A DNA stretch of 64,000 bases, from NCBI RefSeq assembly GCF_013283645.1, contig NZ_JABEKV010000005.1:62001-126000 (forward strand), given 5' to 3'. The position numbers and the translations under genes are program-made. The notes beneath the pieces were generated by a model, which did no database searches, was not told where the DNA came from, and saw nothing but the letters and a program-made list of their open reading frames with translations. The stretch comes from Sinorhizobium psoraleae (GTDB lineage: Bacteria > Pseudomonadota > Alphaproteobacteria > Rhizobiales > Rhizobiaceae). Position 1 is the first letter of the stretch. Every line of letters begins with the position of its first letter. Positions 1 through 64,000 of this stretch are shown in pieces.

Positions 1-693
1 GCTCATCAATGAGCCGCCGGAATAGCGGATCTTGATCTCGGTCGCGCCGAAGGAGAGAAGCATGCTGCGCAGATCGGCAAGCAGCGGGCTGCCCGGCGGC
101 GGCGCGATCCAAGGAAACTCGAGCAAATGAGCAGGTTGCGGCCGTCGCTTCATCAGCAGCGGATGCGTTACCCGGCACGCAATCACATTGCGGCCCGGCA
201 GTATCTGCTGGAACTCGAGCCCCGATCCTTCGTCCAGGATATCGATTGGACAGATGGCGAGGTCAATCTGATCGGCTTTGAGTGCCGCGCGAAGATCGGG
301 AAAGTAGCCGTAGCTCTGGTCGATGCGGACGTCGGGATAAAGGTTCTGGAATTCCGCGATCATGCCGGCAATGAGGCCGTCCATGAAAAAAGGCGTGCCT
401 CCGAGACGCACAACGCCGCTGTGGCCGACGCGGAAGCTTTCGACGGTATCGGAGGCCTTGCGCGATGCTGACAGCATGATCTGGCCGTGGTCGGCCAAGG
501 CGCGCCCGAGCGGTGTCGGCTGCAATGGCCGGCGGCCCTTGATGAAAAGCGGCTCGCCAACCCGCCTTTCCAAAAGGGCAAGGGTGCGCGAGACGGCGGG
601 CTGCGATAGCCCGAGCAGGGCCGCACCCTCTGTCACGCCGCCGGCCTTCACGACCGCGGCGAGCTGAATCAGATGGCGTTCATCGAACTTCAT
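1..693 (-). CDS. LysR-family transcriptional regulator, C-terminus cut by window edge
   Basis: Reading from the ATG at 693 to the window edge gives 231 codons without a stop. The N-terminus MKFDERHLIQLAAVVKAGG followed by LLGLSQPAVSRTLALLERRV is a LysR winged-helix domain (helix-turn-helix at about residues 18-37), and the rest is the start of the effector-binding domain. The gene is divergent from the aromatic catabolic operon that starts at 788, with a 94-bp gap, which is the classical arrangement for a LysR regulator and its target operon. The inducer cannot be read from the sequence; an intermediate of the hydroxyquinol pathway is likely. The C-terminal quarter lies outside the window. 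Confidence 0.9.
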   Translation of the reverse strand, partial: MKFDERHLIQLAAVVKAGGVTEGAALLGLSQPAVSRTLALLERRVGEPLFIKGRRPLQPTPLGRALADHGQIMLSASRKASDTVESFRVGHSGVVRLGGTPFFMDGLIAGMIAEFQNLYPDVRIDQSYGYFPDLRAALKADQIDLAICPIDILDEGSGLEFQQILPGRNVIACRVTHPLLMKRRPQPAHLLEFPWIAPPPGSPLLADLRSMLLSFGATEIKIRYSGGSLMS

Positions 694-696
694 AGC

Positions 697-713
697 ATTT
701 GGTTATATTAAAT
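697..713. promoter_or_regulatory. LysR-type operator candidate (ATTT-N9-AAAT)
   Basis: ATTT (697-700) and AAAT (710-713) form a short dyad around nine bases and contain a T-N11-A core (T699, A711), the usual LysR box. It lies just upstream of the regulator start and about 75 bp before the divergent dioxygenase gene, a position suited to autoregulation and activation. The dyad is short and the area AT-rich, so chance is possible. Confidence 0.4.
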
Positions 714-787
714 CGGAATAAAATCATCAACGCCTTTGCCGTCCTGGGTTAGCTTCTTCAGCAACAGTCGATGTCTTGGAGGAGAGT

Positions 788-1663
788 ATGTCGTCGGGGC
801 CACTGGCGTTGAATTTCAGCGAGGCAAACTCGTCCGAGATTTTTGCGCAACGACTTCCGCAAGTAAGCGACAAGCGGTTGCCGCAGGCTCTGGCGGCGGT
901 TGTCATGCACCTTCATCAAGTCATCAGGGAATTGCGCCCGACCCCGGCGGATTGGCGTAACGTCATCGCCTTTCTGACCGACGTCGGCCATGCCTCGGAC
1001 GAGCGCCGCCAGGAATGGGTGCTGCTTTCCGATCTGTTCGGTGCCTCGGCGCTTGTCGAGGAAATCAATTCGCGTCGCCCTAAGGGCGCGACACCGAATA
1101 CGGTTCGCGGCCCGTTCTTTCGCGCCGATGCGCCCGAACTGCCGTCGGGCAGCGACATCTCGCTGGATGGCATCGGCGAAAAGCTCGAGGTTTTTGCCCA
1201 GGTGCGGGACCTCGATGGCCATCCGATCGCCGGCGCGGAAGTCATCACCTGGCAGGCCAATGCCGAAGGCTTCTACGAGAACCAGCAGCCCGATCTTCAA
1301 CCGGAATTCAATCTGCGCGGCATCTTCGAGACGAACGAGGAAGGCGGGTTTTGCTACCGGACCGTCAAGCCTTCCGGCTATCGCGTGCCCGATGATGGTC
1401 CAGTAGGCAGGCTCCTGCGGCAGGCGGGATATCCGCTATGCCGCCCGGCCCACCTCCACTTCATCGTCAGGGCGCCCGGCTTCGAGACGATCACCACGCA
1501 TGTCTACGACGCAAGCGATCCCCATCTCGGCGAGGATGCAATCTTCGGGGTCAAGGAGGCGCTTGTTCGCGAGTTCAAGCGGCTGGATGGGAAAGGGGCG
1601 CCGGCCTGGCGGCTCGATTTCACCTTCGTGATGGCGCGCGCAAGGCAAGGAGCGGATGCATGA
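788..1663 (+). CDS. Intradiol ring-cleavage dioxygenase, hydroxyquinol 1,2-dioxygenase type (copy 1)
   Basis: A 291-residue intradiol dioxygenase that should open hydroxyquinol (or a related catechol) between the two hydroxyls to give maleylacetate, in the cytoplasm. The N-terminal alpha-helical dimerisation domain (about 1-115) precedes the beta-sandwich. The iron ligands expected for the family are present: Tyr163 (EGFYEN), Tyr198 (PSGYRVP), His222 and His224 (PAHLHFI). The start at 788 is chosen because GGAGAG sits just before it; an ATG at 776 lies upstream of that site. The stop overlaps the maleylacetate reductase start (ATGA). A second, clearly different copy ends the same operon at 9312-10205, so the two may differ in substrate. 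Confidence 0.9.
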   Translation: MSSGPLALNFSEANSSEIFAQRLPQVSDKRLPQALAAVVMHLHQVIRELRPTPADWRNVIAFLTDVGHASDERRQEWVLLSDLFGASALVEEINSRRPKGATPNTVRGPFFRADAPELPSGSDISLDGIGEKLEVFAQVRDLDGHPIAGAEVITWQANAEGFYENQQPDLQPEFNLRGIFETNEEGGFCYRTVKPSGYRVPDDGPVGRLLRQAGYPLCRPAHLHFIVRAPGFETITTHVYDASDPHLGEDAIFGVKEALVREFKRLDGKGAPAWRLDFTFVMARARQGADA

Positions 1664-2721
1664 ACCGCAATTTCGTCTATAGCGGCAGCCCAGCTCATAT
1701 CGTCTTCGGCGAAGGCAAAAGCGCTCAGGCCGGGGAATGGGTGGAAAGAATCGGCTGCAAGAAAGCGCTCGTGCTCTCTACGCCCCAGCAGCAGACCGAT
1801 GCCGAAGTGCTGGCGGAACGCCTCGGGCCACTCGCTGCCGGCGTTTTTGCGGGCGCCGTCATGCACACGCCGGTCGATGTGACCGAGAAGGCGATGGAGA
1901 TCGTTGCACGAACCGGCGCCGATTGCGTCGTTTCGCTCGGCGGCGGCTCGACTACCGGTCTCGGCAAGGCGATCGCCTATCGAATCGACCTGCCGCAGAT
2001 CGTCATTCCGACGACTTACGCCGGCTCGGAGGTGACGCCAATCCTCGGGCAGACCGAGGGCGGGCGGAAGACGACCGTGCGTCATCCGAGCATCCTGCCG
2101 GAGGTCGTGATCTATGACCCAGCGCTGACATTGGGACTGCCGGTCGGCATGAGCATCAACAGCGGTTTGAACGCGATGGCGCATGCGGTAGAGGCGCTTT
2201 ACGCTCAGGACCGCAATCCGATCTCGACGCTGATGGCGGTCGAGGGGCTTCGCGCCTTCGAGACGAGCCTGCCGAAGATGGCCGAGGCTCCGAGCGATAT
2301 CGAGGTGCGCGCCAACGCCCTTTATGGTGCCTGGCTTTGCGGCACAGTGCTCGGCACGGTCGGCATGGCGCTGCACCACAAGATCTGCCACACGCTTGGC
2401 GGCACCTTCGACACGCCGCATGCCGAAACGCATGCAATCATGCTGCCGCATACGGCCGGCTACAACGCGGCCGCCGTTGCGGAACTGCTGGCTCCGATCG
2501 CCGAGATGTTCGGTGGCTCGGTCGGCGGCGGCCTTTGGGACTTCGCCAGGAAAATAGGCGCTCCACTGGCGCTGAAGGACCTCGGCTTAGGCGAGCCAGA
2601 TCTCGACCGGGCAGCGGAGATCGCCACGGAGAATCCCTATTGGAACCCGCGCCCGGTTGACCGGCGATCCATTCGTGACCTGCTGCAGGATGCCTGGGAG
2701 GGCAGGCGGCCGACACGCTGA
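1660..2721 (+). CDS. Maleylacetate reductase
   Basis: A 353-residue iron-alcohol-dehydrogenase-fold protein of the maleylacetate reductase branch, which reduces maleylacetate with NAD(P)H to 3-oxoadipate. Visible hallmarks are the nucleotide-binding GGGSTTGLGKAIA at about residues 93-105, IPTTYAGSEVTPI, and the histidine-rich ALHHKICHTLGGTFDTPHAE segment. Length fits characterised reductases (about 350). It overlaps the upstream dioxygenase by 4 bp, so the two are probably translationally coupled, and dioxygenase plus reductase form the lower hydroxyquinol/resorcinol pathway. Confidence 0.92.
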   Translation: MNRNFVYSGSPAHIVFGEGKSAQAGEWVERIGCKKALVLSTPQQQTDAEVLAERLGPLAAGVFAGAVMHTPVDVTEKAMEIVARTGADCVVSLGGGSTTGLGKAIAYRIDLPQIVIPTTYAGSEVTPILGQTEGGRKTTVRHPSILPEVVIYDPALTLGLPVGMSINSGLNAMAHAVEALYAQDRNPISTLMAVEGLRAFETSLPKMAEAPSDIEVRANALYGAWLCGTVLGTVGMALHHKICHTLGGTFDTPHAETHAIMLPHTAGYNAAAVAELLAPIAEMFGGSVGGGLWDFARKIGAPLALKDLGLGEPDLDRAAEIATENPYWNPRPVDRRSIRDLLQDAWEGRRPTR

Positions 2722-2760
2722 AAACACTCTCTGGAGGAGAGGGAAATGGGAGGAGGAACT

Positions 2761-4041
2761 ATGTTTACGAGGCGTGATTTCTTGAAAACCACGGCGGCGA
2801 CGGGGGCGTTTGCCGTCACGTCCGGACTCTCCATGCCGGCGATCGCGCAGAACGCGCCGGTCAAGCTTGGCTATGTCAGCCCCCAGACCGGGCCGCTCGC
2901 CGCCTTCGGCGAAGCCGACAAATTCGTCATTGACAGCTTTCTGGCGGCGACCAAGGCGATGGGCCTCAACTACGAGGTTGTCGTGAAAGACAGCCAGTCG
3001 AACCCGAACCGTGCAGCGGAAGTCGCCAAGGAATTGATCGTCACGGACGAGGTCAACCTCGTGCTGGTCGCGTCCACTCCGGAAACGACCAACCCGGTCG
3101 CGACCACCTGCGAGGCGGAGGAGATGCCTTGCATTTCGACGGTCGCTCCATGGCAGCCATGGTTCATCGGCCAGCAAGGCAATCCGGGCGACCCGAGCTC
3201 GTGGAAGCCCTTCGATTATGCCTATCACTTCTTCTGGGGTCTGGAAGACGTCATTGCCGTCTTTACCAATATGTGGGCGCAAATCGAGACCAACAAGCAA
3301 GTGGCCGGCCTCTTTCCCAATGACGGCGATGGCAATGCCTGGGGCGACAAGACGGTTGGCTTCCCGCCGGTCCTGGAAAAGATGGGCTATGCGCTCACCG
3401 ATCCCGGCCGCTACCAGAACATGACGGATGATTTCTCCGCGCAGATCAACGCCTTCAAGTCCGGCCGGTGCGAGATTGTCACAGGCGTCGTGATCCCGCC
3501 GGATTTCACGACGTTCTGGAACCAGGCGAAACAGCAGGGTTTCGCGCCGAAGATCGCCTCTATCGGCAAGGCGCTTCTGTTTCCGCAAACGGTGGAGGCG
3601 CTCGGCGATGCCGGTCACAATCTCTCGTCGGAAATCTGGTGGACGCCGAGCCACCCGTTCAAGTCGTCTCTGACCGGCGAGAGTTCGGCCGAGATTGCCG
3701 GAAACTTCACCAAGGCCACGAACCGGCCCTGGACGCAGCCGATCGGTTTTGCGCATGCGCTGTTCGAACTGGCGGTCGACGTCATGAAGCGGGCGGCCGA
3801 CCCGACCGACGGCGACGCTGTCGCCGAAGCAATTGCCGCCACAAGACTTGATACCCTCGTCGGGCCTATCGCCTGGGACGGAAAGAACCTGCCGCCTTTC
3901 GCTGCAAAAAATGTCGCGAAGACACCGCTCGTCGGCGGCCAATGGCGGCTCAAGGACGGCGGCGGCTACGACCTCGTGATCACCGACAACAAAACGGCGC
4001 CGGCCATTCCGGTCGGCGGCAAGATGGAGCCGATCGCCTGA
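2761..4041 (+). CDS. ABC transporter substrate-binding protein, branched-chain amino acid type, Tat signal
   Basis: A 426-residue periplasmic binding protein (Peripla_BP_6/LivJ type). The N-terminus MFTRRDFLKTTAATGAFAV carries a twin-arginine motif (RRDFLK) and a cleavage site near AIAQ-NAP. The mature part begins VKLGYVSPQTGPLAAFG, typical of Leu/Ile/Val-type binding proteins. The start at 2761 follows GGGAGGAGG; an ATG at 2746 would contain that ribosome-binding site and is rejected. Because the gene sits inside a hydroxyquinol operon, the ligand is more likely an aromatic compound than an amino acid (inference from context). Confidence 0.9.
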   Translation: MFTRRDFLKTTAATGAFAVTSGLSMPAIAQNAPVKLGYVSPQTGPLAAFGEADKFVIDSFLAATKAMGLNYEVVVKDSQSNPNRAAEVAKELIVTDEVNLVLVASTPETTNPVATTCEAEEMPCISTVAPWQPWFIGQQGNPGDPSSWKPFDYAYHFFWGLEDVIAVFTNMWAQIETNKQVAGLFPNDGDGNAWGDKTVGFPPVLEKMGYALTDPGRYQNMTDDFSAQINAFKSGRCEIVTGVVIPPDFTTFWNQAKQQGFAPKIASIGKALLFPQTVEALGDAGHNLSSEIWWTPSHPFKSSLTGESSAEIAGNFTKATNRPWTQPIGFAHALFELAVDVMKRAADPTDGDAVAEAIAATRLDTLVGPIAWDGKNLPPFAAKNVAKTPLVGGQWRLKDGGGYDLVITDNKTAPAIPVGGKMEPIA

Positions 4042-4084
4042 GCTACAGGCGGTTACCCCTGGCCACCGGCCGACGAGGGCTGAC

Positions 4085-4104
4085 ACGCCGTATCTGTGCG
4101 GCGT
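4085..4104 (+). other. Intercistronic hairpin after the binding-protein gene
   Basis: ACGCCG (4085-4090) pairs with CGGCGT (4099-4104) around eight bases in the 131-bp gap between the binding protein and the first ATPase gene. No T-run follows. Such stems after binding-protein genes commonly stabilise the upstream message so that more binding protein than membrane component is made; that role is inferred here. Confidence 0.4.
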
Positions 4105-4172
4105 CAAGCAACCATTGGATGCGCGGCGCAAGATGAACTGCCGGGCCTTTGGTCGTTTTCGGAGTGAAGCGA

Positions 4173-4892
4173 ATGGCAATTCTAAGACTTGAAGAGGTGT
4201 CGAAGAAGTTCGGTGCTCTGACGGTCGCCGAGCAGATCTCCTTTGCCGTCGGCGAGGGCGAAGCGCTCGGCATCATCGGGCCGAACGGCGCGGGGAAGTC
4301 GACGCTCTTCAACCTCATCAATGGCAATATCGCGCCCGATAGCGGAACGATCCACTTTTGCGGTGCGGACGTCACCCGCGTGCCGCCGATGGCGCGCTGC
4401 CTTTCAGGAATGGGGCGGACATTCCAGATACCGCAACCGTTCGAGCAACTGACCGTCTTCGAAAACCTGCTCGTCGCCGGTTCCTTCGGCACGCGACGAC
4501 AGGAATCGGAAGTCTCCGATCGCTGTGCTGAAATCCTTGTCGATACCGGTCTGATCGACAAAGCCAACGTGCTCGCCGGGGGCCTGACGCTCCTGCAGCG
4601 CAAACGGCTGGAATTGGCCCGCGCGCTCGCCACCGAGCCGAAGCTCCTGCTTTTGGACGAGATTGCCGGCGGCCTCACCGAAGGCGAGTGCCGCTCGCTG
4701 GTCGCCACCATCCGCGCCATCCACGCCAAGGGCGTCGCCGTGATCTGGATTGAACACGTTCTGCATGCGCTGAACTCGGTCGTCGAGCGCCTGCTGGTAC
4801 TGCATTTCGGCAAGGTGATCGGCATCGGCAAGCCGGACGAAATCATGGCCTCGCGGCAGGTGCGCGAAATTTATCTGGGGATCGAGATCTGA
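4173..4892 (+). CDS. ABC transporter ATP-binding protein, LivG type
   Basis: A 239-residue ATPase of the branched-chain-type importer. Walker A is GPNGAGKST (about residues 40-48) and Walker B is LLLLDEIAGGL with the LivG-type continuation and switch histidine (IWIEHVLHAL). The signature segment reads GGLTLLQRKRLELARAL, so the usual LSxGQ core is LTLLQ, an odd degeneration. Its last base is shared with the next ATPase (TGATG). It follows the binding protein by 131 bp and serves the importer encoded at 2761-7556. Confidence 0.9.
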   Translation: MAILRLEEVSKKFGALTVAEQISFAVGEGEALGIIGPNGAGKSTLFNLINGNIAPDSGTIHFCGADVTRVPPMARCLSGMGRTFQIPQPFEQLTVFENLLVAGSFGTRRQESEVSDRCAEILVDTGLIDKANVLAGGLTLLQRKRLELARALATEPKLLLLDEIAGGLTEGECRSLVATIRAIHAKGVAVIWIEHVLHALNSVVERLLVLHFGKVIGIGKPDEIMASRQVREIYLGIEI

Positions 4893-5611
4893 TGGCGCTG
4901 ATCGAAACAAAAGGGCTGACCGCCTTCTACCGCGATTTCCAGGCTCTTTTCGGTGTTGATATCGCCGTGGACGCGGGTGAGACGATTGCCATCATTGGCG
5001 CGAACGGTGCCGGCAAGACCACATTGATGCGTTCCATTTCCGGGGTTCTCGCCAATGAGCCGGGAGCGATCCTCCATAACAACGAGCCGATCGGCGCCCT
5101 TCCGGCGCCCGACGTCCTTGCCCGCGGCATCGCCATGGTGCCGGAAGGGCGCAAGCTCTTTCCGTCGCTGACGGTCGAGGAAAATCTGCTTGTCGGCGGT
5201 TACGGCCGCAAGGCTGAGGGGCAGTGGACGCTGGAGAGCCTCTATGCGCTCTTTCCCGTTCTCAAGGAGCGTCGGCAGAGTCCGGCAACGGCGCTCTCCG
5301 GTGGCCAGCAGCAGATGGTGGCGATCGGCCGGGCGCTTATGTCAAATCCGAGCGTGCTGCTTTGCGACGAAATCAGCCTGGGTCTCGCGCCGGCGGTCGT
5401 GCGGACCATCTATGCCGCTTTTCCGCGCATTCGCGCGAGCGGCGCGTCCATCGTCATCGTCGAACAGGATATCGGCCAGGCACTGAAGGTTGCCGACCGC
5501 GTCTATTGCATGATGGAGGGACGCATCACGCTCTCCGGTCGCTCGTCGGAGCTTGGTCACGAAGAGATCCACAAGGCCTATTTCGGAGCGGAGCGCCATG
5601 AACTGGCTTGA
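4892..5611 (+). CDS. ABC transporter ATP-binding protein, LivF type
   Basis: A 239-residue second ATPase of the importer. Walker A GANGAGKTT (about 38-46), an intact signature LSGGQQQMVAIGRAL and Walker B LLCDEISLGLAP are typical of LivF. The MVPEGRKLFPSLTVEENL segment is also LivF-like. It overlaps the preceding ATPase by one base and the permease at 5598 by 14 bases, so translation of the cluster is tightly coupled. It pairs with the LivG-like subunit, whose signature is degenerate. Confidence 0.92.
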   Translation: MALIETKGLTAFYRDFQALFGVDIAVDAGETIAIIGANGAGKTTLMRSISGVLANEPGAILHNNEPIGALPAPDVLARGIAMVPEGRKLFPSLTVEENLLVGGYGRKAEGQWTLESLYALFPVLKERRQSPATALSGGQQQMVAIGRALMSNPSVLLCDEISLGLAPAVVRTIYAAFPRIRASGASIVIVEQDIGQALKVADRVYCMMEGRITLSGRSSELGHEEIHKAYFGAERHELA

Positions 5612-6461
5612 TACCATCCTCCAAGGCGTGTTGCTCGGCGGGCTCTATGCGCTTTTTGCAGCCGGCTTGAGCCTCGTCTTCGGCATCATGCGGCTTGTGA
5701 ACCTCGCCCATGGCGACCTGATCGTGCTCGCCGCTTTTGCCATACTCGTGCTGACTACCTCGCTTGGCGTCAGCCCCTTTGTCGGCGCCCTCATTGCCGC
5801 GCCGCTGATGTTTACCGCCGGCTGGGTGCTGCAATACTTCCTGCTCAATCGCACATTGGGCAAGGACATCCTGCCGCCGTTGCTCGTGACTTTCGGGCTG
5901 TCGATCGTGCTGCAGAACGGACTGCTCGAAGGATTTTCCGCCGATAGCCGCCGTGTCTCCGCCGGTAGCCTCGAATCCGCATCGATCGCGCTTGGGCCGG
6001 TCAATGCCGGCGTCATGCCGCTGACGACTTTCCTTTCCGCCGTTGCCGTCATCGTCTGTCTCAACCAGCTCATTTACCGCACCGCCGTTGGTCGCGCCTT
6101 TCGCGCCACGTCGGATGATCCGGTGACGGCAGGTCTGATGGGCATCCGGCCGCAACGGATATTCGCGCTTGCAACCGGCCTGGCGATGGTCGTGGTGACG
6201 ATCGCCGCACTCTATCTCGGCACCCGTGCCAATTTCGAGCCGACCTCGGGGCCGGCGCGCCTGATCTACGCCTTCGAAGCAGTCATCATCGGCGGGCTCG
6301 GCTCACTCTGGGGCACGCTTGCCGGTGGCGTCATCCTGGGGATCGCGCAGACGGTCGGTGCCGCGATCAACCCCGAATGGCAGATCCTCGCCGGGCATCT
6401 CGCCTTTCTGCTGGTTCTCCTTTTCAAACCGCGCGGCCTTTTCCCGCGCGCCGTGGATTGA
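5598..6461 (+). CDS. Branched-chain-type ABC transporter permease, LivH type
   Basis: A 287-residue inner-membrane permease with about eight hydrophobic segments. The start MNWLDTILQGVLLGGLYAL and the motif GLSLVFGIMRLVNLAHGDL are characteristic of LivH. The C-terminal LGSLWGTLAGGVILGIAQ with FKPRGLFPRAVD completes the family pattern. The start lies inside the 3' end of the LivF-like gene. It forms the translocation pathway with the LivM-like protein at 6471. Confidence 0.92.
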   Translation: MNWLDTILQGVLLGGLYALFAAGLSLVFGIMRLVNLAHGDLIVLAAFAILVLTTSLGVSPFVGALIAAPLMFTAGWVLQYFLLNRTLGKDILPPLLVTFGLSIVLQNGLLEGFSADSRRVSAGSLESASIALGPVNAGVMPLTTFLSAVAVIVCLNQLIYRTAVGRAFRATSDDPVTAGLMGIRPQRIFALATGLAMVVVTIAALYLGTRANFEPTSGPARLIYAFEAVIIGGLGSLWGTLAGGVILGIAQTVGAAINPEWQILAGHLAFLLVLLFKPRGLFPRAVD

Positions 6462-6470
6462 GGTGCATCG

Positions 6471-7556
6471 ATGTCGCTCGTCGTTCCATCCTGGCAGGTC
6501 GAAACCCGAACCAAGGCATCGGCGCCCTTCGCTCTTGCAGCTGCCGCAGCGCTGGCGCTCGCCTTCGCGGCGCCATTCCTCGTCTCACGCGGGGCCGTCC
6601 AGGATCTGTTCTTCATCCTGACGATGCTGGTGCTCGCGCAGAACTGGAATTTGCTTGCGGGTTACGCCGGGCTGATTTCGGTCGGCCAGCAGGCTTTCGT
6701 CGGCTTCGGCGCCTATGCGATGTTCGCCTGCGTGATCCTGCTCGGCGTCGACCCGATCGCTGCAGTGCTGATCGCGGGCGTGCTTTCGATGCTGCTGGCG
6801 ATACCGACCGCGTTCTTCACGTTCCGACTGCAGGGGCCGTATTTTGCGATTGGAACCTGGGTGATCGCCGAGGTCGTCCGTCTGTTGCTGGCGCAGTGGA
6901 AGGCGCTCGGCGGGGGAACGGGTACGTCGCTGCCGCGCGACGCGACCCGCGACATGATCGGCGTCGGCTTGATGCGCGACGTCTTCGACATGAAGGCCTC
7001 GGAAGCGGGCGATGCGCTCACCTATTGGCTGGCACTGATCCTGATGGTGTTGACCATCGGCTTCGTCTACAGGCTGCTGTGCAGCAAGCAGGGTCTCGGC
7101 CTGGCGGCGGTGCGTGACAACGAGCAGGCGGCGCGCGCCGTCGGCGTCAATGCGCGGCGAATGAAGGCGCTCGTCTATCTCGCCGCCTCGTTCATCACCG
7201 GCGTTGCCGGCGCGCTGATCTACGTGCAGAAGGCGCGCATTTCGCCGGACGCGGCCTTTTCGGTCATCGACTGGACGGCCTACGTGATCTTCATCGTCGT
7301 GATCGGCGGCATCGGCACGGTCGAGGGGCCGATCGTCGGCGTCATCCTGTTCTTTTTCCTGCAGAATCTCCTTGCCGGCTACGGCTCCTGGTATCTCCTG
7401 ATGCTGGGCCTGATCGGCATTCTCGTCATGCTTTTCGCGCCGCGCGGTCTCTGGGGCCTCTTCTCGGACCGCACCGGCATCCAGCTTTTCCCGGTTCGCC
7501 GCCTGCTGAGGGGCGGATCACTCAATCAAGCGCATAAGGGAGGGCCTCATGGCTGA
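6471..7556 (+). CDS. Branched-chain-type ABC transporter permease, LivM type
   Basis: A 361-residue inner-membrane permease. The motif AQNWNLLAGYAGLISVGQQ and the C-terminal IGGIGTVEGPIVG with LFAPRGLWGLF are LivM hallmarks. An N-terminal extension of about 20 polar residues precedes the first membrane segment. It starts 9 bp after the LivH-like gene and overlaps the flavin monooxygenase by 8 bp. The tight linkage of importer and hydroxylase suggests that the imported compound is the hydroxylase substrate or its precursor. Confidence 0.92.
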   Translation: MSLVVPSWQVETRTKASAPFALAAAAALALAFAAPFLVSRGAVQDLFFILTMLVLAQNWNLLAGYAGLISVGQQAFVGFGAYAMFACVILLGVDPIAAVLIAGVLSMLLAIPTAFFTFRLQGPYFAIGTWVIAEVVRLLLAQWKALGGGTGTSLPRDATRDMIGVGLMRDVFDMKASEAGDALTYWLALILMVLTIGFVYRLLCSKQGLGLAAVRDNEQAARAVGVNARRMKALVYLAASFITGVAGALIYVQKARISPDAAFSVIDWTAYVIFIVVIGGIGTVEGPIVGVILFFFLQNLLAGYGSWYLLMLGLIGILVMLFAPRGLWGLFSDRTGIQLFPVRRLLRGGSLNQAHKGGPHG

Positions 7557-9303
7557 CATCACCACCGACGTACTCATCATCGGCACCGGGCCTGCGGGAT
7601 CGGCCACTGCCGCGCTGCTTTCGACCTATGGCATTGAAAACGTGGTGATCAATCGCTACCGATGGCTCGCCAATACGCCACGCGCGCATATCACCAACCA
7701 GCGCACGATGGAGGTGCTGCGCGATCTTGGCCGTGACGTCGAGGACGAGGCCTATATGTTCGCCGCCGAGCAGGACCTGATGGGCGAGAACGTGTTCTGT
7801 ACGTCGCTTGCGGGCGAGGAGATCGGCCGCATGAAGAGCTGGGGCAAACACCCGCTCAGCCGCGCCGAGCACCAGCTGTCTTCGCCGAGCCATATGAACG
7901 ACCTGCCGCAAACCTTCATGGAGCCGCTCTTGTTCAAGACGGCATGCTCACGCGGCACGCAGGCCCGGATGTCGACGGAGTATATAAGCCACGTGCAGGA
8001 CGCCGAGGGCGTCACCACCACCTGTCTCGACCGGCTGACCGGCAACGAAGTCACGGTCCGCTCGAAGTATCTGATCGGCGCCGACGGAGGTAATTCGAAG
8101 GTCGCGGAGCATGCGGGCCTCACCTTCGAGGGCAAGATGGGCGTTGCCGGCTCGATGAACATCCTGTTCGAAGCCGATCTCTCCCGATACGTCGCCCATC
8201 GTCCGTCGGTGCTTTATTGGGTGCTTCAGCCAGGCGCCGATGTCGGCGGCATCGGCATGGGCCTCGTGCGCATGGTGCGGCCCTGGCACGAATGGCTGAT
8301 CGTCTGGGGCTACGACATCAATGAGCCGGCACCGCAGGTAGAGGAGGCTCACGCCAAGAAGGTGGTCTGCGATCTTGTCGGCGTGCCGGACCTGGAGCCA
8401 CGGATCAAGCAGGTCTCCACCTGGACCGTCAACAACATGTACGCGACGACCATGTCCAATGGGCGCGTGTTCTGCATGGGCGACGCGACGCACCGCCATC
8501 CCCCCTCGAACGGGCTCGGCTCCAACACGTCCATCCAGGATGCGTTCAATCTCGCCTGGAAGCTTGCCTTCGTGCTCAAGGGCAAGGCCGGCCCAAAACT
8601 GCTCGACAGCTACGGCGCAGAGCGCGCACCGGTCGCCAAGCAGATCGTCACGCGGGCCAACAAGTCGATCGAGGAGTTCGGCCCGATCTTCAAGGCGCTA
8701 GGCCTGCTCGATTCGATCGACCCGGTGAAGATGCAGGAGAACATGGATGCGCGCTGCAACAACACGCCGGCCGCGGAAGAACAGCGCGCGGCGATCCGCA
8801 AATCCATTGCCGACAAGGTCTATGAATTCGATGCCCACGGCGTCGAGATGAACCACCGTTATCGTTCCGATGCGATCGTGACCGACGGGCAGGCAGAGCC
8901 CGCCTTCACGAAGGATGAGGAACTGCACTTTCAGCCGACGACATGGCCCGGTGCGCGGTTGCCGCATGCATGGGTATTCTCCGGCGACGGGACCAAGGTC
9001 TCGACTCTGGACCTGACCGGCCACGGCAAATTCACGATGCTGACCGGCATCGGTGGCGAAGGCTGGGTCGAGGCCGCCCGTGCCGTCGGCAGCGAGCTCG
9101 GCATCGAAATTGCTGCCCACGTGATCGGCCCGCGCCAGCATTGGCAGGATTTTACCGGCGACTGGGCGAACGCGCGCGAAGTGCGCGATAGCGGCATCGT
9201 GCTGGTGCGCCCGGATCATCACGTCTGCTGGCGAAGCAACGTGATCGCCGCCGACCCGGTGGCTGAGCTCTATCGCGTCATGACGGCGATTCTGGGCAAG
9301 TGA
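7549..9303 (+). CDS. FAD-dependent aromatic hydroxylase, TfdB/phenol 2-monooxygenase family
   Basis: A 584-residue single-component flavin monooxygenase. It shows the FAD-binding GTGPAGSATA near residue 12, the DG motif LIGADGGNSKVAEHAG near 180 and the GD motif VFCMGDATHRHPP near 305, followed by the C-terminal thioredoxin-like domain of the phenol hydroxylase/TfdB group. Length matches TfdB (about 598). In this operon the likely reaction is ortho-hydroxylation of a resorcinol-type phenol to hydroxyquinol for the dioxygenases on either side (inference). GGAGGG precedes the ATG, which overlaps the LivM-like stop. Confidence 0.88.
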   Translation: MADITTDVLIIGTGPAGSATAALLSTYGIENVVINRYRWLANTPRAHITNQRTMEVLRDLGRDVEDEAYMFAAEQDLMGENVFCTSLAGEEIGRMKSWGKHPLSRAEHQLSSPSHMNDLPQTFMEPLLFKTACSRGTQARMSTEYISHVQDAEGVTTTCLDRLTGNEVTVRSKYLIGADGGNSKVAEHAGLTFEGKMGVAGSMNILFEADLSRYVAHRPSVLYWVLQPGADVGGIGMGLVRMVRPWHEWLIVWGYDINEPAPQVEEAHAKKVVCDLVGVPDLEPRIKQVSTWTVNNMYATTMSNGRVFCMGDATHRHPPSNGLGSNTSIQDAFNLAWKLAFVLKGKAGPKLLDSYGAERAPVAKQIVTRANKSIEEFGPIFKALGLLDSIDPVKMQENMDARCNNTPAAEEQRAAIRKSIADKVYEFDAHGVEMNHRYRSDAIVTDGQAEPAFTKDEELHFQPTTWPGARLPHAWVFSGDGTKVSTLDLTGHGKFTMLTGIGGEGWVEAARAVGSELGIEIAAHVIGPRQHWQDFTGDWANAREVRDSGIVLVRPDHHVCWRSNVIAADPVAELYRVMTAILGK

Positions 9304-9311
9304 GGACCACT

Positions 9312-10205
9312 ATGGAAGCGCATGAAAGAGGCTTTTTCACCGAAGAGAACTCCATCGAGGTCGTGACCGGCCGCAACCAGAACGCCAAGGATGCGCGGCT
9401 GAAGCAGGTGATGGAGGTCGTCATTCGCAAGCTGCACGAGGCCGTGAAGGAAATCGAGCCGACGCAGGAGGAGTGGCTGCAGGCGATCCTGTTTCTGACC
9501 CGAACGGGGCAGATGTGCAACGAGTGGCGCCAGGAGTTCATCCTGCTGTCGGACACGCTCGGGGTTTCGATGCTGGTGGATGCCATCAACAACCGCAAAC
9601 CTTCCGGAGCTTCCGAAAGCACAGTGCTCGGACCCTTCCACGTCAAGGGAGCTCCGGAACTTGAGATGGGCGCCAATATCTGCCTCGACCACAAGGGAGA
9701 GGACCTGTTCATCCAGGGCCGGATTCTCGACACGAGCGGCAAGCCGATCGCCGGTGCGGTGCTCGATGTCTGGCAGGCCAACGACGAAGGCTTTTACGAC
9801 GTCCAGCAGCAGGGCATCCAGCCGGACTTCAATTTGCGCGGCGTGTTCCGCACCGGGCCCGACGGACGGTACTGGTTCCGGGCGGTGAAGCCGAAATACT
9901 ATCCGATCCCGAACGACGGGCCGGTGGGGCAGATGCTCGACTATCTCGGCCGCCACCCCAACCGTCCGGCGCATCTGCATTACATCATCAAGGCCAGTGG
10001 CTTCGAGACGCTGATCACCCACATCTTCGATCCGGACGATCCCTACATCAATTCCGACGCAGTGTTCGGCGTGAAGGAGAGCCTGCTCGCGGAGTTCAAG
10101 CGCACGCACGACCCGGTGCGTGCGAAGGAATACGGCTTCGAAGAGGACTTTTGGGAGGTGGAGCACGACTTCGTGCTGGCGCGCGCCGGCGAAGCGCGCA
10201 GTTGA
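9312..10205 (+). CDS. Hydroxyquinol 1,2-dioxygenase (copy 2)
   Basis: A 297-residue intradiol dioxygenase beginning MEAHERGFFTEENSIEVVTG, the N-terminus typical of hydroxyquinol 1,2-dioxygenases. The Fe(III) ligands are Tyr162 (EGFYDV), Tyr197 (KYYPIP), His221 and His223 (PAHLHYI). It should convert hydroxyquinol to maleylacetate. The ATG at 9312 is preferred over the in-frame GTG at 9300 because GAGG lies between them. It ends the operon and is followed by a convergent terminator. It resembles classical hydroxyquinol enzymes more than the copy at 788 does, so that first copy may have diverged. Confidence 0.92.
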   Translation: MEAHERGFFTEENSIEVVTGRNQNAKDARLKQVMEVVIRKLHEAVKEIEPTQEEWLQAILFLTRTGQMCNEWRQEFILLSDTLGVSMLVDAINNRKPSGASESTVLGPFHVKGAPELEMGANICLDHKGEDLFIQGRILDTSGKPIAGAVLDVWQANDEGFYDVQQQGIQPDFNLRGVFRTGPDGRYWFRAVKPKYYPIPNDGPVGQMLDYLGRHPNRPAHLHYIIKASGFETLITHIFDPDDPYINSDAVFGVKESLLAEFKRTHDPVRAKEYGFEEDFWEVEHDFVLARAGEARS

Positions 10206-10211
10206 AGCAGA

Positions 10212-10246
10212 GGGTGGCAAGCCTTGCGGAAGGGCTTGCCGCCTCT
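10212..10246. terminator. Convergent terminator hairpin
   Basis: GGCAAGCC (10216-10223) and GGCTTGCC (10233-10240) form a perfect 8-bp stem with a 9-base loop, extended by GAGG/CCTC after a small internal bulge. It lies in the 50-bp gap between two converging operons and is followed on the plus strand by a pyrimidine tract rather than a pure T-run. It probably ends both transcripts. Confidence 0.65.
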
Positions 10247-10255
10247 CTCTCTGCG

Positions 10256-11329
10256 TCAGGTCAAGCGCCGTCCGTCCGCAGAGAAAAGCCGTCGCTTATT
10301 ATCGTCGACCGAAAGCATTATCGTGCTGCCGGCATTGACCGCCGGCCCCGAGCGATACTCGGCAATGAGCGGCTGGCCGTCGGCAAGCTGGCAATAGAGA
10401 TACTGGGTGCCGCCGAGATATTCGGCAAAATCGACCTTTGCAGGAATGGATTCGGCTCTCCCGTCCGCGACGAAAAGATGTTCCGGCCTTGCTCCGAAGA
10501 AAACCTTGTCTCCGATTTGCAAATTCTCCGCTGCGATCGGCACGGACATCTCGCTTCCCGCAACGCGAACGCGTCCATTGCCTAGCCATATGGCACCGAG
10601 CAGGTTCATGCGTGGCGAGCCGATGAAGCCCGCGACGAAGATGTTCGCGGGATTCTCATAGACCTCGCGCGGCGTCCCCTCCTGTTCAACGCGCCCGTCC
10701 CGCAGCACGACGATCCTGTCGGCGAGCGTCATCGCCTCGGTCTGGTCATGGGTCACGTAGATCATCGTATTGCCAAGCTCGCGATGGAGTCTGGCGATTT
10801 CGATGCGCATCGAGACACGCAACTCCGCATCGAGGTTGGAAAGCGGCTCGTCGAAAAGAAAGACATCGGGTTTGCGCACGATCGCCCGTCCGATGGCGAC
10901 GCGCTGGCGCTGGCCGCCGGAAAGCTGGCCTGGGCGACGGTCGAGCAGGTGGTCGATCTTCAGGATCGCGGAGGCGGCTTTCACGCGCGCGTCGATTTCG
11001 GCCGTCTCGGTGCGCGCCATTTTCAGACCGAAGGCGAGATTTTCGCGCACGCTCATATGCGGATAGAGGGCATAGGATTGAAAGACCATCGCAATGCCGC
11101 GGTCGGATGGATCGAGGTCGGTGACGTTGCGGCCCTTGATCTCGATCTCGCCATCGGTGACCTCCTCGAGGCCAGCAATCATGCGCAGCAAGGTCGACTT
11201 GCCGCAGCCGGACGGGCCGACGAAGACGACGAACGAGCCTTCCGCAATCCTAAGATCAATGCCGTGGATAACCTCCAGGCTGCCGAAGCTCTTGCGAATG
11301 TCCGTCAATACAACTCCCGTTTCGTTCAT
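10256..11329 (-). CDS. Sugar ABC transporter ATP-binding protein, UgpC/MsmK type
   Basis: A 357-residue ATPase of the CUT1 sugar class: Walker A GPSGCGKST (about 37-45), signature LSGGQRQRVAIGRAI, Walker B VFLFDEPLSNLDAELR, then a C-terminal TOBE/regulatory domain (from about 240; FFGARPEHL, EYLGGTQYLYCQL). It is the last gene of the minus-strand sugar operon. The ATG at 11329 is chosen over an in-frame upstream codon at 11350 because the latter lies in the 3' end of the glycosidase gene; the gap to the glycosidase stop is 4 bp. Confidence 0.93.
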   Translation of the reverse strand: MNETGVVLTDIRKSFGSLEVIHGIDLRIAEGSFVVFVGPSGCGKSTLLRMIAGLEEVTDGEIEIKGRNVTDLDPSDRGIAMVFQSYALYPHMSVRENLAFGLKMARTETAEIDARVKAASAILKIDHLLDRRPGQLSGGQRQRVAIGRAIVRKPDVFLFDEPLSNLDAELRVSMRIEIARLHRELGNTMIYVTHDQTEAMTLADRIVVLRDGRVEQEGTPREVYENPANIFVAGFIGSPRMNLLGAIWLGNGRVRVAGSEMSVPIAAENLQIGDKVFFGARPEHLFVADGRAESIPAKVDFAEYLGGTQYLYCQLADGQPLIAEYRSGPAVNAGSTIMLSVDDNKRRLFSADGRRLT

Positions 11330-11333
11330 GCCT

Positions 11334-13262
11334 TCACCGCCCCAATTCACCGGCGCGGATCCAGACGAGCATCTCGCCGGGCGTGCGGTTGTCCCAGAGA
11401 TGATAGGGAACGAAACGGGCGGTCGCCCGGTTCATCTTCGGCGGTGTCGTGCGATAGAGCGTGGGTCCCCAGTCATCCGCTTCATCGCGGGCGACGGGAA
11501 TGTCGAGCGCGACTGCCCCTTGCACCTCAGCGATTTCTGCAGTCTTCGCGTTCGAGACATCGGAACCAAGCACAATCCCGTTCAAACCCGCGCCGTTGTC
11601 GGTTGCCTCTGCGCAGTAAACGAGCGGCCCGCGCATAAGCGCGACGCGCCCCGTATCCTGCCGCACCTGCGGATTGGCCCAGAGCGCGCGCGGCGTCAGC
11701 GGAATATCGAGTTCGACACGGTCACCGCTCCTCCAGTTACGCTCGATGCGCGCGTAGCCGTCGATTGTCGCCCCCGGGAGATCGATCGCCTCGCCGTTCA
11801 GTTTCAACGTGGCGCCCTCTGCCCATTCGGGAATGCGCAGCGACAGAGAGAAGCGGACCGGATTCTGCGTCGTGACGTCGAAGCGGATGGCCCCCTCCCA
11901 GGGATAACGGGTCTTCTGCGCCAGCTCGACCTTCACGCCGCCGATTTCGAAGCGGCCCTTGCTCTCGCCGTAAAGATGGACGGCGATTTCGTCGTCTGCC
12001 ACGGCGTACATATAGGAGCCGATGGAGGCGAGCGGGCGCGAGATGTTCGGCGGGCAGCAGGGGCAATGATGCCAGCTCCAGCGATGGTGCTTGCCCGCGC
12101 TTTCAAGCGGGTTCTCGTAGAAGAAAGTTTTCCCGTCGAGCGAAAGACCAGCCATGGCGCCGTTGTAAAGCGCCTGCTCCATGATGTCGGCATAGCGCCG
12201 GTTCGGGCCGCGCCCGAGCATGCGGCTTGCCCAGAAGACGAGACCGACGGAGGCGCAGGTCTCGGCATAGGCGCTTTCGTTCGGCAGGTCGTAATAGTCC
12301 GTGAAGCCTTCGTTCGACGCCGCCGGTCCGATGCCGCCAGTGACATACATCTGCTTGGTCGTCAGGTCGTCCCAAAGGGTTTCGAGTGCCGCGGTAAGGC
12401 TGTCGTCGTTATATTCGGTCGCGATATCCGCCATTCCGGAATAAAGGTACATCGCGCGCACGGCATGGCCGACGACCTTCTTCTGCTCCCGCACCGGCAG
12501 GTGCGCCTGATTGTATTCGTAGGTCTTCTGAATGAACTGCTTTGGATCGCGGCCATCGCGGATCGCTTCCTCGGTGAAGAAGTGAGGCTCTCTGCCGCGC
12601 TCGTCGATGAAGAACTTGGCGAGATCGAGATATTTCTTCTCGCCCGTAACGCGGGCAAGCTTTACCAGCGCGAGCTCGATTTCTTCATGGCCGCAATAGC
12701 CCGGCAACTGCCCTTCGCCATGGCCGAAGACCTGGATCATGTAGTCGGCAAAGCGGCACATGACGTCGAGCAGCTTGCGCTTTCCCGTCGCCTGGTAATA
12801 GGCGACGGCGCCCTCGATCAGGTGGCCGGCGCAGTAGAGCTCGTGGTGATCGCGAAGATTGGTCCAGCGCCGGCCGGGCTGGACCCGCTGGAACCAGGCG
12901 TTCAGGTAACCGTCCTTGTCCTGCAGCTTTTCATACATGTCGACGATCGCATCGACACGCGCCTCGAGCCTGGGATTGGGCTTCCGGTAGAGCGAATAGG
13001 CAATGGTCTCGATCGATTTTCCGAGATCGCTGTCCCAGAACATCTGCGTCGAGCCCGACCAGGCCTGCAGCGGAATGACGATGCCAGGGCTCGGCTGGTC
13101 GATGTCAATGGCCCTGAGCATGCCGGCCTCGACGCAGCGGTCGAGCAGGACTTCGGCGGTGGATTCGCAGATCGCGTCCTGGCGGTCGCCGAAAAGCCCG
13201 TGCACTTCAACGCTCGGAACAGGGAGTGGGCGGAACTGGCGATCGTGTCGGGGTTTGTTCAT
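11334..13262 (-). CDS. GH127 glycosidase (beta-L-arabinofuranosidase family, former DUF1680)
   Basis: A 642-residue (alpha/alpha)6-barrel glycosidase with C-terminal beta-domains. The metal/catalytic set of the characterised GH127 arabinofuranosidase is visible: Glu334 and Cys336 (YAETCASVG) and Cys402-Cys403 (CPCCPPN). No signal peptide is seen, so hydrolysis should occur in the cytoplasm after import. It lies between the permeases and the ATPase of a CUT1 importer under a LacI regulator, which points to uptake and intracellular cleavage of a beta-L-arabinofuranosyl or similar oligosaccharide. The exact sugar is inferred; GH127 members vary. Confidence 0.88.
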   Translation of the reverse strand: MNKPRHDRQFRPLPVPSVEVHGLFGDRQDAICESTAEVLLDRCVEAGMLRAIDIDQPSPGIVIPLQAWSGSTQMFWDSDLGKSIETIAYSLYRKPNPRLEARVDAIVDMYEKLQDKDGYLNAWFQRVQPGRRWTNLRDHHELYCAGHLIEGAVAYYQATGKRKLLDVMCRFADYMIQVFGHGEGQLPGYCGHEEIELALVKLARVTGEKKYLDLAKFFIDERGREPHFFTEEAIRDGRDPKQFIQKTYEYNQAHLPVREQKKVVGHAVRAMYLYSGMADIATEYNDDSLTAALETLWDDLTTKQMYVTGGIGPAASNEGFTDYYDLPNESAYAETCASVGLVFWASRMLGRGPNRRYADIMEQALYNGAMAGLSLDGKTFFYENPLESAGKHHRWSWHHCPCCPPNISRPLASIGSYMYAVADDEIAVHLYGESKGRFEIGGVKVELAQKTRYPWEGAIRFDVTTQNPVRFSLSLRIPEWAEGATLKLNGEAIDLPGATIDGYARIERNWRSGDRVELDIPLTPRALWANPQVRQDTGRVALMRGPLVYCAEATDNGAGLNGIVLGSDVSNAKTAEIAEVQGAVALDIPVARDEADDWGPTLYRTTPPKMNRATARFVPYHLWDNRTPGEMLVWIRAGELGR

Positions 13263-13284
13263 GGCTTCATCCGTTTCTTGGAGT

Positions 13285-14175
13285 TCATTTCACCGCGCCG
13301 GCCATCAGCCCGCGCATGTAGTAGCGTTGCAGGAGCAGGAAGACGCCGAGACAGGGCAGGGTCATGACGGCGACACCGGCCTGAACCGCGCCCCAGTTGA
13401 CCGCGCCGAGGCGGCCGGCGCGCACTGCCATCATCAGGACGGGGAGCGTGTATTTCTCGTTGCTGGACAAGAGCACGAGTGCTGCCAGGAATTCGTTCCA
13501 CGCATTGAGGAAGGCGAAGATCGCGACGGTCGCGATGCCCGGTAACACCAGCGGCATCAGCACCCGGAAGAGCAGCTTCAGGTCTCGGGCGCCATCGATG
13601 CGGGCTGCCTCCTCGATCTCCTTCGGTACCGCGTCGAAGGCGTTGCGCATCATGAAGACAGAAAAGGGAAGCTGCAGCGTCACATAGACGAGCGTCAGTC
13701 CGAAAAGCGAGTTGTTGAGTCCGAGCCTGGCGAGGATGATGAAGAGCGGTGTCAGGATCGACTGGAACGGGATCATCAGCGTGGCGATGATCAGCACGAA
13801 CAGCACGTTTTTCAACGGAAAGCGGTAGCGCGAGAAGCCGTAGCCCGCGAGCACACTGACGGCGACGGTCAGCGCAACGGTTGCGAGCGACACGAGCAAT
13901 GAATTGAAGGTGTGCTGCCACACACCGGCGCCGAAGGTGTCGAGCGAGCTGTAGGAATCAAGACTGATGCCGTTCACCGGCCATGGCGGCAAGGGTGGCA
14001 GACGGGCCTCGGTGCCATGCCGGAACGAGGCAAGCAGGGTGATGGCGAAGGGCGCCAGGAAGAAAAGCGCGATCGCCACACCGGTTGCGTGATAGGCCGA
14101 TTCTGCCCGGAACGCCTTGCGTTCCCGGCGCCGGCGGGAGAGGCTCATGGAGGCGTTCATCTTGGAAAGGGTCAT
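13285..14175 (-). CDS. Sugar ABC transporter permease, MalG type
   Basis: A 296-residue permease with six membrane segments. The inner-membrane loop motif EEAARIDGARDLKLLFRVLMP is the EAA loop that contacts the ATPase. The C-terminus LLLQRYYMRGLMAGAVK is typical of MalG-type subunits. The start ATG at 14175 overlaps the stop of the partner permease (ATGA). The basic N-terminus (SLSRRRRERK) precedes the first membrane segment. Confidence 0.92.
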   Translation of the reverse strand: MTLSKMNASMSLSRRRRERKAFRAESAYHATGVAIALFFLAPFAITLLASFRHGTEARLPPLPPWPVNGISLDSYSSLDTFGAGVWQHTFNSLLVSLATVALTVAVSVLAGYGFSRYRFPLKNVLFVLIIATLMIPFQSILTPLFIILARLGLNNSLFGLTLVYVTLQLPFSVFMMRNAFDAVPKEIEEAARIDGARDLKLLFRVLMPLVLPGIATVAIFAFLNAWNEFLAALVLLSSNEKYTLPVLMMAVRAGRLGAVNWGAVQAGVAVMTLPCLGVFLLLQRYYMRGLMAGAVK

Positions 14176-15089
14176 GGGCGATCCTCGCCGACGCGAAGCA
14201 GCCGCAATTGCATGACGCTGATAACCACCAGGATGGCGAGGAGCGCGATCGAGAGCGCCGCGCCGTAGCCGAGATTGAAGGACACGAAGGACTGGTTGAA
14301 GATGTAGTAGACGACGGAGATCATACGGTTTTGCGGCCCGCCGCTCGTCATGATGTAGAACTGGTCGAAGGCAAGGATCGAGCCTGTCACTGAAATGATC
14401 AGCGCAAGCGCGATCGTTCTGCGCATCAGCGGCAAGGTCAGGTATCGGAACCGCTGCCACGGGCCGGCGCCATCGATGCGGGCGGCCTCTGTCAATTCGG
14501 ACGGAATTGCCTGCAGACCCGTGAGCAGGATGATCATGGTGAAACCGGCGATCTTCCAGACGACCATGACGATGATCGTGAAGAAGGCGCTATCGAAAGT
14601 CGCAAGCAGGTTGGGGCTCTTCTCGACGAGCCCGAGCGCCCGCAGGGCAGGGCCGATGAAGCCGCTGTCGACGTTCGCGAGCCAGACCCAGAGCAACGAC
14701 GCCGAGGCGAGCCCGACGACGACGGGCAGGAAGATGATGGTGCGGTAGGCGCCGACGAAGCGTCGGTGCTTCTCGACAAAGATCGCCAGCGGGAAGGCGA
14801 CGGCGAAGATCGCGATCGTCACGATCACCGTGTAGTAGGTGGTGAAGCGCAGTGCCGAGACGAAGCGCGCGTCGTTCGCCATGCGGAAATAGTTGTTGAA
14901 GCCGATCCAGCGCGGCGAACCGAGCAGCGGCCAGTTGTGCAGGCTCATCCACCCGGTAAACAGCACCGGCATGACGAAGAAGACGATGACGAGGGCCATC
15001 GCCGGGGCGATGTAAAGAAGTCCGCGCCACTGCGAGTGGCGCCGTCTTCTGCGCACGGGCAATGCTTTTCCTGGGCCAGGGCCGGCCAT
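14172..15089 (-). CDS. Sugar ABC transporter permease, MalF/UgpA type
   Basis: A 305-residue permease with a basic N-terminus (VRRRRRHSQWRG) and six membrane segments. The EAA loop reads LTEAARIDGAGPWQRFRYLTLP. It partners the MalG-type permease and the ATPase at 10256. GGAGAA lies upstream of the ATG. It begins 69 bp after the binding-protein gene, a gap that contains a stem-loop. Confidence 0.92.
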   Translation of the reverse strand: MAGPGPGKALPVRRRRRHSQWRGLLYIAPAMALVIVFFVMPVLFTGWMSLHNWPLLGSPRWIGFNNYFRMANDARFVSALRFTTYYTVIVTIAIFAVAFPLAIFVEKHRRFVGAYRTIIFLPVVVGLASASLLWVWLANVDSGFIGPALRALGLVEKSPNLLATFDSAFFTIIVMVVWKIAGFTMIILLTGLQAIPSELTEAARIDGAGPWQRFRYLTLPLMRRTIALALIISVTGSILAFDQFYIMTSGGPQNRMISVVYYIFNQSFVSFNLGYGAALSIALLAILVVISVMQLRLLRVGEDRP

Positions 15090-15117
15090 CGCAAATTCTC
15101 CGCCTGTTCAAGAAAGA

Positions 15118-15143
15118 GGGGTCGCAGGACTGCCTCCGACCCC
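15118..15143 (-). other. Intercistronic stem-loop between binding protein and permease
   Basis: GGGGTCG (15118-15124) pairs with CGACCCC (15137-15143), with a partly complementary 12-base loop. It follows the binding-protein stop directly and has no T-run, so it is more likely a 3'-stabilising or partial-termination hairpin that raises binding-protein expression than a full terminator. Confidence 0.5.
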
Positions 15144-15158
15144 GGTTCCACTTTGCGA

Positions 15159-16397
15159 TCACTGGCCGGTGTCGATGATCGACTGCATTTCCGACTGGGC
15201 GTTCGAAAATGCCCCGTCGACATCGTCGCCATAGATTGCCGCATTGGTGAAGGTTGCCCACGGACCGTTGGCGCTGTTGATCAGATCGTTGAATTGCAGC
15301 GTGTAGGGCGTCTTGGCGACTTCGATCGCTTTGATGCCCACCTGCATGCGCGGATCGAGACCTTCAAGCACCTTGTCGGCGATATCGCCGCGGGTCGGCA
15401 GGCTGCCGTATTTCGCCATGATCTTCTGGCCGTCCATCGAATAGGTGTATTCGAGGAATTCCTTCACCGCGTCGATCTTCTTCGTGCCTTTGGTGATGAC
15501 GAAGTTGTCGCCGCCGGCAAAGGATGACGTCCCGCCGTTGACGCCGGGGATCAATGTCACGCCGAAGTTGATATCGGGGTGTTCGGTCACTAGCGTGCCG
15601 ATGGCGAAGGCGCCAAGGCTTTGCTGGCCGATCTTGCCGTTTGTGAAGGTCAGGAAGTTTGCGCCGTTGTCGCTGGCCGCGCTCGCCGGGACGAGGTCCT
15701 TCTTGACCATCGAACGATAGATATCGACCGCCTTGCGCATTTCCGGCGTGTCGAGCGTCGCGATCTTGCCGTCGGCGGAAAGAATGTCGGCGCCCGAACC
15801 CCAGACGAGCGGGGTGAATGTGAAGATCATGCAGCCGCCGCAGCCGCCGCCGGAGAAGTAGAAGCCGTAGATATCGTCACCGAGCGCGCGGATCTTCTCT
15901 GCATTGGCTTCGATCTCCTCCCAGTTTGCCGGCGCCTTCTCCGGGTCGAGGCCGGCCTTTTTGTAGAGGTCCTTGTTCCAGGCGAAGATCGAGGTCTCGA
16001 CGGAAAGCGGCAGACCGTAGATGCGATCCTGGTAAGTTCCAAGCTGGACGTGCGACGGCGAGAGTGAATTGAAGTAGGGCAGTGCCTTCGCCCAGTCGGT
16101 CAGGTCCTCGAGCTGGCCGGCGGCGGCAAAGGCCGGCGTGTAGATAAGGTCGAGCGAAAGGGCGTCCGGGGCCTGTCCGCCCGCGATCGCGGTCGCATAT
16201 TTCTGCACCAGTTCGGAGAACGGCACTTCGGTCATGGCGACCTGGTTCTCGTGACTGGCATTGTAGGCCTCGACGACCTTCTTGAAGGACTCGCCGATGC
16301 CTGAGCGAACCCACATTTCGATCTTCTCGGCGGCCGACGCACCGGACGCCAGGCACAAGGTAATGATGCTCGTTGCTGCCAATAGACGCTTGATCAT
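15159..16397 (-). CDS. Sugar ABC transporter substrate-binding protein (CUT1)
   Basis: A 412-residue periplasmic protein of the SBP_bac_1 family. The N-terminus MIKRLLAATSIITLCLASGASA is a Sec signal peptide, probably cut after ASA. Mature motifs include WNKDLYKKAGLDPEKAP and the late GGDNFVITKGTKK, usual in oligosaccharide-binding proteins. GGAGG precedes the ATG. It follows the LacI gene by 39 bp and heads the structural genes of the importer; the neighbouring GH127 enzyme suggests an arabinofuranosyl ligand. Confidence 0.93.
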   Translation of the reverse strand: MIKRLLAATSIITLCLASGASAAEKIEMWVRSGIGESFKKVVEAYNASHENQVAMTEVPFSELVQKYATAIAGGQAPDALSLDLIYTPAFAAAGQLEDLTDWAKALPYFNSLSPSHVQLGTYQDRIYGLPLSVETSIFAWNKDLYKKAGLDPEKAPANWEEIEANAEKIRALGDDIYGFYFSGGGCGGCMIFTFTPLVWGSGADILSADGKIATLDTPEMRKAVDIYRSMVKKDLVPASAASDNGANFLTFTNGKIGQQSLGAFAIGTLVTEHPDINFGVTLIPGVNGGTSSFAGGDNFVITKGTKKIDAVKEFLEYTYSMDGQKIMAKYGSLPTRGDIADKVLEGLDPRMQVGIKAIEVAKTPYTLQFNDLINSANGPWATFTNAAIYGDDVDGAFSNAQSEMQSIIDTGQ

Positions 16398-16436
16398 GGC
16401 ACTCCTCCCGTTGTGGCGCCTCCTCGCGCCGTTTCG

Positions 16437-17429
16437 TTATTCCGTGGGGCTCATGCCCCCGCATGATTGCCGGACAACCAGCCGGCAGGGCAATTTCCTC
16501 ACGCCGGGCTCGACGGGTCTTCCTTCGGCGAGCGCAAGCACCGTGAGGCCGGCTTCCCGGCCGAGTTCCTTCAACCCCATGTCGATCGACGTCAGTGGCG
16601 GCCGCGTTTGTGCCGCCAGGATCTCCCAGTTGTCGAAACCGACCACCGACACATCTTCCGGAACCCTGACGCCGCGCTCGCGCAATGCGTCGACCACGCC
16701 GCGGGCGATCTGGTCGTTGCCGCAGAAGATGGCATCGGGCTTCTCGCCGGGCCGATCCCAGATCGACCCGACAGCTTCATGGCCCCAGCTTTCCGCCCAG
16801 ATACCGTAGAGGACCGGCTCGGCATCGCCGGCCACTTCGCGGTAGGCGCTGGCGCGCTCCCGGACCGAGAAGAAATCCTCAGGTCCCGTGATATGCGCGA
16901 TCCGGCGGCGCCCTAGCTTTGCCAGCCATTCAACCGCAAGACGCGCGCCCTGCGCATCGTCCGACCGCAGCGTCACGCTGTTTTCGCTTCCTTCGGTAAA
17001 GGCATAGACGACCGGTACCGGCAGGCTCGACAGATCGACGGGCAAGCGCCGATCCAGGCGCTTACCGGAGGCGATGATGCCGTCGACCTGCTTGTCGAGC
17101 ATGGCGTCGACATGGATCTGCCCCAGCGCCGGATCGTCTTCGATGGCGCACAGGAATACCGACACACCGTGATCGACCAGCGCTTCGGAAATTCCTGCCA
17201 TGACCGGCAGGGTGAAACGTCCGTAGGTATCGTTCGTCAGAAGCCCGATGGTGAAGCTGCGCTTGCTGAGCAGCCCGCGCGCAAGAGCATTCGGCCGGAA
17301 GCCGATTTCCCCGGCGATGCGCTTCACCCTCTCGCGCGTCTCGGCACCCATGCGTCCGGTGTTGTTCAACGCCTTCGAGGCCGTTGAAATACTGACGCCT
17401 GCCGCCGCAGCCACGTCATGAATGGTCAC
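16437..17429 (-). CDS. LacI-family transcriptional regulator
   Basis: A 330-residue repressor. The helix-turn-helix TIHDVAAAAGVSISTASKALN opens the protein, followed by the hinge GFRPNALARGL and a periplasmic-binding-protein-like effector domain. It is the first gene of the sugar operon and probably senses the imported oligosaccharide or its product. The GTG at 17429 lacks a clear ribosome-binding site; the frame stays open upstream and an in-frame CTG at 17453 follows GGGAGG, so the true start may be non-standard. Two palindromes just upstream are likely its own operators. Confidence 0.92.
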   Translation of the reverse strand: MTIHDVAAAAGVSISTASKALNNTGRMGAETRERVKRIAGEIGFRPNALARGLLSKRSFTIGLLTNDTYGRFTLPVMAGISEALVDHGVSVFLCAIEDDPALGQIHVDAMLDKQVDGIIASGKRLDRRLPVDLSSLPVPVVYAFTEGSENSVTLRSDDAQGARLAVEWLAKLGRRRIAHITGPEDFFSVRERASAYREVAGDAEPVLYGIWAESWGHEAVGSIWDRPGEKPDAIFCGNDQIARGVVDALRERGVRVPEDVSVVGFDNWEILAAQTRPPLTSIDMGLKELGREAGLTVLALAEGRPVEPGVRKLPCRLVVRQSCGGMSPTE

Positions 17430-17475
17430 GCGTTTGTTGGCCGGACTATCCAGAGAACCCTCCCGTGTTTGAGAA

Positions 17476-17491
17476 GAGAAAACCTTTTCTC
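17476..17491. promoter_or_regulatory. LacI-type operator 1
   Basis: GAGAAAACCTTTTCTC is an inverted repeat with 7-bp perfect arms and a two-base centre. It lies about 50 bp before the LacI gene. Its centre is 32 bp, about three helical turns, from a second near-identical site, as expected for cooperative binding. Confidence 0.7.
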
Positions 17492-17507
17492 ATGCAGTCT
17501 GTCAACA

Positions 17508-17523
17508 GAAAAAAGGTTTTCTC
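17508..17523. promoter_or_regulatory. LacI-type operator 2
   Basis: GAAAAAAGGTTTTCTC matches operator 1 read on the other strand, with one arm mismatch. It ends one base before the stop codon of the upstream DUF6064 gene and lies on the same helical face as operator 1. Confidence 0.65.
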
Positions 17524-17524
17524 A

Positions 17525-18208
17525 TTAATGGCGGGCCGACCGCGCTCGTGACCGTGCCGAGATCAGCAAGAAGGCCGCGACAAGGACGATCGAAGCTGCC
17601 GGCACCGCCGCGCCGCGATCCTCCATCGCCAGCAGGGTCAGGCCGCTGAACGCGCACCACAGGAGCGGGACCGGCAGAAGCAGCCAGAGACGTTTTCCCC
17701 TGATCGCCAGCACGGCGCCAAGCGTCGTGATCGCGGTCGGATCGGGCATCAAACCGAAGGTTTCGGCGGCGGCCAGCGAGCGCGTCGCCAGCAAGGGAAG
17801 AAACGGGTGAACCAACAGGCCGAAGAGGGCGAGAAACATCCCGCCGTAGCGGCGCCATCGGCTCACGGACAGGACGTCATTGCTGGCACGCAAGCTGAGC
17901 AGCGCCAGAAGCCCGGCCTGGAGAAAGAATGCCATCGCTGCGTAGGTCGCACCCCAGTTTATGGTTGCATAGCGAAGCCAAAGGAACTGCCATGCGCAAA
18001 AAGCCCAGGCCGCGGCAAATACCGGCAGAAGCGCAATCCGCGCATAGCGTACATGCATGGCTGCGAGAACCATGATCGCCAGCGTACCGGTCACGAGGAC
18101 GAGCTGAAGCGGCCAGAAATCTTGGTTATAACGCTCGACAAGGCGCAAATAGACGCGCGGAGAGAACATCAGGAAATCGGCAGGCGTGTAGGTCCACCAA
18201 TCCGACAT
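17525..18208 (-). CDS. DUF6064-like integral membrane protein
   Basis: A 227-residue protein beginning MSDWWTYTPADFLMFSPRVYLRLVERYN, the conserved opening of the DUF6064 family, followed by about six hydrophobic helices. It is an inner-membrane protein of unknown function. GAGG precedes the ATG. Its stop codon abuts the LacI operators, so transcription from it could run into the sugar operon. No catalytic motif is visible. Confidence 0.8.
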   Translation of the reverse strand: MSDWWTYTPADFLMFSPRVYLRLVERYNQDFWPLQLVLVTGTLAIMVLAAMHVRYARIALLPVFAAAWAFCAWQFLWLRYATINWGATYAAMAFFLQAGLLALLSLRASNDVLSVSRWRRYGGMFLALFGLLVHPFLPLLATRSLAAAETFGLMPDPTAITTLGAVLAIRGKRLWLLLPVPLLWCAFSGLTLLAMEDRGAAVPAASIVLVAAFLLISARSRARSARH

Positions 18209-18258
18209 CCGCCGACCTCACCACGCATCCGTTCGATAGCATTGGACGAGGCCGGCGT

Positions 18259-19176
18259 TCACAACGCCTCCACATAGTCGAGCATGCGACGCCGGATCGC
18301 CTCGTCAGGCAGGACGCCGCCGCCCGCTTCAAGATTCTCGCGCACGTGGTCGACGCGCGTCGTCGCCGGTATGGCACAGGTCACCGCCGGATGCGAGACG
18401 ATGAACTTCAGCAGGAACTGCGCCCAGCTCCGCGCGCCCGTCTCGGCAATCCATTCGGGCAATGGTTCGTCATCGAGTTGGCGGATCAGGCTGCCCTGGC
18501 GGAATGGGCGATTGACGATGACCGCGATGCCCTTCTCCTGCGCCAGCGGCAGAATGCGCTCCTCCGCCTCGCGGTCGAGGATATTGTAGGTGACCTGAAC
18601 GAAATCGATCGGCTGGCTCTCCATGATGCGCGTGATTTCCTGATGCCTTCGCCCTTCCGAAGTGGTGATGCCGACGTAGCGCAACTGCGCTTTCGCTTTC
18701 ATGTCGAACAGCATCGGCAGATGCTCTTCCCACGAAACGAGATTGTGGACCTGCATGAGATCGAACCTCTTTACGCCCCAATAGGCACGGGAGGCTTCGA
18801 TCTGCTCCGCCCCGCTTGTCGGATCTGAAATCCAGACCTTCTCGGCTGAAAACAGGCGATCGGGGTATTTTAGCTTTTGCAAGCCGTAGCCGATGGTTGG
18901 CTGCGAGGAGCCGTACATGGGAGACGAATCGATCATGCGCCCGCCGCCCTCGAAGAACGCCGCCATCACGGCAGCGCACTCGTCCTGAAGCACCGGATCG
19001 TCGCCGACATTGAAGGTGATCCAGGTACCGAGTCCTATCACCGGTATTTCCTCGCCGCTCGAAGGGATCGCCCTGCGGGTGACGCCTGCGACTTCGGCAG
19101 GGGCGGGTTGCCCTATCAGCGGCAGGGACACGCCCAATGCAAATCCCTGAAGGACGCTTCGTCGTGTGAACCTCAT
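18259..19176 (-). CDS. Aldo/keto reductase with Tat signal peptide
   Basis: A 305-residue aldo/keto-reductase-fold protein. The N-terminus MRFTRRSVLQGFALGVSLPL has a twin-arginine motif and a hydrophobic stretch, so it is predicted to be exported already folded, presumably with bound cofactor. The barrel includes IPVIGLGTW, the region GGRMIDSSPMYGSSQ (Asp and Tyr in the usual AKR positions) and LMQVHNL. The start at 19176 is set by a strong AAGGAGGTG; upstream in-frame ATGs lack a site. Its substrate is unknown. Confidence 0.85.
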   Translation of the reverse strand: MRFTRRSVLQGFALGVSLPLIGQPAPAEVAGVTRRAIPSSGEEIPVIGLGTWITFNVGDDPVLQDECAAVMAAFFEGGGRMIDSSPMYGSSQPTIGYGLQKLKYPDRLFSAEKVWISDPTSGAEQIEASRAYWGVKRFDLMQVHNLVSWEEHLPMLFDMKAKAQLRYVGITTSEGRRHQEITRIMESQPIDFVQVTYNILDREAEERILPLAQEKGIAVIVNRPFRQGSLIRQLDDEPLPEWIAETGARSWAQFLLKFIVSHPAVTCAIPATTRVDHVRENLEAGGGVLPDEAIRRRMLDYVEAL

Positions 19177-19460
19177 CGAGGCACCTCCTTTCCGCGCTCG
19201 GCAAGGGGACAAAAGCATAAACATTATACTCGTCAGATCCGGCGAGATCATGGACCGCTGCGGCTGAGGCCAGAAACCACGAAGTCGTGAAGAGAGGGGC
19301 AACGGCTGGAACATGGAAGGCGTTTCGGGACTTTCCGCTTGTTCAGCGCGATTCAAGTCCTTATTTGACGTTGACCGTCATCGGCTGGAGCGTCATGGGG
19401 CAGAAACTTCCTCGTCATGCGATCTGGCTTCCGCCCGTGCAGCCCAATATCTTTTGAGCA

Positions 19461-20405
19461 ATGCAACAGTTCGTCAAGGCGCCGAAGAGAGAGATCGGAT
19501 GGGGCATGCCGACGTCGGTTGCCCTGCATCTGGCGCTTGCGTTCTTGTTGCTTTTTCGGTTGCCCGAAGCACCGGTGGAGCCCGAGAAGGAGCAGAGCGT
19601 CAACGTAGAGCTTGTTCCGCCACCGCGCCCGAAAGCGAAAGAAAAGCCGCCTGCAGACCCGGCCAAATCAGGCGCCAAACCATCAGCCTCACGGCCGCAG
19701 GCGTTCGAATCCGCTTCAGCGCGCGCCGATGTAAACGAAGCACGGCAATCGGCGCCGAAGCAGGGCGAGACGCAAGACGCTCCGAAAGCCGTCGAACAGC
19801 CGAAGCCGGGGCCACCCAAACCAGAGACTGCCGCGCGCGAAATGCCCGAAACCCGACCGGCGCCTCAGGTCTTGGCGACGCGGCAACCCGACGCAGCCAG
19901 CGGGCAAAGCGAGACGGAAGCGGCGTCCCTCGAAAGCGTGCCGGTCCCCGCGCAAAGGCCGCTGCAGGAACAAGGCGAAAAGCAAGAGGCCGCGGATCCG
20001 GCGGGCGCCAATACCGACCAGAAATCCGGCGAGCTCGTTCCGGCGAAGGAACTCTTCTCACCGAACGCGCTTTCGAACCCGCGCGTCAAGCAGGCGCTGG
20101 GGAAGCTCCCCGTCAAGAAACGCATAGTGCAGATCTGCAGCATCGAGGCGCTGGAGCAGGTGCGCAGCCAAAGACCGGGTGCCTTTCCGGACATGCTCGT
20201 TCCCTATGGTCCGACAGGTGGGATTATTTCGACTTCGGCGCTCACCGCCCGGGGTGGCGCCTACCGCAGCAAGGCGAACTGGTACAACGTCGACTTCAAA
20301 TGCGAGGTCGACGCCGATGCGACGGCGGTGGTCTCCTTCAGCTTTGCAATCGGCGGCGCGGTGCCGAAAAGCGAATGGGACGCGCGCCAGCTACCACTGA
20401 ATTGA
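19461..20405 (+). CDS. DUF930-domain protein with TonB-like N-terminus
   Basis: A 314-residue protein with one N-terminal membrane helix (VALHLALAFLLLF), then a proline/glutamate/lysine-rich linker (about 40-200) like that of TonB or TolA, and a C-terminal domain (from about 205, ELFSPNALSNPRVKQAL) matching DUF930 of rhizobia, with two conserved cysteines (VQICSIEAL, VDFKCEV). It is probably anchored in the inner membrane and spans the periplasm. Function unknown. It stands alone and is followed by a strong terminator. Confidence 0.85.
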   Translation: MQQFVKAPKREIGWGMPTSVALHLALAFLLLFRLPEAPVEPEKEQSVNVELVPPPRPKAKEKPPADPAKSGAKPSASRPQAFESASARADVNEARQSAPKQGETQDAPKAVEQPKPGPPKPETAAREMPETRPAPQVLATRQPDAASGQSETEAASLESVPVPAQRPLQEQGEKQEAADPAGANTDQKSGELVPAKELFSPNALSNPRVKQALGKLPVKKRIVQICSIEALEQVRSQRPGAFPDMLVPYGPTGGIISTSALTARGGAYRSKANWYNVDFKCEVDADATAVVSFSFAIGGAVPKSEWDARQLPLN

Positions 20406-20451
20406 GGTGGGCGGAGGCGACGGCGCGGTCGGACACTCGCGCGAAAGCAAC

Positions 20452-20480
20452 AGGGCCTCCGTTTCGGGAGGCCCTATTTT
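20452..20480 (+). terminator. Rho-independent terminator of the DUF930 gene
   Basis: AGGGCCTCC (20452-20460) and GGAGGCCCT (20467-20475) form a perfect 9-bp GC-rich stem with a 6-base loop, followed by ATTTT. It lies between converging genes, 47 bp after the stop of the plus-strand gene. Confidence 0.85.
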
Positions 20481-20498
20481 CAGCTTACGGAGTTTGCT

Positions 20499-21272
20499 TC
20501 AGGCGGGACGCTCGCCGGCGCTCGGCCGCCACTTGATCAGCCGATTTTCGACCATGTCGAGAAGGCTGTCGATGATCAGCACGAACATTGCCAGTATAAT
20601 GATGCCGGCAAACACACCAACTGCATCGAAATTTCCTTCGGCCTGAGCGATCAGGTAGCCGAGACCGGCAGAGGCGCCGAGATACTCACCGATGATGGCG
20701 CCAACGACCGCGAAGCCGACGGAGGTGCGCAGCGAGGACAGGATCCAGCTTGCCGCGGCCGGAAAATAGACATGGCGCAGCAGGTCCGACCGCTTTGCCC
20801 CGAGAATGCGGGCGTTCGACAGAACGACCGGGTTCACCTCACGCACGCCCTGCATGGCGTTGAAGAATGTCACAAAGAAGACGAGCGTGACGGCGAGTGC
20901 CACTTTTGACCAGAGGCCGAGGCCGAGCCACAGCACGAAGATCGGGGCGAGGACGACGCGCGGGATCGCATTCAGACCCTTGATGAATGGATCGAGAATG
21001 CGAGCCGTCCTGCGGCTAAGTCCGAGCCAGACGCCGGCAGCGACGCCAAGGCCCGTGCCGATGAGATAACCGAGCACGGTCTCTGTCAGCGTGATCGTCA
21101 CGTGGCGGTAGAAATCGGTGTCGGTCACCCAGGACATGACCTGGTTGAAGATGTCGACCGGTGCCGGGAAGAAAAAGACATCGATCACGCCGGCAGCGAC
21201 GCCAAGTTGCCAGCCGCCGAGAATGACGGTCAGGAGGCAGAGCTGGATCAAACGTTCAGTCATGGCGTTCAT
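20499..21272 (-). CDS. ABC transporter permease, NitT/TauT (SsuC) type
   Basis: A 257-residue permease with about six membrane segments and the SsuC/TauC-type motif GLNAIPRVVLAPIFVLWLGLG, plus RILGAKRSDLLRHVYFPAA near the ATPase-contact loop. The ATG at 21272 (MNAMTER) overlaps the ATPase gene by 17 bp; a second ATG at 21263 is possible. It is the last gene of an operon that starts with a GalD-like enzyme, so an aromatic acid rather than taurine is the likely cargo (inference). Confidence 0.9.
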   Translation of the reverse strand: MNAMTERLIQLCLLTVILGGWQLGVAAGVIDVFFFPAPVDIFNQVMSWVTDTDFYRHVTITLTETVLGYLIGTGLGVAAGVWLGLSRRTARILDPFIKGLNAIPRVVLAPIFVLWLGLGLWSKVALAVTLVFFVTFFNAMQGVREVNPVVLSNARILGAKRSDLLRHVYFPAAASWILSSLRTSVGFAVVGAIIGEYLGASAGLGYLIAQAEGNFDAVGVFAGIIILAMFVLIIDSLLDMVENRLIKWRPSAGERPA

Positions 21273-22086
21273 AGCTTTTCTCCACTTCGCCGCGCAGTGA
21301 CGCCCAGATGTTGCGATAAAGGTCCATGAAGCGTGGATCGAGCTTGATTTCCGCCACGTCGCGCGGTCGGTCGAGGTCGACCGCGAAGCTGTCGATGACG
21401 TGACTGCGCGGCCCGGCCGCCAGAACCACGACGCGGTCACCGAGTGCGATGGCCTCTTCGAGGTCATGTGTGATCATCACGACGGCGCGCCGCTCTTCCT
21501 GCCACAGGCGCAAGAGTTCGTTCTGCATCAGATGACGCGTGTGGATATCGAGCGCTGAGAACGGTTCGTCCATCAGAATGACCTTTGGCCCGGTAATCAG
21601 CGCCTGGGCCATCTGGACGCGTTTGCGCTGGCCACCCGACAACTGATGCGGGTAGCGGTGCTCGAAACCCTTGAGGCCGACCTTGGCGAGCCAGGCCATG
21701 GATCGTTCACGACGCTCGGCAGCGTCAACGCCCTTGAACATCGGGCCCAGTTCGACGTTTTCCAACGCTGTTTTCCAAGGAAGCAGCGCATCCTGCTGGA
21801 AGAGATATCCGATATCGTTCTGGACGCCTTTGACCGCCGCACCATCGATCGAGACCGCACCGCTCGCGGGCTTCAGGAGGCCAGCGATCGCGTTGAGGAT
21901 TGTGCTCTTGCCGCAGCCCGTCGGGCCGACGATCGCGAGAAATTCACCATCGGCAACGGTAAGATTGACATCCTGAACGGCGACATACGCGCCGAATGAC
22001 ATGGTGACCGCATCGATCGACACCATCGCCTTGGGCGTTTGCCGACCGACAGCATGCGGCACGGGTTTCACGACAGCCAACGACAT
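21256..22086 (-). CDS. ABC transporter ATP-binding protein, NitT/TauT type
   Basis: A 276-residue ATPase: Walker A GPTGCGKST (about 62-70), LFQQDALLPWKT, signature LSGGQRKRVQMAQAL, Walker B VILMDEPFSALD. An N-terminal tail of about 20 residues precedes the domain. The ATG at 22086 is set by GAGGAGGAAG; earlier in-frame codons lie in the binding-protein gene. It energises the importer at 20499-23101. Confidence 0.92.
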   Translation of the reverse strand: MSLAVVKPVPHAVGRQTPKAMVSIDAVTMSFGAYVAVQDVNLTVADGEFLAIVGPTGCGKSTILNAIAGLLKPASGAVSIDGAAVKGVQNDIGYLFQQDALLPWKTALENVELGPMFKGVDAAERRERSMAWLAKVGLKGFEHRYPHQLSGGQRKRVQMAQALITGPKVILMDEPFSALDIHTRHLMQNELLRLWQEERRAVVMITHDLEEAIALGDRVVVLAAGPRSHVIDSFAVDLDRPRDVAEIKLDPRFMDLYRNIWASLRGEVEKSYERHD

Positions 22087-22099
22087 GGCTTCCTCCTCA

Positions 22100-23101
22100 T
22101 CAGTTCGCGACATCGTGCGGCACTTTGCCGATGAAGTCGTTGGTATAGGTTTTCGATAGATCGATATCCGTGGCTGCGACTTTCTCGTTGAAGCTCTTGA
22201 GAACGGCGAGCGGCGTCTTGACATCCTCGTCGCTGAAGCGGCCGTCGGTCGAGAAGATCGCCTTCGCGTTTTCGACGGCTTTTATGTAGGTTTCTCTATC
22301 GCCCGAAATGAATTCTTTCGGGAGCTTCTCGACGATCTCCTCGGCCGAGTGATTGTTCATCCACTCCAATGCCTTGACAGTCGCGTTCGTGACCTTCTGG
22401 ATCGTCTCGGGGTTCTCGTCGATGTAGTCCTGGGTGGCATAGAGGACGGAGGTGGGATAGGTTCCGCCGTAGATTTCCTTGGCGCCTTTGTCGCTGCGCG
22501 CATCGATGAGGATCTTGCCGACGCCCTTGGCTTCGATGAAGGTCGCCGCCGGATCGTAGTTGACGAGCAGATCGACCTTGCCCTGTTCGAGTGCGGCGAC
22601 GGCTGCAGAGCCGGAGCCGACGCCGATCAGCGAAACGTCGTCCGCCGACAGATTGTGACGCTGCAGATAATAGCGAACGAAGAAATCGGAGGACGATCCG
22701 GGCGAAGTGATGCCGATCTTCGCGCCCTTGATGGTTTCCGGCTTTGCCGGGTCAAAGGTGGCATTCTTGCCGCCGGCAAGGACAAGGCCGGAGTTGCGCG
22801 CGAGTTGTACGAAGCCGACGACGGCTTTGTTCTGTGACTGCATCTGAATCGTGTGGTCGTAGAAGCCTACGGCAATGTCGGTCGAGCCGGCTACCAGCGC
22901 CTGCAACGTTTTCGAGCCACCGGAGGCAAAGTTCTCGACGGTCACCTCAAGACCTTCCCGCTCGTAAAGTCCGAGACCCTGAGCGACGGGAAAGGGAAGG
23001 TTGTTGAGATTGTACGAGCCAACGCTGATGCGAACCGGTTCCGCGAAGGCGGATCCGGCAAACGCAACGGTGGCCGCGAGGGCGAGCATGAGCTTCCGCA
23101 T
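22100..23101 (-). CDS. ABC transporter substrate-binding protein, NitT/TauT type
   Basis: A 333-residue periplasmic protein with a Sec signal peptide (MRKLMLALAATVAFAGSAFA, cut after AFA). The mature start VRISVGSYNLNNLPFPVAQGLGLYEREGL and GSTDIAVGFYDHTIQ are typical of sulfonate/nitrate/aromatic-acid binding proteins. GGAGGAA precedes the ATG. It lies 47 bp after the tautomerase gene in the same operon, so uptake is linked to 4,5-cleavage metabolism. Confidence 0.9.
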   Translation of the reverse strand: MRKLMLALAATVAFAGSAFAEPVRISVGSYNLNNLPFPVAQGLGLYEREGLEVTVENFASGGSKTLQALVAGSTDIAVGFYDHTIQMQSQNKAVVGFVQLARNSGLVLAGGKNATFDPAKPETIKGAKIGITSPGSSSDFFVRYYLQRHNLSADDVSLIGVGSGSAAVAALEQGKVDLLVNYDPAATFIEAKGVGKILIDARSDKGAKEIYGGTYPTSVLYATQDYIDENPETIQKVTNATVKALEWMNNHSAEEIVEKLPKEFISGDRETYIKAVENAKAIFSTDGRFSDEDVKTPLAVLKSFNEKVAATDIDLSKTYTNDFIGKVPHDVAN

Positions 23102-23148
23102 GATTGTTCCTCCAGGTTACGTGGTGCCCTCCCGGCAGCCACTTCAAA

Positions 23149-24231
23149 TTATGCCGCGCAAAACAGGCGCTTGGTAGGCTTTGCGAAGACGTGCCCTTCG
23201 AACAGGCGTCGCGCGGTTCGCAAGATGCCGGCGACTATCTTTCCGTCCCTCTCTTGCAGCTTCACATCGAGGTGGCCGCTTGGGTGTTCGATCGACAGTA
23301 CAAGCGGGGGCGCGCGCAAGCCGGTCAGCCGGGAAGCCACGGTGTTTCTGGCGATGCAGGCCGTCGCTATCCCGACGGCGCCGGTGGTGGCAAGCGAGGG
23401 ATGACATTGGTGCGGCATGAAGTACCGAACATTGAGGTCGCCGTTTCCCTTGGGCTTGCTGACCAACACTGGCTTCGGGGTGACCTGATCGCTTACGTCG
23501 CCCATGCCCATGCGCCGGCCGGCCTCCATCCTTAACGCTTCGATCCGGCCGAGCGCGGACTTATCGGCATTGAGTTCAGCGGCCGTTTCGTTTCCCGTGG
23601 CGCCGATCGCCTCCGCGTCGAAAAGGACCATGGGCATGGCGCAGTCGATGCAGGTCACCGCGATGCCGTCGATGTATTCCAGAGATTGTCCGGTCGGGAA
23701 CAATTTTCCGGTCCGCGCTCCGGCGGCATCCATGAACGTCAGCGCGATTGGTGCGGCCTTGCCGGGAACACCGTCGATCGAAGCGTCGCCAAGATAGGCG
23801 ACCTTGCCGTCCGGCGTCGGAACCTCTGCCTCGATCAGCTTGCCGGTGTTCACATTGTGAATACGGACGAGGGTCGTCGCGCCTCGCGCTGAAACCAATC
23901 CTGCTTCGATCGAGAAGGGGCCGACGGCGGCGAGCATATTGCCGCAGTTCGGCGACGTGTCGACCATCTGCTGATCGACGCGCACCTGGGCAAAAAGATA
24001 GTCGACGTCGGCGCCGGGGACGGTGGAGGGGCCGATGATTGCGACCTTACTGGTGACCGGATTGCCGCCACCGATGCCGTCGATCTGCAGGGGATGGCCC
24101 GAGCCCATAACTGAAAGCAGGATCTGGTCCCGCTCGGCCTGATCCGCCGGCAGATCCGACGCGAGAAAGAACGGACCTTTGGAGGTGCCGCCTCTCATCA
24201 AGACGCAGGGTACGGAAATCAGGTCGTTCAT
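23149..24231 (-). CDS. galD: 4-oxalomesaconate tautomerase-like protein (PrpF/GalD family)
   Basis: A 360-residue PrpF-family isomerase. The opening ISVPCVLMRGGTSKGPFFLASDLP, the motif DGIGGGNPVTSKVAI and DTSPNCGNMLAAVGPF closely resemble 4-oxalomesaconate tautomerase of the gallate pathway, which interconverts keto and enol forms of 4-oxalomesaconate. The ATG at 24231 is preferred over an in-frame TTG at 24237. It heads an operon with an ABC importer and is divergent from a LysR regulator. Its partners, a LigJ-like hydratase and a RraA-like aldolase, lie about 32-34 kb away. A related PrpF isomerase is the alternative. Confidence 0.8.
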   Translation of the reverse strand: MNDLISVPCVLMRGGTSKGPFFLASDLPADQAERDQILLSVMGSGHPLQIDGIGGGNPVTSKVAIIGPSTVPGADVDYLFAQVRVDQQMVDTSPNCGNMLAAVGPFSIEAGLVSARGATTLVRIHNVNTGKLIEAEVPTPDGKVAYLGDASIDGVPGKAAPIALTFMDAAGARTGKLFPTGQSLEYIDGIAVTCIDCAMPMVLFDAEAIGATGNETAAELNADKSALGRIEALRMEAGRRMGMGDVSDQVTPKPVLVSKPKGNGDLNVRYFMPHQCHPSLATTGAVGIATACIARNTVASRLTGLRAPPLVLSIEHPSGHLDVKLQERDGKIVAGILRTARRLFEGHVFAKPTKRLFCAA

Positions 24232-24280
24232 CGCCAAAATCCATGAGACTTATGTTTACGCCGTATCAATGATCGGCTTT

Positions 24281-24303
24281 ATTGCATTTAGCGGCGATGC
24301 GAT
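24281..24303. promoter_or_regulatory. Operator candidate between galD-like and LysR genes
   Basis: ATTGCAT (24281-24287) and ATGCGAT (24297-24303) are inverted with one mismatch around nine bases. The dyad sits in the 111-bp divergent promoter region, where a LysR protein is expected to bind. No other support. Confidence 0.35.
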
Positions 24304-24342
24304 TGATATGTGAAATGCAAAGTTTAGGAGAATTGATCCGAT

Positions 24343-25278
24343 ATGAGCATCAATTGCGAGATTCTCGACCTGAGAGCATTTCTGAGTGTGGTGGAACTGG
24401 AAGGCTTCCACAGGGCGGCAGAGGCGCTCAATGTTTCGCAACCAGCCCTGAGCCGCCGCATCCAGAAGCTGGAGATGGCAATCGGTGCGCCCCTGCTGGA
24501 GCGCACAACGCGGCATGTCTCGCCGACGGCGCTCGGAACGGAGCTGATACCGCTGGTACGTCGGATGCTCGAGGAATTCGATGGATCGCTCTTTGCCGTC
24601 AGGGACGTCGGTGTGCAACGAAGCGGCCTGGTGACGATCGCGTGCCTGCCGACGGCGGCGTTCTACTTTCTTCCGACCGTCATCAGGCAGTTCAATGCCG
24701 AATATCCGAACATCCGGTTTCGAATTCTCGACCTTCCGGCGACTGACGGCCTGCAGGCGGTGGCTCGGGGCGAGGTCGAATTCGGCATCAACATCATGGG
24801 CACCTCCGACCCCGACCTGATCTTCGATCGGCTGGTGGAAGATCCCTTCGTGCTCGCGGCGCGCAAGGACCATCCCCTTGCCGACAGGCAAGAGGTCGGC
24901 TGGGGCGATCTGGAACCGTTCCGGCTGATCACGGTGCACAGGTCGAGCGGCAACAGAACGCTGCTCGACGCCGCGCTCGCACGATCCAATATCAAGCTGC
25001 GCTGGTTCTACGAGGTCACGCATCTTTCGACCTCGCTGGGGCTCGTCGAAGCCGGCCTCGGCATTTCCGTGCTGCCGCAAATGGCCACGCCGCAGGGCGA
25101 TCACCCCTTCCTCGTCACTCGACCGATCCGCACTCCCGAAATTTCGCGAACGATCGGCGTCGTTAGGCGTCGGGGCGGGACGCTTTCTCCGGCCGCCGAG
25201 CGTTTTCTCGACATGTTGATCGGGACGTGGAGAGTCGAAAGCCGTGTACCCGAAGATCGGCCCCCTGCTACCTCCTGA
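24343..25278 (+). CDS. LysR-family transcriptional regulator
   Basis: A 311-residue regulator. The helix-turn-helix is FHRAAEALNVSQPALSRRIQKLE (about 22-44), then a linker helix and an effector domain (VTIACLPTAAFYFLPTVIRQF). It is transcribed away from the galD-like/ABC operon across 111 bp and so probably controls it in response to an aromatic acid or pathway intermediate. A polar tail ends the protein. Confidence 0.92.
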   Translation: MSINCEILDLRAFLSVVELEGFHRAAEALNVSQPALSRRIQKLEMAIGAPLLERTTRHVSPTALGTELIPLVRRMLEEFDGSLFAVRDVGVQRSGLVTIACLPTAAFYFLPTVIRQFNAEYPNIRFRILDLPATDGLQAVARGEVEFGINIMGTSDPDLIFDRLVEDPFVLAARKDHPLADRQEVGWGDLEPFRLITVHRSSGNRTLLDAALARSNIKLRWFYEVTHLSTSLGLVEAGLGISVLPQMATPQGDHPFLVTRPIRTPEISRTIGVVRRRGGTLSPAAERFLDMLIGTWRVESRVPEDRPPATS

Positions 25279-25502
25279 TTGCGTAAAGCATCATCCAAGC
25301 TATCACTAATGAAGCACTTATGAGGAAAGCGCGCAGTGTGATAGGATTGATCTTTGGGAGTAATTCCGGTTCGGGGAGGCGCCGGATAAAGTTTCAGTTG
25401 CCATAACCCGTGTCGAGTCAGTGTCTCCGCCATGCCGGATAGGGTGAGGTCCTCCTTCGAAAAAGCGGCCTCTGAATAATAACTCGGAATGGGAGGTGTA
25501 TG
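25279..25502. other. Promoter region of sugar ABC operon, no gene seen
   Basis: This 224-bp gap between the LysR gene and the following binding-protein gene should carry the operon promoter. I found no clear palindrome or terminator beyond the ribosome-binding site GGGAGG at 25491-25496. Confidence 0.4.
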
Positions 25503-26762
25503 ATGGTTCGTAAACTGTTTCTCACCTTGGCTGCCGCGGCGTCCGTCCTCGCGATCAGCGGAGCCGCATGGGCCGATATCACGATCCTTGTGCCGTCGGG
25601 CAGTGAAGGCGACGGTCTCAGAGCTGCGGCGGCGGATTACGCGAAGATGAAGGGCACGAAGGTTGAGACCGTGCAGGCGCCCTATGCCAACGTCTTCGAG
25701 CAAGGTGCCAATGCCGGCGCTACCAAGTCCGGCATCTTCGACATCGTCCTGATGGACGATCCGTGGATTCCGTTCTTTGCCGAGAACGGGCACCTGGAGG
25801 ACTTGACGCCCTTCTTCAAGAACGCCGGGTTGGAAGGACCCGACAACGATTTCCTGTCGAAGTCGCTCGCAATCTGCCGCAACCCGTACAATTCCGGCCC
25901 TTATGTCTGCCTGCCCTATGTCGGAAATGCGCAGATGTTCTTCTATGATGCTTCCAAGTACAAGGAAGCCGGCGTCGATGCCCCGAAAACCTGGGACGAC
26001 GTGCTGAAGGCGAGCAAGACGCTGACGGAAGGCGGCGGCGGCCGCTATTTCGGCTACGTCTTCCGCGGCGGTCAGGGCAATCCCGTCGTAGCCGATTTCA
26101 TGCCGATCTTCTGGTCCTATGGCGCCGATCTTTTCAATGCCGATCGCACCAAGGTCACGATCGACACGCCAGAAGGTGCTGCCGCCATGAAGATGTTCAT
26201 GGCGCTACGCGATGTCTCGCCGAAAGGAGTGGAGAGCTACAACGCGAACGAGGTCGGCACGGCACTCGCCGCGGGCACGTCCGCTTCGTCGATCAACTGG
26301 CCGAACTGGGTCGCGACCTTCGAGGATCCGAGCCAGTCGAAAATGGTCGGCAAGATTTCCTATGGGCCCATTCCGGCTGGAACAAAGCCGGGCAGCTCGG
26401 AAATCGGCCACTGGACCATGGGCATCATGTCGGCGTCGAAGAACAAGCAGGAGGCCTTCGACTTCATGCTCTGGGCGACGTCGCCTGAGCAGATCAAGAT
26501 CTCCGCCGAGCGCGGCAATCCGCCGGTCCGGGCCTCGGTCTTCACCGATCCGGAACTGACCAAACAGGAGAAGTTCCGGCATTATCCGGTGCTGATGGAG
26601 GCGATCCAGGCTTCGACCCCGCGTCCGCGCCATCCGAAATGGCCGGAGATAGAAAATGCCTTCGGCATAGAGCTTTCCAAGGCCGTCGCCGGCACGATCA
26701 CGCCGGAGGAGGCGCTGAAGAACGCGCAGGCGGCGGTCGAGCAGATCACCGGCCTAAAATAA
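25503..26762 (+). CDS. Sugar ABC transporter substrate-binding protein (CUT1)
   Basis: A 419-residue periplasmic protein with a Sec signal peptide (MVRKLFLTLAAAASVLAISGAAWA). Mature motifs such as FDIVLMDDPWIPFFAENGHLEDL and ISAERGNPPVRASV fit the SBP_bac_1 family. Two ATGs in tandem lie at 25500 and 25503; the second has the better spacing to GGGAGG. It begins a complete importer with two permeases and an ATPase. Ligand unknown; polyol- or sugar-type compounds are usual. Confidence 0.9.
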   Translation: MVRKLFLTLAAAASVLAISGAAWADITILVPSGSEGDGLRAAAADYAKMKGTKVETVQAPYANVFEQGANAGATKSGIFDIVLMDDPWIPFFAENGHLEDLTPFFKNAGLEGPDNDFLSKSLAICRNPYNSGPYVCLPYVGNAQMFFYDASKYKEAGVDAPKTWDDVLKASKTLTEGGGGRYFGYVFRGGQGNPVVADFMPIFWSYGADLFNADRTKVTIDTPEGAAAMKMFMALRDVSPKGVESYNANEVGTALAAGTSASSINWPNWVATFEDPSQSKMVGKISYGPIPAGTKPGSSEIGHWTMGIMSASKNKQEAFDFMLWATSPEQIKISAERGNPPVRASVFTDPELTKQEKFRHYPVLMEAIQASTPRPRHPKWPEIENAFGIELSKAVAGTITPEEALKNAQAAVEQITGLK

Positions 26763-26779
26763 CCGGCAATCCTGTGTGG

Positions 26780-26799
26780 ACGGGGCGTTTAGGCCCCGT
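26780..26799 (+). other. Intercistronic hairpin after binding-protein gene
   Basis: ACGGGGC (26780-26786) and GCCCCGT (26793-26799) form a perfect 7-bp stem with a 6-base loop 17 bp after the stop. Only TTCCC follows, so it probably protects the upstream message or terminates partially, favouring binding-protein expression over the permeases. Confidence 0.55.
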
Positions 26800-26858
26800 T
26801 CCCATCAGGGGACGGCCGCCTTGATCAAGAGGTGAGTCGAGGTCTGCGGGAGAGACCG

Positions 26859-27785
26859 ATGTTGAAATCCGCAAACGACGGTACGTTGACTGCGCAGTCT
26901 CCGCCGGGCGGCCCCCTGGAGCGGTGGGCGGAGCGCCATCTGCGCTACCTGATGCTCGCGCCGACCGTTCTGATATTGCTGGCGCTGACCATCTTTCCAA
27001 GCGTCTACATGTTCTACGCAGCGGTTCACAAGATCAGCCCGAACCCTGATCTGGCGTGGGAGTTCGTCGGTCCCGGTAATTTTGCGCGGCTTCTGTCAGA
27101 CGCACAGTTTCACGTCGCGCTCCGCAACACGGTCGTCTTTACCGTCGTGGCGGTGGCGGTCGAGTTTCTCCTCGGTCTCGGCCTGGCCTTGCTTCTCGAC
27201 AAATTCATCCGCCGGCTGACGTTTCTGAAAACGGTGCTGATGATTCCGATGATGCTGCCGCCGATCGCGGTCGCCATCACCTGGAAACTGATCTACGAGC
27301 CTCAATTCGGCGTGCTAAACGAAATCATGTACCGCCTTGGTCTTCCCTTGCAGGCGTGGGCGGGCGACGTGAACCTTGCGATGTTTTCGATCATCGTTGC
27401 GGACGTCTGGCAGTGGACACCCTTCATATTCCTATTGATGCTGGCGGGCCTCGCAAGTCTGCCGGTGGAACCCTACGAGGCGGCAGCACTCGACGGCGCC
27501 TCGTCCTGGCGGCAATTCTGGGATCTGACGCTGCCCTTCCTGAAGCCGGTCATCGCCATCGCGCTGCTGCTGCGGGTCATGGACGCGCTGCGTCTCTTCG
27601 ATCTGGTCTTCATCCTGACCGGCGGCGGCCCAGCCGATCGCACCAAGGTGTTGAGTCTTTACATCTATCAGGTCGCTTATCGTTTCGCCGACCCTGGCTA
27701 TGCGGCGGCGATATCGCTGTTCGTCCTGTTCGTGACGATCATTCTCAGCACCTGGTTCATGAAACGCATGCGGCTGGCGGATTGA
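26859..27785 (+). CDS. Sugar ABC transporter permease, MalF type
   Basis: A 308-residue permease with six membrane segments after a polar N-terminus of about 30 residues. The motif VEPYEAAALDGASSWRQFWDLTLP is the EAA loop. GGGAGAG lies before the ATG at 26859; an in-frame GTG at 26832 is the alternative. It ends with a one-base overlap (TGATG) with the next permease. Confidence 0.92.
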   Translation: MLKSANDGTLTAQSPPGGPLERWAERHLRYLMLAPTVLILLALTIFPSVYMFYAAVHKISPNPDLAWEFVGPGNFARLLSDAQFHVALRNTVVFTVVAVAVEFLLGLGLALLLDKFIRRLTFLKTVLMIPMMLPPIAVAITWKLIYEPQFGVLNEIMYRLGLPLQAWAGDVNLAMFSIIVADVWQWTPFIFLLMLAGLASLPVEPYEAAALDGASSWRQFWDLTLPFLKPVIAIALLLRVMDALRLFDLVFILTGGGPADRTKVLSLYIYQVAYRFADPGYAAAISLFVLFVTIILSTWFMKRMRLAD

Positions 27786-28657
27786 TGACGATGACCACCA
27801 GAACCCTCCATAGACGCAGCCGCACGAGGGAGGTGATCACCCGCCTGGCGGCCTACCTGGCGATCCTCGTTGCACTGATCCTCACGCTTTTTCCGATCTA
27901 CTGGATCGCCGCCAATTCATTCAAGTTCGATATCGACATTTTCGCCGTGCCGCCGGAATGGCTGCCGCGGAACCCGACACTGAAGCACTATGACGAAGCG
28001 TTCATCCAGCGTCCTTTCCTGCGCTACGCATTGAACAGCTTCCTCGTCGCAGTCGGGACGACGACCGTTTCCGTGGTTTTCGGCACCATGGCGGGCTATG
28101 CGCTGGCACGGTTCAATTATCCGTGGCAGTGGCGCAAGCAGATTTCGTTCTGGATCCTGTCGACACGCATGATGCCGCCGATCGTCAGCATCATTCCGCT
28201 CTATCTGTTCTTCAACTATTTCGACATGCTGAACACGAAGTCGGCACTCGTCATTGCCTACACCGCCTTCAACCTGCCGTTCGCGACCTGGATGATGAAG
28301 AGCTATTTCCAGGACCTTCCGGTCGAACTGGAGGAGGCCGCGGTCGTCGACGGCGACACGCGCTGGGGCGCCTTCCTGCATGTGGCCTTGCCGCTCGCCA
28401 GACCTGGGCTCGCTGCAACCGCCATCTTCTGCCTGATCATCTCGTGGAACGAGTTCCTGCTGTCCCTCATCATCACGTTGACCGAGCAGTCGCAGACGCT
28501 GCCGATCGGCATTGCCGGGCGGGTGACGCAGTACAATACCTATTGGGGCGAGATCAGCGCGGCCGGATTCATGGCCTGTGTTCCGATCGTCATCTTCGCT
28601 TTCATCGTTCAGAAGCATCTCGTCCGAGGGCTTTCCCTTGGGGCTGTCAAGGGTTGA
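27785..28657 (+). CDS. Sugar ABC transporter permease, MalG type
   Basis: A 290-residue permease with six membrane segments, the EAA loop LEEAAVVDGDTRWGAFLHVALP and the typical C-terminus VQKHLVRGLSLGAVKG. It is translationally coupled to the MalF-type permease and followed after 3 bp by the ATPase gene. A nearby ATG at 27791 could also serve as start. Confidence 0.92.
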   Translation: MTMTTRTLHRRSRTREVITRLAAYLAILVALILTLFPIYWIAANSFKFDIDIFAVPPEWLPRNPTLKHYDEAFIQRPFLRYALNSFLVAVGTTTVSVVFGTMAGYALARFNYPWQWRKQISFWILSTRMMPPIVSIIPLYLFFNYFDMLNTKSALVIAYTAFNLPFATWMMKSYFQDLPVELEEAAVVDGDTRWGAFLHVALPLARPGLAATAIFCLIISWNEFLLSLIITLTEQSQTLPIGIAGRVTQYNTYWGEISAAGFMACVPIVIFAFIVQKHLVRGLSLGAVKG

Positions 28658-28660
28658 GCC

Positions 28661-29722
28661 ATGGCGTCCGTCACGTTCAAGAACGTCTCGAAGAAGTTCG
28701 GCGAATTCGTCGCAATCACCGACTTCAACCTCGATATCAAGGACAAGGAATTCCTCGTCCTGCTCGGACCTTCCGGTTGCGGCAAGACGACGACCATGCG
28801 CATGGTCGCGGGGCTCGAGGAGGCGACGTCCGGCGACATCTACATCGACGCGGACCGCATCAATGGCGTGCTGCCCAAATATCGCGACGTGGCGATGGTC
28901 TTCCAGTCCTATGCGCTCTATCCCCATCTGACCGTCGAGCAGAATATCGGCTATCCGCTGAAGATCCGCAAAGTGCCACCTGCCGAGAGCAAGCAGCGGA
29001 TCGTCGAGGTGGCGCGGCGTGTGGAACTGGACAGCCTGTTGTCCCGTCTTCCGAAGGAGCTTTCCGGCGGTCAGCGACAGCGCGTGGCGCTCGCCCGTGC
29101 GATCGTGCGCACGCCGCGCGTCTTCCTGATGGACGAGCCGCTCTCCAATCTCGATGCCAAGCTCCGCACCCAGATGCGCGCGGAACTGAAGCATCTTCAG
29201 CATGAATTGCAGGTTACAACGATCTACGTCACTCATGACCAGATCGAGGCGATGACGCTCGCCGACCGCGTGGCGGTGATGAACAAGGGCGTGATCGAGC
29301 AGCTCGGAACGCCGCGGGAAATCTACAACGATCCGCGCACGCTCTTTGTTGCGGGCTTTATCGGTTCGCCATCGATGAACCTCATTCCCGGCGAGGTGAG
29401 GGATGGCGTGTTTGCGAGTGCTGGTCTCAGGGTCGGCGGGCTCGGCCGGCTCAGCGTCTCCCATGCCGTTCTCGGCGTCCGCCCGGAGGACGTCCACGCG
29501 GCCCGGGTCGACGATCCCGACCTCAACCTGGTTGCGCCGATCTATTCGGTCGAACTTACCGGAGACAGCACGCTCGTCAGCCTGCGGCTCGCTGCTCGAC
29601 TCATGACGCTTAGGGCCGACAAGAATTTCACCGGTCAGATCGACCAGCGGATCGGCGTCAAGGTTGCGACGGATCGCGTATTTCTGTTCGACGGGGAGAC
29701 ACAATCCCGTGTCGATATCTAA
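28661..29722 (+). CDS. Sugar ABC transporter ATP-binding protein, MalK/UgpC type
   Basis: A 353-residue ATPase: Walker A GPSGCGKTT (about 36-44), FQSYALYPHLTV, signature LSGGQRQRVALARAI, Walker B VFLMDEPLSNLDAKLR and a C-terminal TOBE domain (VLGVRPEDVHAARV). It completes the importer. Its last 14 bp overlap the predicted start of the FGE-like gene. Confidence 0.94.
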   Translation: MASVTFKNVSKKFGEFVAITDFNLDIKDKEFLVLLGPSGCGKTTTMRMVAGLEEATSGDIYIDADRINGVLPKYRDVAMVFQSYALYPHLTVEQNIGYPLKIRKVPPAESKQRIVEVARRVELDSLLSRLPKELSGGQRQRVALARAIVRTPRVFLMDEPLSNLDAKLRTQMRAELKHLQHELQVTTIYVTHDQIEAMTLADRVAVMNKGVIEQLGTPREIYNDPRTLFVAGFIGSPSMNLIPGEVRDGVFASAGLRVGGLGRLSVSHAVLGVRPEDVHAARVDDPDLNLVAPIYSVELTGDSTLVSLRLAARLMTLRADKNFTGQIDQRIGVKVATDRVFLFDGETQSRVDI

Positions 29723-30479
29723 CCTTTGCGCCGCGACCGTCATCATCGCCATGACGTCCCCCGCGGCTGCGGCCGATAGAGGCCCGATTAATGGCAATCC
29801 GTTGATTGAGATCCCCGCCGGCCCGTTTGTCTTCGGTCGCGACGACGGTCCCGAAAACGAGCGCCCGCGCCGGGTGATCGAGGGAATGGCATTCTCCATC
29901 AACCGCACCGAGATCACGAACCGGCAATACCGCCGTTTCGTCGAGGCGACCGGGCATCGCGCGGCCTTTTATGCAAATCACCCGATTCTCGGTCTGGACG
30001 ACAGGCCGGTGGTCGGCGTGAGCTGGGAAGACGCCGTGGCCTTTTGCCGTCACTACGGCCTCTCGCTGCCGTCGGAGCAGCAATACGAAAGGGCTGCGCG
30101 GGGAACGAAGGGGGCGCCATTTCCCTGGAGCGAGCGGGCCGGCAAGGCGGTGCCGGCCAACTTCGGCACGGATAGCTGCTGTTCCGGCGATGCACGCGAC
30201 GGCTATCCTATGACCGCTCCGGCGGACGCCTTTGCCCACGGTGCGAGCGGGGAGGGCGTGCTCAATCTCGTCGGCAATGTCTGGGAATGGACCAGCGATG
30301 TCTACGCACCCTATGAGGGCGGTACGGAGGCGGTGAACGTCGGACCGTATCGCGTGCTTCGCGGCGGCGCCTGGAATAGCGATTCAGCCCATCTTACCAC
30401 GACCTATCGCCTCGCCTATGATCCGGAATTCCGTTTTGCAGCCAATGGCGGCTTCCGATGCGTTCGCTCCAAGCCCTGA
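29709..30479 (+). CDS. FGE/SUMF1-like secreted protein without catalytic cysteines
   Basis: A 256-residue protein with an N-terminal signal (ATVIIAMTSPAAAADR) and a formylglycine-generating-enzyme-sulfatase fold: FSINRTEITNRQYRRFVEAT, VSWEDAVAFCRHYGLSLPSEQQYERAARG, NLVGNVWEWTSDVY, FAANGGFRCVRSKP. In the region where true FGE has its two active-site cysteines it reads RGGAWNSDSAHLTTTYRLAY, so sulfatase activation is unlikely. GTG at 29709 is the probable start, with GGGGAG upstream. It overlaps the ATPase and the next gene and belongs to the operon; role unknown. Confidence 0.8.
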   Translation: MSISNLCAATVIIAMTSPAAAADRGPINGNPLIEIPAGPFVFGRDDGPENERPRRVIEGMAFSINRTEITNRQYRRFVEATGHRAAFYANHPILGLDDRPVVGVSWEDAVAFCRHYGLSLPSEQQYERAARGTKGAPFPWSERAGKAVPANFGTDSCCSGDARDGYPMTAPADAFAHGASGEGVLNLVGNVWEWTSDVYAPYEGGTEAVNVGPYRVLRGGAWNSDSAHLTTTYRLAYDPEFRFAANGGFRCVRSKP

Positions 30480-31465
30480 TCATCGCGACGGGTCTTCTGT
30501 TCCTCGCAGCCGGCGCAGCTGCCGAACCGATAGCCGCGCCCGGCTATAGACTGGAGACAGTCAGCAAGCCGGGTGCTGTTTTCTCCGGCCTGTCCCGCGA
30601 CCGTGAGGCGCTGCTTGTCACCGATCTCGCCAGCGGCCGGCTTTACCGGCGTGAGCCGGATGGTGTCCTTGTCTCCTTCGGTCCGGCCTTTCCGCACGGC
30701 CTCGATGTGATCGGCGACCCGACCGGCCCCTACCGCGTCACGCGCGTCGGCGATACTTTTGTCGTGGCTCAAGGGTGGACGCCGGTCGATGCCGGCGAAG
30801 GTCCGCTTGACCATGCCCTCGTGGCGATCGGCGAGGACGGCAACCCACGCGTGATCAGCAGCGATTTCTGGAATCCGTTCGACTTCGCCGTTACGAATGG
30901 AACCTACTACGTCATCGACTCCGCACGAAATAGCGTCGAACGCGTGCAGGCGGACGGTCGAAAGCAAACGGTCATGACCTTTCGCCGCGTGAAGCAGGAA
31001 ACGACGGCCTTGCGGCAGCTTTCTCCGACGGAGTTTACCGAAGAGAACGGTTACGAAGTCGATGCGGTGCCGACCGGCATCGCTCTTCGCGACCGGCGCA
31101 TCCATGTGGCGCTATTCGGCGGATTTCCTTTCCTCGACGGCGCGGGAAAGATCGTTTCCACCCCGGAGACGGGTGAAACAACGGTGCCGCGGGTCGATGT
31201 CGAAGGCCTGAACGCGCCGGTGGCAATCGCCTTCGATGCGGATGGCGGGATGCTTGTCCTCGAGCATGGTCGTTACGACCAGAAGGAGGGTTTTCTGAAG
31301 GGGAGCGGTCGATTGCTCAAACTCGATAAGACGACGGGCGCCAGGCAGACCATTCTCGATGGGCTGACACGGCCCGTCTCCGTCCTCGTCTGGGACGAGC
31401 GGCGGCTCGTCGTTTCCGAGCTTGCCGGTAATCTCCACTTCCTGACGCGGGAACCGACGCCATGA
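30458..31465 (+). CDS. Secreted beta-propeller protein, ScyD/ScyE-like
   Basis: A 335-residue protein with a Sec signal peptide (LIIATGLLFLAAGAAAEP). The rest has repeated blades of NHL/ScyD-ScyE type (GLDVIGDPTGPYRVTRVGDTFVVAQGW, NPFDFAVTNGTYYVIDSARNSVERV, APVAIAFDADGGMLVLEHG). It is probably periplasmic. Its start overlaps the FGE-like gene by 22 bp, so the two are coupled and may act together on the compound handled by the importer. Ligand or substrate unknown. Confidence 0.78.
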   Translation: MRSLQALIIATGLLFLAAGAAAEPIAAPGYRLETVSKPGAVFSGLSRDREALLVTDLASGRLYRREPDGVLVSFGPAFPHGLDVIGDPTGPYRVTRVGDTFVVAQGWTPVDAGEGPLDHALVAIGEDGNPRVISSDFWNPFDFAVTNGTYYVIDSARNSVERVQADGRKQTVMTFRRVKQETTALRQLSPTEFTEENGYEVDAVPTGIALRDRRIHVALFGGFPFLDGAGKIVSTPETGETTVPRVDVEGLNAPVAIAFDADGGMLVLEHGRYDQKEGFLKGSGRLLKLDKTTGARQTILDGLTRPVSVLVWDERRLVVSELAGNLHFLTREPTP

Positions 31466-31478
31466 CGCTGACGAGCAC

Positions 31479-32261
31479 TCAGGCATTCCTTGCCTGGTCG
31501 GCCGTAAGCGCCTGGTCGCGCGTTCCCGAAACGATGATCTCCAGCACCTCGTGCTCGTCCGTGTTCCCGATGTATCGGTCGCCGACATACTCGCCGCGCT
31601 TGAGCACCATGACGCGATCACCGACAGCGAAAATGTCGACAAGGCGGTGGGAGATGATGATCTGGGCGACGCCTTGCCGCTTCAGTTCCAGCATGGTCTC
31701 GAGCAGCCGTTCGGTCGCCATCACCGATAGATTGGCTGTCGGCTCGTCGAGGATCACCACGCGCGGCTCGAACGAGATTGCTCGCGCGATCGCCACCGAT
31801 TGCTGACGGCCGCCCGACAGGCTCTCGACCTTCTGATAGACCGAATTCACATCCACCTTGAGCCGCTTCAACACGCCCTCGGCTTCCGCATACATGCGCC
31901 GCCGGTCGACAAAAAACCCCCGGCGCGGCCAGCGGCCGAGAAAGATGTTCTGGCCGACGTCCATGTTTCCGCAAAGGGCGAAGTCCTGGTAGATCATCTC
32001 GATGCCCGCCGCGCGGCTTTCGTGCGGGCTCTTGAAGTGGACCGGCTTTCCGGCGACCAAGATCTCGCCGGCGTCGCGCTGGTAGGCGCCGGTCAGAATC
32101 TTCATCAGCGTGGATTTGCCGGCCGAGTTGTCGCCGACGAGGCCGAGGATCTCGCCCGGGTAGAGCACGAGGTCGACGCTTCTGAGCGCCTGCACCGCTC
32201 CGAAGGCCTTTTCGATACCGCGCATCTCGATAATCGGAGCACTTCTGGGGCTATCGGGCAT
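31479..32261 (-). CDS. Sugar ABC transporter ATP-binding protein, single-domain CUT2 (FrcA-like)
   Basis: A 260-residue ATPase with one nucleotide-binding domain: Walker A GDNSAGKST (about 40-48), IEMIYQDFALCGNMDVGQNIFLG, signature LSGGRQQSVAIARAI and Walker B VVILDEPTANLS. Most CUT2 ATPases (RbsA) are tandem; this single-domain form resembles rhizobial FrcA. The ATG at 32261 overlaps the 3' end of the fused permease gene by 11 bp. It is the last gene of the operon starting at 35670. Confidence 0.92.
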   Translation of the reverse strand: MPDSPRSAPIIEMRGIEKAFGAVQALRSVDLVLYPGEILGLVGDNSAGKSTLMKILTGAYQRDAGEILVAGKPVHFKSPHESRAAGIEMIYQDFALCGNMDVGQNIFLGRWPRRGFFVDRRRMYAEAEGVLKRLKVDVNSVYQKVESLSGGRQQSVAIARAISFEPRVVILDEPTANLSVMATERLLETMLELKRQGVAQIIISHRLVDIFAVGDRVMVLKRGEYVGDRYIGNTDEHEVLEIIVSGTRDQALTADQARNA

Positions 32262-34506
32262 GGCTGGTCTCCGGGGCTCGCTGGCGCGCAAGACGCTCGC
32301 GCAGGCGGCCGAACAGGTTGGCCTGGCGAACCCAGATATCGACAAGCACTGCGACGATCAGAATGCCGCCGATGAAGACGTTGATCCAATGCTGCGGCAT
32401 GCTGAAGCCTTGGACGTTGAGCTGCAGCAGCGCCCGCACGAGTGTGATCACGGCCGCGCCGGCGAGCGCACCGATCATCGTGCCGTAGCCGCCGAAGATC
32501 GAACCGCCGCCGATGATGACTGCAGCGATCGCATCGAGTTCACGGAACTGGCCGGCCACCGGGTTGAAGCTGCGGAAATAGGCGACGTTGATGATCCCGG
32601 CCATGGTCGCGCAGAGGGCGGCCAACAGCAGCGAAAGTAGCCGCACGCGATTGGTGTTGATCCCGGCATAGGCGGCGGCCCGGATGTTCCCGCCCGTGGC
32701 GTAGACCTGCTGACCGAACGGCGTGTAGGCAAGGACGACGCCGGCGACGAGCGCCACGAGGAGCATCCAGATCGTCTGCACGCTTACGACCAGGGCGACA
32801 GTGCGCAGAAGCCCGTCCGGCAGCACGATCTGCATGTGCAGGAGGATGTCATTCACCTTGCGGCCGATGAGGTTGTAGCCCTCGGGCCAACCGGTCAACT
32901 GCTGGCCGGCGACGAACCAGGCGGCGAGGCCGCGGGCGATGTAGAACATGCCGAGCGTGGCGATGAAGGCCGGCAGCTTGAAGCCGACGGTCACGACGGC
33001 ATTGACGAGGCCGGCGGCCATCCCCGCCAGCAGGCCCATCGTCACGGCGGTGACCGGGTCGGCGCCCAGCACCTTCAGGAAATAGGCCGCGGTACTGCCG
33101 GCAAGGGCGAGCACGGCGCCGACGGAGAGATCGATATCGCCGGCGGCGATGACATAGGTGAGCCCGACGGTGATCAGCGCCAGCTCGGTGTAGTTGAGCA
33201 TGATCGCGAAGGTGTTGGAGAGATTCCACCAATAGTCGGGCCTGAGCGCAAGGCCCGTCAGCCACAGGACGGCAGTCAGGATGATCGCGAGCGCATCCCG
33301 GCGGCCCAGAAACCGACCGAGCACGGTGGTTGACGGCGTCACGTCCGTCGCCATCGCCCCCTTTGTCTGCACGCCCTCGAGCGCCACACCTTCCATTTCG
33401 TAGGCGGGCGGCGGTGGCTGGCCGCGCAGCCACGCCCAGAACCGCGCCGCAAGCTGGCGGCGAATGAGGTGCGGCTCGATGAGCACCGCAATGACGAGGA
33501 GCAGCCCGAGGAACACCAGCACGGCACCTGCAGGCAGGGTGTACCGGGCGTTGACGGCGATGCTCTCGCCGTCGATCACGACGGTACGCGTGATCGGCCA
33601 GCCTTCACGCAGCACCTTGTCGATCAGGACGACGACAGCGGTGCCGAGGCAGGAGCCGATGACACGGCCGCGGCCACCAAGGATCGACGCGCCGCCGATG
33701 ATGACGGACGCGATGACGGTAAGCTCCCAGGTGACGCCGTAAAGGGGCGTCACACCCTTGTCCTGAGCCGCGGACAGGAGTGCCGCAAGGGTCGCCGAGA
33801 GCGATGAGATCAGATAGGCCCGGATGCGCACCCAGTTCGTCGGTATACCGGCATAAATCGCCGCTTGCTCGTTGCCTCCGGTGGCGAAGGTCTCGTAGCC
33901 CCAGCGGGTTTTGGCGAGCACCAAGGCGCCGACCGTGGCAACGATGGCGAAGATGACGATCTGGTTGTTGAAGCCGAAGACGTTGCTCCCGCCGAGGTGG
34001 AAGAAGAGCGGGTAATCCCTTGCTTTGCCGGAATAATAGATCGCCTGGCCGTGCGTCAGCGCCAGCACGAAACCGCGCCCGATGAAGAGGATCGTCAACG
34101 TGGCGATGAACGCCGGCACCTTCAGAACGGTGACGAGCATGCCGTTGACGAGCCCGATCAGCGTACCCAGTAGTATGCAGACGATCACCGACGTCGCGAT
34201 GTCGAGATTGAGAAAGCTCGGCGCGAACAGCCGGGCGAAGATCACGGCGATCAGGCCGTAGGTAGAACCGACCGAAAGATCGAGATCCTTGTTGGCGATG
34301 ACGAAAGTCATGCCGACGGCGATGATCCCGACGCGGGAGGTGTCGCGCAAAAGCGCGTGAAGAGCACCCGTCGATCCGAAGAAGGCCGGATTGACGAGCG
34401 CCCCGCCGAGAAAGAGCAGGGCGAGGAAGATCAGAAGGCCGGCTTCCCAGCCGCCGACCAGCTGCGGTGGTGCACGGCCGAGCGATGCCGTCGTGGTGAG
34501 CGCCAT
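32251..34506 (-). CDS. Fused tandem CUT2 (ribose/fructose-type) ABC permease
   Basis: A 751-residue membrane protein made of two complete RbsC-type permeases. The signature DLDLSVG (residues 74-80) recurs as DIDLSVG (457-463), KVPAFIATLTILFIGRG recurs as KLPAFIATLGMFYIARG, and ATGGNEQAAIYAGI recurs as ATGGNIRAAAYAGI. A polar linker (about 345-400) joins the halves. RbsC-type permeases are normally single chains of about 330 residues acting as dimers, so here the dimer is covalent and the halves can diverge. The start is ATG 34506. Its partners are the single-domain ATPase and the binding protein at 34588. Confidence 0.93.
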   Translation of the reverse strand: MALTTTASLGRAPPQLVGGWEAGLLIFLALLFLGGALVNPAFFGSTGALHALLRDTSRVGIIAVGMTFVIANKDLDLSVGSTYGLIAVIFARLFAPSFLNLDIATSVIVCILLGTLIGLVNGMLVTVLKVPAFIATLTILFIGRGFVLALTHGQAIYYSGKARDYPLFFHLGGSNVFGFNNQIVIFAIVATVGALVLAKTRWGYETFATGGNEQAAIYAGIPTNWVRIRAYLISSLSATLAALLSAAQDKGVTPLYGVTWELTVIASVIIGGASILGGRGRVIGSCLGTAVVVLIDKVLREGWPITRTVVIDGESIAVNARYTLPAGAVLVFLGLLLVIAVLIEPHLIRRQLAARFWAWLRGQPPPPAYEMEGVALEGVQTKGAMATDVTPSTTVLGRFLGRRDALAIILTAVLWLTGLALRPDYWWNLSNTFAIMLNYTELALITVGLTYVIAAGDIDLSVGAVLALAGSTAAYFLKVLGADPVTAVTMGLLAGMAAGLVNAVVTVGFKLPAFIATLGMFYIARGLAAWFVAGQQLTGWPEGYNLIGRKVNDILLHMQIVLPDGLLRTVALVVSVQTIWMLLVALVAGVVLAYTPFGQQVYATGGNIRAAAYAGINTNRVRLLSLLLAALCATMAGIINVAYFRSFNPVAGQFRELDAIAAVIIGGGSIFGGYGTMIGALAGAAVITLVRALLQLNVQGFSMPQHWINVFIGGILIVAVLVDIWVRQANLFGRLRERLARQRAPETSHAR

Positions 34507-34587
34507 GGAGTTCCTGCGATTCTTGCTGTCATCACGATGCGGGAGAGCTTGCGCCCTCCTGCATCTGCTCAGATGCACACGCGGGCA

Positions 34588-35670
34588 TCAGTTCTCGAAA
34601 CGCTTGCCGACCTTGGCGACCGTTTCCTTGGTCACGAGTTGGGCACGCGTATCGAGATTGGCGGCCGAAATGCCACGGTCGATCTGCAGGTAAAGCTGCA
34701 TCACCGGCCAGAAGCCCTGCAAGAACGGCTGCTGCCCGAGCGAGCCGGTGAGGTTGCCGGCAGCGATGCCTTCCTGCTGGGCCGGGCCAAGGTCGAAGCC
34801 ATAGGCGCAGAACTTGTTCGTCCACCCCATCTGTTCGACGGCCTTGACCAGCGGCGGCGTGAAGACGTTGTTGGCGGTAAAGGCGCCGACGACGTCGCCG
34901 CGCGACTCGAACAGCGACACGAGCGCATTGACCGGGTCGTTCGGGTTCGTGTCGATGCCGACGTTTTCCGGGCCGGCGTCGACCTTGAAGGCGTCGAGCT
35001 TGCCGGCATCCTTCAGCGTCTTGACGATCGCGTTGAAGGCGGCGGTAACGCGGTTGTTCACTTCGATGTTGCCCATTGCGGTCGACGACGGCAGCAGGAT
35101 CGAGCCCGAAGTGGCGCCGCTGTCGAGCACGCATTTGGCCAGCGCCTCACCGCCGATCGCTGCTGCCGAAGCGTCCTGGCCTGTATGGCTGATGCTGCTT
35201 CGGTTGAGGATCGTGCCGTCGAAGGAGTTGGTCGTGGCGACCGGAATGCCGGCGGCCTCGGCGGCCTTGACGATATCGTTGTATGCGCCGGCCTGCGGTG
35301 TCGTCATGATGATCCCATCGATCGTCGGGTCCTGTACGATCTGGTTCAGGATCTCGATCTCGCGGGCGGGATCATCCACCGGCGATTCCGAACCGAGCAG
35401 CAGGATGGTCGCGCCGATCATGTTGCCGGCGACCTTGGCTCCGACATAGACCGGATCGAAGAAGCCGTTGCCGGCCGTGTGGGTCACGATGGCGAAGGTG
35501 AGATGGCCATCGGCCGAATGGAAGTTCTTCGTTTCCGGAGCTTCCTTGGCGGCGTCATCGAAGCTGTAGCCGCCGACTGCCTTTTCGACACTGCCGGACT
35601 GGGCAAAGGTGTTCTGGGCGCAAAGGGATAGCGCCGCGACCGATGCCGCGCACAATAAAACTCGCCTCAT
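34588..35670 (-). CDS. Sugar ABC transporter substrate-binding protein, CUT2 type
   Basis: A 360-residue periplasmic protein of the Peripla_BP_4 (ribose-binding) type with a Sec signal (MRRVLLCAASVAALSLCAQNTFA). Typical segments are LTFAIVTHTAGNGFFDPVYVGAKVAG, DPTIDGIIMTTPQAG and AGIPVATTNSFDG. GGGAGG precedes the ATG. It opens the operon that encodes the fused permease and single ATPase; the sugar is unknown. Confidence 0.92.
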   Translation of the reverse strand: MRRVLLCAASVAALSLCAQNTFAQSGSVEKAVGGYSFDDAAKEAPETKNFHSADGHLTFAIVTHTAGNGFFDPVYVGAKVAGNMIGATILLLGSESPVDDPAREIEILNQIVQDPTIDGIIMTTPQAGAYNDIVKAAEAAGIPVATTNSFDGTILNRSSISHTGQDASAAAIGGEALAKCVLDSGATSGSILLPSSTAMGNIEVNNRVTAAFNAIVKTLKDAGKLDAFKVDAGPENVGIDTNPNDPVNALVSLFESRGDVVGAFTANNVFTPPLVKAVEQMGWTNKFCAYGFDLGPAQQEGIAAGNLTGSLGQQPFLQGFWPVMQLYLQIDRGISAANLDTRAQLVTKETVAKVGKRFEN

Positions 35671-35910
35671 GTTGGTCCTCCCTTGCAATCACGGGAGAAA
35701 GCCGTTCGGGCGCGTGACTGAGAGGGTCCGAAAGCTTCCTCCCATCTGCCAAGATGCTAATATTCTGCGCATTCCGGTCGAAGTAAATGGTGAACTCACC
35801 AAATTGTCGTATTTATTAGGGCGGTAGACCGGTTTCGCGAGATAAACGCCCTGGCGCTGTCGACGCCGGCGGGCGCCCCCCCATCGCCGGCGTCGACTGC
35901 CCCTCGAACT
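35671..35910. other. Upstream region of CUT2 sugar operon, no gene seen
   Basis: This 240-bp gap contains the promoter of the minus-strand sugar operon. Apart from one perfect dyad at 35788-35801, listed separately, I see no coding sequence or terminator hairpin. Confidence 0.5.
35788..35801. promoter_or_regulatory. Perfect 14-bp dyad TGGTGA-AC-TCACCA
   Basis: The 6-bp arms are exact around AC. The dyad lies about 120 bp upstream of the binding-protein start in an AT-rich stretch. The TGGT/ACCA ends recall GntR-family operators, but no regulator gene is adjacent, so the cognate protein is unknown. Confidence 0.5.
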
Positions 35911-36927
35911 TCAATGCGCTGAAAGCCCGAAGAGCGCCTCAGCATTGCGGAAGCAGATCTTTTCGAGGTCCGCCTTGGGAAGGTCGAGCGTGTTCAGGAT
36001 TTTCAGCGTGTCGCGGATATAGCCCGGGCCTTTTTCCGGATCGAACGGCGAGTCGGACGCAAAGAGGATGCGGTCGCTGCCGTAAAATTCCAGGCCGCAG
36101 AGCGTCGCTGCGCGCGAACCGAAAACGGCGGTGTCTGCGTAGAAATCCTTGAAATAGTCCAGCGGACGCTTCTTCAGCCGCTTGAGCACGAGAGAAAGAT
36201 CCTCGTCCGAGGTCCGCTTGCCGAGCTGGTCCCAGCCGGGGCCGACACGTCCTTCGAAATAGGGAACCATCGCTCCCATGTGGTGGGCCAGCACCTTGAG
36301 GCCGGGAAGCCGGTCCATGAAGCCGGAGAAGACGAGCCGCGCCATGGCGGCGCTGGTCTCGTAGGGCCAGCCGAAGGTCCACCAGATCTCGTATTTCGAT
36401 TTGTCCTCCGTTGCATAGTCCGGCATGGACGAGTTCCGTGACGGGTGGAGCAGTACCGGCTTGCCATGGCGGGCAGCGGCTTCGAAGATCGGGAAGAAAC
36501 GCTCCTCGTCGAGCGGCGCGCCGTTGACGTTGGTGTGGATCTGCAGGCCGTTCGCGCCGAGTTCGGTGAAAGCCCGCTCGGCTTCTCTGACGGCCGCTTC
36601 GGGAGCGTTCATCGGAAGTGCGGCGACGAAGCCGGCGAACCGGTCCGGGTGTTTCTCGACGAGTTCCGCCAGTCCGTCATTGCCGAGTTTGGCAAACTCC
36701 GTCGACAGCTCCGGGCCGCCCATGGCTTCGAGCGGCGGCATGCCGAGCGAGAGGATCTGCGTATAGTCCTTGAACTCGTCCATGACACGGAAGCGGGCTT
36801 CGAGGTCATGTATGCAGGGAATGCCTTGCATCCGGCGACCGATATCCTTGCCGGCACCGTCGAGCTGCTGGATCCTTTGCCAGAGCGCTTTCGGGAAAAA
36901 GTGATTGAACGCGTCAATATAGTGCAT
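35911..36927 (-). CDS. Amidohydrolase_2-family protein (decarboxylase/hydratase-like)
   Basis: A 338-residue TIM-barrel metal-dependent protein of the ACMSD/gamma-resorcylate decarboxylase/LigJ superfamily. Visible features are MHYIDAFNHFFP (His9 as metal ligand, with Phe7 where HxH or ExH is usual), VLLHPSRN, VLAHHMGAM and the late ILFASDSPFDPEKG aspartate. AGAGGAA precedes the ATG. It follows a class II aldolase gene (41 bp) and a Pht5-like gene in one operon, so a C-C bond-breaking step on an aromatic acid or ring-cleavage product is plausible. It differs clearly from the LigJ-like protein at 57762. Confidence 0.82.
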   Translation of the reverse strand: MHYIDAFNHFFPKALWQRIQQLDGAGKDIGRRMQGIPCIHDLEARFRVMDEFKDYTQILSLGMPPLEAMGGPELSTEFAKLGNDGLAELVEKHPDRFAGFVAALPMNAPEAAVREAERAFTELGANGLQIHTNVNGAPLDEERFFPIFEAAARHGKPVLLHPSRNSSMPDYATEDKSKYEIWWTFGWPYETSAAMARLVFSGFMDRLPGLKVLAHHMGAMVPYFEGRVGPGWDQLGKRTSDEDLSLVLKRLKKRPLDYFKDFYADTAVFGSRAATLCGLEFYGSDRILFASDSPFDPEKGPGYIRDTLKILNTLDLPKADLEKICFRNAEALFGLSAH

Positions 36928-36968
36928 CGTGTTCCTCTTGCTGCGATTTGGCCTGGTGGCGCCGAGGG

Positions 36969-37661
36969 TCAGCCGCGCTTCAGGCGCCGGACGAGATAGG
37001 CGAAAGTGGCTTTGAACATTTCTTCGCGGAACATGTGCCGGCGCTTGGCCTTGACGTCCTCCGGCTTGCCGAGCGCCTTGGCGCCGCCCGCCGCCTCGAC
37101 CCAAAGCTGCATCATGCAGGCGGTTTCGAGCGAAAGCGCCAGGTAGATTGCCTGCTCGATGCTGGCGGCTGCGGTGACGATGCCGTGGTTCTGCAGCAGC
37201 ATGGCGCCATGACCGCCGAGCGTCGCGGCCACCGCGCGGCCGCGTTCGGCCGTGGTGATCAACTCGGTCGTCTGGGAAAAGACCGGCAGTCCTTCGGAGA
37301 AGATCGATCCGGCGTGGCCGATCGCCTGCAATGGCTTGCCGAGTGCAGAGAAGCTGACGGCGTAGGGCGCATGCGTGTGGACGACGGCGTTGACGTCGGG
37401 CCGCGCCCTTAGCACCTCCGAATGGATATAGACCTCGTTGTGGCGGCCGAGATCACCGGCGACCTTCTCGCCGTCGAGACCGACGGTGATGAGGTTGTCG
37501 GGCGTGATTTCCTCAAGGCCAATCTTCGAGGCCTTCATGTAGAAACGATCCGGCGCATCCGGCACGCGCACCGAAATATGGCCCCGCGTCCAGTCGCCCT
37601 GTCCGGCCTGTTCGAGGATTTTGCCGGCCTCGACCATTCTCTGTTTCACGTCCTCATGCAT
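36969..37661 (-). CDS. Class II aldolase/adducin-fold protein (1)
   Basis: A 230-residue protein of the fuculose-phosphate aldolase fold. The zinc site is visible: Glu76 (NEVYIHSE), His95 and His97 (VVHTHAPYA) and His159 (LLQNHGI). In aromatic operons such proteins often decarboxylate or cleave ring-derived acids rather than sugars. It is the middle gene of the operon 38739-35911. The start at 37661 is the first ATG compatible with family length; upstream in-frame residues are unlike the family. Confidence 0.85.
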   Translation of the reverse strand: MHEDVKQRMVEAGKILEQAGQGDWTRGHISVRVPDAPDRFYMKASKIGLEEITPDNLITVGLDGEKVAGDLGRHNEVYIHSEVLRARPDVNAVVHTHAPYAVSFSALGKPLQAIGHAGSIFSEGLPVFSQTTELITTAERGRAVAATLGGHGAMLLQNHGIVTAAASIEQAIYLALSLETACMMQLWVEAAGGAKALGKPEDVKAKRRHMFREEMFKATFAYLVRRLKRG

Positions 37662-37749
37662 CGTCTTCTGCTCCGATGGCTCATTGCAAAGGAAAGGATT
37701 GCCGCCGGCGAGGAGGTCTCCGCCGCTTCGGTCTTGCGGGTCGCAGGCG

Positions 37750-38739
37750 CTACACACGGTGCTTGTCCCCCCGCTTGCGGCCTTGCGACACGTCGAGGAA
37801 GAGTTCGCAGAGCGGCACCTTGCGATCGATCAGGCCCTGTTCGTATGCATAGCCGACGACCGTTTCGAGCGTCCTGCGGTTCTGGCCGTCGAGGCCGTAG
37901 GCCCAGGGGTCGTCGCCGAGGATTTCCTGCTGTTCCTCCCAGGCCTCGCGGTACCAGGCGAGCGGCACGATGCGCGGATTCTCCATGCGCCGCATCGCGA
38001 TGCGCTTTGCCTCGTTGAAGGCCTGAAAGAGATTGATCGGCACCCAGGGATGGCGCTCGACGATCTCGGGGCGGATGCCGAGAACATGCATGATGGGGAA
38101 AATGCCGGTTCGGCTGTAATAGGCGATCTCCTCCCGCTTGTAGTCGGGAAAAAGCCGGCCGACGCGGGGATCGCGCCTGACGATGGGTTCGATCAGGTCG
38201 GGATGGAGGAGCGCGTCGATCTCGCCGTCGAGAAGCATCTGCTCAACCGACTTGTCGTCGGGAAGGCGATGAAGCCGGAGCCCTTCCGGCGGCGTGAAAT
38301 CGACATCCTCGTCCAGTTCGGCATACCAGTCGATCGACTTGTGCGGGACGCCGTACTCGCTTTCGAGAAGTCCGCGCAGCCAGAGCGTCGCGGTGACGAG
38401 ATAGCTCTTCACGCCGACCTTGCGACCGATCAGATCCTTCGGGTCGCGGATTCCACTTTGGGTGTTGGTGAAGATGAAGCCGTGGCGAAAGCGGCGGTGC
38501 AGAAAGACCGGGATCGCCGCGAAGGGCAGCCCCTGTGCCTTCGCGGCGATGTAGGATGATAGCGAGACTTCGGCGACGTCGAACTGGCCGTTTCTCAGAA
38601 AGCGCCAGTGACGCGTCGTGGAGTCCATCTCGGTCAGGATCGTGAGTTCGATCCCGTCCGGTCGCACGCCTCCCTCCTTCAGTGCCCGGACGATCTCGTA
38701 ATCGCCACAGGCCAGCGTCAGCTCAATCTTTTTCGTCAC
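37750..38739 (-). CDS. 4,5-dihydroxyphthalate decarboxylase-like / PBP-like protein (1)
   Basis: A 329-residue protein of the Pht5-like family, which has a type 2 periplasmic-binding-protein fold but no signal peptide, so it is probably cytoplasmic. Motifs shared with the copies at 51009 and 58858 include GVRPDGIEL, FDVAEVSLSSYI, LIGRKVGVKSY, LRGLLESEYGV and GIFPIMHVLGIR. Pht5 itself decarboxylates 4,5-dihydroxyphthalate to protocatechuate; whether this copy does is unknown. GTG at 38739 follows GGGAGGAAC. It is divergent from the flavoprotein at 38995. Confidence 0.8.
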   Translation of the reverse strand: MTKKIELTLACGDYEIVRALKEGGVRPDGIELTILTEMDSTTRHWRFLRNGQFDVAEVSLSSYIAAKAQGLPFAAIPVFLHRRFRHGFIFTNTQSGIRDPKDLIGRKVGVKSYLVTATLWLRGLLESEYGVPHKSIDWYAELDEDVDFTPPEGLRLHRLPDDKSVEQMLLDGEIDALLHPDLIEPIVRRDPRVGRLFPDYKREEIAYYSRTGIFPIMHVLGIRPEIVERHPWVPINLFQAFNEAKRIAMRRMENPRIVPLAWYREAWEEQQEILGDDPWAYGLDGQNRRTLETVVGYAYEQGLIDRKVPLCELFLDVSQGRKRGDKHRV

Positions 38740-38830
38740 CCGTTCCTCCCACTTCACGCGAGCTGCCCTGCGGCATCACCTAATGCACCATGCGCCAAAC
38801 ATCGCTGGAATGTCCAGCAGAGTCTAAGAA

Positions 38831-38851
38831 TTTCTCGTAATGTGAGATTCT
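38831..38851. promoter_or_regulatory. Regulatory motif TTTCTC-GTAATGT-GAGATT
   Basis: In the 255-bp divergent region between a Pht5-like gene and a flavoprotein gene, TCTC and GAGA flank seven bases. The 12-mer TAATGTGAGATT recurs exactly, on the other strand, in the promoter of the class II aldolase gene at 44646-45419. Confidence 0.45.
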
Positions 38852-38994
38852 GTAATTTTCAGTTTGACGGACGAAACAATCTGACAGTACAAGTTTGTCA
38901 TCCCTATCCGCCGGTGCTCGTTGTGTCGAAGCTGTGATCGATGTCGGTTTGCCGGGGCTGGTTGTGTCGCTAACAGAACTGATGGAATCTTATC

Positions 38995-40608
38995 ATGCGC
39001 GAAACGGACATCCTCATTGTCGGAGCCGGACCTGTTGGGGTGACACTTGCGATCGACCTCGGCCAAAGGGGCGTGCGTTGCACATTGATCGAGAAGAAGG
39101 CGGGGCCGGAGTTTCTGCCGAAGATGGAGCGCTGCAACGCGCGAACGATGGAGATATTCCGGCGCATGGGGCTTTCCGAGCGGATCAGGGCGGCCGGTCT
39201 CGACGCTTCGGTTCCGATGGACGTCTATGTTGTGCTGGCGATGAACGAACCACCGCTGTTGCGACTGCCTTACCCATCCGTCGCCGAGTCGCTTGCGGAG
39301 ATCGCGCTGAGCACCGATGCCTCGCAACCGCTCGAAGCCTATCAGCTCATCTCGCAATATACCTTGGAACCGCTGCTGAAATCCGTCGCCGAAAGCCTGC
39401 CCAGCGTCACCGTGCGCTACGGTTGCGAGTTCCTGTCGCTGGAGCAGGACGAAGGCGGCGTCACGGCACGGACCGCGGATGCGAAGGGTGCGATCGAACA
39501 CATCCGCGCCAAGTACCTGGTTGGCTGCGACGGCGGCGCGAGCCCCGTACGCAAGCAGCTCGGCATCAAACTGCGCGGCGAGGGGAACCTTCTGCATCTG
39601 CGCCAGGCGCTCTATTACAGCGAGACACTTTATGACCGCATCCCGATCGGGGGCGGCCCCGGGCGCGGGCGGCACTATCATGTCGCCGATGGGCAGGCGA
39701 CGTTCCTCATCATGCAGGATTCGACCAAACATTGGACACTTCACGCGGTCGTCGAACGTGACGAGGACATGGCCCAGCAGTTCGAAAAGGCCGTCGGTGC
39801 GCCGGTCGACTATACAATGCTCTATGTCGGGCAATGGAAGCAGAATCTGCTTCTGGCGGATCACTACGGCACCGGACGGGTCTTCCTCGCGGGAGACGCG
39901 GCGCACCTCGTGATCCCGACCGGGGGCCTTGGCATGAACACCGGCGTCGGTGACGCCATCGATCTCGGTTGGAAACTTGCGGCGATGCTGCAGGGCTGGG
40001 GCGGGCCCAACCTCCTGCGCTCCTACGAGATCGAGCGGCGACAGGTGGGCGATCGGAATGTCGGCGCGTCGCGTTATGCTTCGCTCGGCCGACGCAAGTG
40101 GCGCTCTGAGTACCGGCCGGACATCCGCGACGCGACGCCGGCGGGCCAGGCGACACGCGACAATCTCGCGCGTGTGGCAGATGTCGAGCAGCGCAAGACC
40201 AACGAGATGATCGGCGCCGAGCTCGGTTATCGCTATGTCGGCTCGCCAGTCATCACCGATGAGCCCGGAGGACCGGAACACCTCTTCCGCGAGTACCATC
40301 CGACCACCTGGCCCGGTGCCCGGCTGCCGCATCTCTGGCTCGATAGCGGCGAGGCGGTGCAGGACCGCATCGGCCAAGGCTATACGCTGCTGAGGCTCGG
40401 TGGTACCGGCGCCGACGACGGCGCTCTCGGCAAAGCTTTTCGCGCTCGCGACGTGCCGTTCGCGACGGTCGATATCGCCGAACAGAGGGCGCGCGATATC
40501 TACGGCTACAATCTGATCCTCGTGCGTCCCGATATGCATGTGGTCTGGCGTGGGAACCAGGCGCCGGAAGATGCGGCCGCACTCGCGGCCATGGTAACAG
40601 GCCACTGA
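38995..40608 (+). CDS. FAD-dependent aromatic monooxygenase, MhpA-like
   Basis: A 537-residue flavoprotein hydroxylase: GAGPVGVTLAIDLGQRGVRCTLIEK (FAD-binding GxGxxG at about 9-14), YLVGCDGGASPVRKQLG (DG motif) and VFLAGDAAHLVIPTGGLGMNTGVGDAIDLGWKL (GD motif). It resembles 3-(3-hydroxyphenyl)propionate and related hydroxylases and carries a C-terminal thioredoxin-like domain (TTWPGARLPHLWL). Ring hydroxylation of an aromatic acid in the cytoplasm is the expected role. It is a single-gene unit ended by a strong convergent hairpin. Confidence 0.88.
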   Translation: MRETDILIVGAGPVGVTLAIDLGQRGVRCTLIEKKAGPEFLPKMERCNARTMEIFRRMGLSERIRAAGLDASVPMDVYVVLAMNEPPLLRLPYPSVAESLAEIALSTDASQPLEAYQLISQYTLEPLLKSVAESLPSVTVRYGCEFLSLEQDEGGVTARTADAKGAIEHIRAKYLVGCDGGASPVRKQLGIKLRGEGNLLHLRQALYYSETLYDRIPIGGGPGRGRHYHVADGQATFLIMQDSTKHWTLHAVVERDEDMAQQFEKAVGAPVDYTMLYVGQWKQNLLLADHYGTGRVFLAGDAAHLVIPTGGLGMNTGVGDAIDLGWKLAAMLQGWGGPNLLRSYEIERRQVGDRNVGASRYASLGRRKWRSEYRPDIRDATPAGQATRDNLARVADVEQRKTNEMIGAELGYRYVGSPVITDEPGGPEHLFREYHPTTWPGARLPHLWLDSGEAVQDRIGQGYTLLRLGGTGADDGALGKAFRARDVPFATVDIAEQRARDIYGYNLILVRPDMHVVWRGNQAPEDAAALAAMVTGH

Positions 40609-40616
40609 ACGGCAAA

Positions 40617-40645
40617 TGCCGCGAAGCCTCCGAGGCTTCGCGGCA
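40617..40645. terminator. Bidirectional terminator hairpin
   Basis: TGCCGCGAAGCCT (40617-40629) and AGGCTTCGCGGCA (40633-40645) form a perfect 13-bp stem with a 3-base loop, 9 bp after the flavoprotein stop and 28 bp before the end of the converging EutA-like gene. T-runs are weak on both sides. Confidence 0.75.
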
Positions 40646-40672
40646 GGTGTAAACAGCAGTCGATCGCTGTGC

Positions 40673-42181
40673 TCAATCGCGGTCGAAAGCTTCATGGCCG
40701 AGACCGAGGCTCGGGAAGACCAGCGACTTGATCACCACCGGCACGGCGCCGGACGTCTCGAGCATAGCGCCGATGTCGATGAAATCGAACTCGTCGAGTT
40801 TGATGCCGTCGATGGAGACGAGTTTCGAGACGCCGGCTTCCTGTTTGCAGTGCATCCCGACAAGGCCGCCAATATCGCCTTCACCGACGAGGATCAGCGG
40901 ATGACCGCTGTGAAGGATCGGAGCTAGCCCTTCGACAATGCCGCGACAGAAACCGTCGAGCCGTCGGTAGCTTGCCGAGCCTTCCCATTCGTAGCAGACG
41001 GCCACCGCACTCTCGCCGTCTGTGAGATCGAGCCGTGCCAAGGCCTCCCGCACCGCTTCGGCAATGGCGTCCGCGTCGATCTCCTCGCCGAAGACGAGCG
41101 CCGGCTTGATGACCGGCACGTTGCGCACGGGCAGCATGTCGATCGGGTCGACGTAGATCGTGCTGCCGCTCACTTGCACCGTATATTGCGAGGCGCCGAC
41201 GACGGTTGCCCGAATGCCTTGCTGCGGGCGCTCCAGCCGCGGAGGCCAATTGGCGAGACGTTGTCGAAGTTCGACGGCAAGAAGGGGACCAAGATCGCTG
41301 AAATCCTGTTCCGTGTCCGTATAGAGGAATTCGGAAACACCGCCCGAGATCATCACGATGTCGGGCGTTGGACCGGTCGGCAAAGGCGGCAACCGGTGAA
41401 GATCGGCGGTTTCCCGCCGTATCTCGCCGCCCTGCATGGCCTCGAACAGCAAATCGATCATCGAGGCGGCGATGCTTTGGGCATCCTCGGCCGTCAGTAT
41501 CGCGCCGAGTTCGATCGCGACCCCTGCGCGACGCGCAAAGTAATAGCCTGCCTCTTCAATCCGCGTGATGCGGCGGTTGGCGTCGAAGGCGATCACGCGT
41601 GCGCCGATATCGATGGCGCTGATATTACGGATTGCGCCGTCCTCGCAAAGAGCGAGCTTGGAGGTGCCGCCGCCGATATCGACGTTCAGCACCCGTGCGC
41701 CTTTTCCGGAGCGTGCGACTGCGCCCGAGCCGAAGGCGGCGAGCGTCGTTTCCAGCCCGTCTCCGGCACTGACGACGACGAACTTTCCGGTCTGGGCGGA
41801 AAATATTTCACCGATCGCACGCGCATTGCGGCGGCGGACCGCGACGCCGGTCAGGATGAGCGCGCCAGTGTCGATCGCCTCCGGCTTGAGGCCGGCGGCC
41901 TCGTATTGGTCGGCTATAAACGCCCCGAGCGCCTCGGCATCGATCTCGTTGTCTTCGGCGTAAGGCGTCAGCAAGACCTCGGACTGGTGCAGCAGCGTGC
42001 GCTCGACCACCATGTAGCGCGTGTCGAGGCGTTCGAGCACGATGCGCGAGAAGGCGAGGTGAGATGTCGACGAACCGATGTCGATTCCGACGCTGGTCAG
42101 CCGGATCTCATCCTCGAGTTCCATGCTGCGGCCGACATTCGAAAAGAATATCCGGCCGCCCTGTTGTTCTTCCTCCAACAT
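40673..42181 (-). CDS. EutA-like ASKHA ATPase (ethanolamine ammonia-lyase reactivase family)
   Basis: A 502-residue protein with an actin/Hsp70-like ATPase fold: phosphate-1 loop SVGIDIGSSTSHLAFS (about 30-45), phosphate-2-like LNVDIGGGTSKLAL and MISGGVSEFLYT. These match EutA, which reactivates B12-dependent ethanolamine ammonia-lyase. No eutB/eutC or B12 enzyme is present in the window; instead the gene follows a double-cupin gene by 11 bp, apparently in one operon. A chaperone/reactivase role for a neighbouring metalloenzyme is one possibility. The start at 42181 has close-set GGAG; an internal ATG at 42124 is the alternative. Confidence 0.85.
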   Translation of the reverse strand: MLEEEQQGGRIFFSNVGRSMELEDEIRLTSVGIDIGSSTSHLAFSRIVLERLDTRYMVVERTLLHQSEVLLTPYAEDNEIDAEALGAFIADQYEAAGLKPEAIDTGALILTGVAVRRRNARAIGEIFSAQTGKFVVVSAGDGLETTLAAFGSGAVARSGKGARVLNVDIGGGTSKLALCEDGAIRNISAIDIGARVIAFDANRRITRIEEAGYYFARRAGVAIELGAILTAEDAQSIAASMIDLLFEAMQGGEIRRETADLHRLPPLPTGPTPDIVMISGGVSEFLYTDTEQDFSDLGPLLAVELRQRLANWPPRLERPQQGIRATVVGASQYTVQVSGSTIYVDPIDMLPVRNVPVIKPALVFGEEIDADAIAEAVREALARLDLTDGESAVAVCYEWEGSASYRRLDGFCRGIVEGLAPILHSGHPLILVGEGDIGGLVGMHCKQEAGVSKLVSIDGIKLDEFDFIDIGAMLETSGAVPVVIKSLVFPSLGLGHEAFDRD

Positions 42182-42192
42182 CGCTCCGCCAA

Positions 42193-43431
42193 TCAGACGA
42201 CCGTCGACATCTTTTTGGTCGTATCGGTCGGCTTCTCATACCACTCGGGCTTCATGCGGATCTCCACGCCGTTCCGCTTGAGATGCGCCTCGTATTCGTT
42301 GCGGATAAAGGGGTCTTCCATCCAGTAGGGGATGGCCGTGCCACCTTCGTTGACGTCGATCGCCGTGTAATCCGTATGATTTTCGCCAGGCGCGCCAGGA
42401 TCGCGGCCGGGATTGTGCGGGCCGAACCAGGCCATCAGGCGGAATGGTTCCTTAGAGACGCTGAAGTGCTGGTGATACCAGCGGGCGCCGCCGGGCGCCG
42501 CCGTCACCATGCCGAACGGGCCGTAGTCGAGGCGGCGTACCTTGTCGGCGTGGCCGTCCTTCCAGGGGTTGACGCCGTATTGCTCGGGCCAGGTGTAGGT
42601 ATAGCCTTCGCCCTTCAGGCAGATCAGGATCGCCGCCGAGGTGTGGGCGTGTGCCTTGGAATAGCGGCCGTTCTCGTGCTGGCCGATCCAGTAATAGAAG
42701 GTGTTGTTGGTCATGAAGGGCTCGACGCGGCGGTAGCCGGGCGAACGCCGATTGTCGAGCGGCAGTTCGCAGTTGACGGCGTCCGGCAGGAAGTTCGTGC
42801 GCCGCATGGCGAGACCGCGCACCGGATCGGGCTCGATCTCTTCGCGATATTTGTAGAAGTCGTCGGCGCCTGAGAAACGGTCGCGGAAGACGTAAGGGTT
42901 GTTGAAGACGGCGTCGGCGTTCTGGAGCTGGTTGAGCACGTTTGGCGCCGTGGTGCCGCCGAGCAGCAGCGCAGGACTGTTGGTCGCATTGACGATGCGG
43001 TGCCATGCATTCATCGGGATGGAGAACATAGAGCCCTCCTGCCACTCGAAGACATGCTTGCGGCCTTCGCCTTCGAGCCAGACCTCGGTGGAGCCGCGCC
43101 CCTCGACCACGATGTAGATTTCCTCATACATGTGCTTCTCGGCGTTGAGTGCGCCGGCGGCGGGGACCTCGACGAGGTGGCAGCCCCATTTGGTTTCGGT
43201 GCCGTAGAGCTGGATGTAGGTGCCGTTGCCGCCGGTCCGCTTCCACGGCTTCAGCGGCAGGTTCTTCACGCTCGAGACGCCGAGATCGCGAAAGACCGGA
43301 ATGCCTTCCTCTTCCATGAACTGGTCATAAGGCGTCGGCTGTTTCTTGAACTCGCCGAAGCCAGCCTTCTTGGTGCCAGCGGGCTCATGCCAGTGGGTAC
43401 CGGTGCCGCCGCCAAGTGGGTCCTGATGCAT
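42193..43431 (-). CDS. Double-cupin (gentisate dioxygenase-like) protein
   Basis: A 412-residue bicupin. The N-terminal cupin has EKHMYEEIYIVVEGRG (His100, Glu104) and IPMNAWHRIVNAT (His144). The C-terminal cupin has KAHAHTSAAILICLKGEGYTY (His261, His263) and GARWYHQHFS (His320, His322), a full metal site. The layout recalls gentisate 1,2-dioxygenase and related ring-cleavage cupins, so oxidative ring opening is plausible though unproven. GGAG precedes the ATG. It heads an operon with the EutA-like gene and is preceded by an 8-bp-arm dyad at 43559-43579. Confidence 0.8.
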   Translation of the reverse strand: MHQDPLGGGTGTHWHEPAGTKKAGFGEFKKQPTPYDQFMEEEGIPVFRDLGVSSVKNLPLKPWKRTGGNGTYIQLYGTETKWGCHLVEVPAAGALNAEKHMYEEIYIVVEGRGSTEVWLEGEGRKHVFEWQEGSMFSIPMNAWHRIVNATNSPALLLGGTTAPNVLNQLQNADAVFNNPYVFRDRFSGADDFYKYREEIEPDPVRGLAMRRTNFLPDAVNCELPLDNRRSPGYRRVEPFMTNNTFYYWIGQHENGRYSKAHAHTSAAILICLKGEGYTYTWPEQYGVNPWKDGHADKVRRLDYGPFGMVTAAPGGARWYHQHFSVSKEPFRLMAWFGPHNPGRDPGAPGENHTDYTAIDVNEGGTAIPYWMEDPFIRNEYEAHLKRNGVEIRMKPEWYEKPTDTTKKMSTVV

Positions 43432-43558
43432 TCCTGTCTCCTCTCGGTTGTCGCAGTCGGGCAGGGCGAGCCGCGCTCGCGGTGGGGATGCATATCTGCT
43501 CCGGATTGCCCGTTTCAGCCAAACGCTAACAGACGGAGGGAATGACGGTAGTGCGTTT

Positions 43559-43579
43559 TCGGAAAGGCCTTCTTTCCGA
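43559..43579. promoter_or_regulatory. Perfect dyad TCGGAAAG-GCCTT-CTTTCCGA
   Basis: The 8-bp arms are exact around five bases. The dyad lies 128 bp upstream of the double-cupin gene and 54 bp downstream of the IclR gene end. GGAAA/TTTCC arms resemble sites of IclR-type proteins, so it may be the operator of the cupin-EutA operon; a terminator of the IclR gene is the alternative, but no T-run follows. Confidence 0.5.
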
Positions 43580-43632
43580 TCCGAAGTCTGCGCAGCGCTT
43601 GGCGAGCCAGGCGAACGCGCCGAGTGCCTCGC

Positions 43633-44382
43633 TTAGCTGCGGGCGATAGTCTTGGAGATGATGCCGGCACAAAACACGACGCGCTCGGCGACATCCTCGA
43701 TCATTTTCGAATTGGTGCGGGAATCCCTGAGTGTCAGGCTCAGGCTACCGAGGATCTCCGAACGGCTGTCGAAGACGGGCGCTGCCACGCCGGTGACGCC
43801 GGGGGTTACATCGCCAGTCGTACTCACCCAGCCCCGCTGCCTGTGCTCCTTTAGCGCGCCCTTAACTTCCTTCAGGTTCGTGCCGAGGCCGGCGGCAGCA
43901 AACTGTTCCGGTACCAGGCCATAGAACTTGCGCAACTGATGGTCAGGCAGATAGGCAAGAATCCCGAGCGATGCGGCGCCGTGAAGAAGTGACCGCCTGC
44001 GTCCGCGTTCGTAGTTGCTGTGGATCGTGTCCGTGCCGCTTTCCTGATGGACGCAAAGCACGTCGAACCGGTATCGGCGGCAGAGGAGGGCGATGCCACG
44101 GAACTGGCTGGCAAGCTCCTCCATTACCGGGCGCGCCGCCCGGATGAGCACGTCGCCCGTTCGGATCTTGTAATCCAGTTCGACGATCCGCGGCCCGAGC
44201 ATGTAGCCGACAGAAGGCAACGACGTGAGAAGGCCCGCGTCCGTCAGTGTCTTCAGGTAGCGATAGAGCGTCGAACGGGTATAGCCGAGCCGTTCATGCA
44301 TCTCGTCGAAGGTGACGGCAACGGCGTCCTCGCCGCTGTCGAAAAGATCGAGAATTCCGAGCATCTTTTCGTGGCTGTTCAA
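43633..44382 (-). CDS. IclR-family transcriptional regulator (1)
   Basis: A 249-residue regulator with an N-terminal winged helix (VTFDEMHERLGYTRSTLYRYLKTLTDAGLL, about 24-53) and a GAF-like effector domain (LLHGAASLGILAYLP, GVTGVAAPVFDSRSEILGSLSL). The start codon appears to be TTG at 44382 with GGGGGA eight bases upstream; the first ATG is six codons in. It lies between the aldolase gene and the cupin operon, all on the minus strand, and probably controls one or both. Confidence 0.9.
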   Translation of the reverse strand: MNSHEKMLGILDLFDSGEDAVAVTFDEMHERLGYTRSTLYRYLKTLTDAGLLTSLPSVGYMLGPRIVELDYKIRTGDVLIRAARPVMEELASQFRGIALLCRRYRFDVLCVHQESGTDTIHSNYERGRRRSLLHGAASLGILAYLPDHQLRKFYGLVPEQFAAAGLGTNLKEVKGALKEHRQRGWVSTTGDVTPGVTGVAAPVFDSRSEILGSLSLTLRDSRTNSKMIEDVAERVVFCAGIISKTIARS

Positions 44383-44645
44383 GCGGCGGTCCCCCGCAGG
44401 TCAGCAGGAAAGAAGCTGAAAAGAAGGGAAAGTCGCGAAGGCAGACCGATCACGGATGGCGACATCGATACTCGTACTCGAAGCTCAAGAGCCGGCGGGG
44501 CGGCCCGGTTTGCGCGGCGGACCGGGGTTCACCGGTCCGCCAATGTGGGATTCGCGCACATCTTGTGCCAGCCACATGCTTCCTTCAAGCAGCAATTTCT
44601 ACGGCCGGTCGCCCGACCTCATCCTCGTTTCTCAGCGGAGCTTGG

Positions 44646-45419
44646 TCACGCGTTCCACGCTTCGGGGAAGATGCCGTCCCGGATGGCGCCGCGGGCGTAA
44701 TAATTCCAGAGCTTGCGGATGTGATGTCCGCGCCTGAAACCATGGGAGAAGGACTCGATTTCGCCTTCCGTCAGCGGCTTCAGCTTGCCGATAGCGGCGG
44801 CACGATAGGCGGCCTCGGCGTTCTCGACGAGGTGCAGCGAATCGATGAAGACGCCGCGCACCGTTTCGGCGGTAACGATCTGCCCATGTGCGCGAATTTG
44901 CATGGCGTGGTGCGGTCCGAGCGTCGCAACGATACCCCGACCCCTTTCGGCATCGTCCACATGGGCGGGATCCGGATGGACCGGAATACCGCTCTTCCAG
45001 CGGATCGCGTGGTTCTTGAAGGGCAGCAGCGGCACGTCCTCGACAAGCGTGAAGACGTTCGTCACGTCGTGATGGAAGTGTGCGATCGAATTGACGTCCA
45101 CTCGTGCACGATAAATCTCACAATGAAGGAATACTTCGGACGGCGGCTTGATGTCGGTCGGGCCAGACACGACCTTGCCGTCGAGGTCGCAGACCAGGAG
45201 ATCGTCAGGGGATACTTCGGCGCGACTCTTCTCCTGCGGCTGGATCAGAAAGGTGACGCCTCCCGGCAACCGGGCACTGACATGGCCGCTATACTCCAAT
45301 ATTTTCAAGCTGTTGAGCAGCCGCGTACTCATCGCGACATCGAGGCGCAAGGACGCTTCGGATGGCGCGTCCGCTGCCTCCGCGGCCGCCGCACTGTCGC
45401 TCTTCTTATGAACCTGCAT
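44646..45419 (-). CDS. Class II aldolase/adducin-fold protein (2)
   Basis: A 257-residue zinc-dependent aldolase-fold protein with Glu95 (PSEVFLHCE), His114 and His116 (IAHFHHDV) and His178 (IRAHGQIV) as probable ligands. Only distantly similar to the copy at 36969, with an Ala/Glu-rich N-terminal extension of about 25 residues. GGAGG precedes the ATG. A strong dyad operator lies directly upstream of the ribosome-binding site. The closest functional guess is a decarboxylase/aldolase acting on an aromatic acid derivative. Confidence 0.82.
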   Translation of the reverse strand: MQVHKKSDSAAAAEAADAPSEASLRLDVAMSTRLLNSLKILEYSGHVSARLPGGVTFLIQPQEKSRAEVSPDDLLVCDLDGKVVSGPTDIKPPSEVFLHCEIYRARVDVNSIAHFHHDVTNVFTLVEDVPLLPFKNHAIRWKSGIPVHPDPAHVDDAERGRGIVATLGPHHAMQIRAHGQIVTAETVRGVFIDSLHLVENAEAAYRAAAIGKLKPLTEGEIESFSHGFRRGHHIRKLWNYYARGAIRDGIFPEAWNA

Positions 45420-45429
45420 GAGTTCCTCC

Positions 45430-45456
45430 GTGAGATAGAATAAATCTCACATTATA
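45430..45456 (-). promoter_or_regulatory. Promoter -10 box and operator GTGAGAT-N7-ATCTCAC of the aldolase gene
   Basis: Read on the minus strand, TATAAT (45456-45451) is a perfect -10 box and is followed at once by GTGAGAT-N7-ATCTCAC (45450-45430), a dyad with exact 7-bp arms that ends just before GGAGG. A repressor bound there would cover the transcription start. The left part TAATGTGAGATT is shared with 38836-38850. Confidence 0.65.
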
Positions 45457-45523
45457 CGACTTCTTTGTTTTCGCAAGCGCGTCGGAGCGTCGGTCACCGG
45501 CCGCGCACAAAGCGCGAGCGGCG

Positions 45524-45841
45524 TCAAACCTCGATCGTTACGTTCTCTCCCTCGATCACCACCTTGTAGGTTTTGACCGGAATCATGCAGGGCGGCGTGA
45601 CCACTTCGCCAGTGCGGACGTCGAACGCGCCGTTGTGGAAGTCGCACTCGATCGTGTGGCCGTCGAGGTAGCCCTCGGAAAGCGATCCCGGGCCGTGCGT
45701 GCACAGGTCGTCGGTAACATAAAACACGCCGTTGACGTTGAAGACGGCGAGGGTGAGGTCGCCTTCCTCAACCCGTATCGCGCTGTCCCAATCGACGTCG
45801 CTCGTGGAACACAGCCTAATTCTGGTGCTTGCCTCGGCCAT
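45524..45841 (-). CDS. Rieske [2Fe-2S] ferredoxin of aromatic oxygenase
   Basis: A 105-residue Rieske ferredoxin with ligands Cys47, His49 (CTHGPG) and Cys66, His69 (CDFHNG). It passes electrons from the reductase (48891) to the oxygenase (46070). The ATG at 45841 is set by AAGGAGGAG; upstream in-frame sequence is promoter DNA. It is divergent from the oxygenase across 228 bp that contain the shared operator at 45921-45940. Confidence 0.92.
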   Translation of the reverse strand: MAEASTRIRLCSTSDVDWDSAIRVEEGDLTLAVFNVNGVFYVTDDLCTHGPGSLSEGYLDGHTIECDFHNGAFDVRTGEVVTPPCMIPVKTYKVVIEGENVTIEV

Positions 45842-45875
45842 TCCTGGCTCCTCCTTCGTTGCGTTGCAGGCCCGC

Positions 45876-45904
45876 TTGACGGGACGGTCATCAGATTGTA
45901 CGTT
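45876..45904 (+). promoter_or_regulatory. Sigma70-like promoter for the Rieske oxygenase operon
   Basis: TTGACG (45876-45881), a 17-base spacer and TACGTT (45899-45904) give a plausible promoter. Its start point would fall near 45911, placing the operator at 45922-45938 at about +11 to +27. Confidence 0.45.
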
Positions 45905-45920
45905 GCTTAAAGAGAAACGG

Positions 45921-45940
45921 CGTTCCGCATAAAGGAACAC
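45921..45940. promoter_or_regulatory. Shared operator, copy A (GTTCC-GCATAAA-GGAAC)
   Basis: A 17-bp dyad GTTCC-N7-GGAAC at 45922-45938, within a 20-bp block identical to the inverse of 59746-59765. It lies just downstream of the predicted start points of both divergent transcripts (ferredoxin and oxygenase), a repressor position. IclR-type regulators encoded at 43633 and 48049 are the best candidate binders. Confidence 0.8.
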
Positions 45941-45944
45941 ACAA

Positions 45945-45972
45945 AAGATACCTGATCGGTCGAGAACGTCAA
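45945..45972 (-). promoter_or_regulatory. Sigma70-like promoter for the Rieske ferredoxin gene
   Basis: On the minus strand TTGACG (45972-45967) is separated by 16 bases from TATCTT (45950-45945). The operator dyad begins 6 bases further on, so binding there would block initiation. Confidence 0.5.
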
Positions 45973-46069
45973 CCCGCAATTCGGAAAAGCCCCGAGGCGG
46001 TCGGAAAAGGGGAGTGGCGGCGCAAATCGACGCACCGCCCAAGCGGTCCGCAACATGGAGGAAGTGAAA

Positions 46070-47356
46070 ATGCTCAGGAAGGAACAGAACGATCTTCTAA
46101 CGCAGTCGGGCCCGGGCACGCCGATGGGCGACATGTTTCGCTGTTATTGGATCCCGGCGTTGCTCGCGGAGGAACTGCCCGACAACGATTGCGCGCCGGT
46201 CCGCGTGAAGCTCCTGAGCGAGCGCCTGCTCGCCTTTCGTGACAGCGAAGGCCGCTACGGGCTGATCGACGAATTCTGCGCCCATCGCGGCGTCTCGCTC
46301 TGGTTCGGGCGCAACGAGCAAGGCGGTCTGCGCTGCCCCTATCACGGCTGGAAATACGACCACACCGGCCAGTGCACCGAAGTGCCTTCCGAGCCGAAGG
46401 AAAGCGGCTACTGCGGCAAGATCAAGCTCAAGTCCTATCCGCTGATCAAGATCGGCGACATCCTGTGGACCTACATGGGGCCGGCTGAAAAGCAGCCGCC
46501 GCATCCCGAATGGGAGTTCGCGCTCGTTCCCTCGGAACAGACTTTCACATCGAAGCGCTGGCAGGAGTGCAACTGGCTGCAGGCGATGGAGGGCGGCATC
46601 GATTCCAGCCACGTATCCTGGCTGCATAGCGGCAATCTCAACAGCGACCCGCTCTTCAAGGGCGCGCGCGGCAACAAGTACAACATGTCGGATGCGAGGC
46701 CCTTCTTCGAGGTAACCGACAGCGCGGGTGGTCTGTTCATCGGTGCCCGACGGAATGCCGAAGAAGGCCATTACTATTGGCGCGTCACACCCTGGGTCAT
46801 GCCGTCCTTCACGATGGTTCCGCCACGCGGCGACCATCCCGTTCATGGTCACTTCTGGATTCCGATCGACGACGAGAACTGCTGGGCCTGGAGCTTCGAC
46901 TATCACCCCGTTCGCGCGCTGACGAAAGAGGAACGCCAGGCGATGATCGACGGCAAGGGCATCCATGTCGCCTATGTGCCTGGAACCTACCGGCCGCTCG
47001 CCAACAAGGACAATGATTACCTCATGGACCGCGAGGCTCAGCGCAAGGGCCTCACCTATTCGGGCGTCGAAGGCATCGCGATGCAGGACGCCTCGCTGCA
47101 GGAAAGCATGGGGCCGATCGTCGATCGCAGCAAGGAAAACCTGGTGTCGACCGACAACGGCATCATCATGGCACGACACCGCCTGCTGAAGGCCGCTCGC
47201 GCATTGCGTGACAAAGGCGTCGTTCCTCCGGGCGTCGATCCGGTTCATCACCGCGTCCGTTCAGCTGCGATCGTGCTGCCGGTCGATAAATCCTATGTCG
47301 ATGTCGCCGACGAGGCGTTGACCGTGATCGAGGGCAAGGCGCAGACCAGCGTTTGA
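46070..47356 (+). CDS. Rieske non-heme iron oxygenase alpha subunit (phthalate 4,5-dioxygenase-like)
   Basis: A 428-residue oxygenase. The Rieske centre uses Cys70, His72 (CAHRG) and Cys89, His92 (CPYHGWKYD). The mononuclear iron site lies in EGGIDSSHVSWLHSG (Asp178 bridging, His181 and His186). There is no beta subunit, as in the phthalate dioxygenase/O-demethylase group, and the large C-terminal domain follows. It hydroxylates or O-demethylates an aromatic acid in the cytoplasm. GGAGG at 46057 sets the ATG at 46070. Exact substrate unknown; the Pht5-like neighbours suggest a phthalate-type acid. Confidence 0.9.
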   Translation: MLRKEQNDLLTQSGPGTPMGDMFRCYWIPALLAEELPDNDCAPVRVKLLSERLLAFRDSEGRYGLIDEFCAHRGVSLWFGRNEQGGLRCPYHGWKYDHTGQCTEVPSEPKESGYCGKIKLKSYPLIKIGDILWTYMGPAEKQPPHPEWEFALVPSEQTFTSKRWQECNWLQAMEGGIDSSHVSWLHSGNLNSDPLFKGARGNKYNMSDARPFFEVTDSAGGLFIGARRNAEEGHYYWRVTPWVMPSFTMVPPRGDHPVHGHFWIPIDDENCWAWSFDYHPVRALTKEERQAMIDGKGIHVAYVPGTYRPLANKDNDYLMDREAQRKGLTYSGVEGIAMQDASLQESMGPIVDRSKENLVSTDNGIIMARHRLLKAARALRDKGVVPPGVDPVHHRVRSAAIVLPVDKSYVDVADEALTVIEGKAQTSV

Positions 47357-47443
47357 GGCGGGGGCCGGGACACGGGATCCCGGCCGCTCAGTCGTCGGGA
47401 TCCGTGTATTCGCCAGCAGCTCGTTCTAATGAGGAGAAATGTC

Positions 47444-47965
47444 ATGCAGCTCGGACTGAGCGAAAGTGCGCGCTTCGCCACCGCGGAGGAAGCACGTTTC
47501 CGTATCGCATACCCGAATTCGCGGCCACGCAAGTCCCGTGTCATCGCTTTGGATGAACCGAGTGTGGCGATGCTGCGCACGCTTGCCGACATGCCCTGGA
47601 GCGGCGCGCATTTCCTGCGTTACGTCAACGCAAAAGGGGCAACCGATTCCCTCCACATGCTGCCGGTCGACGCAGTCCTGGAGGACCTTGAAGGGAAGAG
47701 GGTCAGCCTCGCCGACGAGCTCGCCGATGCCGACATCATCGTCATGGTGACGACAGCCGGTACCGCGGCTGAGGCTGCAGAAGTGATCGGCAACGCCTGT
47801 TTTGTCCGCAACAAGCTGGCGACCGGACTTGTGCGCAACGCCGAGGGTATCTCCGCGGAGGATCTGGCACGCACGCTGACGACCATGCGTCCCTTCGCGG
47901 CGATGCTGGTGGTCTCCAACGGCGACGAATATGTCGGCGAAATGCTGAGTGCGCTTAGGGTTTGA
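47444..47965 (+). CDS. Conserved-looking hypothetical protein in oxygenase operon
   Basis: A 173-residue protein I do not recognise. GAGGAGA lies seven bases before the ATG. The second half has an alternating hydrophobic pattern DADIIVMVTTAGTAAEAAEVIG then MRPFAAMLVVSNGDEYVGEML, suggestive of a Rossmann-like alpha/beta fold. It has no membrane segment, signal peptide or obvious metal site. It lies 87 bp after the oxygenase and 83 bp before an IclR gene, same strand, so it is probably part of the oxygenase system. Confidence 0.75.
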   Translation: MQLGLSESARFATAEEARFRIAYPNSRPRKSRVIALDEPSVAMLRTLADMPWSGAHFLRYVNAKGATDSLHMLPVDAVLEDLEGKRVSLADELADADIIVMVTTAGTAAEAAEVIGNACFVRNKLATGLVRNAEGISAEDLARTLTTMRPFAAMLVVSNGDEYVGEMLSALRV

Positions 47966-48048
47966 GATCGGCAGGGTGGTGATGTGAGACCATGGCAACT
48001 GTGTTATGGACGAGCCGTAACTCTCGCGATGAAACGGACAATCACGCC

Positions 48049-48888
48049 ATGAACGCACCCACCAAACCACCCGCGCGCGGAGGAAAAGGTCCCGCCGGCA
48101 AGCGCAACCGCCTCTCGTCAGTAACGACGGCGATCCGTCTCCTGAAGGCTTTCTCGGAGGACGAGGCCGAGATCGGCGTCAGTGCGCTGGCGCAAAGGCT
48201 GAAGGTCGCAAAGAGCACGGTCCATCGTTTGGCGGTGACGCTCGTAACCGAAGGGTTGCTCGAGCAGAACCCGCAAACGGAACGCTATCGGCTTGGCGTC
48301 GGCCTTTTCGCCCTCGGCACGCTTGTCCGCCGGCGCATGGATCTCTCCAACGAGGCGAGACCCTATCTGTTCGACCTGCGCAAGCTGACGGGCGAAACGA
48401 TCATTCTGGGCATCCCCTCCGACGGCGAGGTGATGCACGTCTATGACCTGGAGAGCCCGCAGGCCCTGGCGATGAAGTCCGATCTCGGCGCGCGCAAGCC
48501 CGCCCATTGCAGTGCCGTCGGGCGTGCGATCTTCGCCTTCGCCCCGGAACCGGCGATTGAGCGGATGCTTGCCGGGCCACTGCAGCGGCGAACGGCGAAG
48601 ACGATTACCGATCCGGTACGCCTGAGGGAGATGCTGGCCGAGGTTCGGGAGCGCGGTTACGCCATCGAGGACGAGGAAAGCGAACCCGGAATCCGCGGCA
48701 TTGCCGCTCCGGTGCGCGATTCGACTGGCGCTGTCGTCGGCGCGGTCGGTATCGCAGGCCCATTGCAGCGGCTGTCTCTCGAGGCGCTTGAAGGCTTTTC
48801 GCCGGCGCTTCTCGAAGCGGTCGCGGCTATTTCATCCCGCCTCGGTTACACGGCGGCTTTTCGAGAGAGATACGACCTAGGGAGTTGA
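48049..48888 (+). CDS. IclR-family transcriptional regulator (2)
   Basis: A 279-residue regulator. A basic N-terminal tail precedes the winged helix VSALAQRLKVAKSTVHRLAVTLVTEGLL and the effector domain (KPAHCSAVGRAIFAFAP, SEPGIRGIAAPVRDSTGAVVGAVGIAGP). ATG 48049 fits family length; an in-frame start at 47992 is less likely. It lies inside the oxygenase operon, 2 bp before the reductase gene, and is a prime candidate for binding the shared operators at 45921 and 59746. Confidence 0.9.
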   Translation: MNAPTKPPARGGKGPAGKRNRLSSVTTAIRLLKAFSEDEAEIGVSALAQRLKVAKSTVHRLAVTLVTEGLLEQNPQTERYRLGVGLFALGTLVRRRMDLSNEARPYLFDLRKLTGETIILGIPSDGEVMHVYDLESPQALAMKSDLGARKPAHCSAVGRAIFAFAPEPAIERMLAGPLQRRTAKTITDPVRLREMLAEVRERGYAIEDEESEPGIRGIAAPVRDSTGAVVGAVGIAGPLQRLSLEALEGFSPALLEAVAAISSRLGYTAAFRERYDLGS

Positions 48889-48890
48889 AC

Positions 48891-49895
48891 ATGCCGGCAA
48901 TTGCACTCAAGGGAAGCGACGTCGAATGGAATTGTGCCGATGGCGACACGATCATGCGCTCGGCGCTGCGCGCGGGCCTCGGCTTTCCCTATGAATGCAA
49001 TGTCGGTTCCTGCGGCAATTGCCGTTTCGATCTTCTCGAGGGTGAGATCGAGGAACTGCGCCCCGATGCGCCAGGTCTCAGCGACCGCGATCGGGAGCGC
49101 GGCCGGCGTCTCGGTTGCCAGGCCCGGCCGCTGACGGACTGCGTCGTAAAGCTCCGGCTGATGCCGCAATATGAAAGTCGCTTCCCGCCGGTTCGGCAGG
49201 AGGCGGAATTGACCGAAGTGCGCGACATCACGCACGACATCCGCGAGTTTCGTTTCCGGCTGGATAAGCCGGCCCGCTTTCTCCCCGGCCAATATGCCCT
49301 GCTGGATCTTCCGGGGGTCGAGGGTAGCCGTGCCTATTCCATGGCCAATACGGAGAACGAGGCGGGCGAGTGGCACTTCCAGATCCGCCGCGTTCCGAAC
49401 GGCGCGGCGACGGGCAAGCTGTTCGACGGTCTCGCCATCGGCGAGCGCATCGGCGTCGATGGTCCCTACGGCATGGCCTATCTGCGGACCGAGTCGGACC
49501 GCGACATCGTCTGTCTTGCCGGCGGTTCCGGTCTTTCGCCGATGATATCGGTTACCCGCGCCGCGGCCGTGTCGCCGCTCCTTGCCGGGTGTCGGCTCGA
49601 CTTCGTCTATGGCGGGCGAACGGCGCGTGATATCTGCGGCAGGGACATGCTGGCCGAACTTCCCGGCTTCGGCTCGAATATCCACTATCATCCGGTCGTC
49701 TCGGGCGCGGACGACGATGATTGGGACGGTCATCGCGGCTTCGTGCACGAGCTTGCGGCAAAGCTTTTCTCCGATCGCCTTCCCGAATGCGAGGTCTATT
49801 TTGCTGGTCCTCCGCTGATGGGGCAGGCGATCCAAAAGATGCTGATTGACCTCGGCGTGCCGCCCGCCCAGGTTCATTTCGACCAGTTCTATTGA
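48891..49895 (+). CDS. Ferredoxin-NAD(P)H reductase of aromatic oxygenase
   Basis: A 334-residue reductase with an N-terminal plant-type [2Fe-2S] domain (Cys36, Cys41, Cys44, Cys76), an FAD domain (RAYSMAN, 147-153) and an NAD(P) domain (CLAGGSGLSPM). The order 2Fe-2S-FAD-NAD is that of benzoate/toluate dioxygenase reductases. It probably feeds the Rieske ferredoxin at 45524, giving a three-component system with an unusual extra iron-sulfur carrier. It starts 2 bp after the IclR gene. Confidence 0.92.
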   Translation: MPAIALKGSDVEWNCADGDTIMRSALRAGLGFPYECNVGSCGNCRFDLLEGEIEELRPDAPGLSDRDRERGRRLGCQARPLTDCVVKLRLMPQYESRFPPVRQEAELTEVRDITHDIREFRFRLDKPARFLPGQYALLDLPGVEGSRAYSMANTENEAGEWHFQIRRVPNGAATGKLFDGLAIGERIGVDGPYGMAYLRTESDRDIVCLAGGSGLSPMISVTRAAAVSPLLAGCRLDFVYGGRTARDICGRDMLAELPGFGSNIHYHPVVSGADDDDWDGHRGFVHELAAKLFSDRLPECEVYFAGPPLMGQAIQKMLIDLGVPPAQVHFDQFY

Positions 49896-49932
49896 CCGGT
49901 GAAAGGCTCGCATCAGAATGCTTGGACATGCA

Positions 49933-50883
49933 ATGAAGCTCCGCCAGCTTGCCTATTTCGTCAAAGTCGTCGAGGTGGGCAACATCACCCGGGCAGCCGA
50001 GCAGCTCAACCTCGCGCAGACCGCGCTTGGTATCCAGATTCGCAATCTCGAGGACGCTCTGCAGATCCAGTTGCTCGATCGCCACTCGCGCGGCGTCAGC
50101 GCAACGCCCGCGGGCATGCTGCTGTACGAGCGCGCCATCGAAATTCTGCAACGGCTCGAGGAAACGCGCCGGGACCTGATCGCACTTGGCGGTGAGCGGC
50201 TGCGCATCAGGTTCGGTGCGACGCCGAGCATTCTAAAGCTGATCGGGACTGAACTGCTCGTTGCCGCCAACGCGCAGCTGCCCGGCATCGCGCTCCATGT
50301 CGTGGAGGAACTGAGCTTCGTGCTTGCCGACGCGCTTGAGCGCGGCGAGCTCGATTATGTGCTTGCTTACGATATCGAGGAGAACGCGGGTATCCGGCGC
50401 GTCGCGCTGATGGAGGAGGATCTCCTCCATGTGTCGGCGCCGAACGGCGGGGAACAGGGTAGCGATATTTCCTTCCGGCAGGCGGTCGCCGGTGATCTCG
50501 CCCTGGTTTCGAACCGCGACATCATCTGGCGGCGGGTGCACGAGACGGCTTCGCGTCTCTCCGTCGACGTCAAGATCACCTACCAGGTCCAATCCAACGA
50601 GGCGATCAAGGCGCTCGTTCTGCATGGCGTGGCGCAAAGCATCATGCCTTACGGGATCGTCGCGGAGGAGATCAAGACGGGCCAGATCATCGGGCGGCGC
50701 GTGGACCGGCCCGCTGTCAAGCGGACGCTGTTTCTCGCTCACCCGGCGCATCGAGGGGTGGCTGACGAAAAGCCTTTCCTCGCGTTCATCGACAAGATGG
50801 TCGACCGCCTGGTGGCTGAGGTCGGGCCTTACGCGCACCCGATCGATCGGCTGGTTCCCGCCGAGCAAGCGTATTCTCTTTGA
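49933..50883 (+). CDS. LysR-family transcriptional regulator
   Basis: A 316-residue regulator starting MKLRQLAYFVKVVEVGNITRAAEQLNLAQTALGIQIRNLE, a variant of the LysR domain like that of Cbl/NAC-type regulators. The effector domain begins LRIRFGATPSILKLIG. It follows the reductase by 37 bp on the same strand and precedes a Pht5-like gene. An in-frame ATG at 49918 exists, but the family start fits 49933. Confidence 0.9.
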   Translation: MKLRQLAYFVKVVEVGNITRAAEQLNLAQTALGIQIRNLEDALQIQLLDRHSRGVSATPAGMLLYERAIEILQRLEETRRDLIALGGERLRIRFGATPSILKLIGTELLVAANAQLPGIALHVVEELSFVLADALERGELDYVLAYDIEENAGIRRVALMEEDLLHVSAPNGGEQGSDISFRQAVAGDLALVSNRDIIWRRVHETASRLSVDVKITYQVQSNEAIKALVLHGVAQSIMPYGIVAEEIKTGQIIGRRVDRPAVKRTLFLAHPAHRGVADEKPFLAFIDKMVDRLVAEVGPYAHPIDRLVPAEQAYSL

Positions 50884-51008
50884 GCAAGCCAATAGGTTTT
50901 ATCTTGGACATTTGACGGCGCGCATTCGATGATCGGCGCAAATTGGATGTGAAAAGGGCGGGAAACGGTGGAGGAGCCGTCCGGGATTTTCGCTTGTAAG
51001 TCGCGGGC

Positions 51009-52058
51009 TTGCGCTCGGCCAACCCAAGCTTTCCTGTCCCCGGTATTGCTAGGGAGACTATTCTGACTTCGTCGCTTCGTTTGTCGTTCGGTTGCTGGAA
51101 CTACGACCGGACACGCCCCCTCATGGACAGAACGGTCGCGCCCGATGGGATCGATCTCGTCTATCTCAACATGCCCGTGGAAGAGACTTTCTTTCGCATG
51201 CTGCGGCATCGTGAATTCGACATCGCCGAGATGTCGCTTTCGTCCTACGTCATGTCCTGCTTTGCCGAGACACGTCCTTTCGTGGCGATCCCGGTCTTTC
51301 CGTCCCGTTATTTCAGACATTCGTCGATCTACGTGAATGCCGCGGCCGGCATTCGGGAGCCGAAGGACCTGATCGGCAAACGCGTCGGAACGCCCGAGTA
51401 TCAGATGACCGCCCCGGTTTGGATACGCGGCATCCTTTCCGACGAGTACGGCGTCAAGGTCGATGACGTCACCTATTATGCCGGCGGTGAGGAGCAGCCG
51501 AACCGGCCGGAAAAGCTGCCGCTCGATCTGCCAAGTCACATCCGCGTCAACCGCATCGGCCCGACGCAGACGCTATCGGCCATGCTGCGCGACGGCGAGA
51601 TCGACGCGCTCTACACAGCGCGAAAGCCTTCTTCCTACGAGGGACCGGCCGGCCGTGTCCGGCGTCTGTTCGAGAACTTCGTCGAGATCGAGCGGAGCTA
51701 TTTCAAGCGGACCAGCATCTTTCCGATCATGCACACGATCGTCATTCGGCGGGAAGTCTATGAGGCGAATCGCTGGATCGCACAATCGCTCTACAAGGCC
51801 TTTGCCGAAGCGCAGGCGCGCGTCTACCGCGAACTCGAAGAGACGGCGGCATTGAAGGTCATGTTGCCCTGGTTGAACGCGCACGTCGAGGAAGCGCGTC
51901 GACTGATGGGCGACGATTACTGGAGCTACGGTTTCAAGCAGAATCGGGAGACACTCGAGACATTCCTCCGCTACTCCTACGAGCAGGGACTGTCGAAGAG
52001 AAAGCTTTGCGCGGAGGAAATCTTCGCGCCGGAGACGATGGAGAGCTTCGTCATCTAA
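51009..52058 (+). CDS. 4,5-dihydroxyphthalate decarboxylase-like / PBP-like protein (2)
   Basis: Second member of the signal-less Pht5-like family: LRLSFGCWNYDRTRPLMD, FDIAEMSLSSYVMS, GIREPKDLIGKRVGTPEYQ, IRGILSDEYGVKVDD, IFPIMHTIVIRREV. The first possible standard codon is TTG at 51009 (349 residues). Homology starts near codon 22, and AGGGAG at 51051-51056 points to a non-standard CTG at 51063, so the start is uncertain. It ends the plus-strand oxygenase gene group and is followed by a strong hairpin. Decarboxylase or binding role unproven. Confidence 0.78.
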   Translation: MRSANPSFPVPGIARETILTSSLRLSFGCWNYDRTRPLMDRTVAPDGIDLVYLNMPVEETFFRMLRHREFDIAEMSLSSYVMSCFAETRPFVAIPVFPSRYFRHSSIYVNAAAGIREPKDLIGKRVGTPEYQMTAPVWIRGILSDEYGVKVDDVTYYAGGEEQPNRPEKLPLDLPSHIRVNRIGPTQTLSAMLRDGEIDALYTARKPSSYEGPAGRVRRLFENFVEIERSYFKRTSIFPIMHTIVIRREVYEANRWIAQSLYKAFAEAQARVYRELEETAALKVMLPWLNAHVEEARRLMGDDYWSYGFKQNRETLETFLRYSYEQGLSKRKLCAEEIFAPETMESFVI

Positions 52059-52145
52059 GGCCGAATCGACGCTTGTCTGGCAGAGCGGATCCTATTGGAT
52101 TAATTCAACCCGAATAAGCCGTTAGCGGAGTTTATGAGAGGCACC

Positions 52146-52174
52146 CCCTGCCATGCGATCGCTGCATGGCAGGG
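52146..52174 (+). terminator. Strong hairpin after the Pht5-like gene
   Basis: CCCTGCCATGC (52146-52156) and GCATGGCAGGG (52164-52174) form a perfect 11-bp stem with a 7-base loop, 87 bp after the stop. A T-rich tract (TCTTTTTATTGTT) follows only after about 15 bases, so it is a probable but atypical terminator. Confidence 0.55.
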
Positions 52175-52248
52175 CTGTTTGCGTTGGTCTTTTTATTGTT
52201 GCGTTGCGGTATTAGATGCAACCGGTATGCAACGGAGAGATGATTGAA

Positions 52249-52452
52249 ATGACAACGCTCGCAGCACGCCGTCCGGCTAGCGCAGAATGGGTTCGCAGCA
52301 TGTTCGGCGGGTTCATGGAGGGCATGAGCCTGGTCAGTGCCGCGCACGAGTGCGCAATGGCGACCAGGGAGCGACGCCGCCCGTCAGCCGCTGCCCTGCA
52401 GACACTCGGCATCGACGAGGTCGCCTTCGGTCGCACCCTCAGGCGCCGCTAA
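52249..52452 (+). CDS. Small hypothetical protein
   Basis: A 67-residue protein, MTTLAARRPASAEWVRSMF..., with a central hydrophobic-helix pattern and an Arg-rich end (GRTLRRR). GGAGAG lies ten bases before ATG 52249; an ATG at 52240 is too close to it. A T-tailed terminator follows at 52535. Promoter-like AT-rich DNA and terminator support a real gene. Not recognised. Confidence 0.6.
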   Translation: MTTLAARRPASAEWVRSMFGGFMEGMSLVSAAHECAMATRERRRPSAAALQTLGIDEVAFGRTLRRR

Positions 52453-52534
52453 CGCGATCAGCAGCGAAGAGCGCGGGGCCGCACGGTTGGAAGTGACTTC
52501 CTGCGACGGCCGCATTGTTTCTAAGACAGCGTGA

Positions 52535-52565
52535 ACGGGCCGCTCGTTGGAGCCGCCCGTTTTTT
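52535..52565 (+). terminator. Rho-independent terminator of the small gene
   Basis: ACGGGCCGCTC (52535-52545) and GAGCCGCCCGT (52550-52560) pair over 11 positions with one mismatch around a 4-base loop, followed by TTTTTTG. A textbook terminator. Confidence 0.88.
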
Positions 52566-52607
52566 GTTTCTTGCGTGGATAGCTTCCCTGCCTCGCAGGA
52601 ACCGTGC

Positions 52608-53204
52608 TTACAGAACGCCGGTCATGATGCCCAGGCCGGCGAGTGCCATGGCACCTCCGCCGAGTTGCGTTGCGACATGGGACTTGGCGCCAAAGCGTCC
52701 AAGGGCAAGGCCCAGTCCGATGCCGACGAGATGCAGCAATGCCGTTGCAGCCATGAAGCCGAACGCATACTGAACGCCCGATGCATCCATCGGCATCTCG
52801 GCGCCGTGGGCGTAGCCGTGGAAGACAGCGAAGAGGCTGACGACACCCATTGCCGCGGCAGTCGACGGGCTCCAGCGAAGCGCGACTGCCAGGCCGAGCA
52901 CGATCACCGATGCCGCGATGCCGGTCTCGACAAACGGCACGGCAATGCCCTCGGTCCCCAGAGTACCGCCCGCGGCCATCATCAGCACGAAGCTCGCCGG
53001 AACGAGCCAGAGGGCGCGTCCACCGAGAATGGAGGCGAATGTGCCGACGGCGACCATGGCGAGGAGATGGTCCAGGCCGCCGACCGGGTGCATGAAGCCG
53101 TGCGCCAGGCCGCCTGCCTGGCCGACGCCGGTATGGGCATGGGCGATGGCCGGGAGGGTTGCAGCGGCCAATGCCAGCAGACCACTTTTGATTGCTGCTC
53201 TCAT
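52608..53204 (-). CDS. HupE/UreJ-family nickel/cobalt permease
   Basis: A 198-residue membrane protein with a signal-like first helix (LLALAAATLPAIAHAH) and about six further helices. The histidine motifs HPVGGLDHLLAMVAVG and FAVFHGYAHGAEMP are the metal-binding signatures of HupE/UreJ, which take up nickel (or cobalt). No urease or hydrogenase gene is nearby, so it serves metal supply in general or an enzyme elsewhere. It is divergent from a LysR-type gene. Confidence 0.9.
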   Translation of the reverse strand: MRAAIKSGLLALAAATLPAIAHAHTGVGQAGGLAHGFMHPVGGLDHLLAMVAVGTFASILGGRALWLVPASFVLMMAAGGTLGTEGIAVPFVETGIAASVIVLGLAVALRWSPSTAAAMGVVSLFAVFHGYAHGAEMPMDASGVQYAFGFMAATALLHLVGIGLGLALGRFGAKSHVATQLGGGAMALAGLGIMTGVL

Positions 53205-53369
53205 CTTTCAGTTCCCTTGATGTTGCGAACGATTCTGCAGATGCCAACCGCTCGGTACCTGTGCGGATCTCATTGGGGGCGAACCTGCTACGTTGAAAAT
53301 CAACCATCTCAGCACGAAAGTAAATTTTAATCTCTTTACGTGCGCATTAAGTTTTTTTATGCTTCACGA

Positions 53370-54305
53370 ATGAAAAATATCACGTTTCGGCAGTTGAAGT
53401 CGATACGCGCGATCGAGGCACACGGTAAGGTCGTCGGCGCCGCGAAAGCACTCGGCTTAACCGCGCCGGCGGTTACCTTGCAGTTGAAACAGATCGAGGC
53501 GGAAGCCGGCGTCCAGCTCTTCGAGCGCATGGCCCACGGGATGTTTCCGACGGAAGCCGGACACGCGGTCCTTGCTGCTGCGCGCGATATCGAGGAGCGC
53601 CTTTCGCTGCTGGAAGCGGAGCTCGACGCGTTCAAGGGCGTGAAGCGCGGGCATATCGCAGTTGGAGCGGTTTCCACGGTCAAGTACTTCGCAAAACCGA
53701 TGGTCGCGGCCTTTTCGAGGGCATATCCCGACATCGACCTCGAGCTTTTTGTCGACCGCCGCGCCGAAACGGTGGAGCGTTTGAAGAACAGAACGATCGA
53801 CATCGCGCTGCTTGGGCGCCCGCCGCGGGAATTCTCGGTGCGCGCGGCGATATTCGGAGAGCATTCGCTGGTCGTCGTCAGCGCGCCCAATCATCCGCTT
53901 GCCGGGCGGCAGGGCATTTCCAAGGCGGAAATCGCGCGCGAGCATTTTTTCCTTCGCAGCCCCGACTCCGGGACGCGCATCTTCTTCGATCGTTTCATGA
54001 GCGAGATTCCAGGAAGGGTCGATGGCCCCAATACGGAAATGGAATCGATCGAGGACATCAAGCGCGCGGTGATGGCTGATACCAGCGTCGCCTTTCTCGC
54101 CGCCCACAGCGTCGCCGCGGAGGTCCAGGCCGGCGAACTGACGATCCTTGATGTCGTCGGCCTGCCGATCCGCCGGCAATGGTTTGCCGTCAGCCGGACA
54201 GATCGCGCGATGACCCCGGTCATTGCCGCCTTCGAGGACTTCCTCGCGACCCAGGGGAAGGAATTTCTGCCTGATCTCGTGGCCGCGGAGGATGCGGCCC
54301 CCTGA
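53370..54305 (+). CDS. LysR-family regulator, CbbR-like
   Basis: A 311-residue regulator opening MKNITFRQLKSIRAIEAHGKVVGAAKALGLTAPAVTLQLKQIE, close to the CbbR branch. The effector domain begins HIAVGAVSTVKYFAKPMVAAF. No Calvin-cycle gene is in the window, so it is either an orphan or a paralogue with another role. It is divergent from the HupE-like gene over 165 bp and converges on the alpha/beta hydrolase gene. Confidence 0.88.
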   Translation: MKNITFRQLKSIRAIEAHGKVVGAAKALGLTAPAVTLQLKQIEAEAGVQLFERMAHGMFPTEAGHAVLAAARDIEERLSLLEAELDAFKGVKRGHIAVGAVSTVKYFAKPMVAAFSRAYPDIDLELFVDRRAETVERLKNRTIDIALLGRPPREFSVRAAIFGEHSLVVVSAPNHPLAGRQGISKAEIAREHFFLRSPDSGTRIFFDRFMSEIPGRVDGPNTEMESIEDIKRAVMADTSVAFLAAHSVAAEVQAGELTILDVVGLPIRRQWFAVSRTDRAMTPVIAAFEDFLATQGKEFLPDLVAAEDAAP

Positions 54306-54329
54306 TCTTCGGGAGCCGCTTTGTGCTTA

Positions 54330-55196
54330 TCAGCCGTTACGCGACGCTTCTGCCTGGCGGAGGAATTCGATCACGCGCGCGTTGGTGGCGGCGGAAGTTT
54401 GCTCCAAGACAGGGACGTCCCAATACTGCGATCCGGGGATGCATTCCTGGAGGTATCGCGCGGCCGATGTCGCGTGAGAGGCGTCGGCCCCAGGAATGAT
54501 CAGCGTCGGGATGTTCAGGCGCAACAGGTCCTCCGGTTCGGCGCCGGGCGAGGTATCCCTGTCGAGCAACGTTCTTGGCATACCCGCGAGGATCGCCTTG
54601 TAATGATCGACATTCTGCCGGACATAGCGCTCCGCGAACTCCGGATCGTGCCTGAGAACCGAAACCCATGGGCCACCGCGAGGATCGGCACCGAAAGCCT
54701 TGTTGCTCTCCTTCGCCAATGCGACGACCGCCTCCAGGTTATTCTGATGGACGAAGGCCAGGTGCTCGGCGAAGCGCTGGTGGCCCGCGATGCGGTAACG
54801 TGCGCCGCCGACCGGCCAGAAGAGCACCATACCGAGCACGGATTCGGGAAGCTCGGCCGCAAAGGCGGCGACGACGCAACAGCCCATGCAGCCGCCCATC
54901 AGATAGGCCTTGTCGATGCCGAGATGGTCGAGAAGGCCCTTGCCCTGCCTGACGTAATCCGACCAGGTGACCCGCTCGACGCGGCCGCCGGACTGGCCAG
55001 TCTCGCGCCGGTCGAAGGTGATGCAGGTAAAGTGCTCAGGCAATTGTTCGAGGAACTGGATCTCGGCATAGATGCCCTGCGTTCGCCATTTCTCGATGGT
55101 CGCATCAAAGCCGCCGGGCGAGTACATGAGCAGCGGTGGTCCCGAACCAAGGACCTCGTAGCGCGTCGCGATGCCGTCGATCGTTGTCAGTGCCAT
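54330..55196 (-). CDS. Alpha/beta hydrolase with Cys at the nucleophile elbow
   Basis: A 288-residue alpha/beta-hydrolase-fold protein: oxyanion region LLMYSPGGFDATIEKW, CITFDRRETGQSGG and nucleophile elbow GGCMGCC, giving GxCxG with Cys103 in place of the usual serine. The late LIIPGADASHAT follows, but I see no typical C-terminal GH histidine, so the triad is unusual. Ring-cleavage products such as enol-lactones are hydrolysed by Cys-type enzymes in other pathways; that role here is inference. GAGGAGG precedes the ATG. Confidence 0.82.
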   Translation of the reverse strand: MALTTIDGIATRYEVLGSGPPLLMYSPGGFDATIEKWRTQGIYAEIQFLEQLPEHFTCITFDRRETGQSGGRVERVTWSDYVRQGKGLLDHLGIDKAYLMGGCMGCCVVAAFAAELPESVLGMVLFWPVGGARYRIAGHQRFAEHLAFVHQNNLEAVVALAKESNKAFGADPRGGPWVSVLRHDPEFAERYVRQNVDHYKAILAGMPRTLLDRDTSPGAEPEDLLRLNIPTLIIPGADASHATSAARYLQECIPGSQYWDVPVLEQTSAATNARVIEFLRQAEASRNG

Positions 55197-55330
55197 ATTC
55201 AATCCTCCTCGAAACGGCGCATCATTCTTTACAAAGCCGATAAGCGCGCCACCGGACAGTGCCTTTGAAGGCACCGTGACGCGTCGGAGCAACCGGCTCC
55301 GGAACGTGTCGCTCCCGGCAGGGCGCACCA

Positions 55331-55429
55331 GATCACTGATTTGGGTCGGATCGACCTAAATCAGTGATCGATTCTGACAGGTCAGAGCGGGATGCGGCGG
55401 GAAAACCGCTCACACTATCCCCCGCTCTA
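55331..55429. repeat. RIME-like rhizobial intergenic palindromic mosaic element
   Basis: Two palindromes in tandem. The first has 18-bp arms at 55331-55348 and 55352-55369 with a single G/T mismatch and a 3-base centre. The second, from about 55383 to 55429, starts AGAGCGGGATGCGG and ends CCCCCGCTCTAG around AAAACCGCTCACAC. This resembles the RIME family repeated in rhizobial genomes (from memory). The element ends in the stop codon of the RraA-like gene and separates it from the hydrolase gene. Confidence 0.7.
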
Positions 55430-56104
55430 GACCCCGCCGCAGCCGAGCTTCTTCAGACTTTCGTCCACCCAGAGCTTCGGGTCGAGCTTGCCGGCGAACG
55501 TGTTGGTTAGCGTTTTCGCCTCAGCCTCGTTTTTGGCTTTCGCCTTGGCGTAGACGTCCTCGACCTGGTCGAACGGTACGCAGACGAGGCCGTCTTCGTC
55601 GCCGAGCATGAGATCGCCCGGCTCGATGATCATTCCGCTAAGGGAAATTGGAACGTTGATCTCGCCTGGTCCGTCCTTGTAAGGGCCGCGATGGGTGATG
55701 CCGGCGGCAAAGACCGGGAATGTATTGGTCTTGATCCAGCCGTAATCCCTGACGGCACCATTGATCACGACACCGGTGACGCCGATCGCCCTTGCATGGG
55801 AGAGCATGAGTTCGCCGACGAGGGCGTTGGTGAGATCCCCGCCGGCGTCGACCACGATGACGTCACCCGGGCCGGCCATCAGCAGCGCCTTGTGGATCAT
55901 CAGATTGTCGCCGGGCCGTGTCTTCACCGTGAAGGCCGCGCCGGCGAGCACGCCGGAGGCATGAAGCGGCCTGAGGGCCGCCCCGCCCGCCGTCATGCGG
56001 GACATGACGTCGCTGACGTTCGCCACCGGCAGCTCACGAAATTTTTCGATCATCGCCGTGCCGACGCGCTGCTGCCGCTCGAGGACCCTGAATCCAAGTG
56101 TCAT
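55427..56104 (-). CDS. RraA-fold aldolase, 4-carboxy-4-hydroxy-2-oxoadipate/HMG aldolase-like
   Basis: A 225-residue RraA-like protein. The ligand-binding GDVIVVDAGGD and VVINGAVRDYGWI (conserved Arg-Asp) and MLGDEDGLVCVP match the class II HMG/CHA aldolases that split 4-carboxy-4-hydroxy-2-oxoadipate to pyruvate and oxaloacetate in the protocatechuate 4,5-cleavage and gallate pathways. GGGAGGAAC precedes the ATG. It follows the zinc alcohol dehydrogenase by 29 bp. Its stop codon lies in the RIME-like element, so the extreme C-terminus may have been reshaped by insertion. Confidence 0.85.
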   Translation of the reverse strand: MTLGFRVLERQQRVGTAMIEKFRELPVANVSDVMSRMTAGGAALRPLHASGVLAGAAFTVKTRPGDNLMIHKALLMAGPGDVIVVDAGGDLTNALVGELMLSHARAIGVTGVVINGAVRDYGWIKTNTFPVFAAGITHRGPYKDGPGEINVPISLSGMIIEPGDLMLGDEDGLVCVPFDQVEDVYAKAKAKNEAEAKTLTNTFAGKLDPKLWVDESLKKLGCGGV

Positions 56105-56133
56105 CTGCTTGTTCCTCCCTTGATCGCTACGGC

Positions 56134-57243
56134 TCACATCCACGGCATCAATGATGCATGGATGACATCCGGTACGCCCTGCCCACCGACCGACTTGATC
56201 GCCAGATCGGCGTCCTTCAGGCCGAAGCGGTGCGTGGTGATCTTTTCGAGCGGGAAGCGGTTCGATGCGATCTGATCGAGCGCCAGCTCGCAGGCGAGAT
56301 AGCTGTGACCGCGCGCACTCTTGATGGTGATCGCCTTCGTCGTCACCTTCTCGAGCGGGAAATTCGGGAACTCCTTCATCTCGCCCTGGACGAGGATGGT
56401 GCCTGCTTTTCGCTTCAGCGCCTCGACGCCGAGCAGGATCGGAATCGTGCCGGCGCCAGCCGTGCAGTCGAGAGAGATGTCGACACCCCTGCCGCCGGTA
56501 ATCTCCATGATGCGTGCAAGCGGATCCTCCTGCTGCACGTCGATGACGTAGTCGGCGCCAAGTGTCTTCGCGACCTGGAGGCGGGCCGCGTCCTTGGAGG
56601 TTCCGGTGACAATGATCAGCGATGCGCCCGCCTGCTTGCAGACAACCGTTTGCGACAGGCCCTGCTGGCCCGGCCCCTGGATAAGGACTGTGGAGTTATA
56701 GCCGACGCCGGCATCGAAGAGCGACCATTCAACCCCATTCGCCATCGGCGTGACGAGGCCCGCGAGCTCCGGCGTTACGCCCTTCGGCACGCGGTGGACG
56801 ACGGCGTTCCAGGGGAGATAGACATATTGCGCGAAACCGCCCCAAAGGTGCGGCGCGCGTTCGGCCGAGGTGTAGCCGTAACGAATGCCATCAGGATTGT
56901 TGCGCCAGTCGGTGTTCTCGCAATGGCGATATTGTCCCTGATGACACCATTGGCACTTACCGCACATGACATAGTGCTCGACGAAGACGAGGTCGCCTTC
57001 CTTGAAGCCCTTGCGACGCGTGAATTCGCGGCCCGCTTTGGCGATGTAACCGATGTTCTCGTGCCCCATGATCGTCGGCGCGTTCGTCGGCGGGCTCTTG
57101 AAGAGCTTGACGTCCGTGCCGCAGATGCCGGCGACCTCCATCTTGAGGAGGGCTGCATCCTCCGGAACGTCCGGCATCGGGAATTCGCGGATTTCCATCT
57201 TGCTCGGACCGGTGCGGACCGCCGCGAGGACCTGTTCTGGCAT
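56134..57243 (-). CDS. Zinc-dependent medium-chain alcohol dehydrogenase
   Basis: A 369-residue MDR dehydrogenase: catalytic zinc site GICGTDVKLF and GHENIG, structural zinc cluster CGKCQWCHQGQYRHC (four Cys) and a Rossmann domain (LIQGPGQQGLSQTVVCKQAGA, QGPGQQG in place of GxGxxG). It oxidises an alcohol or diol with NAD(P)+; in this island a diol from the oxygenase or a side-chain alcohol is plausible. ATG 57243 is used; a GTG at 57249 is possible. It leads the two-gene unit with the aldolase and is divergent from a small gene. Confidence 0.87.
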   Translation of the reverse strand: MPEQVLAAVRTGPSKMEIREFPMPDVPEDAALLKMEVAGICGTDVKLFKSPPTNAPTIMGHENIGYIAKAGREFTRRKGFKEGDLVFVEHYVMCGKCQWCHQGQYRHCENTDWRNNPDGIRYGYTSAERAPHLWGGFAQYVYLPWNAVVHRVPKGVTPELAGLVTPMANGVEWSLFDAGVGYNSTVLIQGPGQQGLSQTVVCKQAGASLIIVTGTSKDAARLQVAKTLGADYVIDVQQEDPLARIMEITGGRGVDISLDCTAGAGTIPILLGVEALKRKAGTILVQGEMKEFPNFPLEKVTTKAITIKSARGHSYLACELALDQIASNRFPLEKITTHRFGLKDADLAIKSVGGQGVPDVIHASLMPWM

Positions 57244-57404
57244 GTTCACTTTCCTTTCGAATGCTGCGTGGCCGTTCGCATGCGCGGCATGCGAATACGG
57301 TCAGGCCTGTTTTTCCGGTTTCGTTTTTGACAGGAGCGGCCACGCCGCCCTATGTAACGGGAGACCGCTTCCGGCTCAGGTGCCGGCGCGACTGGTTCAA
57401 AATC

Positions 57405-57698
57405 ATGCTCAAGACCGCCGCTTCGAAACCCGAACATCTCGCCGCCGTCCGCCAGGTGAAGGCCTGGACGCGCGAGCGTTTCGCGCTTGCCGACGATGTC
57501 GCGATCATGGTGTCGGAAATCGCTTGCGGCCTGCCGGGTTGCCCGCCGCTCGAAACGGTTGTCGCCTTCTGGACGGCACCCGACCGGCGTCACCAGTTCA
57601 AGGTATTCAAACGCGCGGTCGAGGTTCGGGAGGACGATCTGCCGCCGTCCTGGATGAAGAACGCAATCATCTCGGACGACGACGCGTCCTGCTGCTGA
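57405..57698 (+). CDS. Small cysteine-motif protein (CGLPGCPP)
   Basis: A 97-residue protein with a helical first half, then VSEIACGLPGCPPLETVVAFW, a lysine/arginine-rich strand (RRHQFKVFKRAVEV), EDDLPPSW and a C-terminal CC pair. The CxxxxC-P-P segment looks like a metal or redox site. It lies alone on the plus strand between two minus-strand catabolic units. I believe similar short proteins occur in other alphaproteobacteria but cannot assign a function. Confidence 0.7.
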   Translation: MLKTAASKPEHLAAVRQVKAWTRERFALADDVAIMVSEIACGLPGCPPLETVVAFWTAPDRRHQFKVFKRAVEVREDDLPPSWMKNAIISDDDASCC

Positions 57699-57761
57699 AG
57701 CGGCCCAGCGGGGGGCCGGCGGGCAGCGGTGGATTATGGGTGAAACGCCTCCCATGGCGTG

Positions 57762-58802
57762 TCACGCTGCCCGCGCCGGCCGCCCGCGCTTTGCGAGCTG
57801 GGCATCGAGTCTCGGATAGACGCGGCGGGCGTTGCCTTCGAAAATCTTGTAGCGGCTTTCCTCGTCGAGCGTTTGAAGCTGATCGATGTAGCGCTTCGTG
57901 TCGTCGTAGTGGTGCCCCGTTTCCGGATCGATGCCCTTGACGGCTCCGAGCATCTCCGAGGCGAAGAGGATGTTGTCCGCCGGGATGACCTTGGCCATCA
58001 GTTCGATGCCCGGATAGTGATAGACGCAGGTGTCGAAGAAGACGTTGTTCAGCAGGTGCTCCGAGAGCAACGGCTTCTTCATCTCCTGAGCAAGCCCGCG
58101 ATAGCGCCCCCAATGGAATGGCACCGCGCCGCCGCCGTGCGGGATGACGAATTTCAACGTCGGGAAGTCCCGGAAGAGATCGCCCTGAATCAATTGCATG
58201 AAGGCGGTGGTGTCGCCGTTGATGTAGTGAGCGCCGGTATGGTGAAAGCACGGATTGCACGAAGACGTCACGTGGATCATCGCCGGCACCTCGAGCTCGC
58301 AGAGCTTCTCATAGAGCGGGTACCACTGCCGGTCCGTGAGCGGCGGATCGGTCCAGTAGCCGCCTGATGGATCGGGATTGAGATTGACGCCGACGAAGCC
58401 CAATTCGTTGACGATGCGCTCAAGCTCGGGAATGCAGTTCTTCGGCGGTGTGCCGGGATGCTGCGGCAATTGTCCGACCGCGGCGAAATTGTCGGGCAGC
58501 AGGCTGCAGATTCGATAGATCAGGTCGTTCGACATCGCCGACCACTGCATGCTGATGGCTTCGGTTCCGACGTGATGAGCCATGCCGGCGGCTCGCGGCG
58601 AAAAGATCGTCAGATCGCTTCCGCGTTCCTTCTGGAATTTGAGCTGCGGTTCGACCGATTTCAGCAGCATCTCGTCGGTGATGCCGAGGTCCGACGACAG
58701 TGGCCGTCGCATCGGATCTGCGAGACCGGCGAGCTGCTTGTCTCGGAACTGGTGGAGCGCCTGTGGCTCCGTCGTGTAGTGTCCGTGAATGTCGATGATC
58801 AT
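57762..58802 (-). CDS. ligJ: 4-oxalomesaconate hydratase-like (LigJ family)
   Basis: A 346-residue amidohydrolase-fold protein closely resembling LigJ in segment after segment: MIIDIHGHYT (His6, His8), KERGSDLTIFSPRAAGMAHHVG, ELERIVNELGFVGVNLNPDPSGG, PAMIHVTSSCNPCFHHTGAHY, FVIPHGGGAVPFHWGRYRG and ILFASEMLGAVKGIDPETG. LigJ hydrates 4-oxalomesaconate to 4-carboxy-4-hydroxy-2-oxoadipate, the substrate of the RraA-like aldolase encoded nearby. It follows a Pht5-like gene by 55 bp under the operator at 59746-59765. Confidence 0.88.
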   Translation of the reverse strand: MIIDIHGHYTTEPQALHQFRDKQLAGLADPMRRPLSSDLGITDEMLLKSVEPQLKFQKERGSDLTIFSPRAAGMAHHVGTEAISMQWSAMSNDLIYRICSLLPDNFAAVGQLPQHPGTPPKNCIPELERIVNELGFVGVNLNPDPSGGYWTDPPLTDRQWYPLYEKLCELEVPAMIHVTSSCNPCFHHTGAHYINGDTTAFMQLIQGDLFRDFPTLKFVIPHGGGAVPFHWGRYRGLAQEMKKPLLSEHLLNNVFFDTCVYHYPGIELMAKVIPADNILFASEMLGAVKGIDPETGHHYDDTKRYIDQLQTLDEESRYKIFEGNARRVYPRLDAQLAKRGRPARAA

Positions 58803-58857
58803 TGCGGCATCCTTGTGCTGCAGCGGGCGAGGGCGGCCTCGTCCGCTTCTTCGAGCC

Positions 58858-59724
58858 TCAAATTGAATGGAATAGTTCGTCCACGTCGTAGACGCGCGGT
58901 GTGATCTGCTGCTCGGCCGAATAGGCAAAGGCGAGCTGCAGCGATCGGCGGTTTTCTTCCAGCCCGTAAGGCGGAGGCGGTGCCGCTCCGTCGGCCTCCG
59001 CTACACGCCGCGACTCGTCGAACAACTCCATCAGCTCGCCGGCGAGCCACGGGTGCTCTTGCATAAGAGACGTCTTGACCGTCAGCACGTGGTTGATCGG
59101 AACGATGCCGGTCGCGGCAATCCAGTCTTTCGCGGCCCTCTCGGCATCGGGGATGACGCTGCGGATCCCCACCGGATCCACCTCGCGCTCACCCATGATC
59201 GCGGACAGCTCGCCTGTGAGCATCAGTGGCCGTAGGGCCATCTCCGATTGATTGCGCACCGCGATGGCCGGGTCGTCGTATTCGCTGAGATGCGCATCCT
59301 CCATGGTGACCCAGGTGATGCCGTTGAGGTCGACGCCGTACTCATGCTGAAGGACGCCCCGGACCCAGACGCCGGACGTCTGCGCATAGGCGCGCACGCC
59401 GACCTTCGTGTTTTCCAGGTCACGCGGTCCATCGATCTTCGCACCGACGGGACAGACGAGGTTGGTATGCGGCAACCGGCTCCAGAGCGGTACGGCGAGG
59501 CCGGTGATCGGCTTTCCATAGTGGTGCGCGAGCAGATGGGTGACGATCGCCATTTCCGAAAGATCGAGTTCTCCGCCGCGCACCATCGTACGGAACGCCT
59601 TTGGCAGCGGATCGAATTCCTGGAACTCGAGCGTTACACGGCTCGATCGGACCCTGCCGTCCTTCAGGGGCTTTACGTGATCGTGTTTCCCGACCGCGGT
59701 CCGTAAAACCAATGGTTCGGCCAT
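58858..59724 (-). CDS. 4,5-dihydroxyphthalate decarboxylase-like / PBP-like protein (3)
   Basis: A 288-residue third member of the Pht5-like family and the shortest: LVLRTAVGKHDHVKPLKDG, LDLSEMAIVTHLLA, LENTKVGVRAYAQTSGVWVRGVLQHEYGVDLNG, GIVPINHVLTVK. No signal peptide, so cytoplasmic. It is the first gene of the operon with the LigJ-like hydratase and is preceded by GGGAGGG and the shared operator. A decarboxylase supplying the substrate upstream of the hydratase is a reasonable guess. Confidence 0.8.
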   Translation of the reverse strand: MAEPLVLRTAVGKHDHVKPLKDGRVRSSRVTLEFQEFDPLPKAFRTMVRGGELDLSEMAIVTHLLAHHYGKPITGLAVPLWSRLPHTNLVCPVGAKIDGPRDLENTKVGVRAYAQTSGVWVRGVLQHEYGVDLNGITWVTMEDAHLSEYDDPAIAVRNQSEMALRPLMLTGELSAIMGEREVDPVGIRSVIPDAERAAKDWIAATGIVPINHVLTVKTSLMQEHPWLAGELMELFDESRRVAEADGAAPPPPYGLEENRRSLQLAFAYSAEQQITPRVYDVDELFHSI

Positions 59725-59745
59725 CTGCGTGTACCCTCCCTTCAG

Positions 59746-59765
59746 GTGTTCCTTTATGCGGAACG
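59746..59765. promoter_or_regulatory. Shared operator, copy B (GTTCC-TTTATGC-GGAAC)
   Basis: The exact inverse of the 20-bp block at 45921-45940, with the dyad at 59748-59764. It lies between the promoter at 59782-59809 and the ribosome-binding site of the Pht5-like gene, about +11 to +27 of the predicted transcript, as for a repressor. Confidence 0.8.
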
Positions 59766-59781
59766 ATGTTCTGATTTAAGT

Positions 59782-59809
59782 ATCATACCGTGAATCACCT
59801 TGCGGTCAA
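59782..59809 (-). promoter_or_regulatory. Sigma70 promoter of the Pht5-like/LigJ operon
   Basis: On the minus strand TTGACC (59809-59804), a 16-base spacer and TATGAT (59787-59782) form a strong promoter, about 60 bp before the first start codon, with the operator between. Confidence 0.7.
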
Positions 59810-59942
59810 TCGCGGCAGGACGATTTTTATCTTTCGTCAGGTTCCAAGGGTGACGTCGGGCAGCAATGGCGACGGCCGAGGTCCTCGGCCGCAGTCGGGT
59901 GCGCCCGCGAGACTTGAACACGCATGGAAATCGCGTGAGGTT

Positions 59943-60482
59943 TCAGGCCATTCCGGCGAGGCTCAGCAGAAAATAGCCGACACCGACCACGGCAAGGAGG
60001 GGATAGGCCCCGGTTTTCGTCGTCAACAGGACGGCACCCGCGCCGAGGGACGTTGCCAGTTCGAGCGGCGTGAAGCTGGCCGACTGCGCGACGGTGAAGA
60101 CGCCGGCGAAAATCAGGCCGACGGCGACGGGGGCGAGGCCCTTTTCCGCCGCCATCGCCCAGGCAGAGCGGCGATGGCGTTGCCAATAGCTGCCCAAAAT
60201 GCAGAGCAGGACGGACGAGGGAATGAATATCGCGAGCGTTGCGAGGATCGCTCCCCAAAGGCCGCTGACCTCCCATCCGATCAGCGCTACGATCAAGGTG
60301 CCCGGCCCGGGAGCCGCGCGCGAAATAGCGTAGAGATCGGTGAACTGCGGACCGCTCAGGAGTTGCAGAACATCGACAGTCTGATGCTGGAGGCTCGCCA
60401 CGATCGTCTGGCCGCCGCCGAAGGAAACCAGCGACAGAGGGATACAGAGCAGAATCAGACCGAGCAGCTTGTCGTCAACCAC
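59943..60482 (-). CDS. chrA: Chromate transporter, short-chain CHR subunit (second)
   Basis: A 179-residue membrane protein of the CHR family with the motif LSFGGGQTI in the first helix and AAPGPGTLIVALIG. Short CHR proteins work in pairs encoded side by side. GTG 60482 is the likely start; the gene overlaps the first subunit by 8 bp. It exports chromate or a related oxyanion, although not every CHR pair has been shown to confer chromate resistance. Confidence 0.88.
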   Translation of the reverse strand: MVDDKLLGLILLCIPLSLVSFGGGQTIVASLQHQTVDVLQLLSGPQFTDLYAISRAAPGPGTLIVALIGWEVSGLWGAILATLAIFIPSSVLLCILGSYWQRHRRSAWAMAAEKGLAPVAVGLIFAGVFTVAQSASFTPLELATSLGAGAVLLTTKTGAYPLLAVVGVGYFLLSLAGMA

Positions 60483-61062
60483 GCGATTTCTCCCGTTCGA
60501 TCCAGAATGTTGCGGCAACGCTGACGGGAATGGTGGCCGCAACGACGGCGACCAGGGACCAATGCAGGACGCCAACCATCAGGAAGACGGACAGCGCCAT
60601 TAGGATGGGCAACGCATGCGCCTTGAGCCGGCGGGCGGTTTTGATTCCCATCGTCAATGAAGAGGCGATGCCAACGCAGGCAAGTCCCCGCAGCACTGCC
60701 TGTGCCTCCGGGTGGGACCTGAGTTGCTGGTAAGTGACGCTCATCACCAGGATCACCGCGAAGGCGGGCAACACCATGCCGAAGAGGGCGATGCAGGCGC
60801 CGGCTATCCCGCGCAGTCTAAGACCGATATATACGGCGAGGTTGACCGGATTGGCGCCCGGCATGATCTGGGCGACCGTCAGCGTCTTCAGGAATTCCTC
60901 GTCGCTCAACCAGGCGCGGCGTTCGACGATCTCACGATGGGTCCAGCCAGCCATGCCGCCTCCGAAGGAGGAGGCGCCGAGCCGCAGAAAGGAAGCGAGC
61001 AGGGCAAGAGAGGTCACGGTCTGCTCCTTCTCCATGCCGATGTCGCCGACAGGTTTGTCCAT
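60475..61062 (-). CDS. chrA: Chromate transporter, short-chain CHR subunit (first)
   Basis: A 195-residue CHR-family membrane protein. The motif FLRLGASSFGGGMAGWTHREIVERRAWL and the proline-glycine segment AQIMPGANPVNLAVYIG are diagnostic. GGAGCACC lies before ATG 61062; the open frame continues to 61206 without family similarity. It pairs with the overlapping downstream subunit. Confidence 0.88.
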   Translation of the reverse strand: MDKPVGDIGMEKEQTVTSLALLASFLRLGASSFGGGMAGWTHREIVERRAWLSDEEFLKTLTVAQIMPGANPVNLAVYIGLRLRGIAGACIALFGMVLPAFAVILVMSVTYQQLRSHPEAQAVLRGLACVGIASSLTMGIKTARRLKAHALPILMALSVFLMVGVLHWSLVAVVAATIPVSVAATFWIEREKSRG

Positions 61063-61661
61063 TGGTGCTCCGAAGCCGCAATCTCCCGCTCGGCAGTCGG
61101 CAAGAGCGGGGAGAGCAAATGATAGAGGTGCGATTGGCGCGACACGCTTGCCCTGCGCTTGCGTGAGACCGTCGGATGCTAGTGGCGCAAACTCCGGAAA
61201 GTCCATGCTATTTCGCCTTAGCGTCGCTTTAAGAAAAATTTATCGACGCTATCCGTCCACGTGACGCATGTCTGGCGAGAGGGCCAGTTGAGGCCGGTCT
61301 TGCCTGACCAAGTCACAACCATAAAGGTGGCGGAGATAGCAGTTCAATTAAGATTACTATGTTCTAAAGAACAGAAATAAAAGGAATATCAAGTGGATAA
61401 ACGTGGGGTTGCAGGTCGCGGCAACAGCGTCCTCGATCATGGTGCCGATTTCTGTCCGCGCAAAAACTGTTGGACTAAGCATAATTTTTTGCTTTGGACA
61501 AAGGTCACAGCGATGGCACTAATGAAAACCACGCGACAGGCAGGGGCCAGCACCAATGCTGGTAATCGCCCTGTCTGCAGGAGGAGTTCGCAAGTGATTG
61601 CCCGATGGAGCCGCGATTTGATCGGCGGGAACTCCATTCCACGGGAGGATTGGAACCAGAA
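61063..61661. other. Divergent intergenic region between chromate and Tct transporter genes
   Basis: About 600 bp without a gene I can support. The part near 61210-61400 is AT-rich and likely holds promoters for both directions, including a dyad at 61360-61373. A 90-codon open frame (61393-61665) on the plus strand has no family similarity and no good ribosome-binding site. Confidence 0.5.
61360..61373. promoter_or_regulatory. Dyad TGTTCT-AA-AGAACA upstream of tct operon
   Basis: Perfect 6-bp arms in AT-rich DNA about 290 bp before the TctA-like gene. Possible regulator site; no regulator gene is adjacent in the window. Confidence 0.45.
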
Positions 61662-63173
61662 ATGATCGAGACTATGTTCGGGGCGCTCTTCAATCTTGTG
61701 AGCACCCCCCACACCATGGGTCTCATGCTGATCGCAGTCGTCTTCGGACTGCTCGTTGGCGTGACGCCCGGCATCGGAGGCAAGCTCTCCATCGCCATGG
61801 CGATTCCGTTCGTCTATGGCATGGACATGGTGGCAGGCGCCGTTTTCCTGCTGACCATGCACGCCGTCAACGGCACCAGCGGCCAGATATCGAGCATCAT
61901 GTTCGGCATCCCCGGCGATGGGGATGATGCGGCAACTACGCTTGACGGTTATCCACTCGCCAAGCAGGGCCAGGCGGCGCGTGCGCTCGGCGCCAGCATT
62001 ACCGCCTCCGGTGTCGGCGGCATCATCGGCGCCGTCGTATTCGCCGTGATGATCCCTGTGCTGGAGCCGGTCATCCTGATGTTCAGCCCGGCCGAGTTCT
62101 TCCTGATTGCTCTTCTCGGCATCAGTTTCATCGCTTTTCTCGCGAGCGGGAGCAAGATCGTCAAAGGCCTGATTGTCGGCTTCTACGGCCTCATGCTTTC
62201 GACGATCGGCATGGATCCGATCACCGGCACGCCGCGCTATGCAGGGGACATGCTTTTCCTGTGGGACGGCGTTAGCTTGGTGACCGCGGTGCTTGCGATG
62301 TTCGCCGTGCCGGAAATGCTGGCACTTGCCACCAAGGGCGGTGCGATCTCGGCTGCACCGATGGACAAGGCCTTCTCGTACCGGCAGATGTTTTCCGGTG
62401 TCATGGAAGTTCCGCGCCACTGGTGGCTCGTGGTCCGCACCTCGGTTATCGGCTCGGTCATCGGCATGATCCCCGGTCTCGGCGGCTCGACCGCGGCATG
62501 GCTCTGCTACGGCCATGCGGTACAGAGCTCGAAGACGCCGGAGCGGTTCGGCAAGGGTGCGATCGAAGGCGTCATCGCACCGGAAACAGCCAGCAACGGC
62601 AAGGAAGGCGGCTCTCTGCTTCCGACGCTCTTCTTCGGCATCCCCGGCAGCTCCGGCATGGCCGTGCTGCTCGGCGCCTTCCTCATCCTCGGCATCCAGC
62701 CGGGCGCGATGATGGTTACGAAGCATCTCGATCTTGTCTGGACGCTGATCTGGGCACTGGTCGTGGGCAACCTCATTGCCGTCGCCATGCTGCTCGTCGT
62801 CTGTCGCTGGATCGCGGTTCTGACCTTCGTCAACGGCCGCATGCTGGCGCCCTTCATTCTCGTCTTCGTGACGATCGGCTGCTTCGTCAGCGATGTGCAG
62901 TGGCAGAATCTCGTGGTCCTCGTGCTCTTCAGCGCGATCGGCTACGGCTTCCAGCGGGCCGGCTGGCCGCGCTCGCCATTCGTCATCGGCCTCGTTCTCG
63001 GCGGCCAGGCGGAAGCCTCGCTGCACCAGGCGCTGCAGTTGTGGGGTTACTCCTTCTTCCTGCGCCCGATGTCCCTGGTCCTCATCGGCATGATCGTCGC
63101 GCTGATGATCTACGCCTTCTATCGCAACTTCCGGTCCGGCAATGGCCAGCCCAGCGTGGAGGTCAACACGTGA
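61662..63173 (+). CDS. tctA: Tripartite tricarboxylate transporter large permease TctA
   Basis: A 503-residue membrane protein with about twelve helices. The TctA hallmarks are VFGLLVGVTPGIGGKLSIAMAIPF, VNGTSGQISSIMFGIPGDGDDAATTLDGYPLAKQGQA and a repeat-like second half SVIGMIPGLGGSTAAWLCYGHAVQ, LFFGIPGSSGMAVLLGAF. It forms the transport channel of a secondary importer for carboxylates, driven by ions and fed by a periplasmic binding protein. GGGAGG lies upstream of the ATG, slightly far (about 14 bases). Confidence 0.93.
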   Translation: MIETMFGALFNLVSTPHTMGLMLIAVVFGLLVGVTPGIGGKLSIAMAIPFVYGMDMVAGAVFLLTMHAVNGTSGQISSIMFGIPGDGDDAATTLDGYPLAKQGQAARALGASITASGVGGIIGAVVFAVMIPVLEPVILMFSPAEFFLIALLGISFIAFLASGSKIVKGLIVGFYGLMLSTIGMDPITGTPRYAGDMLFLWDGVSLVTAVLAMFAVPEMLALATKGGAISAAPMDKAFSYRQMFSGVMEVPRHWWLVVRTSVIGSVIGMIPGLGGSTAAWLCYGHAVQSSKTPERFGKGAIEGVIAPETASNGKEGGSLLPTLFFGIPGSSGMAVLLGAFLILGIQPGAMMVTKHLDLVWTLIWALVVGNLIAVAMLLVVCRWIAVLTFVNGRMLAPFILVFVTIGCFVSDVQWQNLVVLVLFSAIGYGFQRAGWPRSPFVIGLVLGGQAEASLHQALQLWGYSFFLRPMSLVLIGMIVALMIYAFYRNFRSGNGQPSVEVNT

Positions 63174-63697
63174 AGCACCTTTCCTTCAGCACATGGCTCA
63201 CCATCGTCATGCTCGCCTTCTTCATCGTCATGGTGGGCCTCTCGATGGAGTTTCCAGCCAAGGCGCGCTTCATGCCGCTGATCGTCGGTCTGCCGGCCAT
63301 TGCGCTCTGCCTCGTCCAGCTTGGCATCGACTTGATGCCGTCGTCGAAGAGCGCATTCCACAGTGCGCCGCGCGCCGGTGTGGCACATCAGGCCGGTCCG
63401 GAGCCGGAACTGCCGGAATTCGGGCCGCACACGGTCTCGCAGGAGATTCTGATGTGGACCTATTTCGTCGCCTTTGTCGCGGCAATCCTGGTCTTCGGTT
63501 TCTACGCGAGCGTACCAGTGCTGCTGGTAACGTTCCTCCGTCGGGAGGCCGAGGCGTCGTGGCGGTTCGCGTTGTCGCTGGCGGCAGTTGCCACACTGGT
63601 GCTCTACCTGATGTTCGGTGCGCTACTGCACATTCAGCTCCACCCCGGTTTCGTGACACCCTGGTTGGTGCAGGCAATCGGGATAGGGGCAGCCTGA
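63170..63697 (+). CDS. tctB: Tripartite tricarboxylate transporter small permease TctB
   Basis: A 175-residue membrane protein with four helices and a polar central loop (about 60-90), the usual TctB plan. GTG 63170 overlaps the TctA stop by 4 bp and follows GGAGG. It begins VKHLSFSTWLTIVMLAFFIVMV and includes KARFMPLIVGLPAIALCLVQL, typical of the family. Confidence 0.88.
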   Translation: MKHLSFSTWLTIVMLAFFIVMVGLSMEFPAKARFMPLIVGLPAIALCLVQLGIDLMPSSKSAFHSAPRAGVAHQAGPEPELPEFGPHTVSQEILMWTYFVAFVAAILVFGFYASVPVLLVTFLRREAEASWRFALSLAAVATLVLYLMFGALLHIQLHPGFVTPWLVQAIGIGAA

Positions 63698-63733
63698 CCG
63701 AGGCCCATGAGGAGGCGGTTTGAGACGATGCGG

Positions 63734-63749
63734 GCGCCCTTCGGGGCGC
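63734..63749 (+). other. UUCG-tetraloop hairpin between tctB and tctC
   Basis: GCGCCC-TTCG-GGGCGC is a perfect 6-bp GC stem closed by the very stable C(UUCG)G loop, in the 205-bp gap before the binding-protein gene. No T-run follows. It probably separates expression of permeases and binding protein by message processing or stability. Confidence 0.55.
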
Positions 63750-63902
63750 GCGCCCAAACGAAACACCAAACGCATGGCAAGGATGGTTTCACGTTGGCAG
63801 CGCCACCGTGAGCGGGACTGGTTTGCCGCTCGCAGACGCTGTCGGGAAACGGGGGCCTCCGAAATCGGGCGGCTTATGCCCGGAACGTAACGGGAGGAAA
63901 CA

Positions 63903-64000
63903 ATGGGAATGCAAACACTTCGCATAGCGGCATCGGGCGCGGCCGTCCTGTCGGCTTTCTGGCCGGGGCTTGCCTCGGCCGAGGACGGGGTCGACTTCTT
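63903..64000 (+). CDS. tctC: Tripartite tricarboxylate transporter substrate-binding protein TctC, 5' end only
   Basis: The first 32 codons only. MGMQTLRIAASGAAVLSAFWP with GLASAEDG is a Sec signal peptide cut after ASA. GGGAGG precedes the ATG. Position after tctA and tctB makes it the periplasmic binding protein (Bug family); the rest lies beyond the window, so the ligand class cannot be judged. Confidence 0.75.
   Translation, partial: MGMQTLRIAASGAAVLSAFWPGLASAEDGVDF

Follow-up and report, generated by a model that had tools for sequence, protein, structure and literature searches.

We identified a conserved three-box operator in two promoters of an uncharacterised aromatic-acid gene cluster of Sinorhizobium psoraleae, lying in a 64,000-nucleotide stretch of the genome (the window). 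The best reading, to which we assign a probability of about 0.8 from sequence comparison, is a local regulon, probably repressed, whose operator is read by IclR2 (48052–48888), an IclR-family protein of the oxygenase operon; IclR2, being encoded within that operon, is therefore probably self-controlling. The comparison supports this reading in that one conserved operator occupies an equivalent place in both promoters, accompanies IclR2 and is missing where IclR2 is missing, and recurs at genes that have moved. The genes concerned are as follows:

43633–44382, − strand: IclR1, the other IclR protein, unlikely to read the operator
45524–45841, − strand: Rieske ferredoxin (PF00355, 1.2e-16)
46070–47356, + strand: Rieske oxygenase of the LigXa_C type (PF19301, 2.6e-35; PF00355, 5.8e-19)
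47429–47965, + strand: conserved protein of operon A with no Pfam family, whose homologs adjoin the oxygenase in relatives
48052–48888, + strand: IclR2, in operon A, by co-occurrence the probable regulator of both operators (PF01614, IclR_C, 2.9e-41; PF09339, HTH_IclR, 1.6e-13)
48885–49895, + strand: ferredoxin reductase, overlapping IclR2
57762–58808, − strand: LigJ-type 4-oxalomesaconate hydratase (2gwg, 3.6e-165)
58858–59724, − strand: Pht5-like decarboxylase, whose gene opens operon B (9jp7, a 4,5-dihydroxyphthalate decarboxylase, 4.4e-27)

The name LigJ, given in an earlier note on this DNA, is sound: the protein has full-length similarity to two 4-oxalomesaconate hydratases of solved structure (552.6 bits to 2gwg and 460 bits to 6dwv). 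The same note had drawn a Pht5-like/LigJ operon. A conserved + strand ORF (57261–57698) intervenes between LigJ and a dehydrogenase gene; hence, only the Pht5-like gene and LigJ clearly belong to operon B, with ADH-RraA-hydrolase, past that ORF, at most putative members. Second copies of the oxygenase (60–63%) are present in four of the genomes compared (G215, G813, G736 and G647).

The operator was noticed as a 20-mer, CGTTCCGCATAAAGGAACAC, at 45921–45940 (+) and, inverted, at 59746–59765 (−), coordinates and strands that we could reproduce; its 5-N7-5 dyad proper spans 45922–45938 in copy A and 59748–59764 in copy B. The claim that it is neither a chance match nor a repeat was borne out by the genome-wide scan named as its check: with up to two mismatches the 7.43-Mb genome holds the two known copies and no others, and with up to three the same two exact copies and a single 3-mismatch place (C1:833835). 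Within the window, a scan with up to three mismatches found two places, against 0.00 in shuffles. GTTCC-N7-GGAAC alone shows no enrichment in the genome (17 places per strand versus 32 for the reversed control), and therefore the core and the position count.

The conserved unit is a 23-bp three-box site, AAC-N3-GTTCY-N2-ATA-N2-RGAAC. Letter-for-letter identity of copies A and B is not the conserved feature: among the 10 genomes of the genus that carry the cluster, their 17-mers are identical only in our genome (G000) and G032. We stacked 41 sites (19 A, 16 B and 6 extra); the stack leaves out the G329, G215 and G816 sites, those at the second EutA copies of Phyllobacterium (L080 and L081) and other genome-scan places. 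The AAC, GTTC and GAAC boxes are retained in 35/35 A and B sites, including the third box as AAC-N3-GTTC, its AAC not having been specified in the search; for the 6 extra sites, one search pattern had this box built in. The 17-bp dyad GTTYCRYW3RYGRAAC keeps its GTTC/GAAC arms, themselves part of the search patterns, in all 41 sites, while its inner bases vary. The mean information per base in this dyad (O2) is 1.76 across the 19 A promoters and 1.70 across the 16 B promoters, falling in the next 20 bases to 0.74 and 0.51, respectively. A candidate “third site”, ATTCCTTAAATCGGAAC, found about 6–8 kb past copy B in relatives, was rejected as part of a palindrome, CTTAAATCGGAACCGATTTAAG, and not an operator. 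The sites and promoters of the window are:

38832–38849, + strand: separate conserved dyad, a candidate site for IclR1, in the promoter of Pht5a/FAD monooxygenase
45876–45904, + strand: probable oxygenase promoter TTGACG-17-TACGTT, read from the sequence and not called by the promoter scan
45902–45918, + strand: O1, weaker dyad upstream of copy A, 20 bp from O2
45916–45938, + strand: three-box operator copy A (box 1 AAC; dyad O2 at 45922–45938)
45945–45972, − strand: probable divergent ferredoxin promoter TTGACG-16-TATCTT (9/12 consensus bases; shuffles mean 0.1)
59748–59770, − strand: three-box operator copy B (dyad O2 at 59748–59764)
59768–59784, − strand: O1, weaker dyad upstream of copy B (2–5/8 dyad matches)
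59782–59809, − strand: operon B promoter TTGACC-16-TATGAT (10/12 consensus bases; shuffles mean 0.6 over the 3.8 kb scanned)

Both copies are placed as the earlier note had it. Copy A lies in the divergent promoter that separates the ferredoxin, which starts at 45841, from the oxygenase; for the latter, 46070 is a likelier start than 46055, as the match begins at residue 5 in 8/10 genus copies. Copy B lies downstream of TTGACC-16-TATGAT, its dyad ending 23 bp 5′ of the start codon of the gene beginning at 59724. In A and B promoters alike the operator keeps a roughly constant distance from TTGAC and from the −10 box; TTGAC is found at the matching distance (±2 bp) in 17/19 A sites, the exceptions being G310 and G226 (TTGAT). 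The proposal that the 20-mer joins the oxygenase and Pht5-like/LigJ promoters in one regulon is thus supported computationally by the same operator at the same position in both. At both promoters the weaker dyad O1, 20 bp upstream, overlaps the −10 box in the same way. At copy A it reads GTTGCTTAAARAGAAAC in 10/10 Sinorhizobium-genus genomes, GTTCCTTAAAAAGAAAC in G062 and GTTCCTTAAGAAGAAAC in G063, and is weaker at the remaining A sites: at the 20-nt spacing, the dyad matches number 5–6/8 in the A promoters of the genus, G062 and G063, 0–5 in other A promoters and 2–5 in B promoters. The O1 of promoter B is strongly conserved only in its downstream half-site, and hence a complete tandem pair can be made out clearly in only a subset of A promoters.

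Across genomes, the operator travels with IclR2. The dyad occurs in 10/33 Sinorhizobium-genus genomes, which are exactly those with the cluster, at two cluster sites each. In a wider comparison, taking in 13 genomes besides our own, the operator is found in 20/20 genomes whose cluster includes an IclR2 ortholog (the 10 of the genus; G060–G063, G066 and G067; G101, G329, G215 and G816), versus a full three-box site in 0/9 stretches with the oxygenase but without an IclR2 ortholog (G064, G065, G647, G736, G542, G245, G302, G813 and G817, for the last four of which IclR2 was sought within the stretch around the oxygenase only). Fisher's test of the 20/20 against the first five stretches without IclR2 (0/5) gives 1.9e-5, uncorrected for phylogeny. 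G813 has one 1-mismatch dyad lacking box 1, about 6.7 kb from its oxygenase. The earlier suggestion that one of the two IclR proteins is in charge can accordingly be narrowed to that at 48052, with the one at 43633 disfavoured.

The 10 genus genomes are near copies of one another (IclR2 96.8–100%) and all retain IclR1, LysR1 and LysR2; hence, only the distant genomes separate the candidate regulators, and independent comparisons between them are few. In the 20 kb examined of G101, the operator and IclR2 (67%) are kept, LysR1 has merely a 28% match, and IclR1 and LysR2 have none. In G329, the iclR2 ortholog is preceded, at about 50 bp, by a 1-mismatch site, and in G060 and G061, where the cupin-EutA pair is located elsewhere, this pair has its own site (0 and 1 mismatch). 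Orthologs of LysR1 and LysR2 are likewise missing from the stretches without the operator, and the G064 and G065 stretches carry a distant IclR (about 30% to IclR2). G310 and G226 have a site at the oxygenase (1 mismatch in G310) and IclR2-like genes on other contigs, G226 with eight IclR matches. A further site precedes an ABC transporter in G060 and G026; in G060 another IclR gene (26%) lies nearby, and some sites may therefore belong to other IclR proteins. Outside the genus, 5/6 B sites deviate from the strict pattern by 2–4 mismatches, the relaxed pattern having been drawn after they were seen.

Other readers of the operator have to be weighed against IclR2. IclR1 (43633) belongs to the cluster, where its gene lies downstream of the divergent ferredoxin promoter; all 10 clusters of the genus have it, and it resembles the PcaR/PcaU/PobR regulators (73.7 bits, 1.4e-20, under the 284.75-bit cut-off). 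However, it is also present in G064 and G065, both without the operator; the two Phyllobacterium genomes have it on a separate contig, next to the FAD monooxygenase and Pht5a, in a stretch without the operator; and G101, G329, G215 and G816 have operators, yet no IclR1 match within the stretches examined. Moreover, the FAD monooxygenase promoter has a different conserved dyad (38832–38849), found with up to two mismatches in 17/17 upstream regions, G064 and G065 included, versus 23/3400 in shuffles, a count partly built in as the pattern came from the same alignment (18 sources, less G061, where the FAD monooxygenase falls outside its stretch). We therefore regard IclR1 as a very unlikely reader. 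A LysR protein (49918 or 53340) appears just as improbable. The 5-N7-5 dyad is also compatible with a T-N11-A LysR site, LysR1 is encoded after the oxygenase genes and on their strand, and both LysR genes are kept in all 10 genus clusters and in most nearer relatives; but a LysR-type activator site is expected upstream of the −35 box, whereas this operator starts inside the −10 box. Against it, too, are the operators of G101, G329, G215 and G816, where the stretch examined has no ortholog of LysR1 or LysR2 (the 28% LysR1 match of G101 aside), and a different conserved block (61471–61502) before the TctA gene.

PcaU and PobR are activators, and IclR2 might, on binding, act as they do. The three-box site described for PcaU (PMC8222616, as excerpted) speaks for such activation, but the operator lies over the likely transcription start in both promoters and the −35/−10 of promoter B is near-consensus, making it rather improbable. 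That the block is a dispersed repeat or RNA element is hardly credible: it matches a terminator-like hairpin (45940–45920, − strand) and relatives have a palindromic repeat with a similar half-site, yet there are just two copies in 7.43 Mb, set alike relative to TTGAC and the −10 box in A and B promoters, and the arms hold invariant bases where a hairpin would need pairing only.

Under control by IclR2, we infer its binding, repression rather than activation, a tetramer and an inducer. In both promoters the operator would begin inside the −10 box and span the likely transcription start, with O1 overlapping the final three bases of that box and O2 at about +11 to +27, as reckoned from start positions placed by the −10 boxes; in promoter A, the probable start point of the divergent ferredoxin transcript would lie under O2 as well. 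The two dyads, two DNA turns apart, could be occupied by a pair of adjacent IclR2 dimers or by a single tetramer, the bound protein shutting off A in both directions and the whole of B until a pathway acid or intermediate releases it. Protein–DNA contacts predicted from PMC8222616 do not discriminate between IclR1 and IclR2, whose recognition helices are AKSTVHR and TRSTLYR. The regulator-operator switch is a well-supported one of an ordinary bacterial kind.

What emerges is an operator paired with a probable regulator, specific enough to be tested, in an uncharacterised cluster found among soil and root bacteria, where the oxygenase, the reductase and Pht5-like/LigJ, and in relatives also cupin-EutA and an ABC-transporter binding protein, probably act jointly; the operator can serve as a probe for more pathway members. 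A bolder and rather doubtful extension is that it marks a conserved regulon of an undescribed catabolic route, bringing together the LigXa_C-type oxygenase, Pht5-like decarboxylases, LigJ, a double-cupin enzyme and a EutA-like protein. The last might have the cupin enzyme, not a B12 lyase, as its partner, because in the two genomes with cupin-EutA away from operon A an operator accompanies the pair.

Literature searches on the regulon and on the dgo IclR returned nothing recognisable on this cluster, and the operator strings appeared in no operator context, a short string alone turning up in papers on other subjects. According to the excerpts of Suvorova and Gelfand (2021, PMC8222616), IclR-family operators include a GTT-11-AAC motif, tandem sites 18–22 nt apart and three-box sites; in those excerpts many aromatic gene groups are under-represented among GTT-11-AAC regulons, a point against the present reading, and no match was seen to a LigXa_C-type oxygenase/Pht5-like decarboxylase/LigJ regulon. 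Our site resembles the operators so described in its 17-bp GTTYC...GRAAC dyad, in the third half-site giving a GRAAC-N3-GTTYC pair, in the 20-nt centre-to-centre spacing of its possible tandem dyad, and in lying near gene starts. Within the same genome, and serving as an internal control, a dgo-type galactose operon (G000:C12:565143) with a divergent IclR gene has GTTCCATATAATGGAAC and an upstream half-site; it shares the IclR regulator, the three-box design and the promoter layout with the cluster, but differs in its core, GTTCCAYATAATGGAAC, and its sugar genes, and dgo-like sites occur also in genus genomes without the aromatic cluster. The PcaU/PobR three-box operators, as excerpted in PMC8222616, similarly combine a palindrome with an external direct half-site; unlike them, the operator described here has the core GTTCC rather than GTNCG, and its placement across the −10 box and start is suggestive of repression.

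The 20-mer CGTTCCGCATAAAGGAACAC lies in the window at 45921-45940 (+), between the genes for the Rieske ferredoxin (45524..45841, -) and the oxygenase (46070..47356, +), and at 59746-59765 (-), before the Pht5-like gene of operon B, bearing out the earlier note's report of identical copies in two promoters. Our own assembly (7,427,611 bases, 67 contigs) contains no other match at up to two mismatches, and a single further one at three. The bare dyad GTTCC-N7-GGAAC is rarer than its reversed control (17 versus 32 places per strand); hence, the arms by themselves carry no meaning. Of the 33 genus genomes searched, ours among them, nine besides our own have both the oxygenase and the operon B Pht5-like gene, and their two sites are separated by about 14 kb. 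The pattern GTTCCGYATAWMGGAAC picks out exactly the 10 of 33 with the cluster, once per promoter (one of them, G026, has one extra place). The 17-bp dyads of sites A and B are identical in only 2 of these 10, so that the exact 20-bp identity is partly luck. The site also recurs in both promoters of six more distant genomes (G060-G063, G066 and G067: two Rhizobium, one Rhizobiales isolate, Ensifer adhaerens and two Phyllobacterium), where five of the six B sites deviate from the strict pattern by 2-4 mismatches; a relaxed three-box pattern, drawn after seeing them, fits all six.

A stack of 19 A, 16 B and 6 extra sites yields the constant part AAC-N3-GTTC-N3-AT-N4-GAAC, with A following the AT in 39 of 41. 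Its most telling part is the AAC box, since this is present in 35/35 A and B sites despite being absent from the search pattern that located them. The main dyad, O2, is preceded at 20 bp by a weaker one, O1, which reads GTTGCTTAAARAGAAAC in the Sinorhizobium-genus A promoters and GTTCCTTAAAAAGAAAC in that of G062, and in the B promoters amounts to barely more than the downstream half-site.

Mean information per base around the operators, and predicted promoters
O2: 1.76 (A), 1.70 (B)
O1: 1.45 (A), 1.49 (B)
30 promoter-bearing bases before O1: 0.83 (A), 1.41 (B)
20 bases after O2: 0.74 (A), 0.51 (B)
45876-45904, promoter A, TTGACG-17-TACGTT (by eye; not among the promoter-scan calls)
59809-59782, promoter B, TTGACC-16-TATGAT (promoter scan)
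45972-45945, divergent ferredoxin promoter, TTGACG-16-TATCTT (promoter scan)

In both window promoters the -10 box shares the first three bases of O1, and the divergent ferredoxin transcript would start within O2; given this layout, a single bound complex could block three transcripts.

The genes served by the two promoters, and their neighbors, include:
47429-47965, conserved 178-aa protein of the oxygenase operon, without a Pfam family
58858..59724 (-), Pht5-like decarboxylase of operon B (4.4e-27 to 9jp7)
LigJ, operon B
57261-57698 (+), conserved ORF of no assigned family, between LigJ and a zinc dehydrogenase

The product of the last ORF is 56-97% identical over the aligned part in relatives, each time above the opposite frame. 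As it splits LigJ from the dehydrogenase on the + strand, the longer operon B formerly drawn past LigJ is unsupported. In three further compared genomes (G816, G329 and G215), however, a site lies between a Pht5-like gene and the divergent dehydrogenase. The RraA-like protein scores 133.1 bits, below the LigK cut-off of 304.5 bits, and a phthalate-type acid is our guess for the substrate.

The earlier note favored control by one of two IclR proteins, and the comparative evidence points to one of these, IclR2 (48052..48888, +, in operon A). An in-cluster IclR2 ortholog is accompanied by operators in the cluster in 20/20 genomes, namely the 10 of the genus (96.8-100% identity), the six distant ones, and G101 (67%), G329 (44%), G215 (44%) and G816 (48%). 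Conversely, the three-box site is absent from the stretches read of 9/9 genomes with the oxygenase (about 60-75%) and without such an ortholog. IclR2 itself is absent genome-wide from G064 and G065 (at 1e-40) and from G542, with best matches of just 30-33% in G647 and G736; for G245, G302, G813 and G817 its absence, and for these and G647, G736 and G542 that of the operator, is from fetched stretches. In G813, a lone 1-mismatch dyad, GTTCCGGAAACCGGAAC, lies about 6.7 kb away from the oxygenase and lacks box 1. G310 and G226, excluded from the 20, display a site at the oxygenase and encode an IclR2-like protein on another contig. Set against the five genomes searched throughout for IclR2 (G064, G065, G647, G736 and G542), 20/20 versus 0/5 gives a Fisher p of 1.9e-5, uncorrected for shared ancestry and with the ten genus members near copies.

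As IclR1 (43633..44382, -), IclR2 and two LysR proteins (LysR1 at 49918, LysR2 at 53340) are all kept in the genus cluster genomes, each would qualify there as the reader of the operator, and the distant genomes decide. IclR1 is present in 8/8 of those examined, including G064 and G065, which lack the operator genome-wide even under the relaxed pattern; in Phyllobacterium it lies on a separate contig beside a FAD monooxygenase and Pht5a. The promoter of the latter pair has its own dyad, ATCYC...GRGATT, in 17/17 upstream regions versus 23/3400 shuffles, the pattern being taken from the same alignment. In the window it is at 38832-38849 (Pht5a/FAD monooxygenase divergent promoter; also in Caulobacter and Rhodospirillales genomes), and is a candidate IclR1 operator. 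Against both IclR1 and the LysR proteins, G101 retains the oxygenase, ferredoxin, reductase, IclR2 and operator, while its 20 kb has no match to LysR2 or IclR1 and one to LysR1 at only 28%; the G329, G215 and G816 stretches match none of the three. A strongly conserved block, TGGACTAAGCATAATTTTTTGCTTTGGACAAA, is seen at 61471-61502 upstream of TctA in the aligned genomes listed (16 aligned), and could be recognized by one of the two LysR proteins.

The site predicted to be read by IclR2 also occurs at other genes. The window has an adjacent pair at 40673-43431, a double-cupin protein and an EutA-like protein (PF06277, 3.5e-114 for the latter), and the genes examined include no ethanolamine lyase; such pairs recur in relatives, twice in several. 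The cupin-EutA genes of G060 and G061 are located apart from operon A, each pair with its own upstream three-box site (AACAACGTTCCTTATAGAGGAAC, 0 mismatches, and AACAATGTTCCTTATGAAGGAAC, 1 mismatch). Both Phyllobacterium genomes have a site on the operon A contig before genes for an NMT1-type binding protein and a class II aldolase (proteins identified in one of the two). A 1-mismatch site in G329 stands about 50 bp ahead of iclR2 itself; the same genome has further sites, one type between EutA and cupin-oxygenase and another ahead of the Pht5-like gene. On the evidence of these placements, the operator follows the genes. Other IclR proteins may be the readers of some sites, those at remote transporter operons in G026 and G060; one such protein is encoded near the G060 site. 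A separate palindrome type, CTTAAATCGGAACCGATTTAAG, recurs between genes of relatives (L036 ~12470, L046 ~10960) and mimics half of the operator.

The relaxed pattern also picks up a related site, GTTCC-N2-ATA-N2-GGAAC, which many genus genomes have whether or not they carry the cluster, and which serves as an internal control. In the four genomes where its surroundings were examined (G000, our own, with G007, G001 and G063), it sits between genes for an IclR protein and a short-chain dehydrogenase, followed in our own genome by 2-keto-3-deoxygalactonokinase and then a KDPG-type aldolase:
G000:C12:565143 (L075:5144), three-box IclR operator of a dgo-type galactose operon, with similar sites in many genus genomes

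This operon has the same layout as the A and B operators, and offers an independent example of an IclR promoter built in the same way. A published survey (PMC8222616) gives an IclR-family site, GTTYCRYW3RYGRAAC, with tandem IclR sites 18-22 nt apart in 94 of the 181 orthologous groups studied and a three-box arrangement in 32. The A and B operators fit this description in their dyad and third box, and O1, at 20 bp, is a candidate tandem site.
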